NCBI RefSeq assembly: GCF_009498295.1 | Contig: NZ_CP040813.1 | Location: 1,035,001 to 1,099,000 of the forward strand | From: Oceanihabitans sp. IOP_32 | GTDB lineage: Bacteria > Bacteroidota > Bacteroidia > Flavobacteriales > Flavobacteriaceae | Direction of reading: 5' to 3' | DNA: 64,000 nt | Shown here: in pieces, positions 1 through 64,000 of the stretch | Layout of the letters: each line of letters starts with the position of its first letter | How positions within the stretch are numbered: position 1 is the stretch's first letter | The notes under the pieces: model-generated | What the model was told of the DNA's origin: nothing | The model's input: only the letters and a program-made list of their open reading frames with translations | Database searches by the model: none | Program-made: the position numbers and the translations under genes

Positions 1-963
1 GCCACCGTAAGTGTTATAACCGTTGCGGCTTTTTCCGTCCCATTGTATGATTTTATCATTGGAAAAACGAAAGGTTGCTTCCATGGTATCGTACATCTCC
101 CAGCCATCATTTACAAAATGTCTTTTAGCAGCTTCAACTTCAACGTGCATAGGTAAATCTACACCCAAGGCCCAACGTGCTACATCGAGTTCATGTGTTG
201 CGTTGTTGCCAGCTTCGGCAGTGCCGTATTCCCAACCGTACCAATGCCAATTATAATCCCAAGTCTCTTCGGTATATTCACGTCGTGGTGCTGGGCCTTG
301 CCAGAGCTCCCAATCTAATCCCTGTGGAACAGCAGCCTTTTTTTGAACCGGCACCTCCCCTCGTAGATTGTTGTAAAAGGCAACGGCTTTATATGGCGTC
401 CCTATAACCCCATTATGGATTTCTTTTATTATTTCGATAGTATGAACCGAAGAACGTTGTTGGTTCCCCATTTGAACTACTTTATTATACTTTTTTGCAG
501 CTTGAACTAATAATTCGTTTTCAAACAAGTTATGACTACTCGGTTTTTCTACAAATACATTTTGTCCAGCTTGTAAAGCTAAAATAGATCCAGGTGCATG
601 CCAGTGATCTGGTGTTGCGTTAATTAAAGCATCTACCTTCGAATCTGCAATCACTTTTAGGATATCATTCTCTAATTTAGGTTTATAATCTATGTGTTCG
701 GAAAAATTTTTCATCGCTTTTGTGCGCTGACTTTCCATAACATCACACAAATACAATAAGTTCACATTAGCCTCTTTTTTTGCAATAGGCTCATAAAAAG
801 CACCCAATCGTCGTCCAAGACCCGCGATGGCCACATTAATTCTGTCGTTGGCACCAATAATCCTGCGATAACTGCTGGCTGGCATAGCCATTGCAGAACT
901 ACCCATCGCAACAGCCGCAGTTCCCAAAATTGTTTTTGTTATAAAATTTCTCCTTGAAGTCAT
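1..963 (-). CDS. Gfo/Idh/MocA family oxidoreductase, Tat-exported (3' part cut by window edge)
   Basis: Reading leftward from the ATG at 961-963, an open frame of 321 codons runs off the window edge, so the C-terminus is missing. The N-terminus has a twin-arginine signal (TSRRNFITKT followed by a small-residue hydrophobic stretch), which points to export of a folded, cofactor-loaded enzyme. The Rossmann motif VAIAGLGRRLG follows, then ATPDHWHAP and the family hallmark EKP (FVEKPSSH), which contributes to NAD(P) binding and catalysis. Family members oxidise or reduce sugar hydroxyls with tightly held NAD(P). The gene starts 12 bp after the DUF1080 gene and ends the leftward PUL set. In Bacteroidota this pairing is associated with periplasmic 3-keto-sugar chemistry. 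The exact substrate is inferred only from the neighbouring uronate genes. Confidence 0.9.
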   Translation of the reverse strand, partial: MTSRRNFITKTILGTAAVAMGSSAMAMPASSYRRIIGANDRINVAIAGLGRRLGAFYEPIAKKEANVNLLYLCDVMESQRTKAMKNFSEHIDYKPKLENDILKVIADSKVDALINATPDHWHAPGSILALQAGQNVFVEKPSSHNLFENELLVQAAKKYNKVVQMGNQQRSSVHTIEIIKEIHNGVIGTPYKAVAFYNNLRGEVPVQKKAAVPQGLDWELWQGPAPRREYTEETWDYNWHWYGWEYGTAEAGNNATHELDVARWALGVDLPMHVEVEAAKRHFVNDGWEMYDTMEATFRFSNDKIIQWDGKSRNGYNTYGG

Positions 964-975
964 ATTAAAGTGAAT

Positions 976-2358
976 TTAAAGTGATTTAATTTTTACGTTT
1001 CTGAAGGACACTCGATCACCGTGGTCTTGCAGCAAGATTTGCCCAGTTTCAGCTTCTCCAAAATTAGGCCATTGAGTATATTTACTATTAGAAACCAGTT
1101 TTTTGAATTCTGGACTTTTACGTTCGTATTCCAAAACCTTTTTACCATTTAACCAATGCTCTATTTGATTGTTTTTTGAAACGATATAAGCCGTATTCCA
1201 TTGTCCTATAGGATTTACTGGTTTGTTCGGGTCTGCTTGAATTAAATCGTATAAAGAGGCCATTGTTCTGCTGCCTTCATGACTTCCTAACTTGGCATCA
1301 GGGTGTTTGGCATCATCCAAAATCTGGTACTCTAAGCCTATAGAAGACCCAGGACCTTTGTTAATTTCGGTATCTACATAATACTTAATGCCGCTGTTAG
1401 CGCCCTCGGTAATTTTAAAATCTAGCATCAATTCGAAATCGCCATAATTCTTGGTGGTTACAATATCGCCTCCTGCGGCAGATTCGCCTCCCCCTGTAGA
1501 CAAGACGGTTAGCTCTCCATTTTCAATCACCCATCCTTCTTCAGGAAAGGTTTCCAATCTGGCACCACGCCAACCATTAGTCGTCTCTCCATCCCAAAGC
1601 ATTTCCCATCCTTGATTTACCTCGTTACTCGTGAGTTTGTTAATTTTATCTACTACAGGTAGCTCACTTTTTTGAGCATAAGCTTCTAGATTCTCCGTAA
1701 GAATACGAACATTTTTCCATGCTATTTCAGTTCCAGGCTTCATGTCACCATAAAGACCGTGAACCTGCAGTCCTATAAATCCGCTCGCCGTTTGATCGTC
1801 CATTAAATGCGCCGCTGGCACCCCGTTAATCCATGTTCTTATAGTGTCGCCAATAGCTTCTATTCTGTAATGGTTCCATTCGTTTTGTTTAAACGCTTTT
1901 TTTGCCGCGGTGTTATCATCAGCCACTGGGTGTAACCATCCTCTTCTTGCTTCGTCGTACACTCCTGCGCTCCAACCACGTTCCGATGGATCAATTTCAA
2001 TTTGATACCCGTGAACCCTACCACTCATATAATGTGGTAAGCTGTTACTCCTAATCTGGATTCCCGAATTCATATTCGGATCTACCTTATACTCCAATTC
2101 CAATATAAAATCGTCGTACATTTCATTTGAAGTTAAAAAGGTATTGGGTTGTTCATTAGCGGTAGTACCTACAATGGCTCCTTCTCGCACTTCATATTCT
2201 GCATTCCCGCCTTTTATAGTCCATCCGTTAAGTGTTTCTCCATCGAATAAATCTACCCACGGCGTGGTGTCTTTTTTCGCGTTCTCACAACCTAAAAGCG
2301 CAAAGGCTAAAAGAAATGGCAAAACTTTAATTGAGCGACATTTAATTATTGATTTCAT
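976..2358 (-). CDS. Tandem DUF1080 (3-keto-disaccharide hydrolase-like) lipoprotein
   Basis: This 460-aa protein begins with a lipoprotein signal (hydrophobic LPFLLAFALLGC, lipobox Cys near residue 24), so it should be anchored in the periplasm or outer membrane. It holds two copies of the DUF1080 / 3-keto-disaccharide hydrolase fold, which is a concanavalin-like beta-sandwich. The first copy starts near residue 34 (LFDGETLNGW) and the second near residue 250 (LWDGETTNGW). Each contains the SGI(Q/K) strand and an EYQI or YQIEID-type segment typical of the family. Family members are linked to cleavage of glycosides oxidised at C3, and the adjacent Gfo/Idh/MocA oxidoreductase would supply such substrates. 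Most homologues have a single domain, so the duplication is notable. Substrate is unknown. The fold call is confident and the reaction is inferred. Confidence 0.88.
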   Translation of the reverse strand: MKSIIKCRSIKVLPFLLAFALLGCENAKKDTTPWVDLFDGETLNGWTIKGGNAEYEVREGAIVGTTANEQPNTFLTSNEMYDDFILELEYKVDPNMNSGIQIRSNSLPHYMSGRVHGYQIEIDPSERGWSAGVYDEARRGWLHPVADDNTAAKKAFKQNEWNHYRIEAIGDTIRTWINGVPAAHLMDDQTASGFIGLQVHGLYGDMKPGTEIAWKNVRILTENLEAYAQKSELPVVDKINKLTSNEVNQGWEMLWDGETTNGWRGARLETFPEEGWVIENGELTVLSTGGGESAAGGDIVTTKNYGDFELMLDFKITEGANSGIKYYVDTEINKGPGSSIGLEYQILDDAKHPDAKLGSHEGSRTMASLYDLIQADPNKPVNPIGQWNTAYIVSKNNQIEHWLNGKKVLEYERKSPEFKKLVSNSKYTQWPNFGEAETGQILLQDHGDRVSFRNVKIKSL

Positions 2359-2444
2359 TTATATATTTTTTTGTTTAACATTAATTTAAAAATCACAACA
2401 AGTGCGACACTCTAGATGCTTAAATTTATAAGTCTTATTATTTT

Positions 2445-4391
2445 TTATGGGTTTTCTCTATAAAAATCGCTTAAAACAAAAAATGCTTTTTTCGGATTTC
2501 CATTATCATCAATTAGTCCTTTTAAATTCCAATAATCTTGAATACCTTGTCTTAAACGAAGTGTAGATCTAAAATCTTTTAAAACCCAAGGAGACATTCC
2601 AACAGCACCTTTCTGATTTTTGTACATCTCAATTTGCTTTTTATAAACCAAAGCCTGATATTCTTCACTAAAGATTTCGATATCCTCTTCTTTAGCAGAT
2701 TTACCTCTTTTTGCTCCCGCCCCTAATTCACTAAATACGAAAGGTTTATTGTCTGGAATATGAAGACGTATTTTATGCATGTTTTCTAAAATTACTTGTC
2801 TTGCTTTTACAGGTTCGATATTGATTTGAGGCGCTAAAAACGCAGCATAATACCATCCAAAATACTGGTTTATGGCTGGCAAATCGACAATAGAAGCTAA
2901 AGGATCGTCTATTTGTATATCCCAAGTATCAAATTCTTTTCCTGCGATGGTTGGGAAAAAATAATCCTTTGCCATAGCCCCAATTTCGTCACCTCCAAAA
3001 ACGAGAGCCGCAGTAGTTAAGCGGGTATTATCTAAATTTTTTACATAGGTGTTTAAGTTTCTAAAAAACGCGTTACGCGCATCGCTCTTTGGGGTTTCAT
3101 TACCAAGACTCCAGAACACGATACTCGCTCTATTTTGATCTCTGCTTATCATTTCGTTCATCCTAGTTTCTGCCATAGCTAAAACCTCTGGTTTTTCAAA
3201 TTCAAGATCCCAGTATACGGGAATCTCAGCCCACACTAAAAGTCCCATCTTATCAGCTGCCTTTAGCATATACTCATTATGTGTATAATGTGCTAAACGT
3301 ACAAAATTGGTGTTTAAGCGTTTTGCAGCCGATAATAATTCAATAGCATGCTCATAACTATACGCACGACCATCTGTACCTATGGCTTCTTCATGAATAG
3401 ATATGCCTTTTAACATGATAGGCTTGTCGTTTAAAAGCACTTGCCCATCTTCCATTTTTATGGTTCTAAACCCTATTTGATCCTTTACATTTTCGTTGTT
3501 AAATGCCAGTTCGACATCATACAATTTAGGATTAGATATCGACCAGAACTCAGGCTTAGCCTTAATTTCAATTTCGGCTCTACCATTTTTAACTGTGAAA
3601 GTTTTATTTATTTTGAGCTCAGGGATTTTGATTTCTACTTTTCCTTCGGAAACTCCATTTACCATTACCCAACCTACAATTTGTTTATTGTTTTGTGGGT
3701 TCAACTGTATCTTATAGTTCTCTATATAGGCATTAGGAAGCTCTACTAGATTTACATCTCTTGTAATACCTCCGTAATTCATCCAATCTGTTCGAGTAGT
3801 AGGAATATCTTGATCGGTTAGGGTATTATCAACTTTTACCACCACAAGATTGTCTCCGTCTTTAACAAAGTTTGTTATTTCACAATTAAAGGAAGTATAA
3901 CCTCCTATATGGCTACCCGCATGCTCGCCATTAATATAAACTTGCGCATTATAATTAACGGCTCCAAAATGGATGAAATAGCGCTTATCGGCTTTCTTTT
4001 GAAGATTAAAATCCCGTTTATACCAAACTCTTCCATTGTAAAAAAACAATCGATCGTCTTGTGTGTTCCAATCGCCTGGAACCCTTAAGGTCGCACCATC
4101 TTCCAAAGAGATTTCCATTAATTCGCCTGGTACTGCCTTATGATTTCGTTCTGCAAAACGGAAGAAATCATTAAAAATATTTTGTTTGTTGGGATCAATC
4201 AACACATTCCAAGTACCATTTAAAGATTGTGTCGTTCTACCTTCAATATTACCTATTAATGGTTCTGTAGGCAGATTTGTGTTTTTCTTTTTTTGAAATA
4301 AATCTTGCGCTGCAATAGTTGCAGAAGTAAATAACATAAGGCATAAAAAAAGTCCGTATGTTTTACCGTTGAGATTTTTGTTGTTCTTCAT
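2445..4391 (-). CDS. Glycoside hydrolase family 2, beta-glucuronidase-like
   Basis: This 648-aa GH2 enzyme has a signal peptide (cleavage near TIAAQD, residue 29), an N-terminal sugar-binding jelly roll (about 50-215), an immunoglobulin-like domain (about 216-310) and a TIM barrel. The acid/base is Glu432 in WSLGNETP and the nucleophile is Glu555 in FVFSELGAG. The C-terminal part (SEEYQ at 575-579, PWVLKDFR, then NLKGLI) follows the E. coli beta-glucuronidase layout by eye. It includes an NxK motif (Asn622, Lys624), the pair that recognises the carboxylate of glucuronate in beta-glucuronidases. NxKG also occurs in other GH2 enzymes, so a beta-galactosidase remains possible. Placement with UxaC and UxuA favours release of glucuronate in the periplasm. 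Confidence 0.9.
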   Translation of the reverse strand: MKNNKNLNGKTYGLFLCLMLFTSATIAAQDLFQKKKNTNLPTEPLIGNIEGRTTQSLNGTWNVLIDPNKQNIFNDFFRFAERNHKAVPGELMEISLEDGATLRVPGDWNTQDDRLFFYNGRVWYKRDFNLQKKADKRYFIHFGAVNYNAQVYINGEHAGSHIGGYTSFNCEITNFVKDGDNLVVVKVDNTLTDQDIPTTRTDWMNYGGITRDVNLVELPNAYIENYKIQLNPQNNKQIVGWVMVNGVSEGKVEIKIPELKINKTFTVKNGRAEIEIKAKPEFWSISNPKLYDVELAFNNENVKDQIGFRTIKMEDGQVLLNDKPIMLKGISIHEEAIGTDGRAYSYEHAIELLSAAKRLNTNFVRLAHYTHNEYMLKAADKMGLLVWAEIPVYWDLEFEKPEVLAMAETRMNEMISRDQNRASIVFWSLGNETPKSDARNAFFRNLNTYVKNLDNTRLTTAALVFGGDEIGAMAKDYFFPTIAGKEFDTWDIQIDDPLASIVDLPAINQYFGWYYAAFLAPQINIEPVKARQVILENMHKIRLHIPDNKPFVFSELGAGAKRGKSAKEEDIEIFSEEYQALVYKKQIEMYKNQKGAVGMSPWVLKDFRSTLRLRQGIQDYWNLKGLIDDNGNPKKAFFVLSDFYRENP

Positions 4392-4600
4392 TTTATTTTT
4401 TTTTAATTTATTTTAAAACATGGAGGAAGAAGCCTGTGATTTACTAAAAAAAGCAACATATCTTCTTAGGGTCTTAGGTTACCCATACTTGGTTGAGAAT
4501 TATTAAAAATGCTTATTTCTTTTAAATACCAATCTACTCGCTCTAACTTCGATTTTATTATTTTCTATTGTATATCATTCCTTTTTCTTACCTAACTATT

Positions 4601-5488
4601 CTATTTGGTATTGTTTAAATACCCCTGCACGTCTAACCAATCTTGAAAACGATGAATCCAACCATCGACAGGTAAATTCTTTTTTTGCATCCCAAAGCCA
4701 TGACCGCCCTTAGAGTAAATATGTAATTCAGCAGATTTTCCCGAAGCTATCCAATCGTTAAATAATTTTGTACTACTAGTTGCTGGAACTAACAAATCGT
4801 CTGCTGCTGTCAATATGAATGCTGGTGGTGCATCCGATGGAACTGTATTTTGTTTAAGTGGATCGGTAAAAGCATAAATAGGCACCACAAAATCAGGACG
4901 GTTCCCGACTCCTTCCGGACTAAAAACGGTTCCTGTTGCTACAGTACCCCCAGCTGAAAACCCCATGATACCAATTCTGTCTTTTTTGATATTATATTTA
5001 TCGGCGTTATCGCGCAGATATTTAATTGATTTTGATGCATCGTGTATTGCAAAGGACACGATAGGTGCGATTATAGAATCAAATCTTTTTCTATTTGCTG
5101 TAGAAAACCTTATCGCTTTGCCTGAAGCATCAAATTGCGATTTTACCAAGCGGTATTTAAAAACAAAAGCAGTTATGCCAATAGAGTTTAACCACTTCGC
5201 TACGGCTGTTCCCTCTTTGTTAATGGCTAGATGATGGAAACCTCCTCCTGGACAAATGATTACCGAAGTGCCATTATTTAAAGTTTTTTCTGGAGTATAA
5301 ACTGTTAATGTTGGCTCGACAACATTATAGACCGTGTGCCATTGATGGGTTGTATCGGTTAATATTTTCTTTTCTTGCCAATTCCAATGCTCTGAACCTG
5401 GCGCTTTATCAGGGTAAAGAGAAATAACATTTTGTGCTTCTGAAATAAAAGCAATTAAAAGAAAAATAATTAAAATTCTGTTTTTCAT
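4601..5488 (-). CDS. Alpha/beta-hydrolase esterase, exported, carbohydrate-esterase-like
   Basis: The ATG at 5488 is preferred over an ATG seven codons upstream (5509), because it directly opens a signal peptide (MKNRILIIFLLIAFISEA); this gives 295 residues. Numbering from the upstream ATG, the oxyanion motif PGGGF lies near 87-91, the nucleophile Ser185 in GFSAG, a probable catalytic Asp at 237 or 238 (AADDLLVP), and His270 in GGHGFGM. This is the layout of the Aes / acetyl-xylan-esterase-like group. In this PUL it probably removes acetyl or similar ester groups from the polysaccharide before or alongside the GH2 enzyme. It is not a CE15 glucuronoyl esterase, since the CE15 serine motif is absent. 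It lies between susD (99 bp away) and the GH2 gene (209 bp away). Confidence 0.85.
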   Translation of the reverse strand: MKNRILIIFLLIAFISEAQNVISLYPDKAPGSEHWNWQEKKILTDTTHQWHTVYNVVEPTLTVYTPEKTLNNGTSVIICPGGGFHHLAINKEGTAVAKWLNSIGITAFVFKYRLVKSQFDASGKAIRFSTANRKRFDSIIAPIVSFAIHDASKSIKYLRDNADKYNIKKDRIGIMGFSAGGTVATGTVFSPEGVGNRPDFVVPIYAFTDPLKQNTVPSDAPPAFILTAADDLLVPATSSTKLFNDWIASGKSAELHIYSKGGHGFGMQKKNLPVDGWIHRFQDWLDVQGYLNNTK

Positions 5489-5586
5489 AATTAGTCTTAT
5501 TTTAAACACTACAATGATTAATTAATTATTACCTATTTAAATGCGTTATTACTTTATAATAACGCATTTAAAATATTTTTAAACGA

Positions 5587-7245
5587 CTAATTATAGCCTG
5601 GATTTTGCTCTAAAACAGCATCCTTATTCAGATCAATTTCCGATTGAGGGATTGGTAACAGTAAATGGGTATTACTAATGCCTGTAATTTTCTGACCTCT
5701 AACCCCTACTCTATTAACCAATTGCCCTGTGCGCATCAAGGTCATTCTTCGATTTTCTTCTGCTAAAAGCTCTCTAGCTCGTTCGTCCAGAATAAAATCT
5801 AAGGTGATATCTCCGGCTGCAACAGGCGTTGCATTGGCACGATTTCTAAGCACATTAATGGTAGCGGCAGCTTCTGCCAGTTTTCCTTGTTTGAACTGTG
5901 CTTCAGCTTTTAAGAGGTAAGTCTCGCCTAAACGCATAATAATGATGTCTTTAATCATCGCAAATCCAAAAGGATCGTTAGCATCAAATTGATTCCACTT
6001 CGTGGTTACAGGCACAATAAACCGCTGGGTATTTACGTTAGGATCTGTGATATCCACTTTTTGTCCGAATAATGCAAAATCTGGATCGTTGTAATAATAA
6101 TCTCTTCTCAGGTTGTATTTTGAGTTTCGCATGTCGTCAACTGCATAAAGATCATCTAATACCCAATCTGTAAGCGCAATTCTGCTAATACCTCTTCCTC
6201 CCAAAGAATCTGCAAGTACCATTCCCGCTTGTTGGTGGTAACGTGAGCCCCAAACTCTTCGATGTTGAGGCGACCCAATTAAATAACTATCTAAACCTAC
6301 AGAAAACTCACCAGAACCTCCAATAACTGAAGCAGGGTTTTCAATCTCTAGTACCCAAATTGCCTCGGTATTACCTTGAGATCTTCTTTGATTGCCATAG
6401 ATAAACATATCTGAAAATGGATCTCCGGGCTGACTTGCCTTAACGCCGTATCGTTGAGTTACCAAACTAAAATCACCACTATCTATAATCGCATTACAAG
6501 TGGCTTCTGCAAGATCATTTTTACCCATTCTCAAATAAGCTTCAGCAAGGACTTGTTCTGCCATGGCTACATGTGCTCTTGAATACATTTTACCTTTTGA
6601 GTTCCCATCTACATTATTAACTGTAGGGAGATTGTTTCTAGCAAAGGTTAAATCATCTTCTATAAGTGTATTCAATTCGTCTAACGAAGCCTTTTCAAAA
6701 TCGGTCTTAGGACCATCAACTGTGGCCGTTATCATTGGCACCCTTCCAAATAGTGTTACCAACGTATTATAAGCTAGTCCTCTGTAAAATTTTGCTTCTC
6801 CCTCTATCTTAGCTTTTGCTGCTGGCTCTAAAACGGTCTCAGGATTACCTATCGCTGCTATAATTGAATTCGCATTGTTGATAATTTTATAACCCCATAC
6901 CCATGTAAATAATACGGCTGGATCTGTAGGCGTAAGATTCTCATAATTAGTGTAAGGAACAGTCCATGGATCAAAATCTGCTGGCGCCTTATTATAGGCC
7001 ACATCAGTCCCTATTTGCCAAACACCTAACCACCCTTGTCCTCCTGCAGAAGCGTAATCGTATGCAAAAGTTTGCCAGATGGAATATTGATTTTGAATAC
7101 CAATCAGAGCCGCATCTAATCCCAATTCATCATTTAGTTCGGTAGGATCGTAACTTGATAATAATTCTTCATCTAAAAAATCATCCTGGCATGAACTGAA
7201 AAGCATGAAAACTAAAAGACCAATGATATATATATTATTTTTCAT
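5587..7245 (-). CDS. SusD/RagB-family glycan-binding outer-membrane lipoprotein
   Basis: This 552-aa protein has a lipoprotein signal ending in FSSC (Cys about residue 19), followed by the SusD-typical start DDFLDEELLSSYDPTEL. TPR-like helices follow (AKFYRGLAYNTL, AEAYLRMGKNDLAEA), then the conserved C-terminal block with MRLGETYLLKAEA, RNRA and LAEENRRMTLMRTGQL. SusD proteins sit on the cell surface over a SusC barrel and deliver bound oligosaccharides. The gene lies 30 bp downstream of the susC gene and is surely co-transcribed with it. The glycan cannot be read from the sequence, but the downstream uronate enzymes suggest a uronic-acid-containing polymer. Confidence 0.96.
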   Translation of the reverse strand: MKNNIYIIGLLVFMLFSSCQDDFLDEELLSSYDPTELNDELGLDAALIGIQNQYSIWQTFAYDYASAGGQGWLGVWQIGTDVAYNKAPADFDPWTVPYTNYENLTPTDPAVLFTWVWGYKIINNANSIIAAIGNPETVLEPAAKAKIEGEAKFYRGLAYNTLVTLFGRVPMITATVDGPKTDFEKASLDELNTLIEDDLTFARNNLPTVNNVDGNSKGKMYSRAHVAMAEQVLAEAYLRMGKNDLAEATCNAIIDSGDFSLVTQRYGVKASQPGDPFSDMFIYGNQRRSQGNTEAIWVLEIENPASVIGGSGEFSVGLDSYLIGSPQHRRVWGSRYHQQAGMVLADSLGGRGISRIALTDWVLDDLYAVDDMRNSKYNLRRDYYYNDPDFALFGQKVDITDPNVNTQRFIVPVTTKWNQFDANDPFGFAMIKDIIIMRLGETYLLKAEAQFKQGKLAEAAATINVLRNRANATPVAAGDITLDFILDERARELLAEENRRMTLMRTGQLVNRVGVRGQKITGISNTHLLLPIPQSEIDLNKDAVLEQNPGYN

Positions 7246-7275
7246 TTTAACGTTTTTTAAGATTATTAGTTAATT

Positions 7276-10221
7276 TTATTTCAAAGTGATATTCACTCCA
7301 ATAGTATACACCGAAGTTAATGGATAACTATTGCTATCGAATGCGGTACTTTTATCGAAATCTGCTTCTGGATCCCATCCAAACCAATTGGTCCAAGTGG
7401 CTAGGTTTCTACCGCTCATGTACACCGTTAATCCTCCTAAACCTAATTTGTCGAGTGTTTTGTTATTGGCTACATAACTTAAAGTAATATCTTTAAGTCG
7501 CGTATAACTCGCATCTTTTGGATAGTTATAAGATTTTGTATTGGTATAAGAAAGCGCTGGAATCGAATTGTTCTGGTTAGCAGCTGTCCAATACCCAAGA
7601 CCTGAAGGTAAATTTTGTCGCCCTCCAAAATCTCTAAAATCTAACAAATTGTTATCTTTAGTAATACCCTGAGCCGTTTCTATAAAAACATTTAAATGAA
7701 AGTCCTTATAACGGAAGGTATTAGTGATACCACCCGTCCATTTTGGAGTGGACTGTCCTAAAATAACTTTATCATCTGCACTAATAACCCCATCACCATT
7801 TGTATCGGCAAATTTGATATCGCCTGGCACTGCTGAAGGATCTACTCCTGATGGATCCTCGCCTACTTGCCATATTCCAACTTGCTTATAGTCGTACACG
7901 GCACTAATTGGCTCTCCTATAAACCATCCATTACCAACATCGTCTTTTTTATCGCCATACAAATCAACAATTTCATTTTTATTGGTAGCAAAATTGGCAC
8001 TAGTTTCCCATCTAAAATTATCGTTATTAACAATAGTTCCTTTTAAAGATATTTCTAATCCTTTATTAGAAACTTCACCTAAATTTTGCAGTACTTGACT
8101 GTAACCTGTTATATTAGGTATCGCTCGTAATAACAATAAATCTTCGGTGTTTGTGCTGTAAACATCAATACTACCTGAAATTCTGCGATCTAAAAACTCA
8201 AAATCTACACCAACATTAGTACCAAGCGTGCTTTCCCAAGTAAGATCTCTGTTTCCTAATACATTGGCCACAACTCCTACCGTACTTACGCCATTAAATG
8301 GCAATCTAACCGTACTTGCTGTTGATGACGTAACGTTTGGATCGATAGCCTGATTTCCAGAAAGCCCATAAGAAGCTCTTAATTTTAAACTATTTACAAA
8401 TTCTGAATCTTCTAAAAACTTTTCGTTAGAAATATTCCACCCTAAGGCTACCGAAGGAAACAAACCATATTTTGAGGTATTCGACCCAAAAGCAGAATAT
8501 CCGTCTCGCCTTGCAGTAGCAGTAAATAAATATTTGCTATCGTATGAATAATTAACTCTTAACATTTGCGACAAAAGTGTCGACTTGTAACCTTGTGAGC
8601 TCGCTGAAGTCGAAGATGCCGTTGATAGATTATTAAATGACAACTGATCGTTAATAAACCCTGAAGCTGTAGTTGAAGAAGAAAAGAAATCGGTTTGCTG
8701 CGCACTGTAAAGTCCAGTAACCGCAATATTATGCACACCAAAACTTTTGTTGTAATTAAAGATATTCTCTACCGTCATACTTCTCGTTTCACTATTAGAC
8801 ACTACAGCTGTACCTAATAAATCGCCTGTTTTTCTACCCAAATAACTTCTAAATTGTGTTGGAACGAAAGTATAACCCGCATTTAACTTATATGAAAACC
8901 CAGGTAAAAATTTAGGCTTTAAATCAAAAAAAGCATTGGCGCTAATATTTTGATTTCGTTCTTTACGCGGACTGTTCAACCTAGCCATTGGACTTCGGTA
9001 AACCAGTTCGCCAAACATCGGGTACACCTCATAATCTCCGTTATCATCGTACAGTGAACCATAAGGACTTATTCTACCTGCTAATGTTAAATTAGTGCGA
9101 CCACCATCAAAATTATTGTTGGTTAAAAACAAATTAACACCCGCATCTAAAGAAGGACTTATTTTGGCATTGATGTTAGAACGCACACTAGCACGTTGAA
9201 AGTTATACCCTTTTAGCACCCCTTTTTGTTCCAAGAGATCCCCTGAAATATAGTACTTCACATTTTCGCTACCTCCAGAGATACTCACATTATAGTTTTG
9301 AATAACCCCGAGCTGATCAACCTCATCTAACCAATCGGTAGTTTGTCCGTTGGCATAGTTCTCCTGCTCATATTGATTTGGCAAAACATTGGTATCTGTT
9401 GATCCAGACTGCGTCTTCCAATCGGCGTATTTCTGAACATATTCTGCTGGCCCCATAGGATTTATTCTATTGGCAAACGTTTCAATACCGCCGTAAGTAT
9501 TCAGTTTTATAACAGGCTTTCCAGTTTTACCTTTTTTAGTGGTAATTAAAATAACCCCATTAGCCCCTCTAGTTCCATAAATTGCAACTGCAGAAGCATC
9601 TTTTAAAATTTCTAACGACTCAATATCATTAGGGTTAATGTCATTTAAAGACCCACCGGTAGTACTAAACGGCATACCATCCAGCACAATAAACGGCCCT
9701 GTGGACGCACTAATTGAACTCGCCCCACGAATTTGTGCCGAGGTTCCACTTCCAGGAGCAGATGAGCTTTGGGTTACACTTACCCCAGCAACGGCACCCT
9801 GTACAGACTGCAATACATTAGTAACAGGAAGCTGAGAAAGCCGCTCTTTAGACAAGGAAGTAACAGCACCTGTTACATCAGACCTTTTCTGTGTACCATA
9901 CCCAACAATTACAATTTCATCTAAAGCGCTAGCAGAGGGTGCTAACTTAACATTAATAGTGGTTTGCTCACCAACAACAATTTCGGTGTTTTCGTAACCA
10001 ACATAACTAAATGATAGCACGGCTGTCTTATCATCGACCATAATAGTGTAATTGCCATCAAAATCGGTAGCGACACCTTTACTCGTACCTTTTACAAGAA
10101 CAGAAGCGCCTGGTAGAGGTTGATCGTTTTCATCTACTATTGATCCAGAGATTTCGATTCCCTCCTGGCCGTAAATTGCGGCAGAAAAACAAAGTAGAAG
10201 TGTTAAAATGGATTTTTTCAT
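7276..10221 (-). CDS. SusC/RagA-family TonB-dependent outer-membrane transporter
   Basis: This 981-aa protein starts with a signal peptide (ILTLLLCFSAAIYGQ). A CarboxypepD_reg-like domain follows (about 20-100, GSIVDENDQPLPGASVLVKG), then the TonB-box region and plug (DEIVIVGYGTQKRSDVTGAV, TRGANGVILITTKKGK), then a 22-strand barrel ending in the aromatic-rich VYTIGVNITLK. SusC proteins import oligosaccharides captured by SusD, powered by TonB-ExbB-ExbD; a set of those genes lies at 34.9-37.0 kb. Length is normal for the family. It is the first gene of the leftward PUL set, with a promoter candidate about 125 bp upstream. No N-terminal anti-sigma-interacting STN domain is visible, and no sigma/anti-sigma pair is nearby. 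Confidence 0.97.
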   Translation of the reverse strand: MKKSILTLLLCFSAAIYGQEGIEISGSIVDENDQPLPGASVLVKGTSKGVATDFDGNYTIMVDDKTAVLSFSYVGYENTEIVVGEQTTINVKLAPSASALDEIVIVGYGTQKRSDVTGAVTSLSKERLSQLPVTNVLQSVQGAVAGVSVTQSSSAPGSGTSAQIRGASSISASTGPFIVLDGMPFSTTGGSLNDINPNDIESLEILKDASAVAIYGTRGANGVILITTKKGKTGKPVIKLNTYGGIETFANRINPMGPAEYVQKYADWKTQSGSTDTNVLPNQYEQENYANGQTTDWLDEVDQLGVIQNYNVSISGGSENVKYYISGDLLEQKGVLKGYNFQRASVRSNINAKISPSLDAGVNLFLTNNNFDGGRTNLTLAGRISPYGSLYDDNGDYEVYPMFGELVYRSPMARLNSPRKERNQNISANAFFDLKPKFLPGFSYKLNAGYTFVPTQFRSYLGRKTGDLLGTAVVSNSETRSMTVENIFNYNKSFGVHNIAVTGLYSAQQTDFFSSSTTASGFINDQLSFNNLSTASSTSASSQGYKSTLLSQMLRVNYSYDSKYLFTATARRDGYSAFGSNTSKYGLFPSVALGWNISNEKFLEDSEFVNSLKLRASYGLSGNQAIDPNVTSSTASTVRLPFNGVSTVGVVANVLGNRDLTWESTLGTNVGVDFEFLDRRISGSIDVYSTNTEDLLLLRAIPNITGYSQVLQNLGEVSNKGLEISLKGTIVNNDNFRWETSANFATNKNEIVDLYGDKKDDVGNGWFIGEPISAVYDYKQVGIWQVGEDPSGVDPSAVPGDIKFADTNGDGVISADDKVILGQSTPKWTGGITNTFRYKDFHLNVFIETAQGITKDNNLLDFRDFGGRQNLPSGLGYWTAANQNNSIPALSYTNTKSYNYPKDASYTRLKDITLSYVANNKTLDKLGLGGLTVYMSGRNLATWTNWFGWDPEADFDKSTAFDSNSYPLTSVYTIGVNITLK

Positions 10222-10345
10222 AATTCTTAGTTAATTATTGATTAGTAATACAAATTGAAACAATCAAGAAATTGGAAACCAAATTACCTTCGTGCTCGCA
10301 CACATAATTAGATAAAAAAAACCAATCACTCATGTAATTAGTAAA

Positions 10346-10378
10346 CAAACATATATATTTAATTTTAAAAATTGACAA
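10346..10378 (-). promoter_or_regulatory. Bacteroidota-type promoter for the susC operon
   Basis: On the minus strand TATGTTTG (plus 10353-10346) matches the Bacteroidota -7 element TAnnTTTG. A TTG (plus 10378-10376) lies 22 bp upstream, inside the normal 17-23 bp spacing. It would give a leader of about 115 nt before the susC ATG at 10221. No operator was recognised. Confidence 0.5.
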
Positions 10379-10682
10379 TTAATTTCAAATTAATTAACGA
10401 AATCATGAAATTTTATTGAATATTCGTCTATTTAAAAAAAAAAGACATTGATTTTTCATGAAAAACAATGATTTCTTAAGTATTTATTTTCGAAATGTTC
10501 ATTTAAAAAAAATATCCCCAGTAATACATCGCTAATTAAAACCACGCAAACCTTTGATACATAAGGCTTAAAGCAACATACCACAAGTAAATTATAATGA
10601 TTTAAAACCAAATTGAACCACAAAACGAATGACATAAACCAAATTTATTCTTAATTTCGTGGACGCACACGTAAATTTTATT

Positions 10683-10690
10683 TATCTTTG
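10683..10690 (+). promoter_or_regulatory. Candidate -7 element for the SDR-uxuA-uxaC-TRAP operon
   Basis: TATCTTTG fits TAnnTTTG and lies 75 bp before the SDR start codon. No TTG is found at the expected distance upstream, so the call is weak and may reflect a promoter that needs an activator. Confidence 0.3.
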
Positions 10691-10765
10691 ACTTTTATCT
10701 CGTAAGACATAAGACTATTCTTAAATAATTACGAATTATTTAAACACTTAATCCGATAAAACATA

Positions 10766-11593
10766 ATGAGTAAAATAATAGCATTGACAGGAGCTGGAGG
10801 TATTCTGTGTAGCACTTTGGCCAAAGCCTTAGCAAAACAGGGCCATAAAATAGCCGTTTTAGATTTGAGAATTGAAGCAGCAAAGCACATCGCAAATGAG
10901 ATTGAAAATGATGGTGGTATTGCCATAGCTGTAGAAGCTAATGTTTTAGAAAAAGAATCTTTACAGATAGCTAAAAAAGAAATTAACGAAAAATTAGGAC
11001 CATGCGACATCCTTATTAATGGCGCTGGTGGAAATCATCCCTTAGGCACCACTTCAAATTCCTTTTTAAAAGAAGAAGATATGCTAAATGACACCGATGG
11101 CTTTAAGACATTTTTCGATTTAGATCCAGAGGGTATTAAATTTGTATTTGACCTGAATTTTATTGGTACTCTGCTTCCTACTCAAGTTTTTGCTACAGAT
11201 ATGGTAGGAAGATCCGGTTGCAGTATTTTAAACATCTCTTCAATGAATGCTTTTACACCATTAACTAAAATTCCTGCATATAGCGGAGCTAAAGCTGCGG
11301 TTTCGAATTTTACACAGTGGCTGGCTGTACATTTTTCAAAAGTTGGCATTCGTGTAAATGCCATCGCACCAGGGTTTTTCTTAACAGATCAAAACAGATC
11401 TTTATTAACAGAAAACGATGGTAGCTTAACACAAAGGGGGCAGCAAATTATAGACCAAACTCCAATGGGACGGTATGGCGAACCTGAAGATCTCGTAGGC
11501 ACCACGCTATGGTTGTGCGGAGATGGCTCTAAATTCGTTACAGGGGTTGTTGTGCCAATCGATGGCGGTTTTGCAGCTTATAGTGGCGTTTAG
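10766..11593 (+). CDS. SDR-family D-mannonate / D-fructuronate oxidoreductase
   Basis: This 275-aa short-chain dehydrogenase has the NAD(P) motif TGAGGIL (residues 8-14), NGAGG at 85-89, the catalytic Ser158/Ser159 (NISSMN) and the Tyr172-x3-Lys176 pair (YSGAK). The C-terminal GGDGxxFVTG-type segment (CGDGSKFVTG) is also present. It heads the rightward operon, followed by uxuA and uxaC. The unfilled step between their products is reduction of fructuronate to mannonate, so this enzyme most likely does that job in place of the unrelated long-chain UxuB. SDR-type fructuronate reductases are known in other bacteria. The family is certain and the substrate is inferred from context. Confidence 0.87.
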   Translation: MSKIIALTGAGGILCSTLAKALAKQGHKIAVLDLRIEAAKHIANEIENDGGIAIAVEANVLEKESLQIAKKEINEKLGPCDILINGAGGNHPLGTTSNSFLKEEDMLNDTDGFKTFFDLDPEGIKFVFDLNFIGTLLPTQVFATDMVGRSGCSILNISSMNAFTPLTKIPAYSGAKAAVSNFTQWLAVHFSKVGIRVNAIAPGFFLTDQNRSLLTENDGSLTQRGQQIIDQTPMGRYGEPEDLVGTTLWLCGDGSKFVTGVVVPIDGGFAAYSGV

Positions 11594-11706
11594 AGTTCTA
11601 TACCCGTAGCAAAAGTAAACGACTTGTGCTATAAGGTAATAAAAGAAGCTTTTTAAATATTTATTAACGAATAAAATTCCTTTTTTAAAGAAGGTAAATA
11701 TTAAGA

Positions 11707-12888
11707 ATGAATTTAGAACAAACATGGCGTTGGTACGGTCCGAATGATCCCGTATCCTTATCAGATATTAGACAGGCAGGTGCAACAGGAATTGTAACGG
11801 CATTACATCACATTCCTAATGGTGAAGTATGGCCAATTGAGGAAATAAAAAAACGCAAACAAATTATTGAGCAAGGAGGCCTAACTTGGTCTGTTGTAGA
11901 AAGTGTTCCTGTTCACGAAGCCATTAAAACTCAGTCTGGAAACTTCCAAACTTACATCGATAACTATAAACAAACGCTTATAAACCTCGGAGAATGTGGT
12001 ATAGATACCGTTTGCTATAATTTTATGCCTGTGCTGGATTGGACCCGCACGAGCTTAGATTATGAAGTTGAAGACGGCTCAAAAGCTTTACGTTTTGACG
12101 CCACAGCATTCACGGTATTTGAAGTTTTTTTACTGCAAAGACCAGGAGCAAAAGCGAACTATACACCAAAACAATTGACTGCTGCAGAAACCCTGCTTAA
12201 AAACATGAGCGAGGCCGACAAAAATTTGTTAATAAAAAACATTATTGCCGGTTTGCCTGGAGCAGAAGAGGGCTATACTTTAAAAGAGTTTAATGCCATT
12301 CTTGCTACGTACCAAAACATAGGCCCAAAAGAACTAAAAAAACATCTGTTTTATTTTCTAGAGCAGATTATTCCAGTGGCCGAAAAAGCAGGTATTCTAA
12401 TGTGTATTCATCCTGATGACCCACCCTATCCTATTTTAGGATTACCACGAGTAGTGAGTACTGAACAAGATATTTTAGAACTATACCAAGCAGTCGACAG
12501 CCCAAATAACGGCTTAACTTTTTGTACAGGTTCATTTGGGGTCATTCCAGAGAACGATTTAGTACCTATGGTAGAACGTTTGGGGGATAGAATTCATTTT
12601 ATCCATTTAAGAAGTACACAAAGAGATGCGCTTGGTAATTTTTACGAAGCCAATCATTTAGAAGGTGATGTTGACATGTATGGTGTTATGAAAGCTTTAG
12701 TATTAGAACAACGAAAACGAAAAAAATCAAATAGAAAAGATTTAAGAATGCCAATGCGTCCAGATCACGGGCATTTAATGCTGGATGATTTAAATAAAAA
12801 AACAAATCCTGGGTATTCAGCAATCGGCAGATTGAGAGGCTTGGCAGAATTAAGGGGCTTGGAATTAGGAATTTCTAAAAGCCTTTAA
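11707..12888 (+). CDS. uxuA: Mannonate dehydratase
   Basis: This 393-aa protein matches UxuA, the metal-dependent TIM-barrel enzyme that dehydrates D-mannonate to 2-keto-3-deoxygluconate. Hallmarks are the start [14 protein letters not shown], the [15 protein letters not shown] block, [20 protein letters not shown] and the C-terminal [11 protein letters not shown]. These carry the His, Cys and Asp metal and active-site residues of the family. Length is normal (E. coli UxuA is 394 aa). It ends only 2 bp before uxaC, so the two are translationally close. It acts in the cytosol. Confidence 0.97.
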
Positions 12889-12890
12889 TC

Positions 12891-14300
12891 ATGGAGCACA
12901 TAAATTCGAAACGTTTTATTACAGATAATTTTTTACTCAACTCGAAAGAGGCTGAAACGCTTTATCATGATTATGCTAAAGTTATGCCCATAATCGACTA
13001 CCACAATCATTTATCGCCAAAGCAAATAGCAGAAAATTTACCCATTAATAATATTACAGATGCTTGGTTAAGTGGCGATCATTACAAGTGGCGAGCCATG
13101 CGAGCCAATGGCATCGAAGAAAAGCACATTACAGGAAACACCTCAAAAGAAGAGAAATTCCAGAAATGGGCAGAAACTGTGCCTTACACCTTGCGAAACC
13201 CATTATTCCATTGGACACAATTAGAATTGAAAAGGTATTTTAATATCGATGCTATTTTGCAACCAAGTACTTCTGAGGTCATTTACAAAAAAGCCAATAC
13301 CCATTTAAGCTCTAAAACACCAGCACAGTTACTCGAGGAGATGAATGTAGAGGTCATTTGTACCACCGATGATCCCACAGATAATCTAGAACATCACCAA
13401 GCCATTGCTAAAAAGAAGTTTTTTACCAAAGTATTACCAACATTTAGATCAGATAATTTACTTTCAATACAACATGACGGATTTAATGATTACTTAAAAA
13501 AATTAACCTCTTGTGTTGGTTTTTCAATTGATAATTTAGAAGATTTAGTAAATGCTATCCAAAATCGAGTTGATTTTTTTAATACACACGGTTGTCGTTT
13601 GTCTGATTATGGTTTAGAACAAATTTACGCATACCAATTCACAGAAAAAGAAGCAGATAACATTTTAAAAAAACGATTAAATAATGAAAATATAACACAA
13701 GATGAAGCCCGTATATACGCTTCGTTTATTTTATATACGTTGTGTAAAATGTATCACGCCAAAGGTTGGGTGCAACAATTTCATTTGGGGGCTCTGCGTA
13801 ACAATAATAGTCGTTTATTAAAAGAAGTTGGTGCAGATGTGGGCTGCGATTCTATCGGCGATTTTAGTCAAGCAAAACCAATGTCGACTTTGTTTAATCA
13901 ATTAGACGCAGAAAACTGTTTGAGCAAAACCATAGTTTATAATTTAAACCCATCACAAAATGAGGTTTTTGCAACCATGATGGGAAATTATGGCGAGGCT
14001 GGTATTCCAGGAAAAATGCAATTTGGATCTGGATGGTGGTTTTTAGATCAGAAAGATGGCATGGAAAAACAGATGAACACCCTTTCAAACATGGGGTTAT
14101 TTAGTCGTTTTGTAGGAATGTTAACAGACAGTCGCAGTTTTTTATCTTTTCCAAGACATGAATACTTTAGAAGGATTTTATGTGATTTGATGGCAGAAGA
14201 CATCAAAAAAGGGATCGTACCAAACGATATCCCTTTTATTGGTAAAATGATACAAGATATCTGTTATAACAATGCCGTAAAATATTTTGAATTCAAATAA
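12891..14300 (+). CDS. uxaC: Glucuronate isomerase
   Basis: This 469-aa amidohydrolase-fold enzyme has the family motif DYHNHLSPKQIAEN (metal-binding HNH near residues 38-40), LWLSGDHYKWRAMR-like text (DAWLSGDHYKWRAMRANG) and the C-terminal GWWFLDQKDGMEKQ and DSRSFLSFPRHEYFRR blocks. UxaC interconverts D-glucuronate with D-fructuronate, and D-galacturonate with D-tagaturonate. Downstream mannonate enzymes indicate the glucuronate branch here; no tagaturonate reductase (UxaB) or altronate dehydratase (UxaA) is present. Length is normal. It is followed by the TRAP genes after 97 bp. Confidence 0.97.
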   Translation: MEHINSKRFITDNFLLNSKEAETLYHDYAKVMPIIDYHNHLSPKQIAENLPINNITDAWLSGDHYKWRAMRANGIEEKHITGNTSKEEKFQKWAETVPYTLRNPLFHWTQLELKRYFNIDAILQPSTSEVIYKKANTHLSSKTPAQLLEEMNVEVICTTDDPTDNLEHHQAIAKKKFFTKVLPTFRSDNLLSIQHDGFNDYLKKLTSCVGFSIDNLEDLVNAIQNRVDFFNTHGCRLSDYGLEQIYAYQFTEKEADNILKKRLNNENITQDEARIYASFILYTLCKMYHAKGWVQQFHLGALRNNNSRLLKEVGADVGCDSIGDFSQAKPMSTLFNQLDAENCLSKTIVYNLNPSQNEVFATMMGNYGEAGIPGKMQFGSGWWFLDQKDGMEKQMNTLSNMGLFSRFVGMLTDSRSFLSFPRHEYFRRILCDLMAEDIKKGIVPNDIPFIGKMIQDICYNNAVKYFEFK

Positions 14301-14397
14301 CAGAACATTCCACAATGTTTTTTAGCTTTAGTATTCGCATGTAAAACCATGATAACACGAACCAAATAAACCAAATCAAAGTATAAATACTTAGAAA

Positions 14398-15372
14398 ATG
14401 AAGCATAAATTATCATTCATAATCATCCTCTTTCTAAGCATGTTTTCGTGCAAAAACAATGATGGCACAAAGGTTTTGTATTTTGGTCACAATTCGCCAC
14501 AAACACACCCAGTGCACAAAGGGGTATTAGAATTTAAAAAAGTTTTAGAAGAAAAATCTAATGGTTCTCTAAGCGTTAAAATTTTTCCAGATGCCCAATT
14601 GGGTTCAGAAAGGGAAGTTCTTGAGCTGTTACAAATTGGAAGTGTGGCCGCTACCAAGGTAAGTGCAGCCACTTTGTCTAATTTTGTGCCCGAATACCAT
14701 ATTTTAGGAATACCCTACTTATTTAGAGATGAAGCACATCGCTTTGATGTTTTAGAGGGGCCTATAGGTAAATCGATTTTAGAAAAAGGCTCGAAATTTT
14801 GGCTTCGCGGTCTTTGTTTTTACGACGCCGGAAGTAGAAGTTTTTACACCAGTACAAAAGCAATTAGAACACCAGATGATTTAGAAAGACTTAAAATTAG
14901 AGTCATGAATAACCAAATGGCTATAAATATGGTAAATGCCATGGGGGGATCTGCCACGCCATTAGCTTATGGAGAACTATACACCGCAATTCAACAAGGT
15001 GTTGTAGATGGCGCCGAGAACAATCCGCCATCGTTTGTATCTTCCAATCATTACGAAATTAGCAAATACTATACTTTAGACGAACATTCTGCCGTACCCG
15101 ATGTCCTCATAATAGGAACGAAGTATTGGGATAAATTATCAGATCAAGAAAAAAATTGGGTTCAAGAAGCTGCCAATAAATCTGCTCAAGCTCAAAAAGT
15201 GTTTTGGAAAGCATCGGTTGAAAAATCAATGAAAATAGCAAAAGACGCTGGAGTAGAAATTATAATTCCAGATAAATCCTTATTTGCAGAAAAATCTAAA
15301 TCTGTTATTAAAGAATTTATCGAAGAGCATCCAGAGATGGAAACCACTATAAATCAAATTAAAAATAAATAA
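14398..15372 (+). CDS. TRAP transporter solute-binding protein (DctP family), lipoprotein
   Basis: This 324-aa DctP-family receptor opens with a lipoprotein signal (IILFLSMFSCKNN, Cys18), whereas most TRAP receptors are soluble periplasmic proteins. Family motifs are GHNSPQTHPVHKG, FPDAQLGSEREVLE, the domain hinge LKIRVMNNQ (its Arg normally makes the salt bridge to the substrate carboxylate), TPLAYGELYTAIQQGVVDGAEN and LSDQEKNWVQEAA. Position right after uxaC and before DctQ/DctM indicates a hexuronate ligand. TRAP receptors of the related DUF/DctP group bind glucuronate and galacturonate in proteobacteria. The ligand is inferred. Confidence 0.95.
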   Translation: MKHKLSFIIILFLSMFSCKNNDGTKVLYFGHNSPQTHPVHKGVLEFKKVLEEKSNGSLSVKIFPDAQLGSEREVLELLQIGSVAATKVSAATLSNFVPEYHILGIPYLFRDEAHRFDVLEGPIGKSILEKGSKFWLRGLCFYDAGSRSFYTSTKAIRTPDDLERLKIRVMNNQMAINMVNAMGGSATPLAYGELYTAIQQGVVDGAENNPPSFVSSNHYEISKYYTLDEHSAVPDVLIIGTKYWDKLSDQEKNWVQEAANKSAQAQKVFWKASVEKSMKIAKDAGVEIIIPDKSLFAEKSKSVIKEFIEEHPEMETTINQIKNK

Positions 15373-15374
15373 GC

Positions 15375-15866
15375 ATGCGAAAATCCGTAATTATTTTTAA
15401 TACAGTAAATAAACTACTAGAATGGTTCTTAATTGTCATTTTTGCCCTTTTAGTTTTAGATGTGTTATTTCAAGTTTTTTCAAGATACCTATTGGGTCAA
15501 TCTTTTGCGTGGACGGAAGAATTTGCACGTTTTTCATTAATTTGGATGACCGTTCTTGGTGCGGCATACCTGAACGCCAAAAAAGAACATTTGTCTATGG
15601 ATTTTGTTTACGATAAGCTGTCTATTACCAATAAAAAAAGAGCTTCTATACTCATTGAAATATTAGTATTTCTTTTTGCACTTATCGTCATGGTTATTGG
15701 CGGATCCAACTTGGTATATATCACCTTACATTTAGAGCAACTTTCAGGTACCTTAAGAATTCCGCTAGGTTATGTATACGCTATAATGCCGTTTAGCGGA
15801 TTGCTTATTATGTGCTTCTCTATCTATCATATTTCAAATATTCTTTCAAACAAAAACAAAATTTAA
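15375..15866 (+). CDS. TRAP transporter small membrane subunit DctQ
   Basis: This 163-aa protein has four predicted membrane helices (WFLIVIFALLVLDVLFQ, FSLIWMTVLGAAYL, ILVFLFALIVMVIGG, YVYAIMPFSGLLIMC). It carries the DctQ signature FSRYLLGQSFAWTEEFARF between helices one and two. It starts 2 bp after the receptor gene and ends 2 bp before DctM. DctQ subunits pair with DctM in the inner membrane; the precise role is a scaffold or part of the sodium-driven elevator mechanism. Confidence 0.93.
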   Translation: MRKSVIIFNTVNKLLEWFLIVIFALLVLDVLFQVFSRYLLGQSFAWTEEFARFSLIWMTVLGAAYLNAKKEHLSMDFVYDKLSITNKKRASILIEILVFLFALIVMVIGGSNLVYITLHLEQLSGTLRIPLGYVYAIMPFSGLLIMCFSIYHISNILSNKNKI

Positions 15867-15868
15867 TT

Positions 15869-17173
15869 ATGAGCATAGAAATTATAAGTATTATTGTTTT
15901 GTTTGTTAGTTTCTTTGTGTTGCTGTTGTTAAAAGTTCCAGTTGCCTACAGTATTGGGATTTCAACAACTTTAAGTTTATTGTTAAATATTGACAAACTA
16001 CCTGGTTTAACCACCATAGCACAACGGATGACCACTGGTATTGATAGTTTTGCTCTATTAGCAATTCCCTTTTTTATACTGGCAGGAGAAATCATGAAAC
16101 GTGGCGGTATCGCGAATAGACTCATAAATTTTGCTAAATCTTTAGTAGCCAGTTTGCCTGGAGGCTTAGCCTATGTAAATGTCTTAGCATCTATGCTTTT
16201 TGGTGCCATTTCTGGTTCTGCATTAGCAGCGGCATCGGCCATTGGCTCAATAATGACAGATAGAATGGAAGAAGAAGGTTACCCAAGAACCTTAAGTGCT
16301 TCGGTTAATATCACGGCTTCTACCACTGGTTTGTTAATTCCACCTAGCAATATTTTAATTGTATACGCTTTAGCTAGTGGCGGGACTGCGTCGGTTGCGG
16401 CTCTTTTTATTGCCGGTTACATTCCGGGAATTTTATTGGGTTTTGCCATCATGGGCTATGTAGCGTTTATAGCCATCAGCAAAAAATTTAAAAGAGGAGA
16501 AAGGGCCACTTTTTCTCAAGTCTGGAACTTTTTTAGAAAGGCTTTCTTTAGTTTATTACTATTGGTTATTGTAGTTGGCGGCATCGTGGCAGGAATTTTT
16601 ACGGCTACCGAAGCCTCGGTAATCGCAGTACTTTATGCCGCTGTACTAGCATTAATTTATGGGGATATAAAAACTAAGGACTTTCCTGATATTTTATTAA
16701 CTAGTGCAAAAACGACCGCTGTAGTGATGTTTTTAATATGCACCTCTATGGCCATGTCTTGGTTATTTTCTTTTGAAGGTATCCCAGAAATGATAAGTGC
16801 ATTTTTACTGGAATCGTTAAACCATAAAATCGCCATTTTTTTAGCCATTAATTTAATTCTGTTAGTCATTGGGACTTTTATGGATATGACGCCTGCCGTT
16901 TTAATATTCACCCCAATATTTCTTCCAGTAGTCACCACTCTAGGAATGGACCCCGTGCATTTTGGAATTGTCATTGTATTAAACCTATGTATTGGAATTT
17001 GTACACCACCTGTAGGCACGCTGCTTTTCGTTGGTAGTGGGGTAGCCAAAGTTTCGGTTACACAAGTAATAAAACCTTTACTGCCTTTTTTGGGAATTAT
17101 GGTAGTGGTTTTAATGTTGATAACTTATATTGAAGAGATCTCTATGTTTTTACCACGATTATTCAATTTATAA
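15869..17173 (+). CDS. TRAP transporter large permease DctM
   Basis: This 434-aa protein starts at the ATG at 15869, chosen because it opens MSIEIISIIV and leaves a 2-bp gap after DctQ. A longer frame from 15812 would overlap dctQ. It has about 12 hydrophobic helices and the DctM motifs AGEIMKRGGIANRLI, GAISGSALAAASAIGSIM, LLIPPSNILIVYA, GTFMDMTPAVLIFTPIFLPV and GICTPPVGTLLFVG. It is the Na+-coupled channel subunit of the TRAP transporter. With the receptor and DctQ it should bring free uronate from periplasm to cytosol. TRAP systems are not the usual importer in Bacteroidota PULs. Confidence 0.95.
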   Translation: MSIEIISIIVLFVSFFVLLLLKVPVAYSIGISTTLSLLLNIDKLPGLTTIAQRMTTGIDSFALLAIPFFILAGEIMKRGGIANRLINFAKSLVASLPGGLAYVNVLASMLFGAISGSALAAASAIGSIMTDRMEEEGYPRTLSASVNITASTTGLLIPPSNILIVYALASGGTASVAALFIAGYIPGILLGFAIMGYVAFIAISKKFKRGERATFSQVWNFFRKAFFSLLLLVIVVGGIVAGIFTATEASVIAVLYAAVLALIYGDIKTKDFPDILLTSAKTTAVVMFLICTSMAMSWLFSFEGIPEMISAFLLESLNHKIAIFLAINLILLVIGTFMDMTPAVLIFTPIFLPVVTTLGMDPVHFGIVIVLNLCIGICTPPVGTLLFVGSGVAKVSVTQVIKPLLPFLGIMVVVLMLITYIEEISMFLPRLFNL

Positions 17174-17203
17174 ATAAAAAATAACAAAATAAAATATATC
17201 AAA

Positions 17204-18244
17204 ATGAGCAAAGTAGTCACATTTGGAGAAATTATGCTAAGATTAGCGCCACAAGGGTTTTTAAGATTTTCGCAGGCCAATAGTTTTGACGTTGTATATG
17301 GCGGCGGAGAATCTAACGTTGCCGTTTCATTGGCAAATTACGGCGTATCGGTAGATTTTGTAACACGTTTACCAAAAAACGACATAGGCGAATGTGCTAT
17401 GATGGAAATGCGTAAACGCGGAGTTGGTGTAGATAAAATAGTTTGGGGCGGAGACCGTTTGGGCATCTATTTTTTAGAAACTGGAGCGGTTTCAAGAGGC
17501 TCTAAAGTCGTGTATGATAGAGCGCACTCTGCCATGGCCGAAATTACTTCGGGTATGATTGACTGGGATGCGGTTTTTGATGGTGTAGAATGGTTTCATT
17601 GGACCGGTATTACCCCCGCAATTTCACAAGGCGCAGCCGATGTGTGTTTAGAAGCTGTTAAAGCAGCAAGTGCAAAAGGCATCACCGTGTCCACAGATTT
17701 AAATTACCGCGCGAAACTATGGAATTACGGTGGCGATAGAGAAAAAATAATGACCGAATTAACCTCGTATTGCGATGTGATTTTAGGCAACGAAGAAGAT
17801 GCCGAAAAACATTTTGGAATTCATCCCGAAGGTCTAGATGTTCACAAAGACGGACATGATGTTAAAGCTGAAGCCTTTTTATCGGTTTGCCAGCAGATGA
17901 TGGAAAAATTTCCGAGAGCTAAAAAAGTAATTACAACCTTAAGAGGTTCTATTTCTGCTTCCCATAATACCTGGGCAGGTGTTCTATATGATGGTAAAAA
18001 AATGTACGAAACCCGACAATATCAAATCACAGACATTGTAGATCGCGTTGGCGGTGGAGACTCCTTTATGGGTGGGTTAATTTACGGCTTATTAAAATAT
18101 CCAGAAGACGACCAAAACGCCTTAGATTTTGCAGTAGCCGCATCGGCATTAAAACACACCATTAAGGGTGATGCCAATTTAGTAACCGTAGAAGAAGTAG
18201 AGAAACTAATGGGCGGTGATGCCTCGGGACGCGTAGCGAGATAA
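17204..18244 (+). CDS. kdgK: 2-dehydro-3-deoxygluconate kinase (PfkB family)
   Basis: This 346-aa ribokinase/PfkB-family kinase has the substrate-loop motif GGGESNVAVSLANYG (from residue 33), DRAHSAM, STDLNYRAKLW, GNEEDAEKHFG and the ATP/anion-hole motif DRVGGGDSFMGGL with catalytic Asp286. These features and the neighbourhood (UxuA upstream, KDPG aldolase downstream) identify it as 2-keto-3-deoxygluconate kinase making KDPG. It lies 30 bp after the TRAP permease. Its distinctive C-terminal extension (GGDASGRVAR) is short and Gly/Arg-rich. It acts in the cytosol. Confidence 0.94.
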   Translation: MSKVVTFGEIMLRLAPQGFLRFSQANSFDVVYGGGESNVAVSLANYGVSVDFVTRLPKNDIGECAMMEMRKRGVGVDKIVWGGDRLGIYFLETGAVSRGSKVVYDRAHSAMAEITSGMIDWDAVFDGVEWFHWTGITPAISQGAADVCLEAVKAASAKGITVSTDLNYRAKLWNYGGDREKIMTELTSYCDVILGNEEDAEKHFGIHPEGLDVHKDGHDVKAEAFLSVCQQMMEKFPRAKKVITTLRGSISASHNTWAGVLYDGKKMYETRQYQITDIVDRVGGGDSFMGGLIYGLLKYPEDDQNALDFAVAASALKHTIKGDANLVTVEEVEKLMGGDASGRVAR

Positions 18245-18368
18245 GTACGTTAGAGATTTGAGAGCAAAAGATAAATGTAGTAGTTAACAAAGGCAGCGTT
18301 TTTCGTATCACACAGGTTAGAAAGAAACTGAAAACTCTGCCCAGCCAAAACCTAAAATTTAAAAAAGA

Positions 18369-19043
18369 ATGGCACAATTTTCAAGATTAGAAGTCGCACA
18401 AACCATGAAAGAAACAGGCATGATTCCGTTGTTTTTTCATAATGATATTGAATTAAGTAAAAAAGTACTAAAAGCCTGCTACGATGGCGGCGCTAGATTA
18501 ATGGAATTTACTGCACGTGGTGATTTTGCCCATGAGGTTTTTGGAGAATTAACAAAATATGCTATAGCTGAACTCCCCGGAATGATAATGGGTGTGGGGT
18601 CCGTTACCGATGCCGCTTCGGCTTCACAATTTATGGCTTTAGGAGCTAATTTTATAGTAACCCCAGTACTTAGGGAAGATATTGCTATAGTCTGTAACCG
18701 CAGAAAAGTATTGTGGTCTCCAGGTTGTGGCACCTTAACCGAAATAGCACGAGCAGAAGAATTAGGTTGTGAAATTGTAAAACTTTTTCCAGGAGACATT
18801 TATGGGCCTCAATTTGTAAAAGGTATAAAAGGGCCTCAACCGTGGACGAGTATTATGCCAACAGGGGGTGTATCGCCAACAAAGGAAAACTTATTAGGAT
18901 GGTTTAATGCTGGTGTTACTTGTGTGGGTATGGGCTCTCAATTAATCTCAAAAGACATTATTGCAAATAAAGATTATAAAAAGTTAGAACAGAATGTTAA
19001 AGCAGCTCTTGCTCTCATAAAAAAGATAAGAGGCCATCATTAG
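18369..19043 (+). CDS. eda: KDPG / 4-hydroxy-2-oxoglutarate aldolase
   Basis: This 224-aa class I aldolase has Glu46 in RLMEFTARGD (the general base), the Schiff-base Lys138 in IVKLFPGDIYGP, GANFIVTPV, WSPGCGTLTE and MPTGGVSP near the C-terminal phosphate site. It cleaves 2-keto-3-deoxy-6-phosphogluconate to pyruvate and glyceraldehyde-3-phosphate, the last step of the uronate route. It is 124 bp downstream of kdgK, a wider gap than elsewhere in the operon, and is the last gene before an 18-bp perfect inverted repeat. Confidence 0.95.
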   Translation: MAQFSRLEVAQTMKETGMIPLFFHNDIELSKKVLKACYDGGARLMEFTARGDFAHEVFGELTKYAIAELPGMIMGVGSVTDAASASQFMALGANFIVTPVLREDIAIVCNRRKVLWSPGCGTLTEIARAEELGCEIVKLFPGDIYGPQFVKGIKGPQPWTSIMPTGGVSPTKENLLGWFNAGVTCVGMGSQLISKDIIANKDYKKLEQNVKAALALIKKIRGHH

Positions 19044-19130
19044 GTTTTGCAAAGCACTAGTACCCGTTTTAATTACTAAAAAAACCATAAGCTGTTTTGG
19101 TTTGAAAAAAGTCCAAACACATGGAAAACA

Positions 19131-19177
19131 TGGTCTAAAAAATTAATACTATGAATACTTATTAATTTTTTAGACCA
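19131..19177. terminator. 18-bp perfect inverted repeat between convergent operons
   Basis: The left arm TGGTCTAAAAAATTAATA (19131-19148) pairs perfectly with 19160-19177 across an 11-nt loop. It lies between the end of the uronate operon (19043) and the end of the leftward surface-protein operon (19295). That position suits a bidirectional terminator. The stem is AT-rich and has no long T-run after it, so a mobile-element scar is the alternative. Confidence 0.5.
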
Positions 19178-19294
19178 ACACCCCTCAATATTTAGGTAAA
19201 GGGCTTAACACTGTAATGATTAAGATTTAAAGACCACTATCTATTATTAATAATGTTCCGTATTTTAAAACAAACGTCTAAAATAGAACAGCTG

Positions 19295-21232
19295 TTAATT
19301 CCAAATAACAAATTCGGCTCTTCGGTTTTTTTGATGATTCGCTTCTGAGCACTTCACGCCATTGCTGCAGCTATTTATTAATTCACTTTCGCCAAGACCT
19401 TCGTATTTAAGCCTATTTTTATCCACACCTTTAGACACTAAATAGTTAAAAATAGATAAGGCCCGTCTTTCGGAAAGTGCTTTGTTATAACTATCGTTTC
19501 CACGGCTATCGGTGTGCGAGCGAATATTCAATTTTAATTGCGGATATAGATTAAAAGCTGCAATTATTTTTGATAGTTCGACTTTTGCATCTGGGCGAAT
19601 TTTAGATTTATCGAAATCAAAATAAATATTTGGGATATTAAGCACTTTGGCTAAATCTGCACCAGAGATAATTTTCTCCTTGTTCTTCTGCAATTGAAAA
19701 TTTATGCGCTGCACATCTAATCTAGATTCCGAAGTTTTCTCATCGATATCATACAAATCATGGCTAGCACGAATGGTGTACTCTTTAAACCTGTTAATAT
19801 CACTGCTAAAAAAGCCATCTTCGTTCGTTTTAACCGTATGTTTTTCTCCTTCTGTATCTGTAAAGGTAATCGTTGCACCCTTTATAGGTTCGCTGGCTTG
19901 TAGATTGGTTACAAAACCATTTATTTCAGCTTTATAAACATCAATTATAGGTGTTGTTTCTAAAAAAGAATAAATATTATCGTAAACAAAAACACCTTCT
20001 CTTTTAGAGCGATTAGAGCTAACAAATCCTCTTTTTGTAGCGCTGTCTATTCCAAAAGCAAAATCGTCGGCATAAGAATTTACGGGAGCACCTACATTAA
20101 ACAACTGACCAAAACTTTCGTTTTCCTCATCGATTTCTACATAAAACACATCTAATCCTCCAAGGCCAAAATGGCCATCAGATGAAAAATAAAGCGCGTT
20201 ATTTTTAGACACAAAAGGAAAGGTCTCCTTCCCTTCGGTATTAACTTCTGGGCCTAAATTTAAAGGAGCACTTAACGAACCATCTTCTGCAATACGCACC
20301 AAGTAAATATCAGATTCTCCAAAACCACCAGGCCGATTTGAAGCAAAATACAACCGCTCTTCATCGGGACTTAAAGCAGGATGTGCAGAAGAGTAAAAAT
20401 CACTGTTAAATTTAAGTTCTTCAGGTTTCTGCCAAGTTTTCCCTTTTCTTTGCGCTCTATAAATTTTTAAATTTTGAGTATTTTCTTTATTCTTAGATGT
20501 ATTATTGTTTCGAGTAAAATATACAGTGTTTCCGTCTTTGGTATAAACGGGCGAACTATCGTGAAACTTACTGTTAAGCCGTCCTCGCATTTTTTTGGGC
20601 TTACCCACGGCAATATTTTCTGCGTTTAGCGGTATTTCAAATAAGGAAAGAAATCCTAAGCCGTCCCAAGCACTTTTAGTATTTGAAAAGGAATTAATAG
20701 TTTTAGTTGAAGCATAAATTAATTTATTCCCAAGTTTGGTATGCCCATAAGAGATATTATTTATATCGTAGACTGCTTCCAGAGGTTGAAGTTGATATCT
20801 ACCCGAATTCTTTTTCACTAACTCCAGATAGTCCACCGCTTTTTTGGAAAAAGTAGAGGTATTTGTTTTCGCGATATAGGCATTATACATTTTTTTCGCT
20901 TTTATGGAGTCTCCTGTTGCTTTTAAGGCTTGCGAATAGCGCAATAAAATAAGTGGTTTCACCTCTGCATTGAGCTCGAATAAACGATTGTACCATGTTG
21001 TAGCATCTTGATATTGTGCATTAAAATAGTAGGTATTACCTAGTTTTGTAAAAATTTCTTCAGAGGCATAGCCTTGTTCGACAAGGTTAAGATAAGTTTT
21101 CTGACTTTCTACAAACTGAAAATTTTCATAATTAGCATGAGCGCGATCTAGGGCTTCCTTTTGAGCATAGCCAAAATTACAAACCCCTAAAACGCATAAT
21201 AGTAATAAAACTGTGGTAAAATTGATTTTCAT
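19295..21232 (-). CDS. PorE-like outer-membrane protein: TPR, PD40 propeller, regulatory domain, OmpA
   Basis: This 645-aa protein has a signal peptide, TPR-like helices (about 25-135), and a WD40-like/PD40 beta-propeller (about 150-420; SSPVYTKDGNTVYFTRNN, HPALSPDEERLYFASNRPGG, FPFVSKNNALYFSSDGH). A carboxypeptidase-regulatory beta-sandwich follows (about 435-515), then a C-terminal OmpA peptidoglycan-binding domain (about 530-645; IYFDFDKSKIRPDAKVEL, RSHTDSRG). This order is that of PorE, a T9SS component that bridges peptidoglycan and the outer membrane, and of paralogues encoded beside PorP/SprF genes. Here it follows PorP/SprF by 40 bp, so a role in the same secretion/attachment unit is likely. 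Whether it is the core PorE or an adhesin-dedicated paralogue is not resolvable here. Confidence 0.88.
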   Translation of the reverse strand: MKINFTTVLLLLCVLGVCNFGYAQKEALDRAHANYENFQFVESQKTYLNLVEQGYASEEIFTKLGNTYYFNAQYQDATTWYNRLFELNAEVKPLILLRYSQALKATGDSIKAKKMYNAYIAKTNTSTFSKKAVDYLELVKKNSGRYQLQPLEAVYDINNISYGHTKLGNKLIYASTKTINSFSNTKSAWDGLGFLSLFEIPLNAENIAVGKPKKMRGRLNSKFHDSSPVYTKDGNTVYFTRNNNTSKNKENTQNLKIYRAQRKGKTWQKPEELKFNSDFYSSAHPALSPDEERLYFASNRPGGFGESDIYLVRIAEDGSLSAPLNLGPEVNTEGKETFPFVSKNNALYFSSDGHFGLGGLDVFYVEIDEENESFGQLFNVGAPVNSYADDFAFGIDSATKRGFVSSNRSKREGVFVYDNIYSFLETTPIIDVYKAEINGFVTNLQASEPIKGATITFTDTEGEKHTVKTNEDGFFSSDINRFKEYTIRASHDLYDIDEKTSESRLDVQRINFQLQKNKEKIISGADLAKVLNIPNIYFDFDKSKIRPDAKVELSKIIAAFNLYPQLKLNIRSHTDSRGNDSYNKALSERRALSIFNYLVSKGVDKNRLKYEGLGESELINSCSNGVKCSEANHQKNRRAEFVIWN

Positions 21233-21272
21233 TTGGGGCTAATTTTATTCAAATTTCATCTCTTTTAGCAAC

Positions 21273-22202
21273 TTAAAAGAAGCGCGGATTCACTTTAGCG
21301 CGCAATCTTGTACCCAATTCAAATCTTAAAAATATTTCATGAGAGCCGCTGTTATAATTTCCTAGTGGTGTAGTATCGTAATCGTATGCATAGCCAATCA
21401 TAATATTATTATCGATTTGAAATCCTGCCAGAGCGCTTACAGCAGCATCTAGTCTGTAAGCCAATCCAAAAGTAATACGCTCTTTAAGAAGTGCGTTTAC
21501 AGAGACATCTATAGCCATTGGCGCCCCTTGTACCGATTTTAAAAGTACCGCGGGCTTGAGTTTTAAACGCGGATTAAGTTGGGCTACGTAACCAGCTATA
21601 AAATATAAATTCATTTTTTCGGTAGCGGTAGACACTTGTACCTCATCGTAATATTCAGTCTCTAAAATATTAGGTGTCGATAAACCAAAATACCATGTCT
21701 TGGAATGCAAGTAAAAACCCACACCTACAATTGGTGAGCTGTAATTATCGAGTGCAAGGTCGTAATCGTTAGGATTATAAATGACTAATTTTGAGGGATC
21801 GAAATCCAAGAGCGAAAACCCACCTTTTATACCAAAAGAAAGTTTTAGTTTTTCAGTTAAATTTAAATTGTATGAAAAATCGGCCGAGACTATACTCTCT
21901 ACCGTGGGTCCAATTTTATCGCTAGTAAATGCAAGCCCGAGTCCAACACCTTGGATGCCAACTGGAGAATGCGCCGTAAAATTAAGTGTTTCTGGTGCGC
22001 CCTCCAGACCTACCCATTGGTTTCTATACAGGCCAATTATACTCAGGGACTCTCTTGTACCGGCATAAGCTGGATTGATACTCACGGTATTGTACATATA
22101 CTGCGTAAACTGTGAGTCTTGCTGGGCTTGAACACGATGAACAACTTGAGATAAAAACCCCAGAAAAAGTAAAAGTGTTATTTTAGATATGTATATTTTC
22201 AT
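21273..22202 (-). CDS. Type IX secretion membrane protein, PorP/SprF family
   Basis: This 309-aa outer-membrane beta-barrel has a signal peptide ending in VQA and the PorP/SprF start QQDSQFTQYMYN, followed by SINPAYAGTRESLSIIGLYRNQWVGLEGAP. These are the family hallmarks. Barrel strands follow, for example NIMIGYAYDYDTTPLGNYNSGSHE. SprF-type proteins are needed for secretion or anchoring of the type B CTD protein encoded just upstream. In this window that partner is the 413-aa protein whose stop codon is 18 bp before this start. Confidence 0.94.
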   Translation of the reverse strand: MKIYISKITLLLFLGFLSQVVHRVQAQQDSQFTQYMYNTVSINPAYAGTRESLSIIGLYRNQWVGLEGAPETLNFTAHSPVGIQGVGLGLAFTSDKIGPTVESIVSADFSYNLNLTEKLKLSFGIKGGFSLLDFDPSKLVIYNPNDYDLALDNYSSPIVGVGFYLHSKTWYFGLSTPNILETEYYDEVQVSTATEKMNLYFIAGYVAQLNPRLKLKPAVLLKSVQGAPMAIDVSVNALLKERITFGLAYRLDAAVSALAGFQIDNNIMIGYAYDYDTTPLGNYNSGSHEIFLRFELGTRLRAKVNPRFF

Positions 22203-22220
22203 GCAAATAACTTGTTTTTT

Positions 22221-23462
22221 TTAATTCCCACTTAAGTATAAGAAGCCAGCCTTTTTGTGTCGGTTATTTTCTATTGGATTACCATATTGATAATCTAAAA
22301 TATAATAATAAGTTCCTGTAGGCAATTGTTTAAAATCGTTTACGGTTAAACGCCCTCTTGAAAAGCCATCAAATAAGTCACCATTAATGCCATAGTTATC
22401 CGACTCGAACACTTTAACGCCCCAACGGTTATAAATTTGAACTTTAAAATCGCGGGCACAATTATCCATTGCCGAATCTATACGTAAGTAATCGTTTTGT
22501 CCATCTTTATTTGAGGTTACCGCATTGTAAACAATAACATTACAAGGTAAACTTAAATCTGCTTTTAAGCGACCAAATGTAAACACACCATAACCGTTTA
22601 CTGCCGTGGTTACCGTATTATTATCTATATCTATTGCGCCTCCTTCGTTAACCCACATATTGGCTTGTTCGTCCCAACGTACAATCGTAAGGGTATTATT
22701 TGAAGCTGCAGCAATCATGTCTTGAGGTGTGGTAACATCTCGCCAAGATAAAGTTATTAACATATCTTCTGCTCTTGAGGATTCTTTGTTAATAATCCAA
22801 TATTCCTGATTATCTATGGCTTCAATAGCTCCGTCTTTTAATTCGTGAGCATAGAGCGTGTTAGAATTCTCGAAATAAAATTTGCTTTCAAATATAGCGG
22901 TACTTGCCGCAGGTGCCGAAATAGACGCAAAACGATAATAGCCCCCATCTCCAATAGGGAAAGTAAACTCTGTATCACCAATTTTAAATACTGCACCATC
23001 TACATGACTATAGTCTGAAGTATTACTGTGCAAGGCATTGGTATTAAACGTGATGTCGCCACCAAAATTATCATTATCTAATATACCATTATAAAAATCT
23101 GCATTACCAGTAATATGAATATGACCCGACACCTTAAAAGGCGCCATACTACTGGTATTATTGAAGTAAGAATTATAAAAATAACTTTCATTCGAGCCAC
23201 TAATATTTTGATCGGCACTCCCAATAAATCGCATTATTCCGGTATTTTGATAAAAATCAACGGTGCCATTATTATTAAAGTGGCTATAAATAAAACTGTT
23301 GCCATCGTTATAAAACGCCCCCGTTTCTTCATTGTTAAAACTCTGAACTGTAGAGAACGCCGTACCTTCACTTACGTAAAGCATACCCTGATTCGTGGTT
23401 TGAGCAACTGCAGCATAAGTAAAGAGCAGCGAGACACCTATATGTAGTACATAGTTTTTCAT
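22221..23462 (-). CDS. Surface protein with type B T9SS C-terminal sorting domain
   Basis: This 413-aa protein has a signal peptide (LHIGVSLLFTYAAVAQ), a beta-rich passenger with many Asn/Gly-rich strands (about 20-300), and a gliding-motility-associated C-terminal domain (about 305-413). Marks of the domain are NVIVYNAVTSNKDGQNDYLRI, VQIYNRWGVKVFES, FDGFSRG and LPTGTYYYILDY. The domain directs transport through the T9SS. The gene starts 3 bp downstream of the stop of the 1331-aa protein and is followed by PorP/SprF. This is the standard cargo-then-SprF arrangement. Passenger function is unknown. Confidence 0.92.
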   Translation of the reverse strand: MKNYVLHIGVSLLFTYAAVAQTTNQGMLYVSEGTAFSTVQSFNNEETGAFYNDGNSFIYSHFNNNGTVDFYQNTGIMRFIGSADQNISGSNESYFYNSYFNNTSSMAPFKVSGHIHITGNADFYNGILDNDNFGGDITFNTNALHSNTSDYSHVDGAVFKIGDTEFTFPIGDGGYYRFASISAPAASTAIFESKFYFENSNTLYAHELKDGAIEAIDNQEYWIINKESSRAEDMLITLSWRDVTTPQDMIAAASNNTLTIVRWDEQANMWVNEGGAIDIDNNTVTTAVNGYGVFTFGRLKADLSLPCNVIVYNAVTSNKDGQNDYLRIDSAMDNCARDFKVQIYNRWGVKVFESDNYGINGDLFDGFSRGRLTVNDFKQLPTGTYYYILDYQYGNPIENNRHKKAGFLYLSGN

Positions 23463-23464
23463 TC

Positions 23465-26400
23465 TTAATTATTTTTCACTCTTTGATAGATATGCGGATT
23501 TGTGATTAATAAACTACGTCTAACAGTCACTACCGATGTTATGGTTTCGTTTGCACAAACATGATTACTATGCGTAATAGTTAATACATATTCTCCTGCA
23601 TCTGAAAGGCTTACTGTGCCCAAATCGAGTGTAGGACTATTACCCCCAATTGAAACTGGTCCCGTGCCATCATTAAAAGTCCAAGCGTATTGCAAACCAG
23701 CATTGGCATTACCTGGAGTACCATAAATTGGTGCAAACGGCGCCGTGGTTTGGTAGGCCGTAGCGCGGTCTGCTGTAGCGTTAGAGGATAATACTAAGGC
23801 ATCGCCAGAACGTACGTTAATTACAGCATCTGGTGTTGTTCCTGGATTAAAGCGAAGGGCAGTTTTAACATTATTCAGGTTTTCTGGGGTATAAGCATAA
23901 GAAGCCTGTACTACGGTACCATCTGAATTAATTTCTCCATTAGCTACTGTAAGCGTGCCACTTCCATAGGTGCCATTGCCATCGGCATCGGCATTTGGGT
24001 TGCCGTAAGCTTCGTTAGCATCAAAGCATCCGTCGTTATCACTATCGTTGTCTAAATAATCGGGAATACCATCGCCGTCGGTATCGCAATACGAAGTAAT
24101 AGAATTTAATCCAATTGTTGTGCCGTTCGATCCAGTAGTCGTTATTGTAAGCGTGGTAATATTTACCCACTCAAAATAAGAAACTGTTAAGTTATTTGGC
24201 TGAGATCCTGTAATGTAATTAACCCCATTAATTTCTCCAGTTCCTTGAATTTCATGGCCCACTCCTAATGAAACCACTCTGTCTGCAGGTGTGCTAAACA
24301 GCCAACCATCAGCATTACCATCAAGGTGATCAAACCCTATAATTACTGTTATTGGAGCATCAAAAACCAAGGTAATACTTTCATCGGGGCCACTCAAAAG
24401 AAGAGATCCTGGATTTCCTCCGTGACCCAATGTTGAATTACTCGTATACTTATTTGTAGAAGTAAATAACTTAGTACCATTATTAACACTAAACGCCATA
24501 GTAAACGGGACGCCTTGCAAGGTTCCTGATCCTGAGGCATCACCACCGTTACCTGTGCCATAATTCCATAATGGGGCGTTAAAATCGTCAATAATAGTAA
24601 TTGCACCACAATTTTGTTCATCAACATCTAATATCCCATCGTTATCGTTATCTAAGTCGCAGATATCGGCAACACCATCATTATCGATATCGGGGTAGCC
24701 CGAGGTTGTAGCGTCGCAACAGGCATTAATTGCGGCATCCTTAGAAGTACCTATACCTTGATTAGCACCGTTGTTAGGTACGCCGTTTTGATTAACCGTT
24801 CCTGTAAGTTTCCCATAGTTATCAATATCTGAGTACGTGTACGATCCGTTACCTTCAATAGCATCTGGGCAACCGTCACCATCGCTATCGTTGTCTAAAT
24901 AATCTGGGATGCCATCGCCGTCGGTGTCGAGAACTCTATAAAAATCTTTTATTTCCGTTAACCTTATCGCTGCATTACCAGTTAAGTTTGCAGAAACTCT
25001 AATCCTAGAAATTAATTGCCCTGAAAAGTTAAAGATAACCGAGCCAATGGCATCGTCAGAGACAGAGTCTCCATCTACATTCCAGCCTGTACCGTTATCG
25101 GTAAAAACATTTCCAGTATTATTTATACTTGAGCCCAATGTACTATAATTTCCAGCCTCAATATTGATGATGTCATTATTTTGATCGTAAACTTCAACTG
25201 TTATAACTTCAGAAGCATCAAAATCTGTTAGTTTAAAATAAGCTCCAGAAATTAATTCAGAAAAAACAATATCAATAGAGGCTGTACCGCTTCTATTAAA
25301 GCTAAACATAGGCCCTTGCTCGCTAGTACCTGAGGCATTTCTTGTAGATATACTTGTTCCATTCTCTGTAAATATATAAGTAGCGTTTAAGCCAGTAATA
25401 GAGGTCGTTTTAACTCCATTATCAGCATTGTCTAAATTACCAACCCCGAAGTTACCTAATAGATTTATGTCTCCACTGTTAAAACCGCCATTTTCAACGG
25501 TATCCAAGATTCCATCGTTATCGTTGTCTAGGTCGCAGATATCGGCGACTCCATCATTATCGATATCGGGGTAGCCCGATGTAGTTGCATCGCAACAGGC
25601 ATTAATTGCGGCATCCTTAGAAGTACCTATACCTTGATTAGCACCGTTGTTAGGTACGCCGTTTTGATTAACCGTTCCTGTAAGTTTCCCATAGTTATCA
25701 ATATCTGAGTACGTGTACGATCCGTCACCTTCAATAGCATCTGGACAGCCATCACCATCGCTATCAGTATCCAAATAATCTGGGGTGCCATCGCCGTCGG
25801 TGTCTTTGGGAACACAAAATGAAAAATCACCAAAGGCCACACCTTGATTTCCAGTTCCCACTTGATTTACCTTACCTTGTTTGTGGTATATAATTAACTT
25901 TTCTACGGGTACCGTTAGATTTAACTCAAAATTTTCGTCGGTACCTCCACCTCTAAACGTATTATTTCCAATATAAGAAATACTTGTTCCTAAAATATTA
26001 TAATCGGTTGGTCTTAAATTATAGGCGACTCCATTTGAAATAATCTCGAAGGTTATTTCATCGGTAAAATGCCCCCCTGTATCAACATCGTAAACCGTAA
26101 AAGCCAAATTATTTACAGCTCTCGAGAATGTAAAATCATGAGCTGTTTCACCGCCCGCAATGGCATTTTGAAACGATGTATATCCATAACTGGTAAAACG
26201 ACTATTAATTCTCCAATTTCCAGTGGCATTTGTTGTTCTGGCTAGAGATAAACTAACGCCATCAAAAACTAAAGGTGGCGCTGCAGTTGTAACTGTTGGA
26301 TCGTCACCAGATGTCTCTGAACTACCCCCTTCAACAAAATGATTTTCCCAATTTAAGACTAATGGGGTGCAGTCTAATTCATCTACATCTAATATCCCAT

Positions 26401-27460
26401 CGTTATCGTTATCTAAGTCGCAAATATCTGAAATACCATCACCATCGGTATCTAAATTTCCAGAAGCGATGGGATCGCAAGGGTCAACAACGCAGGAGAT
26501 TGTAGCCTCCCAACCAGCTTCAACAATAGAATAATCTGAATAAAACTCAAAATATAATGTATTGGAAGAATTGCTCGATCTTACAGTACCTGGAGAAGAA
26601 TTACAATACCTCCCTATAAGTGGTGCATTACTATCTACACCATCGTAAATAAGTAAACCATACCAACCACAAGTCGAATGATTTTCAACACTCCAAGTGG
26701 TAAAATCTATTTGTATCGGGTTGCCATTAGATGAGGTAAAAGCCACACTGTAATTTTCATCGTTACTATACGTCCCGTCACTTCCACCAGAATCGTAAAA
26801 CGTACCAGAACAAGTTGTAATGGTTTGTCCGTTTACTGCGTCTATTTTATATGTATTCACAGCCACCTCGATATTATCGAGCCACCATCTTTCGTTATTT
26901 TGGTTAATATTTGCAGCTCCTGTAATAAATCGAATTCTTGTTAAACTACCACCCAAATATGTTGCTGGTATAGATATACTTTCATTTTGAGCTGCATTAA
27001 TACCACCACTTACACCATTAATTGTTAGAAGCGTAGTATAAGTCCCATCATTTTCAGGGTCTATTTGAATCAATAAAGTTTCGCCTCCATCAAAATTATT
27101 CTGCGTATCATAATCGAAATTTAGGGTTGCAGAGGTTGCAGCACTGAGGTCGATTAATCTATAAGCTCCTGCGTCATTATCCTTTAATTCGAGAACATTG
27201 CCAGGCAAATCACAACTTCGAAGTGGATTACCAGTTGCATTCACATCTTGTGTGTTGCCGTTTGCTCCATCACGAATCCAACTATTATTTGCCCAATTTG
27301 AGCCACTCATGTTACCAGTAAAAACAATACTTAAGTTATCAAAACCATCAGATGCTGTGAAACTTTGTGCATTCACAATAACAGGAAACACAAAAAACAA
27401 AACAGCTATAAGTACCGTTGCAATTGTTTTAAACATATGATTAGCGTAACTCTTTTTCAT
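23465..27460 (-). CDS. Large CUB / thrombospondin type 3 repeat surface protein
   Basis: This 1331-aa protein has a signal peptide (cleavage near VNA-QSF, about residue 31), a beta-sandwich (about 35-200, NFDYDTQNN, RWWLDNIEVA) and a CUB-like domain (about 213-323, CSGTFYDSGG to GWEATISC). Three blocks of calcium-binding thrombospondin type 3 repeats (DTDGDGIPDYLDNDSDGDGC type) alternate with beta-sandwich domains. The C-terminus is an Ig/PKD-like domain (ALVLSSNATADRATA to GEYVLTITHSN). No type A or type B sorting domain follows: the protein ends VRRSLLITNPHIYQRVKNN. Two internal blocks are nearly identical at DNA level. A second Met (residue 9) is an alternative start. Probably an adhesin; ligand unknown. 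Confidence 0.88.
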   Translation of the reverse strand: MKKSYANHMFKTIATVLIAVLFFVFPVIVNAQSFTASDGFDNLSIVFTGNMSGSNWANNSWIRDGANGNTQDVNATGNPLRSCDLPGNVLELKDNDAGAYRLIDLSAATSATLNFDYDTQNNFDGGETLLIQIDPENDGTYTTLLTINGVSGGINAAQNESISIPATYLGGSLTRIRFITGAANINQNNERWWLDNIEVAVNTYKIDAVNGQTITTCSGTFYDSGGSDGTYSNDENYSVAFTSSNGNPIQIDFTTWSVENHSTCGWYGLLIYDGVDSNAPLIGRYCNSSPGTVRSSNSSNTLYFEFYSDYSIVEAGWEATISCVVDPCDPIASGNLDTDGDGISDICDLDNDNDGILDVDELDCTPLVLNWENHFVEGGSSETSGDDPTVTTAAPPLVFDGVSLSLARTTNATGNWRINSRFTSYGYTSFQNAIAGGETAHDFTFSRAVNNLAFTVYDVDTGGHFTDEITFEIISNGVAYNLRPTDYNILGTSISYIGNNTFRGGGTDENFELNLTVPVEKLIIYHKQGKVNQVGTGNQGVAFGDFSFCVPKDTDGDGTPDYLDTDSDGDGCPDAIEGDGSYTYSDIDNYGKLTGTVNQNGVPNNGANQGIGTSKDAAINACCDATTSGYPDIDNDGVADICDLDNDNDGILDTVENGGFNSGDINLLGNFGVGNLDNADNGVKTTSITGLNATYIFTENGTSISTRNASGTSEQGPMFSFNRSGTASIDIVFSELISGAYFKLTDFDASEVITVEVYDQNNDIINIEAGNYSTLGSSINNTGNVFTDNGTGWNVDGDSVSDDAIGSVIFNFSGQLISRIRVSANLTGNAAIRLTEIKDFYRVLDTDGDGIPDYLDNDSDGDGCPDAIEGNGSYTYSDIDNYGKLTGTVNQNGVPNNGANQGIGTSKDAAINACCDATTSGYPDIDNDGVADICDLDNDNDGILDVDEQNCGAITIIDDFNAPLWNYGTGNGGDASGSGTLQGVPFTMAFSVNNGTKLFTSTNKYTSNSTLGHGGNPGSLLLSGPDESITLVFDAPITVIIGFDHLDGNADGWLFSTPADRVVSLGVGHEIQGTGEINGVNYITGSQPNNLTVSYFEWVNITTLTITTTGSNGTTIGLNSITSYCDTDGDGIPDYLDNDSDNDGCFDANEAYGNPNADADGNGTYGSGTLTVANGEINSDGTVVQASYAYTPENLNNVKTALRFNPGTTPDAVINVRSGDALVLSSNATADRATAYQTTAPFAPIYGTPGNANAGLQYAWTFNDGTGPVSIGGNSPTLDLGTVSLSDAGEYVLTITHSNHVCANETITSVVTVRRSLLITNPHIYQRVKNN
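24637..24927 (-). repeat. Internal direct repeat, copy 1 (TSP3 block)
   Basis: This segment encodes the linker GSYTYSDIDNYGKLTG to GTSKDAAINACCD with flanking TSP3 motifs. It is repeated at 25513-25803 with an offset of 876 bp and only scattered differences. The near-identity suggests recent duplication or gene conversion. Confidence 0.85.
25513..25803 (-). repeat. Internal direct repeat, copy 2 (TSP3 block)
   Basis: Second copy of the roughly 290-bp block found at 24637-24927. Differences are mostly silent or conservative (for example gttacc/gtcacc at the GN/GD position). Confidence 0.85.
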
Positions 27461-27539
27461 GTTATAATACTTTAATAATAAACTAAAGTTTATTTACAAT
27501 TACTGCCTCTCAATTCTTGTAATTATAAATAAATTTAGA

Positions 27540-29036
27540 TTACTTCACCACAAAAACGATAGTCATAAAAGAGGCTTCGGTGGCATTTGCTTTAATATCG
27601 TAGGTTAAAACACCGTTTGCATCAATACGTAAATTTTCGAACACATCGGTATCGTAATACGTGATGTAGTACTCCAACTCATTAGCTGCTAGGGTTGGAA
27701 TACTTCCAGATGCTTCTGCACTACTAACTAAGGCTGTTCCACCAAACTGGTTTACATACTCGCTATGCAAGTCTTTAAATAAGCCTGTCCCTTTTGTAGA
27801 GGTATCAAAAACAATGGGAGGCATATAAAAAAACTTAGGCATGGCGGCTTTTACTTGCCTTAGTGTGCCATCTGTTTCTAAAGCTACTAAATTATCGTCT
27901 GTTGTTCCGTCTTGTAAACCGTCTACTTTTAGTGTATTCGTTGCGGTTGTTGTTATTGTAGTAGATTGAGTTAATGCGCCCCCTAATTCAATGTTGTTAG
28001 TTGTTTTTGTTAATCCATTGTTAGCTGTTGTACTTTCGGCATTTACCGTGTAGGTAGTCACATCGCCTGATACTGCAGTATTTACGGTTACTCCCGTTCC
28101 AGCACTTACCTCGGTAGTTTTTTGATTATTTTGAATGGCTGTTTTTGAAACGTTTACCTGGTACGCGGTGTTATTTCCTGTTGTAGCTGCTGTTACCGTT
28201 GTGTTAACCCCATCTGCAAGGGTTGTGGTATTTTGTTCTGCTTGTATTGCTGTACTTAAGTCGACTGCAGCAGATCTGACCCCATTCACTGAGGTTTCTA
28301 AATTAGCACCGGTTAGCGTATTGGATACACCATTTATAATAGTAGCATTTGAAGACACGCCATTTACTGTTGATGACATCGTATTAGCAGCCGACGTCAA
28401 GGTATTTGTTGTGGCTGGAATTAAAGTTGAAGGATTAGCCCAGGTAGCTGCTCCGCTGTCTGTTACTAAAACTTGTCCGTTTGTTCCTGGTGTAATTTCT
28501 AAATTAACATTGTTTAAAGTGGCTCCAGATCCTCCTGTTACCGTAATACTAGACCCAGAGATTGTATTGGTGCTAGTAGGCGTCCAATTAGTTCCGTTAT
28601 ACACCAATACTTGGTTGGCTACTGGAGTAGTTGCATCAATAGCTGTGCCTTGGATAGCTACCACATTTGTATTTCCAGCCAGCCCTGTAACATCGCCAGC
28701 CAAAGCAATGCTTTGAATGTCATTTTGTTCTGCAAACCGCATCCAACGCTTGGTATCCCAATAATAATAGCCTGGCGTTACACCATTGGCTCCAGTGGTT
28801 GTGTTTTCGTTATAAACTAACAACGACTGGGCTACAGGTGAAATTATTGGCGCCTCCACTATGGTACTTGTTAATTGAACTCTTGGAATTAACAACCCGC
28901 GTTTTTCTGAATCGAGATCAATAACAGCCGACTTATTGGGCGTGTTTGTCCCAAAGCCTTCTTGAGCAAAGACCATAGTATTGCCTAAAACAAACAACAC
29001 TATAATCCCTATATATTTTAAAACAATTTTTTTCAT
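27540..29036 (-). CDS. Beta-repeat surface protein, paralogue 1
   Basis: This 498-aa protein has a signal peptide (IVLFVLGNTMVFAQ) and an N-terminal domain shared with the next two genes upstream (GFGTNTPNKSAVIDLDSEKRG, LLIPRVQL, SLLVYN, VTPGYYYWD). A long Thr/Asn/Ala-rich repetitive region follows (TTLADGVNTTVTAATTGNNTAYQVNVSK type), and a short distinct C-terminal domain (about 405-498). It has no recognised enzyme motif and no T9SS sorting domain. The repetitive beta-helix character and shared N-terminus resemble tail-fibre or stalk proteins of Bacteroidota. Located 79 bp upstream of the 1331-aa gene, in the same direction. Confidence 0.8.
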   Translation of the reverse strand: MKKIVLKYIGIIVLFVLGNTMVFAQEGFGTNTPNKSAVIDLDSEKRGLLIPRVQLTSTIVEAPIISPVAQSLLVYNENTTTGANGVTPGYYYWDTKRWMRFAEQNDIQSIALAGDVTGLAGNTNVVAIQGTAIDATTPVANQVLVYNGTNWTPTSTNTISGSSITVTGGSGATLNNVNLEITPGTNGQVLVTDSGAATWANPSTLIPATTNTLTSAANTMSSTVNGVSSNATIINGVSNTLTGANLETSVNGVRSAAVDLSTAIQAEQNTTTLADGVNTTVTAATTGNNTAYQVNVSKTAIQNNQKTTEVSAGTGVTVNTAVSGDVTTYTVNAESTTANNGLTKTTNNIELGGALTQSTTITTTATNTLKVDGLQDGTTDDNLVALETDGTLRQVKAAMPKFFYMPPIVFDTSTKGTGLFKDLHSEYVNQFGGTALVSSAEASGSIPTLAANELEYYITYYDTDVFENLRIDANGVLTYDIKANATEASFMTIVFVVK

Positions 29037-29153
29037 GAGTTTGTAATTATTGTTTTTCAGCGGTCCTATGCCACATCCGTTTATTCACTACCTTAGTATC
29101 AAGTTTTAGTTATAGGATGTATCATATTGTATCTCCTAAAGCATTTTTTAATA

Positions 29154-31877
29154 TTAAATACGCCCCACAAGAGACCACGTCGAACCGTTAGATTTTATAA
29201 TCCAACCTTGGTATGGCATGCTTCCATAGATAGTTACACCATCTACACCTGGAATATTAACATAGGCATCTGGCTCGTTGGTATTTGCTATTTTTACGTT
29301 AATTACTTGACCTTTAGCATCTGCTGCAGGAGGCAGGGTAATATCGATATCATCAGATCCTATGTTTGCCAAAATTGTAATTTCTTGAACAAATTTGTTG
29401 TATCCAGTTTGTGATGCAACTGTGAAATCTGCACCTGTTGTATACTCTAATGATCTTGCTACTTTTCGCAGTATTCCAGTGTTTTCGTCGGCTAAAACAA
29501 TAGCTGCTGAATTGGCTGCTGAATTTTGTAAACCTGCTATAGCTAAAGTATTTGTAGCATCGGCAGTAATTACGGTAGGTGTAATTAAGGCGCCACCCAA
29601 TTGCACGTTGTTTCCCGTTTTGGTTAAACCGTTGTCTGCTGTTGTTGTGTTGCCAAGATTACTTTGATCAATCCATGCAGCTTCACCTGTTGCACCTGTA
29701 ACTAAAACTTGATTATTACCAGCGTCTGCTATATCGCTCACTTGAATGGTTTTGTTAGCAATGTCATCAGACAAAATAGTTCCATCTAAAATCTTATCTG
29801 TAGTAATCGCGTCGGCTCCAACTTTTGCATTGGTTACTGCGCCATTTGTTAAATGAATAGTGTTAATAGAACCATCTTTAACTTCAACAATATAAGGATC
29901 TGTTGTAGTTCCTGTACCACTCACAACAGTAGTGTTACCATCTGATATAGACGCTAGTAAAGTATTTGGATTAACCCAAGTAACATTTCCAGAAGCATCA
30001 GAAATCATAATCTCTCCTGCACCACCTCCAGTTATCTTGGCATTAGTTACTGCGCCATCAGCCAAATCTACTGTTCCAATTGTACCATCTAAAATCTTAT
30101 CTGTGGTAATCGCGTCGGCTCCAACTTTTGCATTGGTTACTGCGCCATTTGTTAAATGAATAGTGTTAATAGAACCATCTTTAACTTCAACAATATAAGG
30201 ATCTGTTGTAGTTCCTGTACCACTCACAACAGTAGTGTTACCATCTGATATAGACGCTAGTAAAGTATTTGGATTAACCCAAGTAACATTTCCAGAAGCA
30301 TCAGAAATCATAATCTCTCCTGAACCACCTCCAGTTATCTTGGTATTAGTTACTGCGCCATCAGCCAAATCTACTGTTCCAATTGTACCATCTAAAATCT
30401 TATCTGTGGTAATCGCGTCGGCTCCAACTTTTGCATTGGTTACTGCGCCATTTGTTAAATGAATAGTGTTAATAGAACCATCTTTAACTTCAACAATATA
30501 AGGATCTGTTGTAGTTCCTGTACCACTCACAACAGTAGTGTTACCATCTGATATAGACGCTAGTAAAGTATTTGGATTAACCCAAGTAACATTTCCAGAA
30601 GCATCAGAAATCATAATCTCTCCTGAACCACCTCCAGTTATCTTGGTATTAGTTACTGCGCCATCAGCCAAATCTACTGTTCCAATTGTACCATCTAAAA
30701 TCTTATCTGTGGTAATCGCGTCGGCTCCAACTTTTGCATTGGTTACTGCGCCATTTGTTAAATGAATAGTGTTAATAGAACCATCTTTAACTTCAACAAT
30801 ATAAGGATCTGTTGTAGTTCCTGTACCACTCACAACAGTAGTGTTACCATCTGATATAGACGCTAGTAAAGTATTTGGATTAACCCAAGTAACATTTCCA
30901 GAAGCATCAGAAATCATAATCTCTCCTGCACCACCTCCAGTTATCTTGGTATTAGTTACTGCGCCATCAGCCAAATCTACTGTTCCAATTGTACCATCTA
31001 AAATCTTATCTGTGGTAATCGCATTATCAGCAATACCTAAAGTCACATCTTTTAACAAACTGCTTGCAACAGAAACATCTGTACCAACCGTATTTCCTGC
31101 AGTAACTGTAATGCCGTTACCAGAAAGAGTTTTTGCCGTTAAGTTGCCCTCATCAATAGCATCATTTACCAAAGATTGAGCAGATGTAAGTTTTAAAACA
31201 CCATCTGTTCCCATCACTACGATATTTTGGGTTGTGCTATCAAAAGTCGTAGAAACATCTTCTAAACCAGTAATAGCAAGATCATTAGTACCGGTTGCGA
31301 TTGTGGTTGTCGCTTCAGTTAAAGTCCCACCTAATTTAATATCGTTACTAGCGTTAATATTTAAACCGTTGCTTGCTGTAACCACACCATTAATAAATGT
31401 TGCTGGATCCACCCAAACCGTTGTTGTTACACCTCCAACAATTCGAGTTACCAATACTTGACCATCTGTTCCACCAGCAACTGCAACTTCATAATCTGTA
31501 GTATTACCAGTAGTAGAACTGCTAACGGTTACATTTTTTCCTGCACTTACCGTTACGGTTTTTTCGGTTGTGGCCGATACAAAACGCACCCATTTAGCAT
31601 TAGTAGGATCAGCATCCCAGTAGTAATAACCTGGTGTCACATCGCCTGTAGTAGCTGTATTATAAACTAAAAGTGATTCTGCTGGAGAATTCACTGGAGC
31701 AGCCACTGTTGTAGACGTTAAGGACAAACGCGGAATTAACAAACCTCGCTTTGAAGATACGATATCTACAGCTGCTGATCTATCGGGTTGATTTGTTCCA
31801 AAACCTTGTTGCGCTATAGCCTTTGAAGATGCTAAGAACGTAAAGAGTGTTAAAACGATTAGAGTAATTTTTTTCAT
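29154..31877 (-). CDS. Beta-repeat surface protein with four near-identical 101-residue repeats, paralogue 2
   Basis: This 907-aa protein has a signal peptide (LTLFTFLASSKAIAQ), then the family N-terminal domain (GFGTNQPDRSAAVDIVSSKRG, LLIPRLSL, VTPGYYYWD). Next comes a repeat array in which each unit reads roughly ITTDKILDGTIGTVDLADG, AVTNTKITGGG, GEIMISDASGNVTWVNPNTL and TTDPYIVEVKDGS. The unit is 101 residues (303 bp) and four copies are present. The C-terminal domain (about 800-907) has a beta-rich fold (ITLPPAADAKGQVINVKIANT) shared in style with paralogue 3. The pattern suits a trimeric or beta-helical stalk with variable length. Function is unknown. Confidence 0.85.
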   Translation of the reverse strand: MKKITLIVLTLFTFLASSKAIAQQGFGTNQPDRSAAVDIVSSKRGLLIPRLSLTSTTVAAPVNSPAESLLVYNTATTGDVTPGYYYWDADPTNAKWVRFVSATTEKTVTVSAGKNVTVSSSTTGNTTDYEVAVAGGTDGQVLVTRIVGGVTTTVWVDPATFINGVVTASNGLNINASNDIKLGGTLTEATTTIATGTNDLAITGLEDVSTTFDSTTQNIVVMGTDGVLKLTSAQSLVNDAIDEGNLTAKTLSGNGITVTAGNTVGTDVSVASSLLKDVTLGIADNAITTDKILDGTIGTVDLADGAVTNTKITGGGAGEIMISDASGNVTWVNPNTLLASISDGNTTVVSGTGTTTDPYIVEVKDGSINTIHLTNGAVTNAKVGADAITTDKILDGTIGTVDLADGAVTNTKITGGGSGEIMISDASGNVTWVNPNTLLASISDGNTTVVSGTGTTTDPYIVEVKDGSINTIHLTNGAVTNAKVGADAITTDKILDGTIGTVDLADGAVTNTKITGGGSGEIMISDASGNVTWVNPNTLLASISDGNTTVVSGTGTTTDPYIVEVKDGSINTIHLTNGAVTNAKVGADAITTDKILDGTIGTVDLADGAVTNAKITGGGAGEIMISDASGNVTWVNPNTLLASISDGNTTVVSGTGTTTDPYIVEVKDGSINTIHLTNGAVTNAKVGADAITTDKILDGTILSDDIANKTIQVSDIADAGNNQVLVTGATGEAAWIDQSNLGNTTTADNGLTKTGNNVQLGGALITPTVITADATNTLAIAGLQNSAANSAAIVLADENTGILRKVARSLEYTTGADFTVASQTGYNKFVQEITILANIGSDDIDITLPPAADAKGQVINVKIANTNEPDAYVNIPGVDGVTIYGSMPYQGWIIKSNGSTWSLVGRI
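29782..31021 (-). repeat. Tandem array of 303-bp coding repeats (about 4 units)
   Basis: Unit starts recur every 303 bp (about 29782, 30085, 30388, 30691), with a partial unit before 31021. The two middle units appear identical base for base over 303 bp. The outer ones differ by a few bases (GGGAGE versus GGGSGE, TNAK versus TNTK). Such identity permits copy-number change by recombination and could also be an assembly collapse point. Confidence 0.93.
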
Positions 31878-31919
31878 AAGTATCGTAGGTATTTTAGATT
31901 GTATTCTGTTGGTTAGTAT

Positions 31920-32792
31920 TTAAAATTTATTTATTATTTTCCATTCGGTGCCATCGGAAATCAACTCCCAACCCGAATAGGGTAATGCAGTATATAATTG
32001 TGCTAAACCATCGATTGTACCAATAATGGTCACAAAAAAATCTTCATTGCTATCTTCTTTTTTAATAATGATTTTCTTTCCTCTATTATCGGCAGTTGCC
32101 GCTGGCAAGGTAATGTCTACATCACCACCATTGGCATTACCAAGAACGATAGCATCGTTTGGTTTCACGGTGTACGACACACTCGTTTCCACTATAGTAT
32201 TTAGGTTTGTGTAATCGACCGACAATTCGCCTTGCGCATTAATTTTAACGGTTGGGTTTGCTGCTGCTTCTCTTACAACCCCTAAAGTTGTGCCAGTGGC
32301 CGTGTTAACGTTCACCTTGTATTCTGTATTATTAAGGAGTGTTGCACTTTCTACTGTCGTATTTGTGCCATCTGCAAGGGATGTGGTTGTTTGGAGATTT
32401 CTAACCAAAGTAGTTAAATCTAATTGAGTGGTATTACCACCTGCATCAATATATGTAAACGCATTATTAACGATATCCCAATACACGGCATTGTCGGGTA
32501 AATTAGCCTCTACGGCGAGTTTTTGCCAACGCCCTTGAAACCAATAATAATACCCAGGTGTTAGTGTACTAGTTGTACTGGTGTTATAAACAAGCAAACT
32601 CTCCACATTACCTGCACTTATAGTGGTTTGATCGGTAGGACTTGTTAACGCTATTTGCGGTATTAAAACACCACGATTTGAAGATTTTATGTCTAATTGT
32701 GCTGAGGGGCTCGGTAAATCCGTTCCCACTCCAACTTGTGCCCACAGAAAGTTACTCACGATTAACGCAAGGAAAAGTAATGTTTTTTTCAT
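31920..32792 (-). CDS. Beta-repeat surface protein, paralogue 3 (short)
   Basis: This 290-aa protein has a signal peptide (LLFLALIVSNFLWAQ), the shared N-terminal domain (GVGTDLPSPSAQLDIKSSNRG, VLIPQIAL, SLLVYN, LTPGYYYWFQGRW) and a short repeat-poor middle. The C-terminal domain (VDITLPAATADNRGKKIIIKK) resembles that of paralogue 2. It is the first gene of the leftward surface-protein set (32792 to 19295). The three paralogues may be length variants of the same stalk or sheath protein. No catalytic motif is visible. Confidence 0.83.
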   Translation of the reverse strand: MKKTLLFLALIVSNFLWAQVGVGTDLPSPSAQLDIKSSNRGVLIPQIALTSPTDQTTISAGNVESLLVYNTSTTSTLTPGYYYWFQGRWQKLAVEANLPDNAVYWDIVNNAFTYIDAGGNTTQLDLTTLVRNLQTTTSLADGTNTTVESATLLNNTEYKVNVNTATGTTLGVVREAAANPTVKINAQGELSVDYTNLNTIVETSVSYTVKPNDAIVLGNANGGDVDITLPAATADNRGKKIIIKKEDSNEDFFVTIIGTIDGLAQLYTALPYSGWELISDGTEWKIINKF

Positions 32793-32869
32793 AAGCAGGT
32801 TGTTTAAAATACTTAAATGAGGAAAATAAATATTTCTTTACAATTTTAATTTTAAATAGTCTTAAAAAC

Positions 32870-32912
32870 TGTAGAAACCTGTATACAACTGCTACAGCTT
32901 TCTACAAACTTA
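32870..32912 (-). promoter_or_regulatory. Inverted repeat with overlapping -7 box upstream of the surface-protein operon
   Basis: TGTAGAAA (32870-32877) is repeated in inverse as TTTCTACA (32899-32906). The minus-strand TAAGTTTG (plus 32912-32905) fits TAnnTTTG and overlaps the right arm. No TTG is found at proper spacing. The layout would suit a regulator-dependent promoter about 115 bp before the start codon at 32792. Confidence 0.35.
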
Positions 32913-33014
32913 AGTAATTTTGTACAAATAAACGTAGTATTTCATTAATAAATGTAAGTATCCTTATTGTATATAACTATGCGTGCATAATAAATTTTTA
33001 TAACGAAAAATTTT

Positions 33015-33185
33015 CAAGGATCATTCTCAAAAAATCAATACCAAAGAAGTGCAATACTCTTCAATGAATATCCTGATATCAAGATTGCATTTAACTTAGT
33101 ACAGGGATTAAGAAATATTTTCAATACAGCAAAATCAGTAGAAATAGCATACACAAAATTAGCGCATTCTTCCTCTATAGATTAA
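33015..33185 (+). pseudogene. Transposase remnant (ISAon1-like C-terminal fragment)
   Basis: A 57-codon open stretch ending at TAA (33183-33185) has no start codon or upstream partner. Its translation includes QYQRSAILFNEYPDIK, then IAFNLVQGLRNIF and IAYTKLAH. This matches by eye the conserved C-terminal region of ISAon1-type Bacteroidota transposases (RAxILFxxYPxIxxAYNLxxxLxxIF). The usual WY(N/D)xVE continuation is replaced by SSSID and a stop. It is therefore a 5'-truncated, decayed insertion-sequence fragment. Confidence 0.7.
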
Positions 33186-33203
33186 TAACAATATTTGCTT
33201 AAA

Positions 33204-33224
33204 CACAACTTTTGGACTTGATCC
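33204..33224 (+). mobile_element. Probable right-end inverted repeat of the decayed IS
   Basis: The 21-bp stretch from CACAACTTTTGG to GACTTGATCC lies 18 bp after the transposase stop and looks like the terminal repeat of this IS group. No left-end partner (starting GGATCAAGTCC) is found upstream, consistent with loss of the 5' part. The identification rests on recall of the IS type. Confidence 0.45.
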
Positions 33225-33300
33225 AATAAACCTCTATTTGACATCACCCCTATATGGACTTAGATTTCGAATACTTCTTAAAAAGGAAACTTTTAAGCCA

Positions 33301-33331
33301 AAAAAAATCCTAAGGGCGAACCTTAGGATTT
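33301..33331 (-). terminator. Intrinsic terminator after tRNA-Val copy 1
   Basis: AAATCCTAAGG (33305-33315) pairs with CCTTAGGATTT (33321-33331) around a 5-nt loop. An A-run at 33301-33307 reads as a U-run on the minus strand. It sits 9 bp beyond the tRNA 3' end. Confidence 0.85.
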
Positions 33332-33339
33332 CTATAGTG

Positions 33340-33414
33340 TGGGCGCGAAGGGATTCGAACCCCTGACCCCTTGGGTGTAAACCAAGTGCTCTGAACCAAC
33401 TGAGCTACGCGCCC
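33340..33414 (-). tRNA. tRNA-Val (anticodon TAC), copy 1
   Basis: This 75-nt gene folds as a full cloverleaf on the minus strand. The acceptor GGGCGCG (33414-33408) pairs with CGCGCCC, the anticodon arm is CTTGG-TTTACAC-CCAAG, and the T arm contains GGTTCGAAT. The anticodon TAC reads GUA valine codons. CCA is not encoded. It is identical to the copy at 33571-33645, and has its own promoter box and terminator. Confidence 0.97.
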
Positions 33415-33427
33415 CAAAAACGAAGTG

Positions 33428-33435
33428 CAAATATA
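33428..33435 (-). promoter_or_regulatory. -7 element for tRNA-Val copy 1
   Basis: On the minus strand TATATTTG matches TAnnTTTG, 13 bp upstream of the tRNA 5' end. The flanking text CAAATATAAACTAG (plus strand) is shared with the box of copy 2. Confidence 0.6.
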
Positions 33436-33534
33436 AACTAGTTTTTTATAAAACGGTCATCTTTTTTGAATCTATTTTAAATTAAATAGTAACCCTTTAA
33501 AAATCAACCACTCCCTGTAAAAGAGACTAGACAT

Positions 33535-33568
33535 AAAAAAATCCTAGAGATAAACTCTAGGATTTTTT
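33535..33568 (-). terminator. Intrinsic terminator after tRNA-Val copy 2
   Basis: AAAAATCCTAGAG (ending 33549) pairs with CTCTAGGATTTTT (from 33555) around a 5-nt loop, with A/T runs on both sides. It lies directly beyond the tRNA 3' end and could act on both strands. Confidence 0.85.
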
Positions 33569-33570
33569 AG

Positions 33571-33645
33571 TGGGCGCGAAGGGATTCGAACCCCTGACCC
33601 CTTGGGTGTAAACCAAGTGCTCTGAACCAACTGAGCTACGCGCCC
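33571..33645 (-). tRNA. tRNA-Val (anticodon TAC), copy 2
   Basis: This 75-nt gene is identical to copy 1, with acceptor GGGCGCG, anticodon loop TTTACAC and T loop TTCGAAT. The two genes are 156 bp apart, each framed by its own promoter box and terminator. This indicates a tandem duplication of the whole transcription unit rather than of the tRNA alone. Confidence 0.97.
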
Positions 33646-33659
33646 CAACAATCGAGGTG

Positions 33660-33667
33660 CAAATATA
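33660..33667 (-). promoter_or_regulatory. -7 element for tRNA-Val copy 2
   Basis: On the minus strand TATATTTG matches TAnnTTTG, 14 bp upstream of the tRNA 5' end, in the same sequence context as the copy 1 box. Confidence 0.6.
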
Positions 33668-33708
33668 AACTAGTTTTTAATATTTCAAAAATTTTTTGTG
33701 TTATATTT

Positions 33709-34926
33709 TTAAATTATTTCTGCCACTACAAAAGTACTACCCCCAACAAATACAAAATCATTATCGCCAGCAGCATTTAAAGCCGTTTTATAAGCCTCGC
33801 TTACAGAATTATACACCTCGCCTTTTAAGTTATATCCCTCAAGTTCGGCTTTGAGTTTATGAGCATCCATACCTCTAGGAATATTGGGCTTACAAAAATA
33901 ATATATAGCGTTTTTAGGTAATATATCGGCAATAGTATTTAAATCCTTGTCGTTTACAACACCAAATACCATATGAAGCACCTCAAACTCTTCATTTAAA
34001 ACCTGTGCAATAACCTGTTTTAACCCTTCTCGATTATGTCCTGTATCGCACACCGTTTTAGGCCTTTTATTTAAAACCTGCCAACGTCCCAGCAAGCCCG
34101 TATTTTTTATAACGTTTAACAAACCAGCTCTAATATTTTCTTGGCTTATGCGATACCCACGATTAATAAGCTGGTTTATTGTTGCTAATACAGTTTTAAT
34201 ATTTTTTAATTGATATGTTCCTATTAAATCAGATTTATAGTATGCTGCGGGTGTTTTATCGGCGAATGTTATGGTGGTATCATTTTTATCTGCCAGAGCT
34301 TTAAAAACCTCAGCCGTGGTTCTTTGGGTTTCCCCTATTACTACAGGAACCATTGGTTTAATAATACCGCCTTTTTCAAAAGCTATAGATTTTAGAGTGT
34401 TTCCTAAAAACTGAGTATGATCCTTTCCGATGTTTGTAATCACAGAAACTTCTGGAGTAATGATATTTGTGGAATCTAATCGACCACCTAAACCCACTTC
34501 AATTACCGCGATATCCACTTTTTCTTTGGAAAAATAATCGAATGCCATCCCCACAGTCATTTCAAAAAAAGACAGACCTAGACTTTTAAAAAACGTTCTG
34601 TTTTCTTCTATAAAATCAATTACAAACTGCTCACTAACGGGCTGCCCATTAATTTTAATACGTTCTCTAAAATCTTTTAAATGCGGAGAGGTATAAAGCC
34701 CTACTTTATATCCTGCTTCGTGAAGAATGGATGCCAACATATGGCTTGTTGAACCTTTGCCATTTGTACCAGCAACATGGATAGATTTAAATTTTTGCTC
34801 GGGATGATTTAAATGTTTTGCTAATTTTAAGGTATTTGATAAATCTTTTTTAAAAGCAGATTTACCTTGGTTTTGATACATGGGTAGTTGCGAAAACATC
34901 CAGGTAAGCGTATCTTGATATGTCAT
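33709..34926 (-). CDS. folC: Bifunctional folylpolyglutamate synthase / dihydrofolate synthase
   Basis: This 405-aa Mur-ligase-family enzyme has the ATP-binding motif HVAGTNGKGSTSHMLASIL (about 49-67), LYTSPHLKDFRERI, VIEVGLGGRLDSTNI, ITNIGKDHTQFLG and DTGHNREGLKQV. It adds glutamate to dihydropteroate and to folates. Length is normal. It begins 1 bp after the stop of the tonB gene and so is the last gene of the exbB-exbD-tonB-folC set. That coupling is common in Flavobacteria. Confidence 0.95.
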   Translation of the reverse strand: MTYQDTLTWMFSQLPMYQNQGKSAFKKDLSNTLKLAKHLNHPEQKFKSIHVAGTNGKGSTSHMLASILHEAGYKVGLYTSPHLKDFRERIKINGQPVSEQFVIDFIEENRTFFKSLGLSFFEMTVGMAFDYFSKEKVDIAVIEVGLGGRLDSTNIITPEVSVITNIGKDHTQFLGNTLKSIAFEKGGIIKPMVPVVIGETQRTTAEVFKALADKNDTTITFADKTPAAYYKSDLIGTYQLKNIKTVLATINQLINRGYRISQENIRAGLLNVIKNTGLLGRWQVLNKRPKTVCDTGHNREGLKQVIAQVLNEEFEVLHMVFGVVNDKDLNTIADILPKNAIYYFCKPNIPRGMDAHKLKAELEGYNLKGEVYNSVSEAYKTALNAAGDNDFVFVGGSTFVVAEII

Positions 34927-34927
34927 G

Positions 34928-35797
34928 TTATTGTCCTAAACTAAAGTTTACTTCTACCCAACCAATTTGTTTAACTGGAGCTTTAGGGTCTGCGGGCCAT
35001 TTATGTGAAAGCGCTGTTTTTTTAGCAGCTTCAAACAAACAGGAACCACCCGTTGTTCCTTTTTTTCCTGGGATAGCTTTTACGACATTCCCAGCGCGAT
35101 TAACGTGTATTTCTACCACAACCCTACCTTCTTCTTGACAATCGGGAATGTTTTTTTTAAAGGTTGCTTTGCCTCTACCCCCTAAACCATAACCAACGCC
35201 TCCAGCACCAGTTCCTCGACCTCCAAAGTAACTAGGCGCGTATGGATCGCCATCCAATTGGCCTTTATCTCCTGCTGTATTATCATCTCCTTCGCCTCCT
35301 GTTTCCGAGCCTTCAGACTTGCTTACACCACCAATTAAAGCATCTAGTTTTTTCTTTTTTTCTTCTTGTTCTCTTTTTTCTTGTGCTATTCTTTCAGCTT
35401 CAGCTTTCGCCTCGGCTCGAGCTTTTGCTTCGGCTGCAGCTTTCGCATCGGCAGCGGCTTTAGCATTGGCTTCTTTTTGCTTTTTTAGAGCAATAGCTTC
35501 TGCATTGTCGGCTGTTAAAACTTCCTCCGAAGTTTCTGAAGCTGTTGTGGGCACCGATTTTGAAACCTCGGGCTGCGGAGGTACATCAATTTCTTTAGGT
35601 TCAGATTTTATTGGTTTTTTAGGTTGTATATTACCTCTGCCTAAATCTGTGGTGCCAAAATTAACAGAAACCCCAAATTCTTCAGGCGGATCCATGTACG
35701 TAGTGCCTACCACAAACAATAACACCAAAAGAATAATAGCAATTAGCGCTGTGATTCTAGCAGAATTCTTTTCATGTATTGTTTTAAAATATTTCAT
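34928..35797 (-). CDS. tonB: TonB-family energy transducer
   Basis: The ATG at 35797 (MKYFKTIHEK) is preferred over one two codons upstream (35803), giving 289 aa. One membrane helix lies near residues 14-34 (ALIAIILLVLLFVVG). A Pro/Lys periplasmic stretch follows, then a long Ala/Glu/Lys-rich charged helix (about 110-160), a Gly-rich linker, and a TonB-type C-terminal domain (about 210-289, GRVVVEIHVNRAGNV). TonB transmits proton-motive-force energy from ExbB/ExbD to SusC-type receptors, such as the one at 7.3-10.2 kb. Charged helices of this kind also occur in TolA, but the context favours TonB. Confidence 0.88.
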   Translation of the reverse strand: MKYFKTIHEKNSARITALIAIILLVLLFVVGTTYMDPPEEFGVSVNFGTTDLGRGNIQPKKPIKSEPKEIDVPPQPEVSKSVPTTASETSEEVLTADNAEAIALKKQKEANAKAAADAKAAAEAKARAEAKAEAERIAQEKREQEEKKKKLDALIGGVSKSEGSETGGEGDDNTAGDKGQLDGDPYAPSYFGGRGTGAGGVGYGLGGRGKATFKKNIPDCQEEGRVVVEIHVNRAGNVVKAIPGKKGTTGGSCLFEAAKKTALSHKWPADPKAPVKQIGWVEVNFSLGQ

Positions 35798-35910
35798 TAG
35801 CATTGTATTGTTTCACCTTTGCAAACCATGTAGTAAAATCTATTATAACATCTATCTTTTAAAAAGATTACGACGTCATAGATTTCTCATAACTTGTGAT
35901 GACAGACTAT

Positions 35911-36303
35911 TTAGTTCGGCCTTACCGCTAAAATAACTTTGAATTTATTCCTGTTTGCAATATCCATAACTTTAACGACGTTTTCTACAGGTACAGATTT
36001 TTCTGCTCTTAAAACTATAGTTGGTTGGTCTTGTGACGATAAGGCTGCCAACAATTCGTTTTCTAACACACTAACCCCTACCCGTTTTTGATCGATGTAA
36101 TAGGTTAAATCTTTTTTTATACTTACCGCAACAGATTTTTTATTCTCGGTTTTAGCACTAGCCTTGGGCAATAGAATATCGATAGCATTTGTGGTAACCA
36201 AGGTTGAAGCAATCATAAAAAATATGAGTAAAAGAAATACAATATCTGTCATAGACGACATATTGAATTCTGGTGTGACTTTATTTCTTCCTCTAAAATT
36301 CAT
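35911..36303 (-). CDS. exbD: ExbD/TolR-family biopolymer transport protein
   Basis: This 130-aa protein has a single N-terminal helix with the ExbD motif FNMSSMTDIVFLLLIFFMI, in which the membrane Asp (DIVFLLL) is the proton-path residue. A periplasmic domain of about 85 residues follows (IVLRAEKSVPVENVVKVMDI). It starts 1 bp after exbB and is followed by tonB after 107 bp. It forms the proton-driven motor with ExbB. Confidence 0.93.
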   Translation of the reverse strand: MNFRGRNKVTPEFNMSSMTDIVFLLLIFFMIASTLVTTNAIDILLPKASAKTENKKSVAVSIKKDLTYYIDQKRVGVSVLENELLAALSSQDQPTIVLRAEKSVPVENVVKVMDIANRNKFKVILAVRPN

Positions 36304-36304
36304 G

Positions 36305-37006
36305 TTATGTAGGTTCGTTTAAATGATCTAAAAGCTCCAAAGAACTAGCCTCCATTTGGTACACCACTTTATCGGTTCTAACCACTAAATGATTATACGC
36401 AACGTAAGCCACAATACCCACAATTAATCCCGCAACTGTGGTAGTCATAGCTGTGTATAATCCGCTTGCCAAAACGTCCATTTGTATAGAACCTCCCGCA
36501 TTGGCGAGTTCGAATATGGCTAATATCATTCCAATTACCGTACCCAAAAACCCGATCATGGGCCCAGCGCCAGAAATGGTTGCCAGAACACTTACGTTTT
36601 TTTCTAGTCCGTAAATCTCTATTCGACCCGCATTTTCAATAGCTGTATTAATATCGGCAAGTGGTTTTCCTATTCTCGAAATACCCTTCCCTATCAATCT
36701 AGATACTGGCGTGTTTGCCTGAGCGCAAAGTATTTGAGCCGAATCAATTTTACCATGACTCACGTGATCTTTAATTTGATTCATAAAATTAGCATCTATT
36801 TGTGAGGCGGCTTTTATGGCAAATAATCTTTCAAAATAAATGTACGAAGCCATAATTAGCAACAAAAATAAAATGGCAATTATTATTTGTCCAGCCACAC
36901 CTCCACTACTTATAAGCTCTATAATTGAAAGTGTTTTTTCTACCGATTCTACATCAGTAATCAATTCTCCTCCTTCTTCAGGAGTTTGTAATAACATATT
37001 AATCAT
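36305..37006 (-). CDS. exbB: ExbB / MotA / TolQ-family proton channel
   Basis: This 233-aa membrane protein has three helices: GGVAGQIIIAILFLLLIMASY, the pair around LATISGAGPMIGFLGTVIGMI (the family signature), and GLYTAMTTTVAGLIVGIVAYVAYN with the conserved Thr and Pro/Gly residues. A start at Met4 is possible. It is the first gene of a four-gene set and has a strong promoter upstream. Confidence 0.94.
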   Translation of the reverse strand: MINMLLQTPEEGGELITDVESVEKTLSIIELISSGGVAGQIIIAILFLLLIMASYIYFERLFAIKAASQIDANFMNQIKDHVSHGKIDSAQILCAQANTPVSRLIGKGISRIGKPLADINTAIENAGRIEIYGLEKNVSVLATISGAGPMIGFLGTVIGMILAIFELANAGGSIQMDVLASGLYTAMTTTVAGLIVGIVAYVAYNHLVVRTDKVVYQMEASSLELLDHLNEPT

Positions 37007-37205
37007 ATAATTAAATTTATGGCAACTTTATAACGTCTGTTTTCTGGTTAAAGTATTTAAAAAATCCTATTTCAAGCTACATATCTACCCTAGCACTTGT
37101 TAAACTTAACGAGGTATTATACAGGTTTTAAAAATCTATTCTTTTTTAGTAACTATACTTTTGTTAAAAGAAACCCTTAAAAGAAACACGACTATTAATG
37201 AATAG

Positions 37206-37235
37206 CAAACTTAAATAATATTTCCACAACAACAA
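37206..37235 (-). promoter_or_regulatory. Bacteroidota promoter of exbB-exbD-tonB-folC
   Basis: On the minus strand TAAGTTTG (plus 37213-37206) matches TAnnTTTG, with TTG (plus 37235-37233) exactly 19 bp upstream. It predicts a leader of about 195 nt before exbB. Confidence 0.55.
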
Positions 37236-37297
37236 GCTTCACAAATATATAGAAACAAAAAAAAGTGAGGCTTGAATGCTATGATCTAAACTAGAGT

Positions 37298-38524
37298 TTA
37301 AACCAATTGGCTTAGTGCTATTTCAAAAGCAGTAGCACTTATGCCTGTTTTACTTTGGTTTTTGGCATACACTTTGTCCAGCGCTTCTTTAATTTTATTT
37401 GAAGTATCGTTAAAAATGGCTTCATCTGTCATTTGCACTCGACGCTCCATAAAATAGGCGAAAACTCTAGCCATACCGCAATTTGAAATAAAATCTGGAA
37501 TAAGACTTACACGGGAGTCTGCATGCTCCATTATGGAACCAAAAAATATTTCCTTATCAGCAAAAGGCACATTTGCACCACAGGATATAACTTCTAATCC
37601 ACTATCAATTAATTGATCGACTTGATTTCTTGTTATTAAACGCGATGCGGCACAAGGTGCAAAAATCTCGGCTTCAATAGCCCAAATTTTTTCATTAACC
37701 TCTTCGAAAGGTATTAAATGGTCTGCTACTAATGTATTTCCTGTTTTGGCTAAAAATAAATTGCTAATGTCTTTAAAAGTGAAGCCTTCTTCATTAATTA
37801 AGCCTCCATGAATATCAATAATCCCAACAATTTTAACCCCCATTTGAGATAAATAAAAGGCTGCTGCGGCACCAACATTACCGAAACCCTGTATAACGGC
37901 ACGTTTCCCCACAACATCGCCTCCATAAATAGTATAATATTGTTTTACAGCTTCGGCAACTCCAAAGCCCGTAACCATATCTGCTACCGTGTATTTATTT
38001 GCAACACTTGGGGAATAATCTGAATTTTCAATCACTTTAATAACTCCCTGTCTTAACTGTCCGATTCTATTAATTTTATCGGCTTCGGTGGGTTTAAAAT
38101 GCCCATTAAACACGCCCTCTTGCGGATGCCAAACACCGCTTGCCTCGGTAATAGGAATGACTTCGTGAATTTCATCTACATTTAAATCGCCTCCCGTGCC
38201 GTAATAACTTTTAAGCAAAGGAGAAACCGCCGCATACCAACGTTCTAAAACGCCTTTTTTACGAGGGTCTTTAGGATCGAAATTAATACCCGATTTCGCA
38301 CCGCCTATTGATGGCCCAGATACGGTAAATTTAATTTCCATGGTTTTGGCTAAAGACAATACCTCGTTCATATCGAGGCCTTTTCGCATTCTCGTACCAC
38401 CTCCAGCTGCACCGCCACGCAGGGAGTTTATAACTACCCAACCCTCGGCATCGGTTTCAGGATCTTTCCAATTGAAAACAATTTCTGGTTCTTTATTTTC
38501 GAATTTTTTTAATAATGCTTTCAT
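37298..38524 (-). CDS. Glu/Leu/Phe/Val dehydrogenase
   Basis: This 408-aa amino-acid dehydrogenase has the substrate motif GGAAGGGTRMRKGLD, the catalytic-lysine region GPSIGGAKSGINFDP, TGGDLNVDE, the NAD-binding VIQGFGNVGAAAAFYL and the C-terminal CGANVPF and DFISNCGMARVFAYF. It oxidatively deaminates an amino acid to its keto acid and ammonia. The preferred amino acid cannot be read from these motifs alone. It is monocistronic or paired with anmK, whose end is 139 bp upstream on the same strand. Confidence 0.92.
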   Translation of the reverse strand: MKALLKKFENKEPEIVFNWKDPETDAEGWVVINSLRGGAAGGGTRMRKGLDMNEVLSLAKTMEIKFTVSGPSIGGAKSGINFDPKDPRKKGVLERWYAAVSPLLKSYYGTGGDLNVDEIHEVIPITEASGVWHPQEGVFNGHFKPTEADKINRIGQLRQGVIKVIENSDYSPSVANKYTVADMVTGFGVAEAVKQYYTIYGGDVVGKRAVIQGFGNVGAAAAFYLSQMGVKIVGIIDIHGGLINEEGFTFKDISNLFLAKTGNTLVADHLIPFEEVNEKIWAIEAEIFAPCAASRLITRNQVDQLIDSGLEVISCGANVPFADKEIFFGSIMEHADSRVSLIPDFISNCGMARVFAYFMERRVQMTDEAIFNDTSNKIKEALDKVYAKNQSKTGISATAFEIALSQLV

Positions 38525-38663
38525 AATCTATAAGTAATCGGTTTTTAAGCTATAATTTAGGTTTTCAGGATTTATAAAGCTAAGCTAAAGTTGATTCGTA
38601 TAAAATTTATTTATGTAGGTTTTTATTAAATAGAAAAAACTAAAAGTTCGCTAATATTATAAT

Positions 38664-39731
38664 TTAGTCAGGGATATATATTTTACCCGAGCTATGATTT
38701 TTCTCTGCCCCAGTAACACTCTGCAAGCAATTAACATCTCCCCTAAGCCTAAGTACGCCTAAAAAACCAAAGATTAAAGCTTCTTTGTACTCTACTATGG
38801 TTTTTGAAGGTATCATTATCCCTGTGTTAGATTGCGCTTTTATGCGCTCTATAAGGAACGAATTATACGCGCCACCCCCTGTAATTAATACCGATTTTGA
38901 ACGCTTAGTTCCTATAACCGCAACAATTTGAGCTGCAATATGCTCTGTAAACGTTCTTAAAACGTCGTTAATCTCTAAATTAAAGGCTTTTATTAAAGGA
39001 AAAATATGGGTATTTACCCACTCCAACCCTAAGGATTTTGGCGGATGTTTATGATAAAAGCTCAGCATATTTAATTGTTCTAATAAAGCCATATTTAAAG
39101 TTCCTGTAGCGGCTATTTTTCCCTTGTCATCATAATCATGTCCTAACAAATTTGCATAATAATTTAGCACAATATTAACTGGACAAATATCGAAGGCTGT
39201 CCTTTTGTTTTTTAGGTCGTAAGACACATTTGCAAAACCTCCTAAATTAATGCAGTAATCGTATTGCGAAAACAATAACATATCGCCAATTGGCACTAAA
39301 GGTGCACCTTGCCCACCAAGAGCAACGTCCTGGACTCTAAAATCGCAAACCACTTTATTGCGCAACAAGCTCGCTAATTTGCGCAAATTACCTATTTGAT
39401 AGGTTAACTTTTTGTTGGGTTGATGCAAAGCGGTATGCCCGTGAGAACAAATAGCATCAATATTTTTAATGTTGTTTTTTTGAATAAAACTGTTTATGAC
39501 TTCAGATAAATAAACGGTGTATTTTTTGTCTATTTCCAATAAATCATCATTAGAAATCGACACGAGGTTTTTAAGAGTGTTATGCCATTCGGCAGTATAA
39601 GGTATGGTTTCGGCTGCAACAATATCAAAATGCCATGTCTTTGTAAGCTGAAATCTTACATAAACAATGTCAACACCATCTAAAGATGTTCCAGACATCA
39701 CCCCAATTACATTGTATTTTACTATTGCCAT
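38664..39731 (-). CDS. anmK: Anhydro-N-acetylmuramic acid kinase
   Basis: The start at 39731 (MAIVKYNVIGVMSGTSLDG) gives 355 aa, the family length. A longer frame to 39887 would add an unrelated leader and cross the divergent promoter. ATP-site GVMSGTSLDGVDIV, CSHGHTALHQP, GGQGAPLVPIGD, NLGGFANVS and LITGGGAYNSFL identify AnmK. It phosphorylates and opens anhydro-MurNAc in cell-wall recycling. It is divergent from the acyl-CoA dehydrogenase gene, with 93 bp between the starts. Confidence 0.94.
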   Translation of the reverse strand: MAIVKYNVIGVMSGTSLDGVDIVYVRFQLTKTWHFDIVAAETIPYTAEWHNTLKNLVSISNDDLLEIDKKYTVYLSEVINSFIQKNNIKNIDAICSHGHTALHQPNKKLTYQIGNLRKLASLLRNKVVCDFRVQDVALGGQGAPLVPIGDMLLFSQYDYCINLGGFANVSYDLKNKRTAFDICPVNIVLNYYANLLGHDYDDKGKIAATGTLNMALLEQLNMLSFYHKHPPKSLGLEWVNTHIFPLIKAFNLEINDVLRTFTEHIAAQIVAVIGTKRSKSVLITGGGAYNSFLIERIKAQSNTGIMIPSKTIVEYKEALIFGFLGVLRLRGDVNCLQSVTGAEKNHSSGKIYIPD

Positions 39732-39755
39732 ATCGGGTAAAAATAACAATATCTG

Positions 39756-39786
39756 TTGAAAATAAAATAATAAAAAGTTATATTTG
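39756..39786 (+). promoter_or_regulatory. Bacteroidota promoter of the acyl-CoA dehydrogenase gene
   Basis: TTG (39756-39758), a 20-bp spacer, then TATATTTG (39779-39786) match the TTG / TAnnTTTG consensus. The predicted leader is about 30 nt before the ATG at 39825. Confidence 0.6.
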
Positions 39787-39824
39787 TTAACAATTTTTAA
39801 AAAATCAACTACATTCTGAATATT

Positions 39825-40967
39825 ATGGATTTTAATCTTTCTGAAGAACATATCATGATACGTGATGCCGCACGCGAATTTGCACAAACCGAATTACTCC
39901 CTGGCGTTATTGAACGTGACAACAAGCAAGAATTCCCTGACGAATTGGTTCGCAAAATGGGCGATTTGGGTTTTATGGGAATCATGGTAGACCCAAAATA
40001 CGGCGGAAGCGGCATGGATACCCTATCTTACGTCCTTATTATGGAGGAATTATCGAAAATTGATGCTTCGGCATCGGTTATTGTTTCGGTTAATAACTCG
40101 CTAGTATGCTATGGTATTGAAGCTTATGGCACTGAAGCTCAAAAAGAAAAATACCTAACCAAACTTGCCACTGGAGAAAGTATTGGTGCTTTTTGTTTGA
40201 GTGAACCCGAAGCTGGTAGTGATGCTACATCGCAAAAAACAACAGCCCTAGATAAAGGTGACCATTACCTTATTAACGGTACAAAAAACTGGATAACAAG
40301 TGGTGGTCGTGCCGATGTTTATTTAGTCATTGCCCAAACCGACCGCGACAAAGGGTCGCATGGTATTAATGCATTTATTGTTGAAAAAGGCACTGAAGGA
40401 TTTCATATAGGCCCTAAAGAAGATAAATTAGGCATTCGCGGAAGCGACACCCATACCCTACAATTTAACGATGTAAAAGTTCCTAAAGAAAATCGCATTG
40501 GCGATGATGGTTTCGGATTCCGATTTGCAATGAAAACACTCTCTGGCGGCCGTATAGGTATCGCTGCCCAAGCCCTTGGTATTGCTCAAGGTGCTTACGA
40601 ACTGGCATTAAAATACTCTAAAGAGCGTAAAGCTTTTGGTACCGAAATTTGCAACCACCAAGCCATTGCCTTTAAACTTGCCGATATGTATACCGATATT
40701 GCAGCAGCAAGACACCTTGTTATGAAAGCGGCATGGGATAAAGATCAAGGCAATAATTACGACATGTCTAGTGCAATGGCAAAATTATACGCCTCTAAAG
40801 TGGCCATGGAGCACACTGTTGAAGCAGTGCAAATTCATGGTGGTAACGGCTTTGTAAAAGAATACCATGTAGAACGCTTAATGCGTGATGCCAAAATTAC
40901 ACAGATATACGAAGGCACTTCTGAAATTCAGAAAATTGTAATTTCTAGGAGTATTATTAGAGATTAA
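39825..40967 (+). CDS. Acyl-CoA dehydrogenase
   Basis: This 380-aa flavoenzyme has the ACAD signature CLSEPEAGSDATSQ (about 124-137), the FAD motif NGTKNWITSG, GGRIGIAAQALGIAQGA, the C-terminal QIHGGNGF and the catalytic-base segment IYEGTSEIQKIVISR. It performs the first dehydrogenation step of fatty-acid or branched-chain acyl-CoA breakdown. Chain-length preference is not determined; the Glu in YEGTSEIQ indicates a short- or medium-chain-type active site. No electron-transfer flavoprotein genes are adjacent. Confidence 0.95.
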   Translation: MDFNLSEEHIMIRDAAREFAQTELLPGVIERDNKQEFPDELVRKMGDLGFMGIMVDPKYGGSGMDTLSYVLIMEELSKIDASASVIVSVNNSLVCYGIEAYGTEAQKEKYLTKLATGESIGAFCLSEPEAGSDATSQKTTALDKGDHYLINGTKNWITSGGRADVYLVIAQTDRDKGSHGINAFIVEKGTEGFHIGPKEDKLGIRGSDTHTLQFNDVKVPKENRIGDDGFGFRFAMKTLSGGRIGIAAQALGIAQGAYELALKYSKERKAFGTEICNHQAIAFKLADMYTDIAAARHLVMKAAWDKDQGNNYDMSSAMAKLYASKVAMEHTVEAVQIHGGNGFVKEYHVERLMRDAKITQIYEGTSEIQKIVISRSIIRD

Positions 40968-41114
40968 AGGTTTTTAAGAAGTAGTATCGCTGAAACAGAG
41001 CTTTTGCTGAAGAAGATAGCTCTATTAAGATAATATGTTGCCGACTAAATTAAGTAAGAACTTTGTCTTTCTGAAAGAAGCACGAAGAGGAAATTATTAT
41101 CTAAAATTTCTCAT

Positions 41115-41440
41115 TAGCCAGACCTAACAGGTTTTTGAAACCTGTTAGGTCTTTAATATCGCATACACTGATAATTCTTAACCCTCTAAATTATTTTTAG
41201 ACTTTCCCGAAAAACAACTTAAATAGTAAGAAAACACCCTTTCTTCAAATATGTTTAGGAAGAAGATAGCTCTTTTAAGATAAACACAAATTCCGAATGA
41301 GTAACCAAGATGAATATCATTATTTAAGATTTCTCATTAAACATTTGCATGTTTCCTAAATAGAATAAACCCTTAATACTTATAAAAACTAAACAACTTT
41401 TACGACAGGACAAATATTCAGCGAACCAACATAAACACAT
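41115..41440. repeat. Intergenic direct repeat, copy A (326 bp)
   Basis: Copy A aligns without gaps to copy B (41469-41794) at an offset of 354 bp, with only about six mismatches seen by eye. It starts with the hairpin at 41120-41152 and ends in AACATAAACACAT. It contains no open frame. Parts of its interior (GAAGAAGATAGCTC, TTTCTCATTA) recur in degenerate form at 41009-41115. Confidence 0.92.
41120..41152 (+). terminator. Perfect 15-bp hairpin, copy A
   Basis: AGACCTAACAGGTTT pairs perfectly with AAACCTGTTAGGTCT across a TTG loop and is followed by T residues. It can act as an intrinsic terminator for the acyl-CoA dehydrogenase transcript. Related hairpins are at 41474, 42710 and 49952. Confidence 0.65.
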
Positions 41441-41468
41441 TGTTATAAAGTTATCGTGTGTTATACGC

Positions 41469-41794
41469 TAGCCAGACCTAACAGGTTTTTGAAACCTGTT
41501 AGGTCTTTTTTATCGCATAAACTGATAATTCTTAACCCTCTAAATTATTTTTAGACTTTCCCGAAAAACAACTTAAATAGTAAGAAAACACCCTTTCTTC
41601 AAATATGTTTAGGAAGAAGATTGCTCTTTTAAGATAAACACAAATTCCGAATGAGTAACCAAGATGAATATCATTATTTAAGATTTCTCATTAAACATTT
41701 GCATGTTTCCTAAATAGAATAAACCCTTAATGCTTATAAAAACTAAACAACTTTTACGACAGGACAAATATTCAGCAAACCAACATAAACACAT
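41469..41794. repeat. Intergenic direct repeat, copy B (326 bp)
   Basis: Near-identical to copy A. Its right end (AACATAAACACAT, 41782-41794) is followed by the toxin-antitoxin cassette instead of the TGTTATAAAGTTATCG text that follows copy A. That text resumes at 42677, showing that the cassette interrupts the repeat array. Confidence 0.92.
41474..41506 (+). terminator. Perfect 15-bp hairpin, copy B
   Basis: Same stem and loop as copy A, followed by a run of six T residues, which makes it a better intrinsic terminator on the plus strand. Confidence 0.65.
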
Positions 41795-41815
41795 CTTTGT
41801 TGTGGTGTCGTTTTT

Positions 41816-42100
41816 TTACGCTGAAATTGGTTTCACGTTTATTTGTCCACCTATCGCTTTCAGCACTTTCATTATTGTTCCGAATTGCGGTTTCGCTCCG
41901 TCAGATAATGCCTTGTAAAGACTCGGTCTGCTCATTCCAGTTTTTTCCGCAATTTTAGTCATTCCGATTGCCTTTGCTATATGTCCGATTGCCACTATCA
42001 AATCAGAACTGTCTCCATCTTCAAGAACTGTATTCAGATATTCAGCAATCATTTCCTCGCTGTCCAAATAGTCTGCAATATCAAATTTAGTTGTTTCCAT
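41816..42100 (-). CDS. Antitoxin, HI1420-type (HigA-like) helix-turn-helix protein
   Basis: This 94-aa protein matches the HI1420 / addiction-module antidote family. The N-terminal FDIADYLDSEEMIAEYL is followed by a helix-turn-helix (about 48-75, MTKIAEKTGMSRPSLYKALS) and the family end PQFGTIMKVLKAIG. It is encoded 1 bp after the toxin gene, the reversed order (toxin first) typical of higBA-like modules. It should neutralise the toxin and repress the shared promoter, probably through the palindrome at 42409-42426. Confidence 0.93.
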   Translation of the reverse strand: METTKFDIADYLDSEEMIAEYLNTVLEDGDSSDLIVAIGHIAKAIGMTKIAEKTGMSRPSLYKALSDGAKPQFGTIMKVLKAIGGQINVKPISA

Positions 42101-42101
42101 A

Positions 42102-42404
42102 TCAATCCTCTTTTATTCTGTTCCAGATTTTTTTCGCTTTCTCGATATCTTTTTGTTGAGTAGATTTATCGCCACCAATTAAAAGAATTACGATTTTATT
42201 GTCTTTTTCTTTGAAATACGCTCTGTAACCTTTGACATAATTAATTCGCATTTCACTAATTCCATCTCCAACAGGCTTACAATCTCCAAAATGCTCATCA
42301 GTTTCAAGTTTCTGGATTCGGAAAAGTATTTTGGATTTCGCACGTATATCTTTCAGCTTTCTAATCCACTTATCAAATTCAGATGTCTTTTTAATGACAA
42401 TCAT
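42102..42404 (-). CDS. Toxin, HI1419-type RelE/ParE superfamily (HigB-like)
   Basis: This 100-aa protein has the HI1419-type pattern: SEFDKWIRKLKD near the start, GDCKPVGDGISEMRINYVKGYRAYF in the middle (quoted part: VGDGISEMRI, GYRAYFKE) and LLIGGDKSTQQKDIEKAK at the end. RelE-superfamily toxins of this group cleave mRNA on the ribosome. The start is set by the ATG at 42404, directly below the operator. Activity and regulation are inferred from the family. Confidence 0.93.
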   Translation of the reverse strand: MIVIKKTSEFDKWIRKLKDIRAKSKILFRIQKLETDEHFGDCKPVGDGISEMRINYVKGYRAYFKEKDNKIVILLIGGDKSTQQKDIEKAKKIWNRIKED

Positions 42405-42408
42405 TTAC

Positions 42409-42432
42409 TGTATCCAATTAGATACAAATATA
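42409..42432 (-). promoter_or_regulatory. Operator palindrome overlapping the toxin-antitoxin promoter
   Basis: TGTATCCAATTAGATACA (42409-42426) is an 18-bp palindrome with 16 of 18 matching positions. It overlaps the minus-strand -7 box TATATTTG (plus 42432-42425). It lies 4 bp before the toxin ATG, which suits autorepression by the HigA-like protein. No clear TTG lies upstream, and the start site would fall on or very near the ATG, giving a near-leaderless mRNA. Confidence 0.6.
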
Positions 42433-42507
42433 GTCAAAAATTTGGATTTAAAACAGAAGTTTTCGGATTTTCAGAAAGTTGCTCTAAAATGTCTAGTCCT
42501 GAAATAT

Positions 42508-42563
42508 GGCTCGTAGCGTGAAAATTAGCGATACTTTTCAGTTAAGCACGAGCCGATTTTTTT
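42508..42563 (+). terminator. Two-part hairpin with T-run inside the cassette
   Basis: GGCTCGT (42508-42514) pairs with ACGAGCC (42548-42554), and inside it TGAAAA (42519-42524) pairs with TTTTCA (42535-42540). A T7 run follows. It resembles an intrinsic terminator, but the bulged two-stem design could also serve as a recombination or RNA structure. Confidence 0.5.
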
Positions 42564-42676
42564 AATTTTACTATTATCTTTTTTTATCAATAAGCCAAAT
42601 TAAAAAAATTGGCGGACTTGCAAATATGTTTTAACTTCGATTAAGCAACTGATTAGCTATGAACTATATACGCCTT

Positions 42677-42820
42677 TGTTATAAAGTTATCGTGTTTTAG
42701 ACTTTAGCCAGACCTAACAGGTTTATGAAACCTGTGAGGTCTTTTTTATCGCATAAACTGATAATTCTTAACCCTCTAAATTATTTTTAGACTTTACCGA
42801 AAAACAGCTTGAATAGTAAG
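42677..42820. repeat. Intergenic repeat, partial and diverged copy C
   Basis: The text TGTTATAAAGTTATCGTG, which follows copy A, reappears here, followed by the hairpin and CGCATAAACTGATAATTC. Homology fades after GAATAGTAAG (42811-42820). It is more diverged than copies A and B. Confidence 0.8.
42710..42742 (+). terminator. Hairpin, copy C (one mismatch)
   Basis: AGACCTAACAGGTTT pairs with AAACCTGTGAGGTCT with one mismatch across an ATG loop, followed by a T-run. Confidence 0.55.
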
Positions 42821-42883
42821 ATTTTAAATAGCAAGCAAACACTATTTCTTTAAGCATGTTTAATCAATAATAACGCACGTTCA

Positions 42884-45319
42884 TCACCCTTTCAAATCCT
42901 CTAAAACCAAGCGTAATTCGCCATAACTATATTTGTCGTCTAGCTGATGTTTTAAATCTGATAACGTTTCAAATTTATGCTTTGGAATACTAATTTTCAA
43001 TTCTTTATAATGCGCTTCAGAAATTAAATCGGTTATTTTAACCTCGCCACTAGGAATAAAATGTGCTAAATGTCCAAATATAGTGTTTGGGTTTAATGCC
43101 CTTTCTTTGGCAATCTCATCAATAGATTTTCCTGATTCGAATAAATCTAACGACTCCTTTTTGGTATCACCTCGTTTTTTCTTTGGTGGTTCGGTTTCAA
43201 AAACAGCGGATGCCTTAGAGATTTCAATATCATTTTCATCACAATACTCGTGAATCACTTTTAATATGGCGTCTCCGTATTTTTCTACTCTCACCTTTCC
43301 CATGCCATTAACTTGTAACAACTCCTTTTTGTTTGTGGGCAAGGTTTCACACATATCGTACAATGCTTTCTGAGTAAAAATTTGATAGTGAATTAATTCT
43401 TGCTCTTCTGCAATGTCGTTCCGCAGCACACGCAACAACTCTGCCAATTCCACATTTGTAGTACCATCAATAACCGATTTTCTAGGTTTTTTAGGCTTAT
43501 CTTTGGTCAGAAAAACAGTTTTTGCACGCAGTTCTAAAAAAATATTAACATCAAAACCATCAGCTAAATGCTCAAAATATAATTGTTTAGCTGTCAACAA
43601 TTCGTCTAGCATATCTAATTGCTTATTAATATCTTTTTCGATTGCAGAATTATCTGTTGTAAAGCTAAAAGACTTAAAAGGTATAGCTATAATTTGTTCG
43701 GTTTGGGTGTTAAAATAAGACATAGCCTTTTTAAAACGCTCTTGTATTTGGGGGTTAGATTCTGGTATTTCTTGAGGTTTAGACAAGGTTTTTAATTGAC
43801 TTTTAAAGCTGTTACTAATTTTTAGCAAATCGGCCACCCCAGTTTTCATTGTATTTAATGGGGTTTCGATCTGCCCTTGTATAACCGATCTGTTTTTGTA
43901 ATACAAATCTAAAATACGACCAATAGGGTATAAAAACTTATAAAAATCGAATACCTCAGCGATTAAACTTAATTGAAATTCAGATTTCGATTGATGTAAT
44001 ATAACATCGTTGGGCTGGTTTTCTTCGGCGTGTTTAACAAACGACAACACACTGGTATCACTAATAATTTGATGGGATTGTATTTTATTCTTCAACACTA
44101 AACCTTCCAAAGACTTGCATCGACTCAAGGCGACATACGTTTGCCCGTGCGCAAAAGCCCCTTGGGCATCAATAATGGCTTTCTCGAAAGTTAAACCTTG
44201 ACTTTTATGAATAGTTATGGCCCAAGCCAACCGCAACGGCATTTGTGTGTACGACCCAATTTTATTTTCAGAAATGGCTTTAGTTTCGGCATCAACTGTG
44301 TAATTAATGTTTTCCCAAACCTCTGGTGTGGTTATAATATTAAAATCGTCGTCTGGACATTTTACAACCACCTCATCTTTATCCAACAAAATCACTTTAC
44401 CAATCTTACCGTTAAAATAGCGCTTCTCTGTGGTGCTATCATTTTTAATAAACATGACTTGCGCGCCTACTTTTAAAACCAATTCTTCTTGATTAGGATA
44501 GGCATATTCTGGAAATTTCCCTTCAATAGCCGCCTTATAGGTTCGTGATTTTGTTTTAAGTTTATCAAGCTCGGCGTAATTGGTTTGCTCTGCCTTGTTG
44601 TTATGCGTTGTTAAAGCAATATAGCCGTCCTTTTCGTCGGGTATAAAATCAGGTTGATAGCATTTATTTAACTCATTGGCAGAGGCCTGTGTTAAAGTGT
44701 TGTTTCTTATTTCATTTAAAATATTAATGAATACCGGATTATCCTGTCGGTAAATATGTTTTAGTTCTACTGTAATGGCATTGGCCGCTTTATAGGCATG
44801 ACTGCTAAAAAAGAAGGCATTTTCATAGTGCGGTTTAAGTAGTTGCCATTCGCTTTCTTTTACCACAGGCGCCAATTGTTGCAAATCGCCAATCATTAAT
44901 AATTGCACACCGCCAAAGACCTTATTTCTGTTTTTATAACGCCTTAGCGTTTTGTCGATACCATCCAACAAATCGGCTCGAACCATACTAATTTCGTCAA
45001 TAACTAAAAGATCTAAAGACTTAATAATATTGATTTTAGTTTTACTAAATTTTCTATTAAAACCAGAAGAGGCACCCACATCGGCATCAGGCAAAATAGG
45101 CCCAAAAGGCATCTGAAAAAATGAATGTATCGTCACGCCCTTAGCATTAATGGCAGCAACACCCGTTGGAGCAACCACAACCATACGTTTTAGAGATTTC
45201 ATTTTTAACTGGTGTAAAAAGGTGGTTTTACCAGTACCTGCTTTCCCGGTTAAAAAGACATTTCTATCGGTATTATTCACAAAATCCCAGGCTAAATCTA
45301 ATTCTTTATTTACACTCAT
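42884..45319 (-). CDS. Pif1-like DNA helicase with HRDC and HTH domains
   Basis: This 811-aa superfamily 1 helicase has Walker A GKAGTGKTT (residues 25-33), APTGVAAINAKGVTIHSFF, Walker B LLVIDEISMV (Asp108, Glu109), GDLQQLAPV, and the helicase C-terminal motifs AWAITIHKSQGLTFEKA and YVALSRCKSL. An HRDC domain lies near 635-705 (VNGMGKVRVEKYGDAILKVI), and a helix-turn-helix domain (HTH_40 type, about 715-811). Pif1 helicases unwind G-quadruplexes, forks and RNA-DNA hybrids. This domain order is usual in Bacteroidota. It is transcribed alone toward the repeat island. Confidence 0.93.
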   Translation of the reverse strand: MSVNKELDLAWDFVNNTDRNVFLTGKAGTGKTTFLHQLKMKSLKRMVVVAPTGVAAINAKGVTIHSFFQMPFGPILPDADVGASSGFNRKFSKTKINIIKSLDLLVIDEISMVRADLLDGIDKTLRRYKNRNKVFGGVQLLMIGDLQQLAPVVKESEWQLLKPHYENAFFFSSHAYKAANAITVELKHIYRQDNPVFINILNEIRNNTLTQASANELNKCYQPDFIPDEKDGYIALTTHNNKAEQTNYAELDKLKTKSRTYKAAIEGKFPEYAYPNQEELVLKVGAQVMFIKNDSTTEKRYFNGKIGKVILLDKDEVVVKCPDDDFNIITTPEVWENINYTVDAETKAISENKIGSYTQMPLRLAWAITIHKSQGLTFEKAIIDAQGAFAHGQTYVALSRCKSLEGLVLKNKIQSHQIISDTSVLSFVKHAEENQPNDVILHQSKSEFQLSLIAEVFDFYKFLYPIGRILDLYYKNRSVIQGQIETPLNTMKTGVADLLKISNSFKSQLKTLSKPQEIPESNPQIQERFKKAMSYFNTQTEQIIAIPFKSFSFTTDNSAIEKDINKQLDMLDELLTAKQLYFEHLADGFDVNIFLELRAKTVFLTKDKPKKPRKSVIDGTTNVELAELLRVLRNDIAEEQELIHYQIFTQKALYDMCETLPTNKKELLQVNGMGKVRVEKYGDAILKVIHEYCDENDIEISKASAVFETEPPKKKRGDTKKESLDLFESGKSIDEIAKERALNPNTIFGHLAHFIPSGEVKITDLISEAHYKELKISIPKHKFETLSDLKHQLDDKYSYGELRLVLEDLKG

Positions 45320-45530
45320 TTATCTAAAATTTAACGGCTCATTTCTCCATATTAAACACTTTTAGTACAAAATAAGTGTGTTAAAAGACATGAAAAAAGT
45401 ACTATAAATTAGGCTATATAGTCTTGCTAAAATATAATTTTTAATCAACACTATTTCAATTAACTTTTTAAAAATTGTATATTGGCTTAATGCATTTTAG
45501 AATAATTAAAATGCACTTAATGCTTATAAA

Positions 45531-46045
45531 ATGAACCATTCAGAAAAAGAAAAATTTATGCTCGAAGCTGTAAATGCAGCACTTAAAGGCATGCAGAATA
45601 ATGAAGGCGGCCCTTTTGGTTGCATAATTGTTAAAAACGGCACAATTATAGGAAGAGGGCACAACAGAGTAACTTCTACCAACGACCCCACCGCACATGC
45701 CGAAATTACAGCCATTAGAGATGCTTGCAAAAACCTAAACTCCTTTCAACTAGAAGGTTGCGAAATTTACACCTCTTGCGAGCCTTGCCCTATGTGCCTG
45801 GGATTTATTGGGCGCGACCAAATAAAGTCTATTATGGTAGCAAACATTCTGATGCTGCTAAAATTGGTTTCGATGATGCGTTTATCTACAAAGAAATCCC
45901 CTTACCCGACCATAAAAGAAGTATTCCTTTTGAACAATTGGGCAAAGACTTTGCAAAAAAACCGTTTGAAGAATGGGCAAAAAAAAGAGGACAAAACAGC
46001 TTATTAGTGCGTCTCACAGAAACGCTATTACCGCATCAAATTTAA
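45531..46045 (+). pseudogene. guaD: Guanine deaminase, frameshifted
   Basis: The first frame (from 45531) encodes the CDA-fold zinc site: HAE with His56 and catalytic Glu58, and PCPMC with Cys86 and Cys89. After CLG near position 45800 it departs from the family. The conserved continuation (IYWARPNKVYYGS, AAKIGFDDAFIYKEI, IPFEQLGKDF) is found in another frame running to 46045. Moving between frames needs a one-base (or four-base) deletion at about 45799-45804; the family usually reads CLGAIYWAR there, so four missing bases would restore it. The enzyme would deaminate guanine to xanthine. Either a pseudogene or a sequencing error. Confidence 0.85.
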
Positions 46046-46148
46046 CGCTCAAAAACCCCTAAAACTTCTAACAAAGAACCCAAAATCAACTTTTACAGTT
46101 TAAAAAAATATATCCTATTTAATAATTTACAAACCAAAAATTAAATAC

Positions 46149-46484
46149 ATGTCTAAAACCTATTACGATCCAGCAGATTTAAAAAAATTTGGCAAAATTA
46201 CCGAATGGAATCCAGAGCTTGGAGAAAAATTTTTCGATTACTACGGCAAAGTCTTCGAAGACGGTGCGCTAACAGCCCGCGAAAAATCGCTAATCGCACT
46301 CGCCGTATCGCACACCGAGCAATGCCCGTACTGCATCGATGCCTATACAAAAGACGGCCTGCAACGCGGCATAACAAAGGAGGAAATGATGGAGGCTCTA
46401 CACGTAGGTGCAGCCATTAAAAGCGGAGCGACACTCGTGCATGGCGTACAAATGATGAACAAAGTAAACAAATTAGACGGTTAG
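46149..46484 (+). CDS. Arsenosugar biosynthesis-associated AhpD-like peroxidase
   Basis: This 111-aa carboxymuconolactone-decarboxylase-fold protein has the AhpD-type redox motif EQCPYCIDAY (Cys59, Cys62) with the preceding His and Glu (SHTEQ), and LHVGAAIKSGATLVHG. Its close match is to the small AhpD-like family that accompanies ArsS in arsenosugar clusters. It may act on organic or arsenic-linked oxidants, but its reaction is not known. It is the first gene of the rightward cluster and is separated from arsS by a 258-bp gap with a GC-rich structured element. Confidence 0.88.
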   Translation: MSKTYYDPADLKKFGKITEWNPELGEKFFDYYGKVFEDGALTAREKSLIALAVSHTEQCPYCIDAYTKDGLQRGITKEEMMEALHVGAAIKSGATLVHGVQMMNKVNKLDG

Positions 46485-46489
46485 AATTT

Positions 46490-46572
46490 GGGCGTTACCA
46501 CAAGGGTCGGGCTCTTACTACTCGCTCCCTCCTGCGTCGGGGAGCTCAAACGGACCGTTCAATCCCTAACGC
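46490..46572 (+). other. GC-rich structured intergenic element of unknown function
   Basis: Directly after the AhpD-like stop codon, an unusually GC-rich stretch begins GGGCGTTACC and ends with CCCTAACGC. The ends pair (GCGTTA 46492-46497 with TAACGC 46567-46572), and the interior holds further short palindromes (GGAGCTC, ACGGACCGT). The surrounding DNA is far more AT-rich. From memory, similar GGGCG...GGGTCGGGCT...TCCCTAACGC blocks follow genes in other Flavobacteria, but the function is not known to me. It may be an RNA or a mobile palindromic repeat. Confidence 0.5.
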
Positions 46573-46742
46573 GTCAATTTGTAGTTAGTAGTCATTAGAC
46601 TGTAGTAAAGTGTATGCTTGTAAAGTTTAAGTGCTTATTAAACACAGATTTAAAGAATAGAAATAATTCAACAAAAACGACTCGTTTTTTTTAACACTGT
46701 GGTTTATCCTAAGCGCAATTAAAAAGTTTAGCCCAATTAAAA

Positions 46743-47846
46743 ATGAACAGAACGAATAAAACAGCCCTTTTTCAAATTAAAATGAACAAACCAAAAACAC
46801 AATCATTACAGAAGCGCGAAAGCGAATTGGCAAACACCAACCGGCAGTTGGAAATTTTATCGAACGGCATTTTTAAGAATGGAGAACTCCCAACGTTTAA
46901 AGACAAAATTGCCGAAACTAAGCAGTTTCCGCTTCAAGCAAAAAAACTGGAAATATTACAAATAAACTTGGGTTATATGTGCAACCAAGTCTGCGAACAT
47001 TGCCATGTTGATGCCGGTCCAGACCGAAAGGAAATCATGACGCGCCATACCATGCAACAGTGCTTAGACGTTATAAAAAACACGAGCGCACACACACTCG
47101 ACTTAACAGGTGGCGCCCCAGAAATGAATCCCGATTTTAGATGGTTTGTAGAAGAAGCCGCTAAAGCAGGTATTAAAGATTTTATTGTGCGCTCTAACTT
47201 AACCATCATTAGAGCCAACAAAAAATATTACGATTTACCGGAGTTTTTTAAAAAACACAAGGTGCACATTGTAAGCTCAATGCCGCATTGGACCAGAGGA
47301 AAAACAGATAAACAACGTGGCGATGGTGTTTTCGACAAATCGATAACAGCATTACAACAATTAAACGCAGCAGGTTATGGCATGCCAAACAGTAATCTTA
47401 AACTCGATCTAGTTTATAATCCTTCTGGTGCCTTTTTACCTGGAGACCAATTAGCCATGGAAAAAGATTTTAAAAAGGCATTAAAAGACGATTTTAATAT
47501 TCAGTTTCATAATTTATTTGCGATTACCAATTTACCAATCTCACGGTTTTTAGACTATCTAATCGCCTCAGAGAATTATGAAGATTATATGTACGCGCTC
47601 GTCGAGGCTTACAACCCAAACGCAGTTGCCAACGTAATGTGCACCAACACATTGTCTGTAAGCTGGGATGGTTTTTTATATGACTGCGATTTTAATCAGA
47701 TGCTTAAATTACCAGTAAATAGCAAAGTAAAACATATTTCAGAATATAACGAGGCCTTGCTTGAAGGCAGAAACATTGTGATTTCGCAACATTGCTATGG
47801 CTGTACCGCTGGCGCAGGGAGTAGTTGCCAAGGTGTTGTGGCTTAA
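46743..47846 (+). CDS. arsS: Arsenosugar biosynthesis radical SAM protein ArsS
   Basis: This 367-aa radical SAM enzyme has the cluster motif CNQVCEHCH (Cys80, Cys84, Cys87), LDLTGGAPEMNPDF, DLVYNPSGAFLPG and a Cys-rich C-terminal domain (CDFNQML, HCYGCTAGAGSSCQG). It matches the ArsS family, which transfers a 5'-deoxyadenosyl group to dimethylarsenite and gives 5'-deoxy-5'-dimethylarsinoyl-adenosine. Some family members carry selenocysteine; this one has no in-frame UGA. A start at Met15 (46785, MNKPKTQSL) is plausible. Followed 28 bp later by the rhodanese gene. Confidence 0.93.
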   Translation: MNRTNKTALFQIKMNKPKTQSLQKRESELANTNRQLEILSNGIFKNGELPTFKDKIAETKQFPLQAKKLEILQINLGYMCNQVCEHCHVDAGPDRKEIMTRHTMQQCLDVIKNTSAHTLDLTGGAPEMNPDFRWFVEEAAKAGIKDFIVRSNLTIIRANKKYYDLPEFFKKHKVHIVSSMPHWTRGKTDKQRGDGVFDKSITALQQLNAAGYGMPNSNLKLDLVYNPSGAFLPGDQLAMEKDFKKALKDDFNIQFHNLFAITNLPISRFLDYLIASENYEDYMYALVEAYNPNAVANVMCTNTLSVSWDGFLYDCDFNQMLKLPVNSKVKHISEYNEALLEGRNIVISQHCYGCTAGAGSSCQGVVA

Positions 47847-47874
47847 ATTCCTACACAGGCAGGAATCTCATACT

Positions 47875-48366
47875 ATGAAAAACATAATATTGTACATATT
47901 CGCTTTATTTTATACCTCGGGTTTCTCTCAAGAATCCCTTGCTGCGGTATTAAAAAAATACAATAAAGAACGTATTCCTTATATTGCGGTTAGTGCCTTA
48001 TCAAAACAAGAAAACGCTGTTATTTTAGATTCCAGGGCATTAGCAGAGTACAACATCAGTCATTTAAAACACGCCGTTTTTGTGGGTTATGATGATTTTA
48101 ATCTCAAGCAAACCATAAAAAAACTCAACAATAAACAACAAACTATAATCGTATATTGCTCCATAGGCATTCGTTCTGAAGATATTGCCGAAAAACTCAA
48201 AAAAGCCGGTTACACCAATGTTTATAATTTATACGGCGGTATTTTCGAATGGAAAAATAGGGGTTTTAAGGTATATAATTCCCAAGAACAAGAAACCGAT
48301 AGCATTCATACATACAGCAAGAAATGGGGTAAATGGTTAAAAAAAGGTATTAAAATTTATGACTAA
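47875..48366 (+). CDS. Rhodanese-domain protein, exported
   Basis: The ATG at 47875 opens a signal peptide (MKNIILYIFALFYTSGFSQE) and gives 163 aa. A longer frame from 47797 would overlap the arsS end. The rhodanese domain (about 30-140) has ILDSRALAEYNISHLKHAV and the active-site loop IVYCSIGIRSED, with Cys as nucleophile and the CxxGxR form. It overlaps the next gene by 8 bp. Such a periplasmic rhodanese recurs in arsenosugar clusters. It may handle sulfur or arsenic-thiol groups; the substrate is unknown. Confidence 0.88.
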   Translation: MKNIILYIFALFYTSGFSQESLAAVLKKYNKERIPYIAVSALSKQENAVILDSRALAEYNISHLKHAVFVGYDDFNLKQTIKKLNNKQQTIIVYCSIGIRSEDIAEKLKKAGYTNVYNLYGGIFEWKNRGFKVYNSQEQETDSIHTYSKKWGKWLKKGIKIYD

Positions 48367-48988
48367 AGCACTCGTTATCGTTTTTGTAAAAAACATTAAA
48401 CTAGGTAAAGTAAAAACGCGACTTGCCAAAACCATTGGTGATCAAGCGGCTTTCGAAGTCTATAGTGAACTCGTTAAAATTACCGAAAAAGCTACCCAAA
48501 ACAGTGCTATAGACACGCGTATTTATTTTTCTGAAACCGTTGTCGCCTCCAAATGGCCAAACCATTACAAGGCCATCCAAAGCGGTGCAGATTTGGGTGA
48601 ACGCATGAAAAACGCATTCATTAAAGGCTTTGAAGATGGCTACCAGCACATTATTTTAATAGGTTCAGACCTACCCGATATTAACACCAATCACATTACA
48701 AACGGATTGGATATATTAAAACATCATCAAGTTGTTTTTGGTCCCGCCACAGATGGTGGCTACTATTTAATTGGTATGACTAAAATGCACCCTGAACTGT
48801 TTGATAACAAACCTTGGAGCCAACCCAATTTATTAGAAGTTAGCTTAAAAGCATTACAACAAAACAAAATAAGTTACGGCTTGCTTGAACCTTTAAATGA
48901 TATTGATACGTTTGAAGATTTACAAGCCTCAACATTTTACAAATCGAATATTAAATTACAACAAAAAATACAACAATTAAATGATTAA
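48359..48988 (+). CDS. DUF2064 / TIGR04282-type glycosyltransferase of arsenosugar clusters
   Basis: This 209-aa GT-A-like nucleotidyl/glycosyl-transferase has the start VIVFVKNIKLGKVKTRLAK (a nucleotide-binding loop), IILIGSDLPDI with its metal-binding Asp, and FGPATDGGYYLIGM. It belongs to the family annotated as arsenosugar biosynthesis glycosyltransferase. It overlaps the rhodanese gene and the PNP gene by 8 bp each, so the three are translationally coupled. It may attach the arsenoribose to an acceptor or activate a sugar phosphate. Confidence 0.9.
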   Translation: MTKALVIVFVKNIKLGKVKTRLAKTIGDQAAFEVYSELVKITEKATQNSAIDTRIYFSETVVASKWPNHYKAIQSGADLGERMKNAFIKGFEDGYQHIILIGSDLPDINTNHITNGLDILKHHQVVFGPATDGGYYLIGMTKMHPELFDNKPWSQPNLLEVSLKALQQNKISYGLLEPLNDIDTFEDLQASTFYKSNIKLQQKIQQLND

Positions 48989-49793
48989 ACACATTAATGA
49001 AGCCGTTGAATACCTTCAAAACAAAGGTTTTGAAACCCCAGAAATAGGCATTATTCTGGGCACAGGACTGGGAAAACTCATTAACGAAGTAGAGATATTA
49101 GCCGAGGTAAGTTACAATCACATTCCAAATTTCCCTACCGCAACCGTAGAGTTTCATAAAGGAAAACTAATTTATGGCCGCATCGCAGGAAAAAAAGTAA
49201 TCGTTATGCAAGGTCGTTTTCACTTATACGAAGGCTACACACTGCAAGATGTTACTTATCCTGTTCGTGTTATGGAAAAATTAGGCATAACAACCTTGTT
49301 GGTCTCTAATGCTGCAGGTGCTATAAACCTAAACTTTAAAAAAGGGGAGCTCATGCTTATAGACGACCATATAAACCTGCAAGGAAGTTCACCTTTAGCA
49401 TTTAATGGGGTTGAAAAATTAGGCGAACGCTTTACAGACATGAGTGCGCCGTATAATAAGCACATCAATGCCACTTTTAAAGCCATCGCAAAAACAAACA
49501 ATATAAAATTGCACGAAGGGGTTTACGCTAGTGTTGTTGGCCCCCAATTAGAAACCCGTGCCGAATATAAAATGCTTAAAATTATGGGTGCCGATGCGGT
49601 TGGAATGAGCACGGTTCCAGAAATTATTGTGGCTAATCATTTAAAATTAAAAGCAGCAGCAATTTCGGTTTTAACCGATGAATGCGACCCAGATAATTTA
49701 AAACCCGTTAATATTTCAGAAATTATAGAAATGGCCTCAAAAGCAGAACCCAATATGATAACCTTATTTAAGGAATTGATAAAAACGCTTTAA
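48981..49793 (+). CDS. Purine nucleoside phosphorylase of the arsenosugar cluster
   Basis: This 270-aa trimeric-type PNP has GIILGTGLGKL (phosphate loop), PTATVEFHKGKLIYG, MQGRFHLYEGY, VSNAAGAINLNFKKGE, VGPQLETRAEYKM and MSTVPEIIVANHLKL. The position matching Asn243 of human PNP (VLTDECD) is Asp, as in methylthioadenosine phosphorylases, although other Bacteroidota PNPs also have Asp there. Within the cluster it could cleave the arsenic-bearing 5'-deoxyadenosine made by ArsS, giving adenine and arsenoribose-1-phosphate. The family is certain and the arsenical substrate is inferred. It is followed by a terminator-like hairpin. Confidence 0.92.
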   Translation: MIKHINEAVEYLQNKGFETPEIGIILGTGLGKLINEVEILAEVSYNHIPNFPTATVEFHKGKLIYGRIAGKKVIVMQGRFHLYEGYTLQDVTYPVRVMEKLGITTLLVSNAAGAINLNFKKGELMLIDDHINLQGSSPLAFNGVEKLGERFTDMSAPYNKHINATFKAIAKTNNIKLHEGVYASVVGPQLETRAEYKMLKIMGADAVGMSTVPEIIVANHLKLKAAAISVLTDECDPDNLKPVNISEIIEMASKAEPNMITLFKELIKTL

Positions 49794-49951
49794 AATTTAA
49801 TCTCAGTAACAACCTGTCTGTTGCGGCGTCAACAAATGAAAAGCTAACAAATAAAAATCATGACTTGTAAATTTTTAATCTAGACATGAAAAAATTTTAT
49901 AATACAGATAAACACCAAGTTTTTTAGAACATTAAATTTAGTTTGTTGCGG

Positions 49952-49984
49952 AGACCTCACAGGGTTTAAAAACCTATGAGGTCT
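49952..49984 (+). terminator. Imperfect hairpin D, related to the 41-kb hairpins
   Basis: AGACCTCACAGGGTTT pairs imperfectly with AACCTATGAGGTCT and is followed by T residues. It has the same length (33 nt) and outer arms as copies A-C, 7-9 kb away. It may end the arsS-PNP transcript before arsM. Confidence 0.5.
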
Positions 49985-50060
49985 TTATTACCGAAGGTAT
50001 TAATAGCTTTTAGCGCTTAAAATTAATTTTTCATTTTTAACTTTTTCACATTTTAACCCT

Positions 50061-51032
50061 ATGGACAACTATTTAGAAACCACACACAACGTTTACAAGG
50101 CAGCCGCGCTAACACCAGATGTTGGTTTATGCTGCACGACAAACCCCATTTGGGAATTACCGGGCTTAAAAATACCGAAAATCATGCAAGACATGAACTA
50201 TGGTTGTGGCTCTACGGTACATGCACGCGATTTAACCAACAATCCCAAAATGCTCTATGTTGGCGTTGGTGGCGGTATGGAATTGTTGCAGTTTGCTTAT
50301 TTTAATCGTCAGAAAAACGGCGTAATTGGTATTGATGCTGTTGATGAAATGCTTGAAGCCTCGCGCAAAAATTTTATTGAAGCCGAAGCACAAAACCCTT
50401 GGTTTAAATCCGATTTTATAGACCTTAAAAAAGGAGACGCCATGAATCTTCCCGTTGCCGACAACAGTATAGATGTGGCGGCACAAAATTGTTTGTTCAA
50501 TATCTTTAAAGCAGCAGATTTAAAAAAAGCGATTGCCGAAATGTATCGGGTTTTAAAACCACACGGCCGTCTGGTTATGAGCGACCCAGTTTGCGAGCAA
50601 CCCATGAGTGATGCCCTTCGAAATGACGACAGACTAAGAGCTTTGTGCCTAAGCGGAAGCTTACCCATTGCAGATTATGTTAAGGCCTTAACCGATGCTG
50701 GTTTTGGAACCATAGAAATTAGGGCGCGTAAACCGTATAGGATTTTAGACCCTAAAAATTATCCAACAGACGAATTAATTTATATTGAGTCTATTGAAGT
50801 CGCCGCCATTAAAGACCCTATGCCCGCAGATGGTCCTTGTGTTTTTACTGGAAAAACCGCTATTTATTATGGCGACGACGATTATTTTGACGATAAAGCA
50901 GGCCATGTTTTATTAAAAAATCAACCTTTAGCGCTGTGCGATAAAACAACGGCAGCTTTAAAAGCTTTGAATAGAGATGATATTTTCTTTTCGGAATCTA
51001 CGTTTCATTACGATGGTGGCGGATGCTGTTAA
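50061..51032 (+). CDS. arsM: Arsenite S-adenosylmethionine methyltransferase, arsenosugar type
   Basis: This 323-aa class I SAM methyltransferase has the SAM motif LYVGVGGGMELLQF (about 65-78), GDAMNLPVADNSIDVAAQNC, and RVLKPHGRLVMSDPV. Arsenic-binding cysteine candidates are Cys24-Cys25 (GLCCTTNP), Cys49 (YGCGS) and Cys144. The C-terminus ends GGGCC. It matches the arsenosugar-cluster ArsM subfamily, which is longer at both ends than the typical detoxification ArsM. It would methylate arsenite to dimethylarsenite, the ArsS substrate. It is 267 bp after PNP, with a hairpin between. Confidence 0.93.
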   Translation: MDNYLETTHNVYKAAALTPDVGLCCTTNPIWELPGLKIPKIMQDMNYGCGSTVHARDLTNNPKMLYVGVGGGMELLQFAYFNRQKNGVIGIDAVDEMLEASRKNFIEAEAQNPWFKSDFIDLKKGDAMNLPVADNSIDVAAQNCLFNIFKAADLKKAIAEMYRVLKPHGRLVMSDPVCEQPMSDALRNDDRLRALCLSGSLPIADYVKALTDAGFGTIEIRARKPYRILDPKNYPTDELIYIESIEVAAIKDPMPADGPCVFTGKTAIYYGDDDYFDDKAGHVLLKNQPLALCDKTTAALKALNRDDIFFSESTFHYDGGGCC

Positions 51033-51088
51033 CACTAAAAACTTATCTTTAACTAACTGATGAGCAGGATACCATTAATTATAAATAC

Positions 51089-51892
51089 ATGAAAAACCAC
51101 TTAGGCTTTTACTTAATTTGTTTGTTAACATTCTACACAAGCTCAATTAAAGGTGTTGCAACGCGACATGAAACTAATTTAGACGTATTGGAATTTTCTA
51201 AAACCGAACAATTACACCATCAAAAAGAGGAAAACGAACGTATCGTAACACATCAATTATGGGATGATTTATTACGAAAAAACGTTTCTAATCAGGGTGT
51301 AGTAAATTACAAACAGTTTAAAAAAGATTACAAAAAACTTCGCGATTATATAGAAGAACTAAGCTTTACACGTGCAAATATAAGTTTTAATGCGTTCTCT
51401 AAATCAGAAAAATTAGCCTATTGGATAAATGCCTACAATGCTTTAACTATTGATTTAATTCTAAGGCATTACCCTGTAAAAAGTATAAAAGACATAAATA
51501 ATCCTTGGAAACAACGCTTATGGACATTGGGCGGAACGCCAATTGATTTAGACGAGATAGAGCATCAAATTTTACGAAAAATGAACGAACCTAGAATTCA
51601 TTTCGCAATTGTTTGCGCCTCTGTTTCTTGTCCGAAACTACAAAACCAAGCCTATACCGCTTCAAATATAGAAGCACAGCTTACCAAAGCCACAAAAGAA
51701 TTTCTAAGCGACCCAAGAAAAAACGCGCTTTCTAAAGACCAAGTTGAACTTTCAAAAATCTTTAAATGGTTTGCTAAAGATTTTAAGCAAAAGGGGAGTT
51801 TAATCGATTTTTTAAATCAGTATTCGGATGTAAAAATTTCCGCGAAAGCGAAAAAAACTTTTAAAAGCTTTAATTGGAATTTAAATGCATAA
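51089..51892 (+). CDS. DUF547-domain protein, exported, in arsenosugar cluster
   Basis: This 267-aa protein has a signal-like N-terminus (LGFYLICLLTFYTSSIKG) and the DUF547 domain: YWINAYNALTIDLILRHYP, PWKQRLWTLGGTPIDLDEIEH and FAIVCASVSCPKLQNQAY. DUF547 proteins are of unknown function. Their conserved Asn-Ala-Tyr, His and Cys residues suggest a papain-like or amidase-related fold, but no activity is established. It recurs between arsM and the TIGR04283-type glycosyltransferase in such clusters. Confidence 0.9.
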   Translation: MKNHLGFYLICLLTFYTSSIKGVATRHETNLDVLEFSKTEQLHHQKEENERIVTHQLWDDLLRKNVSNQGVVNYKQFKKDYKKLRDYIEELSFTRANISFNAFSKSEKLAYWINAYNALTIDLILRHYPVKSIKDINNPWKQRLWTLGGTPIDLDEIEHQILRKMNEPRIHFAIVCASVSCPKLQNQAYTASNIEAQLTKATKEFLSDPRKNALSKDQVELSKIFKWFAKDFKQKGSLIDFLNQYSDVKISAKAKKTFKSFNWNLNA

Positions 51893-51920
51893 GCCCAAAT
51901 ATTAGACGCTAGTATAAGCC

Positions 51921-52625
51921 ATGAAGCACCAAATATCTATAATAATTCCGGTTTACAACGAAGTAGCTCGTATAGGTGTTTTAATAGATTATCTTAAACA
52001 AAACGCTTCAACAGAAAATATTGCAGACCTTATTGTTGTTGATGGCGGCAGTACCGATGGTTCCCAGAATAGTATTGCTAAACTTGAAAATACGGCACTT
52101 ATACCCTCTAAAAAAGGACGTGCAAAACAAATGAATTGCGGAGCAAAACAAGCAACTGGAAATATCCTTTATTTTTTACACGCCGATTCTTTTCCACCTA
52201 AACATTTTGACCAATACATTATTAAAGCCGTTGAGAACAACAACAGTGCAGGCTGTTTTATTATGCGGTTTAACAGTAAACACTGGTGGTTAAAACTTGC
52301 CGGATTTTTAACCCAATTGCCTTTTAAAAGCTGTCGTGGTGGCGACCAAAGTTTATTTGTAACCAAATCACTTTTTAACACCATTGGTGGTTTTGATGAA
52401 AGCTATAACATTTACGAAGACAACGATTTTATAAGTAAGCTTTATGCCCGAAAGCAATTTGTGGTTATTAAGAAATGGCTAACCACATCGGCTAGACATT
52501 ATAATACCCATGGGGTTTGGCGTTTGCAGTATCATTTTGGAGTTATTCATTTAAAAAAATGGTTGGGTGCCTCGCCAGATAAACTGCATGCTTATTATTT
52601 AAAACATGTAAATGTTAAAAAGTAA
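51921..52625 (+). CDS. Family 2 glycosyltransferase of arsenosugar clusters (TIGR04283-type)
   Basis: This 234-aa GT2 enzyme has the nucleotide-sugar start ISIIIPVYNEVARIG, LIVVDGGSTDGSQNS, AKQMNCGAKQA, the metal-binding ILYFLHADS and GGDQSLFVTKSLFNTIGGFDE, followed by YEDNDF. It belongs to the TIGR04283-type family seen in arsenosugar loci. It likely transfers a sugar in final assembly of the arsenosugar or an arseno-glycolipid. It is the last clear gene of the cluster. Confidence 0.92.
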   Translation: MKHQISIIIPVYNEVARIGVLIDYLKQNASTENIADLIVVDGGSTDGSQNSIAKLENTALIPSKKGRAKQMNCGAKQATGNILYFLHADSFPPKHFDQYIIKAVENNNSAGCFIMRFNSKHWWLKLAGFLTQLPFKSCRGGDQSLFVTKSLFNTIGGFDESYNIYEDNDFISKLYARKQFVVIKKWLTTSARHYNTHGVWRLQYHFGVIHLKKWLGASPDKLHAYYLKHVNVKK

Positions 52626-52703
52626 TAAATTGCACTTAACAAAATTATAAATAGTAAAAATATGTCATGTAATCGTCTATTTTTATAGAAACTTTTCAAT
52701 GAT

Positions 52704-54236
52704 ATGAAAAACCTACTGCGCTTCATTTTAATTCTGTTTTATAGTTCCCAAACCCTTCAAGCCCAAGACGCTATACGTGCAAAAATTATCGATTCTACAA
52801 CCCAAAAACCCATTGCTTTTGCTACGGTAGAGCTCAATAAAAATTCTGGGATTATAAGTAATGAAAACGGCGTTTTTCAGATGTATTTAAACCGAAAAAC
52901 AACCGTAAACGACACGCTTTTTATTAATTGTTTAGGTTATGAAACCAAACGTATTGCGGTTCAAAAATTAACAGACAGCATTATTGTTTTAAGTGAAAAA
53001 TCTATAGCATTAGACGAGGTTTTGCTTTCTAATAAAAATTATTCTGTTGAAGAAATTTTAGAGAAAATAAGCGAAAATCTTATTAATAATTACGATTTTA
53101 ATTTTACAAAAAGTAGATTGTTCTACAGAGCGTCTTATACCACCAATATTCATAAAAAAGATGTGGAATTAAAAAAATCTAGCATTCCAGAATTCAACCA
53201 AGCATTTACAGATAGCGTATTACAAATAATCCCGAAAACTTCTGATTACTATATCGAAATTTTAGGCGATTTATTCCATCCAAATGCACTTGATAAAGCA
53301 CATAAATTGCATATTGTTAAAGCTTCTAAACTCTATGACAAAAACAACGAGATTACCTTTAACGGCTTAGAAAAAAAGCTTAATGCTATTTTAAAAAAAC
53401 GCGTAAAAAGAGATTCTTATTTTAAGATAAAATCTGGTTTTCTATTAGGGACCAAACTAGATATCGACTCTACGGCTTTCAGTAATCCTGAAGAAGACGA
53501 AGCTCTAAAAAAAAACCAAGCGATGCTAGAAGCCGAAAAAAAGAAAGCACAAGAGGAGCAAGAAGATTTTTTAAATTACAGAAAAAAAGCACTTGTTAGG
53601 TTAAAAAACAATAGTTTTATCAATGAAGATTCACCACTCAACTTTCTAGAAAAATCTAACCGTTATAATTTTGAACTTTTAGACCACCTGTTTTTAAACG
53701 GTAATTTTGTTTATAAAATAACATTTACGCCCAAACGAAAAGAGGATTTTAAAGGCGTTATTTATGTAAACACCGACGATTTCGCTATAATCCGTGTAGA
53801 TTATGAGAATGTAAAACTGTTAAAAAACTTTAAACTTTTTGGTGTTTCGTTTAAAAGACATTTAGAAAAAGGCACTCTAATTTACTCAAAAAATAACATG
53901 AATAAATACGGATTAAAATATGCCGAAGCAGAAAAAGGCAATACCTTCGAAATAAAGAGACCGTTAAAAGTTATTGAGAAAAACAAACACACAAAAGGGA
54001 GAAGAAAGCAAAACGAAATTTCTACTCAAATTAATTTTATAACCTCTAATCTTTCAAAACAAGAATTGGTGGTTTTTGAGAACGAAAACATTACAGAAAC
54101 CACGTTTACCAATTTTACAGAAAAAGCAAACATAAAACCCACGTATTTGCCACAATACGACCCCAAATTTTGGGAAGGTTACCAAGTTATAAAACCCAAT
54201 CAAGCCATTAAGGATTTTAAAAGCATGGAAGAGTAA
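52704..54236 (+). CDS. Exported carboxypeptidase-regulatory-domain protein
   Basis: This 510-aa protein has a signal peptide (LLRFILILFYSSQTLQAQ) and a CarboxypepD_reg-like domain (about 22-110, AKIIDSTTQKPIAFATVELN, YETKRIAV). A charged region follows (about 270-300, Lys/Glu-rich and probably helical), then a beta-rich C-terminal half (VYKITFTPKRKEDFKGVIYVNTD) that recurs in Bacteroidota cell-surface proteins. It lies 78 bp after the arsenosugar glycosyltransferase and may be read with the cluster, but nothing ties it to arsenic. The function is unknown. Confidence 0.8.
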   Translation: MKNLLRFILILFYSSQTLQAQDAIRAKIIDSTTQKPIAFATVELNKNSGIISNENGVFQMYLNRKTTVNDTLFINCLGYETKRIAVQKLTDSIIVLSEKSIALDEVLLSNKNYSVEEILEKISENLINNYDFNFTKSRLFYRASYTTNIHKKDVELKKSSIPEFNQAFTDSVLQIIPKTSDYYIEILGDLFHPNALDKAHKLHIVKASKLYDKNNEITFNGLEKKLNAILKKRVKRDSYFKIKSGFLLGTKLDIDSTAFSNPEEDEALKKNQAMLEAEKKKAQEEQEDFLNYRKKALVRLKNNSFINEDSPLNFLEKSNRYNFELLDHLFLNGNFVYKITFTPKRKEDFKGVIYVNTDDFAIIRVDYENVKLLKNFKLFGVSFKRHLEKGTLIYSKNNMNKYGLKYAEAEKGNTFEIKRPLKVIEKNKHTKGRRKQNEISTQINFITSNLSKQELVVFENENITETTFTNFTEKANIKPTYLPQYDPKFWEGYQVIKPNQAIKDFKSMEE

Positions 54237-54522
54237 GCTGGCAAACCAAAACAAACGTTTGCTGAAAGCTTTAAAACTAATTTACGCCCCTTTTTCTTTT
54301 AGTTCTATCTGAACTATTGCGACAACTAAATTTCGTAATGTTGAACTTAGGTCTTTGGGCTTCATGACTTAGTACACAATACAAAATACTTGTGATAATA
54401 ATGCCTTTAGAATGAATCGAGGTATCGCATTTTTACGAATAGAGATTGTTATGCCATTTTCCATTATCGAATTCAACACATCAAATTCCTACCCTCAGAA
54501 ATAATGGAAGAACCTTTCTTTT

Positions 54523-55545
54523 TTAAAGCTCCCAACCAAAGGTGGTTTGCACTACATAATCGTAATTCCCACTTGGGTTTACAGATTGGTTATCGTAATT
54601 TACAGAAAAGCCTACTTTAATAAAAAAATCTAAGGGTAAATCGTATTTTAAATCCATATTACTATCAAAACGCCACCTTCCAGATTCGGTAATACCAGGA
54701 TAAGCAATTATTCTTGCCAATAAATTAAGATCGCCAACATCGTACAAATTTAATTCTGAACCAAAGAAACCCTCGGCACTATTTAACGAACTAGAGTTCG
54801 CGTTCGAAAAACTCTCGTTATTATAAGACACTCCTGCTTGAACGCCCCAATATAACCGGTTGTTGCGTTTTAAATACTTACCCATACCCAATTTAGATAC
54901 GGTACGCAATTTTAAATCTTGCTCGGTATTAGAAAGCCAATTTACCTCAGCCAATGGGAACCAATCCTTACGCAAATAATAACGGTAACTCAATGCGGCG
55001 TCAATACGTTTTACAGCATCAGTATCGTCTCTATTCGAAGAAATATCGTTATAATTTGCTTTAGAAGACCATCTTTTTGCTTGATACCCCAGAGTACTTC
55101 TTAAACTGAATTGCCTAAAATTATTAGACTTTGTAAAATTATACCCAAGCCCAATAGAAGCCGATAGCTTACTTAGAAAATCTGACTTGACCATTTGCAA
55201 AAAGACAATATCCTGGATAAAAACTTTCGCAAGGGTATCGGTTGCACTTAAAATGATAACTTCTTTCTCATTAACACTTCTTAGTTTACCATTATATCTA
55301 TCGCCACGGCTTGTGTTGATTAAAAATTCAGTAGATGTAATTAGCTTTGTTACTTTATCCCATTCTATAGCAAAATCACTATCGCTATAGCTGGTTTTCA
55401 TTTTTAAAACCCCTTTATTCATTCCTTTTACTTCACCGTGAATAGTATTGCCGCTTTTAACAACAAGTGTATCGTTTTGACTAAACATTATTGTAAAAGA
55501 AAGAAGAAAAAAAGTAAGAATAAGACACTTTGAACTCTTGAACAT
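54523..55545 (-). CDS. DUF481-family outer-membrane protein
   Basis: This 340-aa protein has a signal peptide (LTFFLLSFTIMFSQ), an N-terminal soluble part with small beta repeats (about 20-120, GEVKGMNKGVLKMKTSYSDSDF) and a C-terminal YdiY/DUF481 beta-barrel (about 130-340). The barrel contains ASIGLGYNFTKSNNFRQFSLRS, LRKDWFPLAEVNW, and ends in Trp-Glu-Leu. The barrel's function is unknown; homologues respond to salt or pH. It lies upstream of a convergent pair and 112 bp downstream of the patatin gene end, on the same strand. Confidence 0.84.
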   Translation of the reverse strand: MFKSSKCLILTFFLLSFTIMFSQNDTLVVKSGNTIHGEVKGMNKGVLKMKTSYSDSDFAIEWDKVTKLITSTEFLINTSRGDRYNGKLRSVNEKEVIILSATDTLAKVFIQDIVFLQMVKSDFLSKLSASIGLGYNFTKSNNFRQFSLRSTLGYQAKRWSSKANYNDISSNRDDTDAVKRIDAALSYRYYLRKDWFPLAEVNWLSNTEQDLKLRTVSKLGMGKYLKRNNRLYWGVQAGVSYNNESFSNANSSSLNSAEGFFGSELNLYDVGDLNLLARIIAYPGITESGRWRFDSNMDLKYDLPLDFFIKVGFSVNYDNQSVNPSGNYDYVVQTTFGWEL

Positions 55546-55657
55546 ATCTATATTTTTAAATTTCTAAAATAACGATGTGTTTATTTTAACTAATGCCTCT
55601 ATTGGCTAATCAATAAAAAACGACATTTAAATAAAACCTCAGCTTTTTTAATGACTT

Positions 55658-57988
55658 TTAATTAGAACGGTTAAAATGTACCCCAATACCAATAAAAAAT
55701 CTAACTTTATCAGCATTGTTAACCCAAGACAAATCGAAATCAATAGGGCCTAAAAGTGAGTTATATGAAAACGTGCTGCCTGCCGACAATAAAAAACTTG
55801 TTTCTGTAGAGTTTGTCCACTTCCCTTTTGCAGTAAACGCATTTTTTGCAAAGTCACTAAAGCTATCAAAACCAACGGATGCTACATTTACATGGGGTTT
55901 AATATACACTCTATTAAGCGCATGAATTTGCACACCTAAATTTAGCTTAAGGAACTGATTTACGCCCAACTCCCCTTGTTTTAAGCCAGGAAAAACAAAA
56001 CTCTCCATTCTAGGATTATGTAAATTTCCGCCTAAAAAATATTTCGAATTCAACCCATAATCTGAGAACGAAATATCATTATTCCGCAAGGTATCTTCAA
56101 AAATAAAATATCCAGAAGCTCCAAAAATCGCAGTAGTTCTTTGTGAAAGTGGTATATTTTTTTGATAATCGATTCCAAATCGTATAAAATTATTTGTCGA
56201 TCCATTAAGATTAGGGAAGGTGTTATCTGAAGCACTCATTCTCACGTCATTTCTTAGAGATCTACCCAAATAGCTCTTTAAAATAGTACCCCGTATTGGA
56301 AAAAACACGGCATTTGTACTATTATAATGGTATTGTGCATACAACTCGGTGTTATTATTGCTGTATTTTCTTATTTTAAAGATGTTATCATTAATATCTG
56401 GGTCGGTGGTTGGTTTAAAGTTGGTATTGTGATGCTTTAAACCAAAACCCACATAACTTCTTAGAGAACTTAAATTTCTATTAATTTGAAAATCGAAGGC
56501 ATGGTAACGGTATTTAAAATCATCAACATACTTACCGCCAACAAAAACTTTTTGTCTAAGCTGTTGCACGAAGGCCTCAGATCGCCACCACCAATTACGA
56601 TCTAAACCAAAATTTTTTTGATGCTGTACACGAAGCTTTGGCTGCTCAGAGATATCAATGGTAGCCAACGTTCTTGATGCATTGCCAATTATATTTCTTC
56701 CCGTATAATTTAAAATTAAACCCACACCATAATCGCCATCATAGTGTAATGAACCTTTTACTTGATGTTTAGACCTTTCAAAACCTTTAATTTCTATGCC
56801 AAGTCTATTATCTTCAAATAAGATAGGTGTGTAAGTAATGTGATTAAAAATAGTGGTTCCCATAGCTCTATTAACACCATCTAACACATCTTCTGGGGTG
56901 TAAGCTTTATTTGGAAAAATAGCTGTGCGTGCTTTCACCAAAGCTAAATTTGTTTTACTCATACCTTTATATATTACGGTATCTAAAACAAATTCATTAG
57001 GCGCATCGGGCAATTGGTGCGTGCGTTGTTTAAACTTTTTTAACTGTCTTGACAGTGCAGCCAAAGTATCTAAATTCTGTTGTACAGCCTTTTTACCTTG
57101 TTCATAAATAGCATCAGCTTTGGTGAAATCGCCTGTAGAATAGGTCAAATTAGGCGTGTGTTCAATCAAAATATCACAAAGCGCACGGTTTTCAGGGTGC
57201 TTAAGGTTGCTATTTATCATACCGGCCTGAAAAAGTAAACTGGCAAAATTATTTAATTTTTCTTTACTTACCATCCCACTACCTACATCGCTGCCAATTA
57301 TAATATCTGCACCCAAATCTTTTGCCACATCAACAGGGAAATTATTTAACAAGCCGCCATCAACCAAAAGGGTATCTTCATAAGGCACCGCTCTAAAAAT
57401 CCCAGGAATAGACATACTTGCCCGCATAGCTAAAGACAAAGACCCACGATCTAAAACCACTTCTTTACCGTTTACAATATCGGTTGCTATGGCTCGAAAA
57501 GGAATGCTTAAATCATCAAAATCGTCTACATTATAAACAGGAAAAGTGAGTGACGCTATAAACCCTCTTAAATTCTGATCGTTAACCAAGAAACTACCTG
57601 GTTTTAATTTCCCATCGGCCCAATTAAGCTCTACTAAATAACGACTAAACTCCGATTTTTCTTCAACACTTACTTTCGATAATGCTGTTCCGCCTCCAAT
57701 CAATTCATTCCAGTTGGCTTGTTTGGCAATATTGGCAATACGATTACCAGAATACCCCACAGCATATAGAGCCCCAACAATACTACCCATACTGTTACCT
57801 ACAACCAAATCTGGCACTATCCCCAAAGAATCAAGTGCTTGCAAAACAGGAATATGCGCCACACCCTTAGCTCCACCACCACTTAACACCAAAGCCACTT
57901 TAGGCTTCTTTTCTTGCGATTGTAAAACTTGAGGCGCTATGAAAAGGAATAAAAGTATTAATACCGCTAAGCGTTTATAAATGTTCAT
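55658..57988 (-). CDS. Patatin-like phospholipase with outer-membrane barrel (PlpD-like)
   Basis: This 776-aa protein has a signal peptide (LAVLILLFLFIAPQVLQS) and a patatin domain (about 30-230) with the oxyanion loop SGGGAKG (36-42), the nucleophile Ser66 in GNSMG and the catalytic Asp210 in VDGG. A POTRA-like region follows (about 340-420, DTVIYKGMSKTNLALVKARTAI), then a C-terminal BamA/TpsB-like barrel (about 430-776). The plan matches type Vd autotransported phospholipases such as PlpD and FplA, with catalytic residues intact. Whether the patatin domain is released or faces the periplasm is unclear. Confidence 0.91.
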   Translation of the reverse strand: MNIYKRLAVLILLFLFIAPQVLQSQEKKPKVALVLSGGGAKGVAHIPVLQALDSLGIVPDLVVGNSMGSIVGALYAVGYSGNRIANIAKQANWNELIGGGTALSKVSVEEKSEFSRYLVELNWADGKLKPGSFLVNDQNLRGFIASLTFPVYNVDDFDDLSIPFRAIATDIVNGKEVVLDRGSLSLAMRASMSIPGIFRAVPYEDTLLVDGGLLNNFPVDVAKDLGADIIIGSDVGSGMVSKEKLNNFASLLFQAGMINSNLKHPENRALCDILIEHTPNLTYSTGDFTKADAIYEQGKKAVQQNLDTLAALSRQLKKFKQRTHQLPDAPNEFVLDTVIYKGMSKTNLALVKARTAIFPNKAYTPEDVLDGVNRAMGTTIFNHITYTPILFEDNRLGIEIKGFERSKHQVKGSLHYDGDYGVGLILNYTGRNIIGNASRTLATIDISEQPKLRVQHQKNFGLDRNWWWRSEAFVQQLRQKVFVGGKYVDDFKYRYHAFDFQINRNLSSLRSYVGFGLKHHNTNFKPTTDPDINDNIFKIRKYSNNNTELYAQYHYNSTNAVFFPIRGTILKSYLGRSLRNDVRMSASDNTFPNLNGSTNNFIRFGIDYQKNIPLSQRTTAIFGASGYFIFEDTLRNNDISFSDYGLNSKYFLGGNLHNPRMESFVFPGLKQGELGVNQFLKLNLGVQIHALNRVYIKPHVNVASVGFDSFSDFAKNAFTAKGKWTNSTETSFLLSAGSTFSYNSLLGPIDFDLSWVNNADKVRFFIGIGVHFNRSN

Positions 57989-58411
57989 TATTTTAAATGG
58001 CTAAATATTTGAAATTTATGCAGCTCTCCAAGCTACAAAAGAGAAACGGCTTTATAAAAAACCATGACAAAGCGTTTACCCGATAGATTCTCTGGTTTTT
58101 TTTAACAAATATAGCGGTTTTAGCCATACTTTTAAAGGCAGAAGCTTGAACAATAACTTGGTTCAACTAAAACATATTCAGTTTGAAATCACTACAAAGC
58201 TTTATTTAGGAAAGCTAAACATTTAAAGGGAATTAAAAAATTATTTATTTAGTTTACAGGAGATCAATAACCAATGGAGAGCTGTAATAACAAATGTATA
58301 CTTTTATATCGGTCGTAATCAACATTATGTTATATTGTACTTTTAAATTTTCTTTTGAAACAAATTTGTTTTAATAACCGCAAGCTTTTAAAAAAATAAA
58401 CACAGAGTTAT
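57989..58411. other. Divergent intergenic region, patatin gene / cardiolipin synthase
   Basis: These 423 AT-rich bases hold no open frame. On the minus strand TATATTTG (plus 58113-58106) is a possible -7 box for the patatin gene but lacks a TTG partner. AAACAAATTTGTTT (58358-58371) is a perfect 14-bp palindrome 41 bp before the cardiolipin synthase ATG and may be an operator. Confidence 0.4.
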
Positions 58412-59866
58412 ATGGATTGGATTTTACTCGGAGAAATCGCCTACATACTCATAATGGTAGCCGTAATTTTTAGAGTGCTTATTGATACGCGTAGTTCTAC
58501 AAAAGCACTAGCTTATATTTTATTTATTGTTTTTGTGCCTTTTATTGGGATGATTTTTTATTTATCGTTTGGTATTAACTACAGAAAGCAAAAGCTATAC
58601 AGCAAAAAAATAGTTGAAGACGAGCCCCTTAGGCAACGCATTAGAGCTAAAATGAATTCGTATTCTGAGGCTGTAAGTAATTCTGGTTTAATTGGAAAAA
58701 ATAGACACGCCTTGGTCGAGTTTATTCGCCGAGCAGGTACGAGTCCGCTAACAGCAAATAACGAGGTGAAACTATTAGTAAATGGCGAAGAGAAATTTCC
58801 AGAATTACTAAAAGCTATTGAAAATGCTAAGCATCACATTCATATTGAATATTACATTTATGAAGATGATTTTACTGGAAATCAAGTTGCCGATTTACTT
58901 ATAAAAAAGGTAAAACAAGGCGTTGAAGTCCGTTTCATGTACGATGATTTTGGAAGCCACAGCCTGGGCTCTTCCTTTATTAAAAAACTACGAGACGCTG
59001 GGGTACAAACCGCACCTTTTTATAAAATAAAATGGTATGCTTTAGCTAGCCGACTTAATTATAGAAACCATAGAAAAATTATAATTATCGATGGCCTAAT
59101 TGGTTTTGTGGGCGGTATTAATATGTGTGACAAATACAGAAACGACCTAAATAAAAAAGAGCATTTGTTTTGGCGCGACACACATCTCATGCTTAATGGT
59201 CAATCTACGGCCTACTTACAATATTTATTCATGTGCGACTGGAATTTTTGTAGCACGGAAAAAATGTTTTTTAATACCATCTATTTCCCAGACCACACCA
59301 ACCAAAAAACATTTACAAATGAAGTGGTTCAAATCGTTGCCTCTGGACCAGACAGCAAACAGCCCGTAATCTTCTACTCGTTACTTAAAGCCATAAGTTC
59401 TGCAAGAAAGCGCATTTATATAACAAGCCCCTATTTTATACCGGGAGAAAGTTTGATGGATGCCTTGATTTTGGCCATTCAAGGGGGATTAGATGTTAAA
59501 ATCCTTATACCTGGGGTTTCAGATTCTAAAACAGTAAATTCTGCGGCAAGCGCGTATTACACAGAATTATTGAGATACGGTGCTAAAATTTATACCTACA
59601 AAAAAGGATTTGTACATGCAAAAACTATGATTGTTGATGATGATTTAGCCATTGTAGGCTCTGCAAATATGGATTACAGAAGTTTCGATTTAAATTTCGA
59701 GGTGAACGCTATGGTTTATAGTAAAAATGTAGCTGGGCAACTTATCGAGGTTTTTGAAAAAGACCTTCAAGACTCCGAACTAATTGATGCACAATCGTGG
59801 TTAGACAGACCAAAATACATCCATCTTTGGGAGAGATTTGTTCGCCTACTCTCCCCTTTCTTATAA
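58412..59866 (+). CDS. cls: Cardiolipin synthase (phospholipase D family)
   Basis: This 484-aa inner-membrane enzyme has two N-terminal helices (about 5-25, 34-52) and two HKD motifs: His220-x-Lys222 with Asp227 in NHRKIIIIDG, and His402-x-Lys404 with Asp409 in VHAKTMIVDD. GSANMDYRSFDLNFE follows the second. These are the ClsA-type active site. It condenses two phosphatidylglycerol molecules, or related donors, to cardiolipin. Length is normal. It is transcribed alone. Confidence 0.95.
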   Translation: MDWILLGEIAYILIMVAVIFRVLIDTRSSTKALAYILFIVFVPFIGMIFYLSFGINYRKQKLYSKKIVEDEPLRQRIRAKMNSYSEAVSNSGLIGKNRHALVEFIRRAGTSPLTANNEVKLLVNGEEKFPELLKAIENAKHHIHIEYYIYEDDFTGNQVADLLIKKVKQGVEVRFMYDDFGSHSLGSSFIKKLRDAGVQTAPFYKIKWYALASRLNYRNHRKIIIIDGLIGFVGGINMCDKYRNDLNKKEHLFWRDTHLMLNGQSTAYLQYLFMCDWNFCSTEKMFFNTIYFPDHTNQKTFTNEVVQIVASGPDSKQPVIFYSLLKAISSARKRIYITSPYFIPGESLMDALILAIQGGLDVKILIPGVSDSKTVNSAASAYYTELLRYGAKIYTYKKGFVHAKTMIVDDDLAIVGSANMDYRSFDLNFEVNAMVYSKNVAGQLIEVFEKDLQDSELIDAQSWLDRPKYIHLWERFVRLLSPFL

Positions 59867-60589
59867 CACGGTATTCTATTATTTGATAACACTAGTGTCC
59901 GATTAAAAATATTAAAATGCTGTCCATCCTTTTAAAATTAAGAACTTTGCACGTTTTTTAAAATGTCACCTTGCTTATTTGAAATAATTATTAAGATTTA
60001 AAGGAACTATTATGTTAATTTAAAGTACTTCGGTTTATCAGTTAGTTAGAATCAAGTCTTGGTTCTTATGTCTATTAGCGAAGCGGTCTTATGTCTTTTG
60101 TCGGACATTAATGATTTGATAATATACTTTTTGGCTATCCATAACATTTGCTTTTAAAAAAGATACTTGTCGGTTTGTTTCATTAAACCACATAAAACTG
60201 AAGTTTAACAAAAACTTAACCGTTAAAGGTTCGGTATGTTACGAACAAAGCATATATTAGTTGTTCGTACCAATAATAAACATGGACGTTTTTACCCCTA
60301 GCTTTCGAATGATTGTATAAAAAATTATGTCATACTCATAGACTAAAAAACAGGCTTAGCTCATGATTAAGCCAGTCTTAGAACTAACCGATACCAAATT
60401 AACACGACGACATTTCAAAATTAAATTGGTATTAAATAAAAAAATAAAAATAAGGTTAAGCCTTAAACATTTTAATAATCGCATACAAATTAAATACCAT
60501 GAAACATCCATAACTAATACTTGATACCCAAGGAAAATGATTAAATGGATGTCGCATGTGACCGATGAAAAAACAATAAATATAAACAC
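59867..60589. other. 723-bp intergenic region with possible IS fossil
   Basis: No convincing gene. The 5' part contains GTGTCCGA (59895-59902) and TCGGACAT (60101-60108), a 7-bp inverted pair about 200 bp apart that resembles the ends of a decayed insertion sequence. Further right, TACGAACAA (60240-60248) and TTGTTCGTA (60261-60269) form a 9-bp inverted repeat of unknown role. A minus-strand frame of 77 codons near the 3' end has no homologue-like features and is not annotated as a gene. Confidence 0.4.
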
Positions 60590-61438
60590 ATGAAAACTAA
60601 AATAACAACACTAGCAATTGTAGCCTTAACCATTATGAGCTGCAACAATTCAAAAAAAACGAATACAGAAACATCTTCAGAAAAAACTGAAACCCCAATT
60701 GAAAATAAAACCGCCTCTCATACTACAACTATTGAGAACACAAAATGGATTATCACCACTTTAAATGGTGGCGATATGAGTGATAGAGAGGCCAATGGTC
60801 AAGAGATTTATTTTATACTCGATTCTAAAACAAACCGCATAAGCGGAAACTCAGGTTGTAATATTTTTACTGGAACATACGCCTTAAACGATGATAATCA
60901 AATTTCGTTTTCAAAATTAGGGGCTACCAAAATGATGTGTCCTGATGCCAAAATTAACGAATCCTTAATTCTTAGTGTTTTTGAAAACGCCAACCATTAC
61001 AGCATCACTAATGGCATACTAGCTTTAAAAAAAGCCGAAAACGCACCTTTAGCAGAATTTAAAAAGATTAAAGTAGTCGATGAGCCTATTGTTGAAAAAT
61101 ATTGGAAGTTAAAAACACTAGAAGGCAAAGCGATTACTATGGCAGAAAACCAAGAGCAAGAAATTTATTTAATATTAAAATCAAAAGACAATAATTTTAC
61201 TGGTTTTGCCGGTTGTAACAACTTTTCTGGGAGCTATACTTTAGAGGAAGGTAACAGAATTCGTTTTGATAAAAATATAGCGGTTACTATGAAAGCTTGC
61301 CCAGATGTTGCTATTAATGAATCTGAATTTTTAAAGATTTTTGAACTTGTAGACAACTATACTATAAACGACGATGTATTATCCCTAAATGTAGGCAAAA
61401 GAGCTCCACTAGCAGTGTTTGAAGCCGTTTATTTTTAG
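60590..61438 (+). CDS. Tandem META-domain (HslJ-like) lipoprotein
   Basis: This 282-aa protein has a lipoprotein signal (TTLAIVALTIMSC, Cys16) and a Thr/Glu-rich spacer. Two META domains follow: about 52-155 (TKWIITTLNGGDM, SGNSGCNIFTGTYAL) and about 168-282 (KYWKLKTLEGKAI, TGFAGCNNFSGSYTL). Each has the conserved GCN(x)F(S/T)G core. Proteins of this group (HslJ) are linked to stress and antibiotic tolerance, with no known enzymatic role. The domain duplication suggests internal dimer formation. Confidence 0.89.
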   Translation: MKTKITTLAIVALTIMSCNNSKKTNTETSSEKTETPIENKTASHTTTIENTKWIITTLNGGDMSDREANGQEIYFILDSKTNRISGNSGCNIFTGTYALNDDNQISFSKLGATKMMCPDAKINESLILSVFENANHYSITNGILALKKAENAPLAEFKKIKVVDEPIVEKYWKLKTLEGKAITMAENQEQEIYLILKSKDNNFTGFAGCNNFSGSYTLEEGNRIRFDKNIAVTMKACPDVAINESEFLKIFELVDNYTINDDVLSLNVGKRAPLAVFEAVYF

Positions 61439-61481
61439 AATACAACTCGTTTAACTTCATCACTTTTTAAAACATAATACT

Positions 61482-62120
61482 ATGAAATCTATATTTTTTA
61501 AACCCATTAGAGACAGCATTAAATATTGGTATGTTCCTTTAATTATTGGGCTGTTTTTTATTGTTGTAAGCGTTATCGCGTTTACCTCACCCGAACGCTC
61601 GCTACTCACCTTATCTATTTTATTTGCCTTATCATTTCTATTAAGTGGAATCTCGGAAGTTGTGTTTTCACTAATGAACAGAAATCGTATGGAAAATTGG
61701 GGTTGGTCGCTTGCCTTTGGCATCATCACCCTAATTCTTGGTATCTCATTACTTATGCATCCCAACTTGTCTTTAGGTATATTGGCATTTTATATCGGTA
61801 TTGTTATTCTTTTTAGATCGGTTGCTGCCTTTAGTTTTGCCCTAGATCTTAAACGCTACGGGAGTAAAAAATGGGGTAGCCTATTGGCTTTGGGCATAAT
61901 AGGCGCTATATTCTCTTTCATTCTTATTTTAAACCCTGTTTTTACTGGTATGAGCATTGTAGTTCTCGTGGCACTAAGCTTCCTGTTTGCTGGGCTATTT
62001 AGTATTTCGTTGTCTTTACAACTACGAAAAATCCACAAATCATCTAAATCCATTTCTTCAGAATTAAAAAAACGTTACGACGATATTATGGAAGAAATTC
62101 TTGATGAATTAGACGATTAA
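61482..62120 (+). CDS. HdeD/DUF308-family membrane protein
   Basis: This 212-aa protein has six hydrophobic helices (YVPLIIGLFFIVVSVIAF, LSILFALSFLLSGISEVVF, WGWSLAFGIITLILGISLL, LGILAFYIGIVILFRSV, LLALGIIGAIFSFILIL, IVVLVALSFLFAGLFSI) arranged as the three-helix repeat of DUF308/HdeD. A charged C-terminal tail (about 185-212) is probably cytosolic. HdeD is linked to acid and density stress in E. coli; the molecular role is unknown. It is 43 bp after the META gene and 25 bp before the amidohydrolase. Confidence 0.88.
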   Translation: MKSIFFKPIRDSIKYWYVPLIIGLFFIVVSVIAFTSPERSLLTLSILFALSFLLSGISEVVFSLMNRNRMENWGWSLAFGIITLILGISLLMHPNLSLGILAFYIGIVILFRSVAAFSFALDLKRYGSKKWGSLLALGIIGAIFSFILILNPVFTGMSIVVLVALSFLFAGLFSISLSLQLRKIHKSSKSISSELKKRYDDIMEEILDELDD

Positions 62121-62145
62121 ATCCCATGTATAAAGCCAACCTGAA

Positions 62146-63867
62146 ATGAAAAAATCAATAGTCATGCTATGTGTTTTAACTGCTGTTTTTAGTTGTAGAG
62201 ACAATAAAAATCAAGCTGAAGATAATACAACCACCGAAACTACGCAGTTATTCTTTAATGGCGATATTATCACCATGGATTCTGAAAAACCAGAATATGC
62301 TGAAGCTTTAGTTGAAAAAAACGGTAACATCGTTTTTGTAGGACGTAAAACCCAAGCCGAAGCCAAACATAGCGATGCCAAAAAAATTAACCTTAACGGA
62401 AAAACCTTACTACCGGGTTTTATAGATCCTCACAGCCACTTTGCTATGGTGTCGAACACCATGGGTCAAGTCAATTTAAACTCAGAACCTGTTGGAACAA
62501 TTACTAATATTAACGATATTTTAGAACGTTTAAAACAATATAAAGAAGAAGAAAACATTCCAGATGGCGAATGGATTTTTGGTTGGGGATATGATGATGG
62601 TCAATTGGCCGAGAAACGCCATCCTACAAAAAACGACATTGATAAAATATTACCAAACAATCCAGTTTATCTGCAGCATACCAGCGGGCACATGGGCGTT
62701 GCCAATGCATTAGCACTCGAATTCTTTGAAGTTTCCAAAGATACTAAGAGTCCAGAAGGTGGTACGATTGATCGTTTTCCTAATTCGGAAGAACCAACGG
62801 GTCTAGTTCAAGAAACAGCCATGTATCCCTTTGTAGGTTTTATGCTAGAAAAATTAGCTTCAAAACAAGAAGCATTTTTCGATACGACACAAAATTATTA
62901 TGCTTCAAATGGTATTACCACAGCACATGATGGTATGACCGATAGAAACACCATACGCTTCTTTCAATCGCAAGCCGATGCTGGAAAATTTAAAATTGAT
63001 TTGGTGGCATTGGCAGGTTATGCCGAATTGGAATCCAACTTAAAGGATTCCACGCTTCAATTTAAAACCTATAAAAACGGCTTTAAGGTACAAGGCACAA
63101 AAATAGTTGCAGATGGGTCTCCACAAGGGAAAACGGCCTATTTCACAAAACCTTATTTAACCGAAGTGCCCGGTTGCTTTAACTATTGTAGAGGTTTACC
63201 TAGTTTAACGCAAGAAACCCTAAACAACTTATTTTTAAAAGCCTACAAAGCCAACAATCAATTATTCGTGCACTGTAACGGTGATGCCACCATAGACATG
63301 ATTTTTAATGCGCACCAAAACGCCAGTAAAGTATTAAATGAGCCACTAAATAAAGACCGAAGAACCATCATTATTCATGCGCAATTCCCAAGACCAGAGC
63401 AATTAGAAATGTTTGTAGACTACAAAATGGAACCTTCGTTTTTTACCAACCATGCCTATTTTTGGGGTGACGTGCATTTGGAGAATTTAGGTAAAGAAAG
63501 GGCAGAGTTTTTAAGTCCTCTGGTAAGTGCCACACGCTTAGGCTTAAAACCTACCAACCATTCTGATGCTACGGTAACCCCAATCGATCCTATTTTTACA
63601 CTATGGACTGCTGTAAATCGAGTGTCACGATCGGGTGTAATTATTGGAGCAGACGAAAGAGCCACACCTTATCAAGCCCTTCAAGCCATTACTGTAAATG
63701 CGGCTTACGAATTATTTGACGAGCATTTAAAAGGCACTTTAAGCGTGGGCAAGCTAGCAGATTTTGTGATATTGGATAAAAACCCTCTAAAAGTAGAACC
63801 CATGACAATTAAAGATATTCAGGTTTTAGAAACTTTTAAAGAAGGAAAAAGCGTATTCAAACAATAG
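62146..63867 (+). CDS. YtcJ-like amidohydrolase, lipoprotein
   Basis: This 573-aa protein has a lipoprotein signal (SIVMLCVLTAVFSC, Cys17) and an amidohydrolase (metal-dependent TIM-barrel) domain with GKTLLPGFIDPHSHF (metal-binding HxH), FGWGYDDGQ, ITTAHDG, FVHCNGDATIDM, NHSDATVTPIDP and LSVGKLADFVILDKNPL. It matches the YtcJ/AdeC-like amidohydrolase 3 family, which cleaves cyclic amides or acyl amino acids. The substrate is unknown. A periplasmic/outer-membrane anchored version is typical of Bacteroidota. Confidence 0.92.
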   Translation: MKKSIVMLCVLTAVFSCRDNKNQAEDNTTTETTQLFFNGDIITMDSEKPEYAEALVEKNGNIVFVGRKTQAEAKHSDAKKINLNGKTLLPGFIDPHSHFAMVSNTMGQVNLNSEPVGTITNINDILERLKQYKEEENIPDGEWIFGWGYDDGQLAEKRHPTKNDIDKILPNNPVYLQHTSGHMGVANALALEFFEVSKDTKSPEGGTIDRFPNSEEPTGLVQETAMYPFVGFMLEKLASKQEAFFDTTQNYYASNGITTAHDGMTDRNTIRFFQSQADAGKFKIDLVALAGYAELESNLKDSTLQFKTYKNGFKVQGTKIVADGSPQGKTAYFTKPYLTEVPGCFNYCRGLPSLTQETLNNLFLKAYKANNQLFVHCNGDATIDMIFNAHQNASKVLNEPLNKDRRTIIIHAQFPRPEQLEMFVDYKMEPSFFTNHAYFWGDVHLENLGKERAEFLSPLVSATRLGLKPTNHSDATVTPIDPIFTLWTAVNRVSRSGVIIGADERATPYQALQAITVNAAYELFDEHLKGTLSVGKLADFVILDKNPLKVEPMTIKDIQVLETFKEGKSVFKQ

Positions 63868-63885
63868 TGTTTTAACGAGATAAGC

Positions 63886-64000
63886 ATGAACATATCAAAT
63901 TTATTTAACCTAAAAGGAAAGACTGCTATTGTAACCGGTGGCGCAAACGGCATAGGAAAGGCAACCGCTATAATTCTAGCACAACACGGTGCAAACATAG
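63886..64000 (+). CDS. Short-chain dehydrogenase (5' end only; cut by window edge)
   Basis: From the ATG at 63886 the frame stays open for 38 codons to the window end. It has the SDR start [20 protein letters not shown], the NAD(P)-binding TGxxxGIG motif. It lies 18 bp after the amidohydrolase stop and is probably in the same operon. The substrate is unknown. Confidence 0.88.

Follow-up and report, generated by a model that had tools for sequence, protein, structure and literature searches.

Why does an operon that encodes its own GH2 enzyme also encode an exported oxidoreductase of the Gfo/Idh/MocA type and a lipoprotein with two DUF1080 domains? The question is raised by the 64,000-nucleotide stretch of Oceanihabitans sp. 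IOP_32 DNA analysed here (the window; C1:1035001-1099000 of a 3.48 Mb single-contig genome). An earlier note on this DNA had placed a Tat-signalled Gfo/Idh/MocA gene (Gfo1) 12 bp from the two-DUF1080 lipoprotein gene, with GH2 coming after the latter, and the coordinates, the PF06439 domains, and the position of GH2 (2445-4391) confirm this (Table 1). The minus-strand genes are transcribed in the order SusC, SusD, alpha/beta hydrolase, GH2, tandem DUF1080 lipoprotein, and Gfo1, with gaps of 30, 77, 209, 86, and 12 bp, respectively. The window edge truncates Gfo1, of which 321 of 447 residues lie inside; the full gene spans C1:1034620-1035963. Reading left of position 1 for more 3-keto enzymes, as the note had proposed, yields the complete Gfo1 and a second Tat-type Gfo/Idh/MocA gene (Gfo2, 396 aa, C1:1033422-1034612), which begins 7 bp past Gfo1. 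Beyond Gfo2 lie a LacI-type regulator gene on the opposite strand and then a GH3 gene.

The genes for SDR, UxuA, UxaC, the TRAP transporter, the PfkB kinase, and KDPG aldolase are on the plus strand, divergent from the SusC-to-Gfo1 operon. UxaC, the mannonate oxidoreductase (SDR), and UxuA all score above the cut-offs of their family models, as expected of the glucuronate (UxaC-UxuB-UxuA) pathway, and the plus-strand set is predicted by these models to be a complete glucuronate route. Altronate dehydratase, which the galacturonate branch requires, was not found in the host genome.

Table 1 Features of the window relevant to the locus (positions within the window; residue numbers refer to the protein).
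Feature	Position	Strand	Basis
Gfo1, Tat-signalled Gfo/Idh/MocA oxidoreductase, predicted glucuronide 3-dehydrogenase	1..963	-	sequence, profile, and structure matches; EKP and HxxD motifs
Tandem DUF1080 lipoprotein, predicted 3-keto-glycuronide eliminase/hydratase	976..2358	-	PF06439, structure matches
DUF1080 domain 1 (D1), conserved, distant from assayed enzymes; eliminase, hydratase, or binding role	1702..2259	-	
DUF1080 domain 2 (D2), 35-38% identity with solved 3-keto-2-hydroxy-glucal hydratases and 3-keto-glycoside eliminase/hydratase	985..1611	-	
GH2 beta-hexuronidase, most likely beta-glucuronidase	2445..4391	-	E432, E555, N622-L-K-G motif
Alpha/beta hydrolase, BD-FAE / acetyl-esterase-like	4601..5509	-	family model
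SusD-like glycan-binding lipoprotein	5587..7245	-	domain match
SusC-like TonB-dependent transporter	7276..10221	-	domain match
SDR, D-mannonate oxidoreductase (fructuronate reductase step)	10766..11593	+	PRK08277, 423 bits, cut-off 281
UxuA, mannonate dehydratase	11707..12888	+	590 bits, cut-off 199.55
UxaC, glucuronate isomerase	12891..14300	+	600 bits, cut-off 387
TRAP solute-binding protein DctP	14398..15372	+	family model
Small TRAP subunit DctQ	15375..15866	+	position between DctP and DctM; homologues in relatives in same order
TRAP large subunit DctM	15869..17173	+	domain match
PfkB sugar kinase, predicted KDG kinase	17204..18244	+	family models
KDPG aldolase	18369..19043	+	domain match

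The tandem lipoprotein is composed of 460 residues and contains two PF06439 domains (E 3.3e-48 and 1.8e-45). The whole protein scores 310 bits against PF06439 (curated cut-off 26.8) and is a member of the family; scored separately, D1 and D2 reach 156 and 165 bits, and they are the only DUF1080 domains of the host genome. The AlphaFold model of the chain has a mean pLDDT of 88.5. Foldseek matches D2 to 8tda, 8v31, 8rr2, and 9fbe with probability 1.00 at 35-38% identity, placing it close to the eliminase/hydratases. According to the PDB titles, from which the functional names of solved relatives are taken, these matches comprise two 3-keto-2-hydroxy-glucal hydratases, one from B. thetaiotaomicron and the other AL2 of Alistipes, as well as 3-keto-glycoside eliminase/hydratases (8rr2 and 9fbe). 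The only close match of D1 is its counterpart in 4jqt; the remaining DUF1080 matches of D1 have E values of 3e-7 to 0.2. The two domains are homologous (25% identity, hhalign probability 98%), and D1 retains NSG, YQ, WN, WxNG, and QxH stretches matching D2. Across 37 proteins, D1 keeps 46 of its 189 positions unchanged and D2 keeps 77 of 211.

The earlier note had called the tandem layout unusual, which does not hold: the layout is found at full length in 88 of the 299 genomes of the host's family and, of 198 genomes from across the phylum, in most of the 43 that gave a match. Both domains are also covered by a solved structure, 4jqt. The protein concerned, BT3469 of Bacteroides thetaiotaomicron, shares this two-domain make-up, with 55% identity across 430 columns; it is known from structure alone and is called a putative glycosyl hydrolase. 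D2 occurs as a separate gene adjoining Gfo1 in three loci (L181, L182, and L185), and D1 as a separate gene within a SusC/D-UxaC locus (L184), which fits two separable functions in one chain. One domain may carry out elimination and the other hydration; alternatively, as the name given to PDB entry 8rr2 suggests, a single domain could perform both.

Gfo1 begins with MTSRRNFITK, a Tat-type motif, and TatC is present in the host genome. The twin-arginine motif is found in 76/79 Gfo1 and 43/43 Gfo2 homologues, and a lipobox, by a strict pattern, in at least 61/78 homologues of the tandem protein. Other Gfo/Idh/MocA enzymes are exported as well, for example glucose-fructose oxidoreductase. Because Tat would here export an NAD enzyme, the signal suggests that Gfo1 has a bound NAD cofactor, taken across the membrane and recycled in place.

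Among solved structures, the profile of Gfo1 best matches 8tdf/8tdh, the glucoside-3-dehydrogenase AL3 of Alistipes (7e-40), followed by DgpA. The best fold match is also 8tdf, and among curated models Gfo1 fits the BT_2158 glycoside 3-dehydrogenase (NF058561) best, although Gfo1 scores 136 bits and Gfo2 88 bits against it, both far below the equivalog cut-off of 750 bits. P2B11 (8tdi), a Gfo/Idh/MocA enzyme named for C3 oxidation of glucuronides, shows superfamily-level similarity only (Gfo1, 8e-4; Gfo2, 9e-14, rank 12) and is absent among the Gfo1 profile matches at 1e-8. C3 chemistry of the cassette is thus supported in the sense of "works like", not as family membership. We also considered GH109 for Gfo1 and Gfo2 and rejected it; both have generic Gfo/Idh/MocA domains only, and 8tdf and DgpA are ranked far ahead of 6t2b and 2ixa. 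For the oxidise-then-cleave route put forward in the earlier note, homology to 3-keto-glycoside eliminase/hydratases and glucoside-3-dehydrogenase gives support, and the activity itself is a prediction from sequence.

The sugar on which the cassette acts is indicated by its genomic company. Of the 299 family genomes, 88 encode a full-length tandem protein, and 83 of these also have UxaC; among the other 211, UxaC is present in 31 (odds ratio 96; Fisher 5e-41, a p-value that is too small since genomes share ancestry). When one genome per genus is taken, the counts are 69/72 and 22/163. The contrast with the controls holds: the odds ratio is 1.8 for GH92, a general glycan marker, in the same 299 genomes, and 2.3 for single-domain DUF1080 without the tandem protein. 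GH92 was taken in place of rhamnose isomerase, a family that occurs in none of the genomes and was unusable as a control. Of 97 tandem genes, 28 have UxaC no more than 20 kb away (16/59 close and 12/38 distant tandem genes), compared with ~1% for random placement. Same-strand runs of SDR-UxuA-UxaC-DctPQM-DUF1080x2-Gfo1 are found in five loci (L123, L125, L127, L129, and L130), which were chosen for a nearby UxaC and show the arrangement, not its frequency. The uronate link is strong within the host's family, and the tie to glucuronate and UxaC that the earlier note had drawn is borne out by genome-level and neighbourhood association with controls and by the lack of an altronate branch in the host genome.

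The link is looser in a wider sample. Loci were also fetched solely on the basis of the tandem protein. Of the 80 named ones, uronate catabolic genes occur in 28, a sulfatase-GH78 fusion or a BNR_4 protein, as in ulvan loci, in 24, both kinds of gene in 7, and neither in 35; some of the last hold PL28, GH106, or GH78. Within the DNA fetched, uronate catabolic genes were not found in 68 of 118 tandem loci. The note had named syntenic homologues without uronate genes as a refutation of the route, and in that sense these 68 loci count partly against it. Some of the 68 are of the ulvan type, however, a setting that also contains glucuronate. On a tree built from the 118 tandem proteins, at least 18 changes of the uronate label are needed (9 of them forced by well-supported branches), compared with 38 when labels are shuffled. 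A clade of 20 tandem proteins without uronate genes corresponds largely to ulvan-type loci, with GH78, GH106, and PL28. Phylum-wide, the link is weaker, with uronate or KDG genes nearby in about 4 of 20 loci.

Taken together, the cassette is best read as a widespread version of a known stepwise glycoside-cleavage pathway, probably directed at glucuronides, as judged by homology and gene context. SusC/SusD would bring an oligosaccharide or conjugate with a terminal glucuronate into the periplasm. There, Gfo1, exported folded by Tat and probably with tightly bound NAD, would oxidise the glucuronyl C3, and the tandem DUF1080 domains may share out the half-reactions. The 3-keto sugar would be reduced back to glucuronate by Gfo1 or by the second exported oxidoreductase, Gfo2. 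Glucuronate would then be taken up by TRAP and degraded by UxaC, SDR, UxuA, KDG kinase, and KDPG aldolase, as assigned by family models.

The explanation we favour, with moderate confidence, is that the cassette is exported and cleaves glycosides of glucuronic acid in a stepwise manner. It draws on the operon order and short gaps, the homology of D2 and Gfo1, the conserved export, the co-occurrence and shared operons with UxaC, and the missing altronate dehydratase. It is weakened by the low score of Gfo1 against the BT_2158 model, by the lack of any specific closeness of either Gfo protein to 8tdi, by the thinner uronate link outside the family and the 68 loci without uronate genes, and by the operon's own GH2, which could suffice alone. 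A broader proposal is tentative: that a widespread exported pathway of Bacteroidota cleaves glucuronides, as well as ulvan oligosaccharides in a sister clade, non-hydrolytically, one DUF1080 domain of the tandem lipoprotein eliminating and the other hydrating the 3-keto-glucuronide.

In the GH2 enzyme, E432 is positioned as the acid/base and E555 as the nucleophile, and N622-L-K in loop 8 aligns with its counterparts in 6d89 and 7vqm. The NxK motif marks GH2 beta-hexuronidases (PMC12243196). Since both the catalytic glutamates and the motif are present, the enzyme is expected to hydrolyse glucuronides itself. It is most likely a beta-glucuronidase. Its best relatives include both 6d89 and the galacturonidase 7vqm, and by themselves would be compatible with galacturonate too. 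Galacturonate was rejected as the target in the host, in which SDR, UxuA, and UxaC form a glucuronate set and no altronate dehydratase was found. GH2 homologues are found near the cassette in only 3 of 109 loci, whereas the DUF1080-Gfo1 pairing is near universal, indicating that the cassette is independent of GH2. The simplest reading is that two parallel routes lead to one product. The GH2 of the operon would directly hydrolyse ordinary beta-glucuronides, and the stepwise route may therefore serve linkages or decorated residues that GH2 rejects.

The strongest competing explanation, although an unlikely one, is that the cassette cleaves a neutral or deoxy sugar (e.g. glucose or rhamnose) linked to glucuronate, the uronate genes adjoining it through substrate co-occurrence. 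The characterised relatives (8tdf, BT2157/BT2158) do act on glucosides, the 20-protein clade lies largely in ulvan or rhamnose-rich loci, and many loci lack uronate genes. However, the cassette is embedded directly within minimal glucuronate operons in L127, L129, and L130, its genome-level co-occurrence with UxaC is far above that with the general glycan marker, and the host genome has no convincing GH78-type rhamnosidase. We consider it improbable that the cassette instead converts free or unusual uronates (iduronate, methylated, or epimeric) through a 3-keto intermediate to D-glucuronate for UxaC, with no glycoside cleaved. Such a role would agree with a cassette that is tied tightly, in operons, to UxaC and TRAP and not to glycosidases, with MIOX, a glucuronate-making enzyme, nearby in 7 loci, and with Gfo/Idh/MocA enzymes of inositol and monosaccharides among the fold neighbours of Gfo1; but the DUF1080 domains resemble glycoside eliminase/hydratases, a step superfluous for epimerisation, and the locus in the window is a SusC/D PUL with a GH2. 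Least probable is that GH2 performs all cleavage, the DUF1080 domains being carbohydrate-binding modules of CBM66-like fold and the Gfo proteins unrelated oxidoreductases: CBM66 does appear in the Foldseek list, behind the DUF1080 enzymes, and D1 is only weakly related to assayed members, but D2 shares the above identity with assayed enzymes and has the invariant positions counted above, and the pairing with Gfo1 is near universal although GH2 is seldom close by.

Several known systems are close to this cassette. Alistipes AL2/AL3 and B. thetaiotaomicron BT2157/BT2158 (8v31, 8tdf, 8tda; NCBIfam BT_2158) likewise combine a Gfo/Idh/MocA 3-dehydrogenase with a DUF1080 3-keto-2-hydroxy-glucal hydratase. 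In contrast to these systems, the host locus has two DUF1080 domains per chain, glucuronate catabolic genes alongside, and no AP_endonuc_2 TIM-barrel partner apart from UxuA, and the identity of Gfo1 is low (about 20% over the fold). In Caulobacter, LacABC likewise oxidises C3 in the periplasm before the DUF1080 protein CCNA_01705 acts, a step proposed for lactose oxidation (PMC9007349), although the dehydrogenase is the membrane LacABC rather than an exported Gfo/Idh/MocA enzyme, the substrate is lactose, and the DUF1080 domain is single. The ulvan pathway of Formosa agariphila (GH3/GH105/P29 dehydratase; PMC8511951) also removes terminal glucuronate from oligosaccharides in a non-standard manner, but neither an ulvan lyase nor a rhamnosidase lies near the host locus. 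P29 is reported to catalyse a cofactor-independent dehydration to a 4,5-unsaturated uronate (PMC8511951), and on that description the P29_PDnc dehydratase was discarded as an explanation for the DUF1080 and Gfo proteins. Cassettes related to that of the host occur in ulvan-type loci. The host locus itself was rejected as an ulvan PUL: the surrounding reading frames include no ulvan lyase or rhamnosidase, the genome has one weak GH78 match, and ulvan-type loci fall mostly in a separate clade of tandem proteins.

Stepwise glycosidases that pair a Gfo/Idh/MocA dehydrogenase with a DUF1080 protein are already known, and the idea of glucuronide 3-oxidation put forward in the earlier note was anticipated by 8tdi, named glucuronide-3-dehydrogenase in the PDB. 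Literature searches on a 3-keto route for glucuronides and on DUF1080 proteins of ulvan loci returned nothing direct. Within the literature searched, three features are new: a cassette with tandem domains, the conservation of its export, and a strong association with the glucuronate pathway that is seen repeatedly.

Stepwise oxidation, elimination, and hydration has recently been recognised as another route besides classical glycosidases and has been described mainly for glucosides. If the cassette acts on glucuronides, a sizeable share of marine Bacteroidota (88/299 genomes with the tandem protein in one family) would have an unannotated means of releasing glucuronic acid from algal and other glycans, even where a linkage or a modified residue may resist GH2 enzymes. 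The solved tandem structure of the BT3469 type would gain a testable substrate class, and UxaC and UxuA of the host would supply an assay readout. The recurrence of the gene set beside glucuronate genes in relatives makes a proposed, little-tested glucuronide route directly testable.

The gene for Gfo1, a predicted glucuronide 3-dehydrogenase, is followed 7 bp later by that of a second oxidoreductase, which is kept in 43 of the 80 named loci; its product may be a 3-keto reductase or an additional dehydrogenase. The host GH3 lipoprotein is encoded next to the cassette; an ulvan GH3 has been reported to have glucuronidase/iduronidase activity (PMC8511951).

Features of the window, the host region reaching left of it (L003) and loci of relatives
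Feature	Position	Remark
GH3 family lipoprotein	L003:13632-15845	adjoins cassette
LacI-type regulator	L003:16144-17211	adjoins cassette
Second Tat-signalled Gfo/Idh/MocA	L003:17422-18612	left of window
Secreted protein	window 29154-31877	907 aa; several long, near-identical internal repeats (GTIGTVDLADGAVTNTKITGGG...)
tRNA-Val (tac)	window 33339-33414	in tandem with next
tRNA-Val (tac)	window 33570-33645	
Tandem DUF1080 homologue	L015 (G211:C11:297200-298546)	in-frame TAG
Chain with D1-type domain	L187:8398-11733	1111 aa
Chain with D1-type domain	L188:7734-11012	
Methylmalonyl-CoA mutase	L034:12905-16354	adjoins cassette

One tandem homologue (L095; 66% identical) comes from a MAG labelled Gammaproteobacteria. 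The protein nests within the Flavobacteriaceae ulvan-type clade, indicating mis-binning or transfer. The in-frame TAG of L015 reflects either a sequence error or a pseudogene. Domains resembling D1, the first DUF1080 domain, also occur in long chains. In L187, its fusion partners are DUF7133, cytochrome c, and F5/8-type domains, an arrangement resembling a fusion of DUF1080 with an electron-transfer partner.

Myo-inositol oxygenase, whose product is glucuronate, is encoded near the cassette in seven loci (L062, L064, L067, L069, L075, L083, and L084), several of which also carry the mannonate dehydratase UxuA and the D-mannonate oxidoreductase SDR. In L034 and L035, the cassette adjoins a methylmalonyl-CoA mutase gene. 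No carbohydrate genes were recognised around the cassette in these two loci, indicating that stand-alone cassettes exist.
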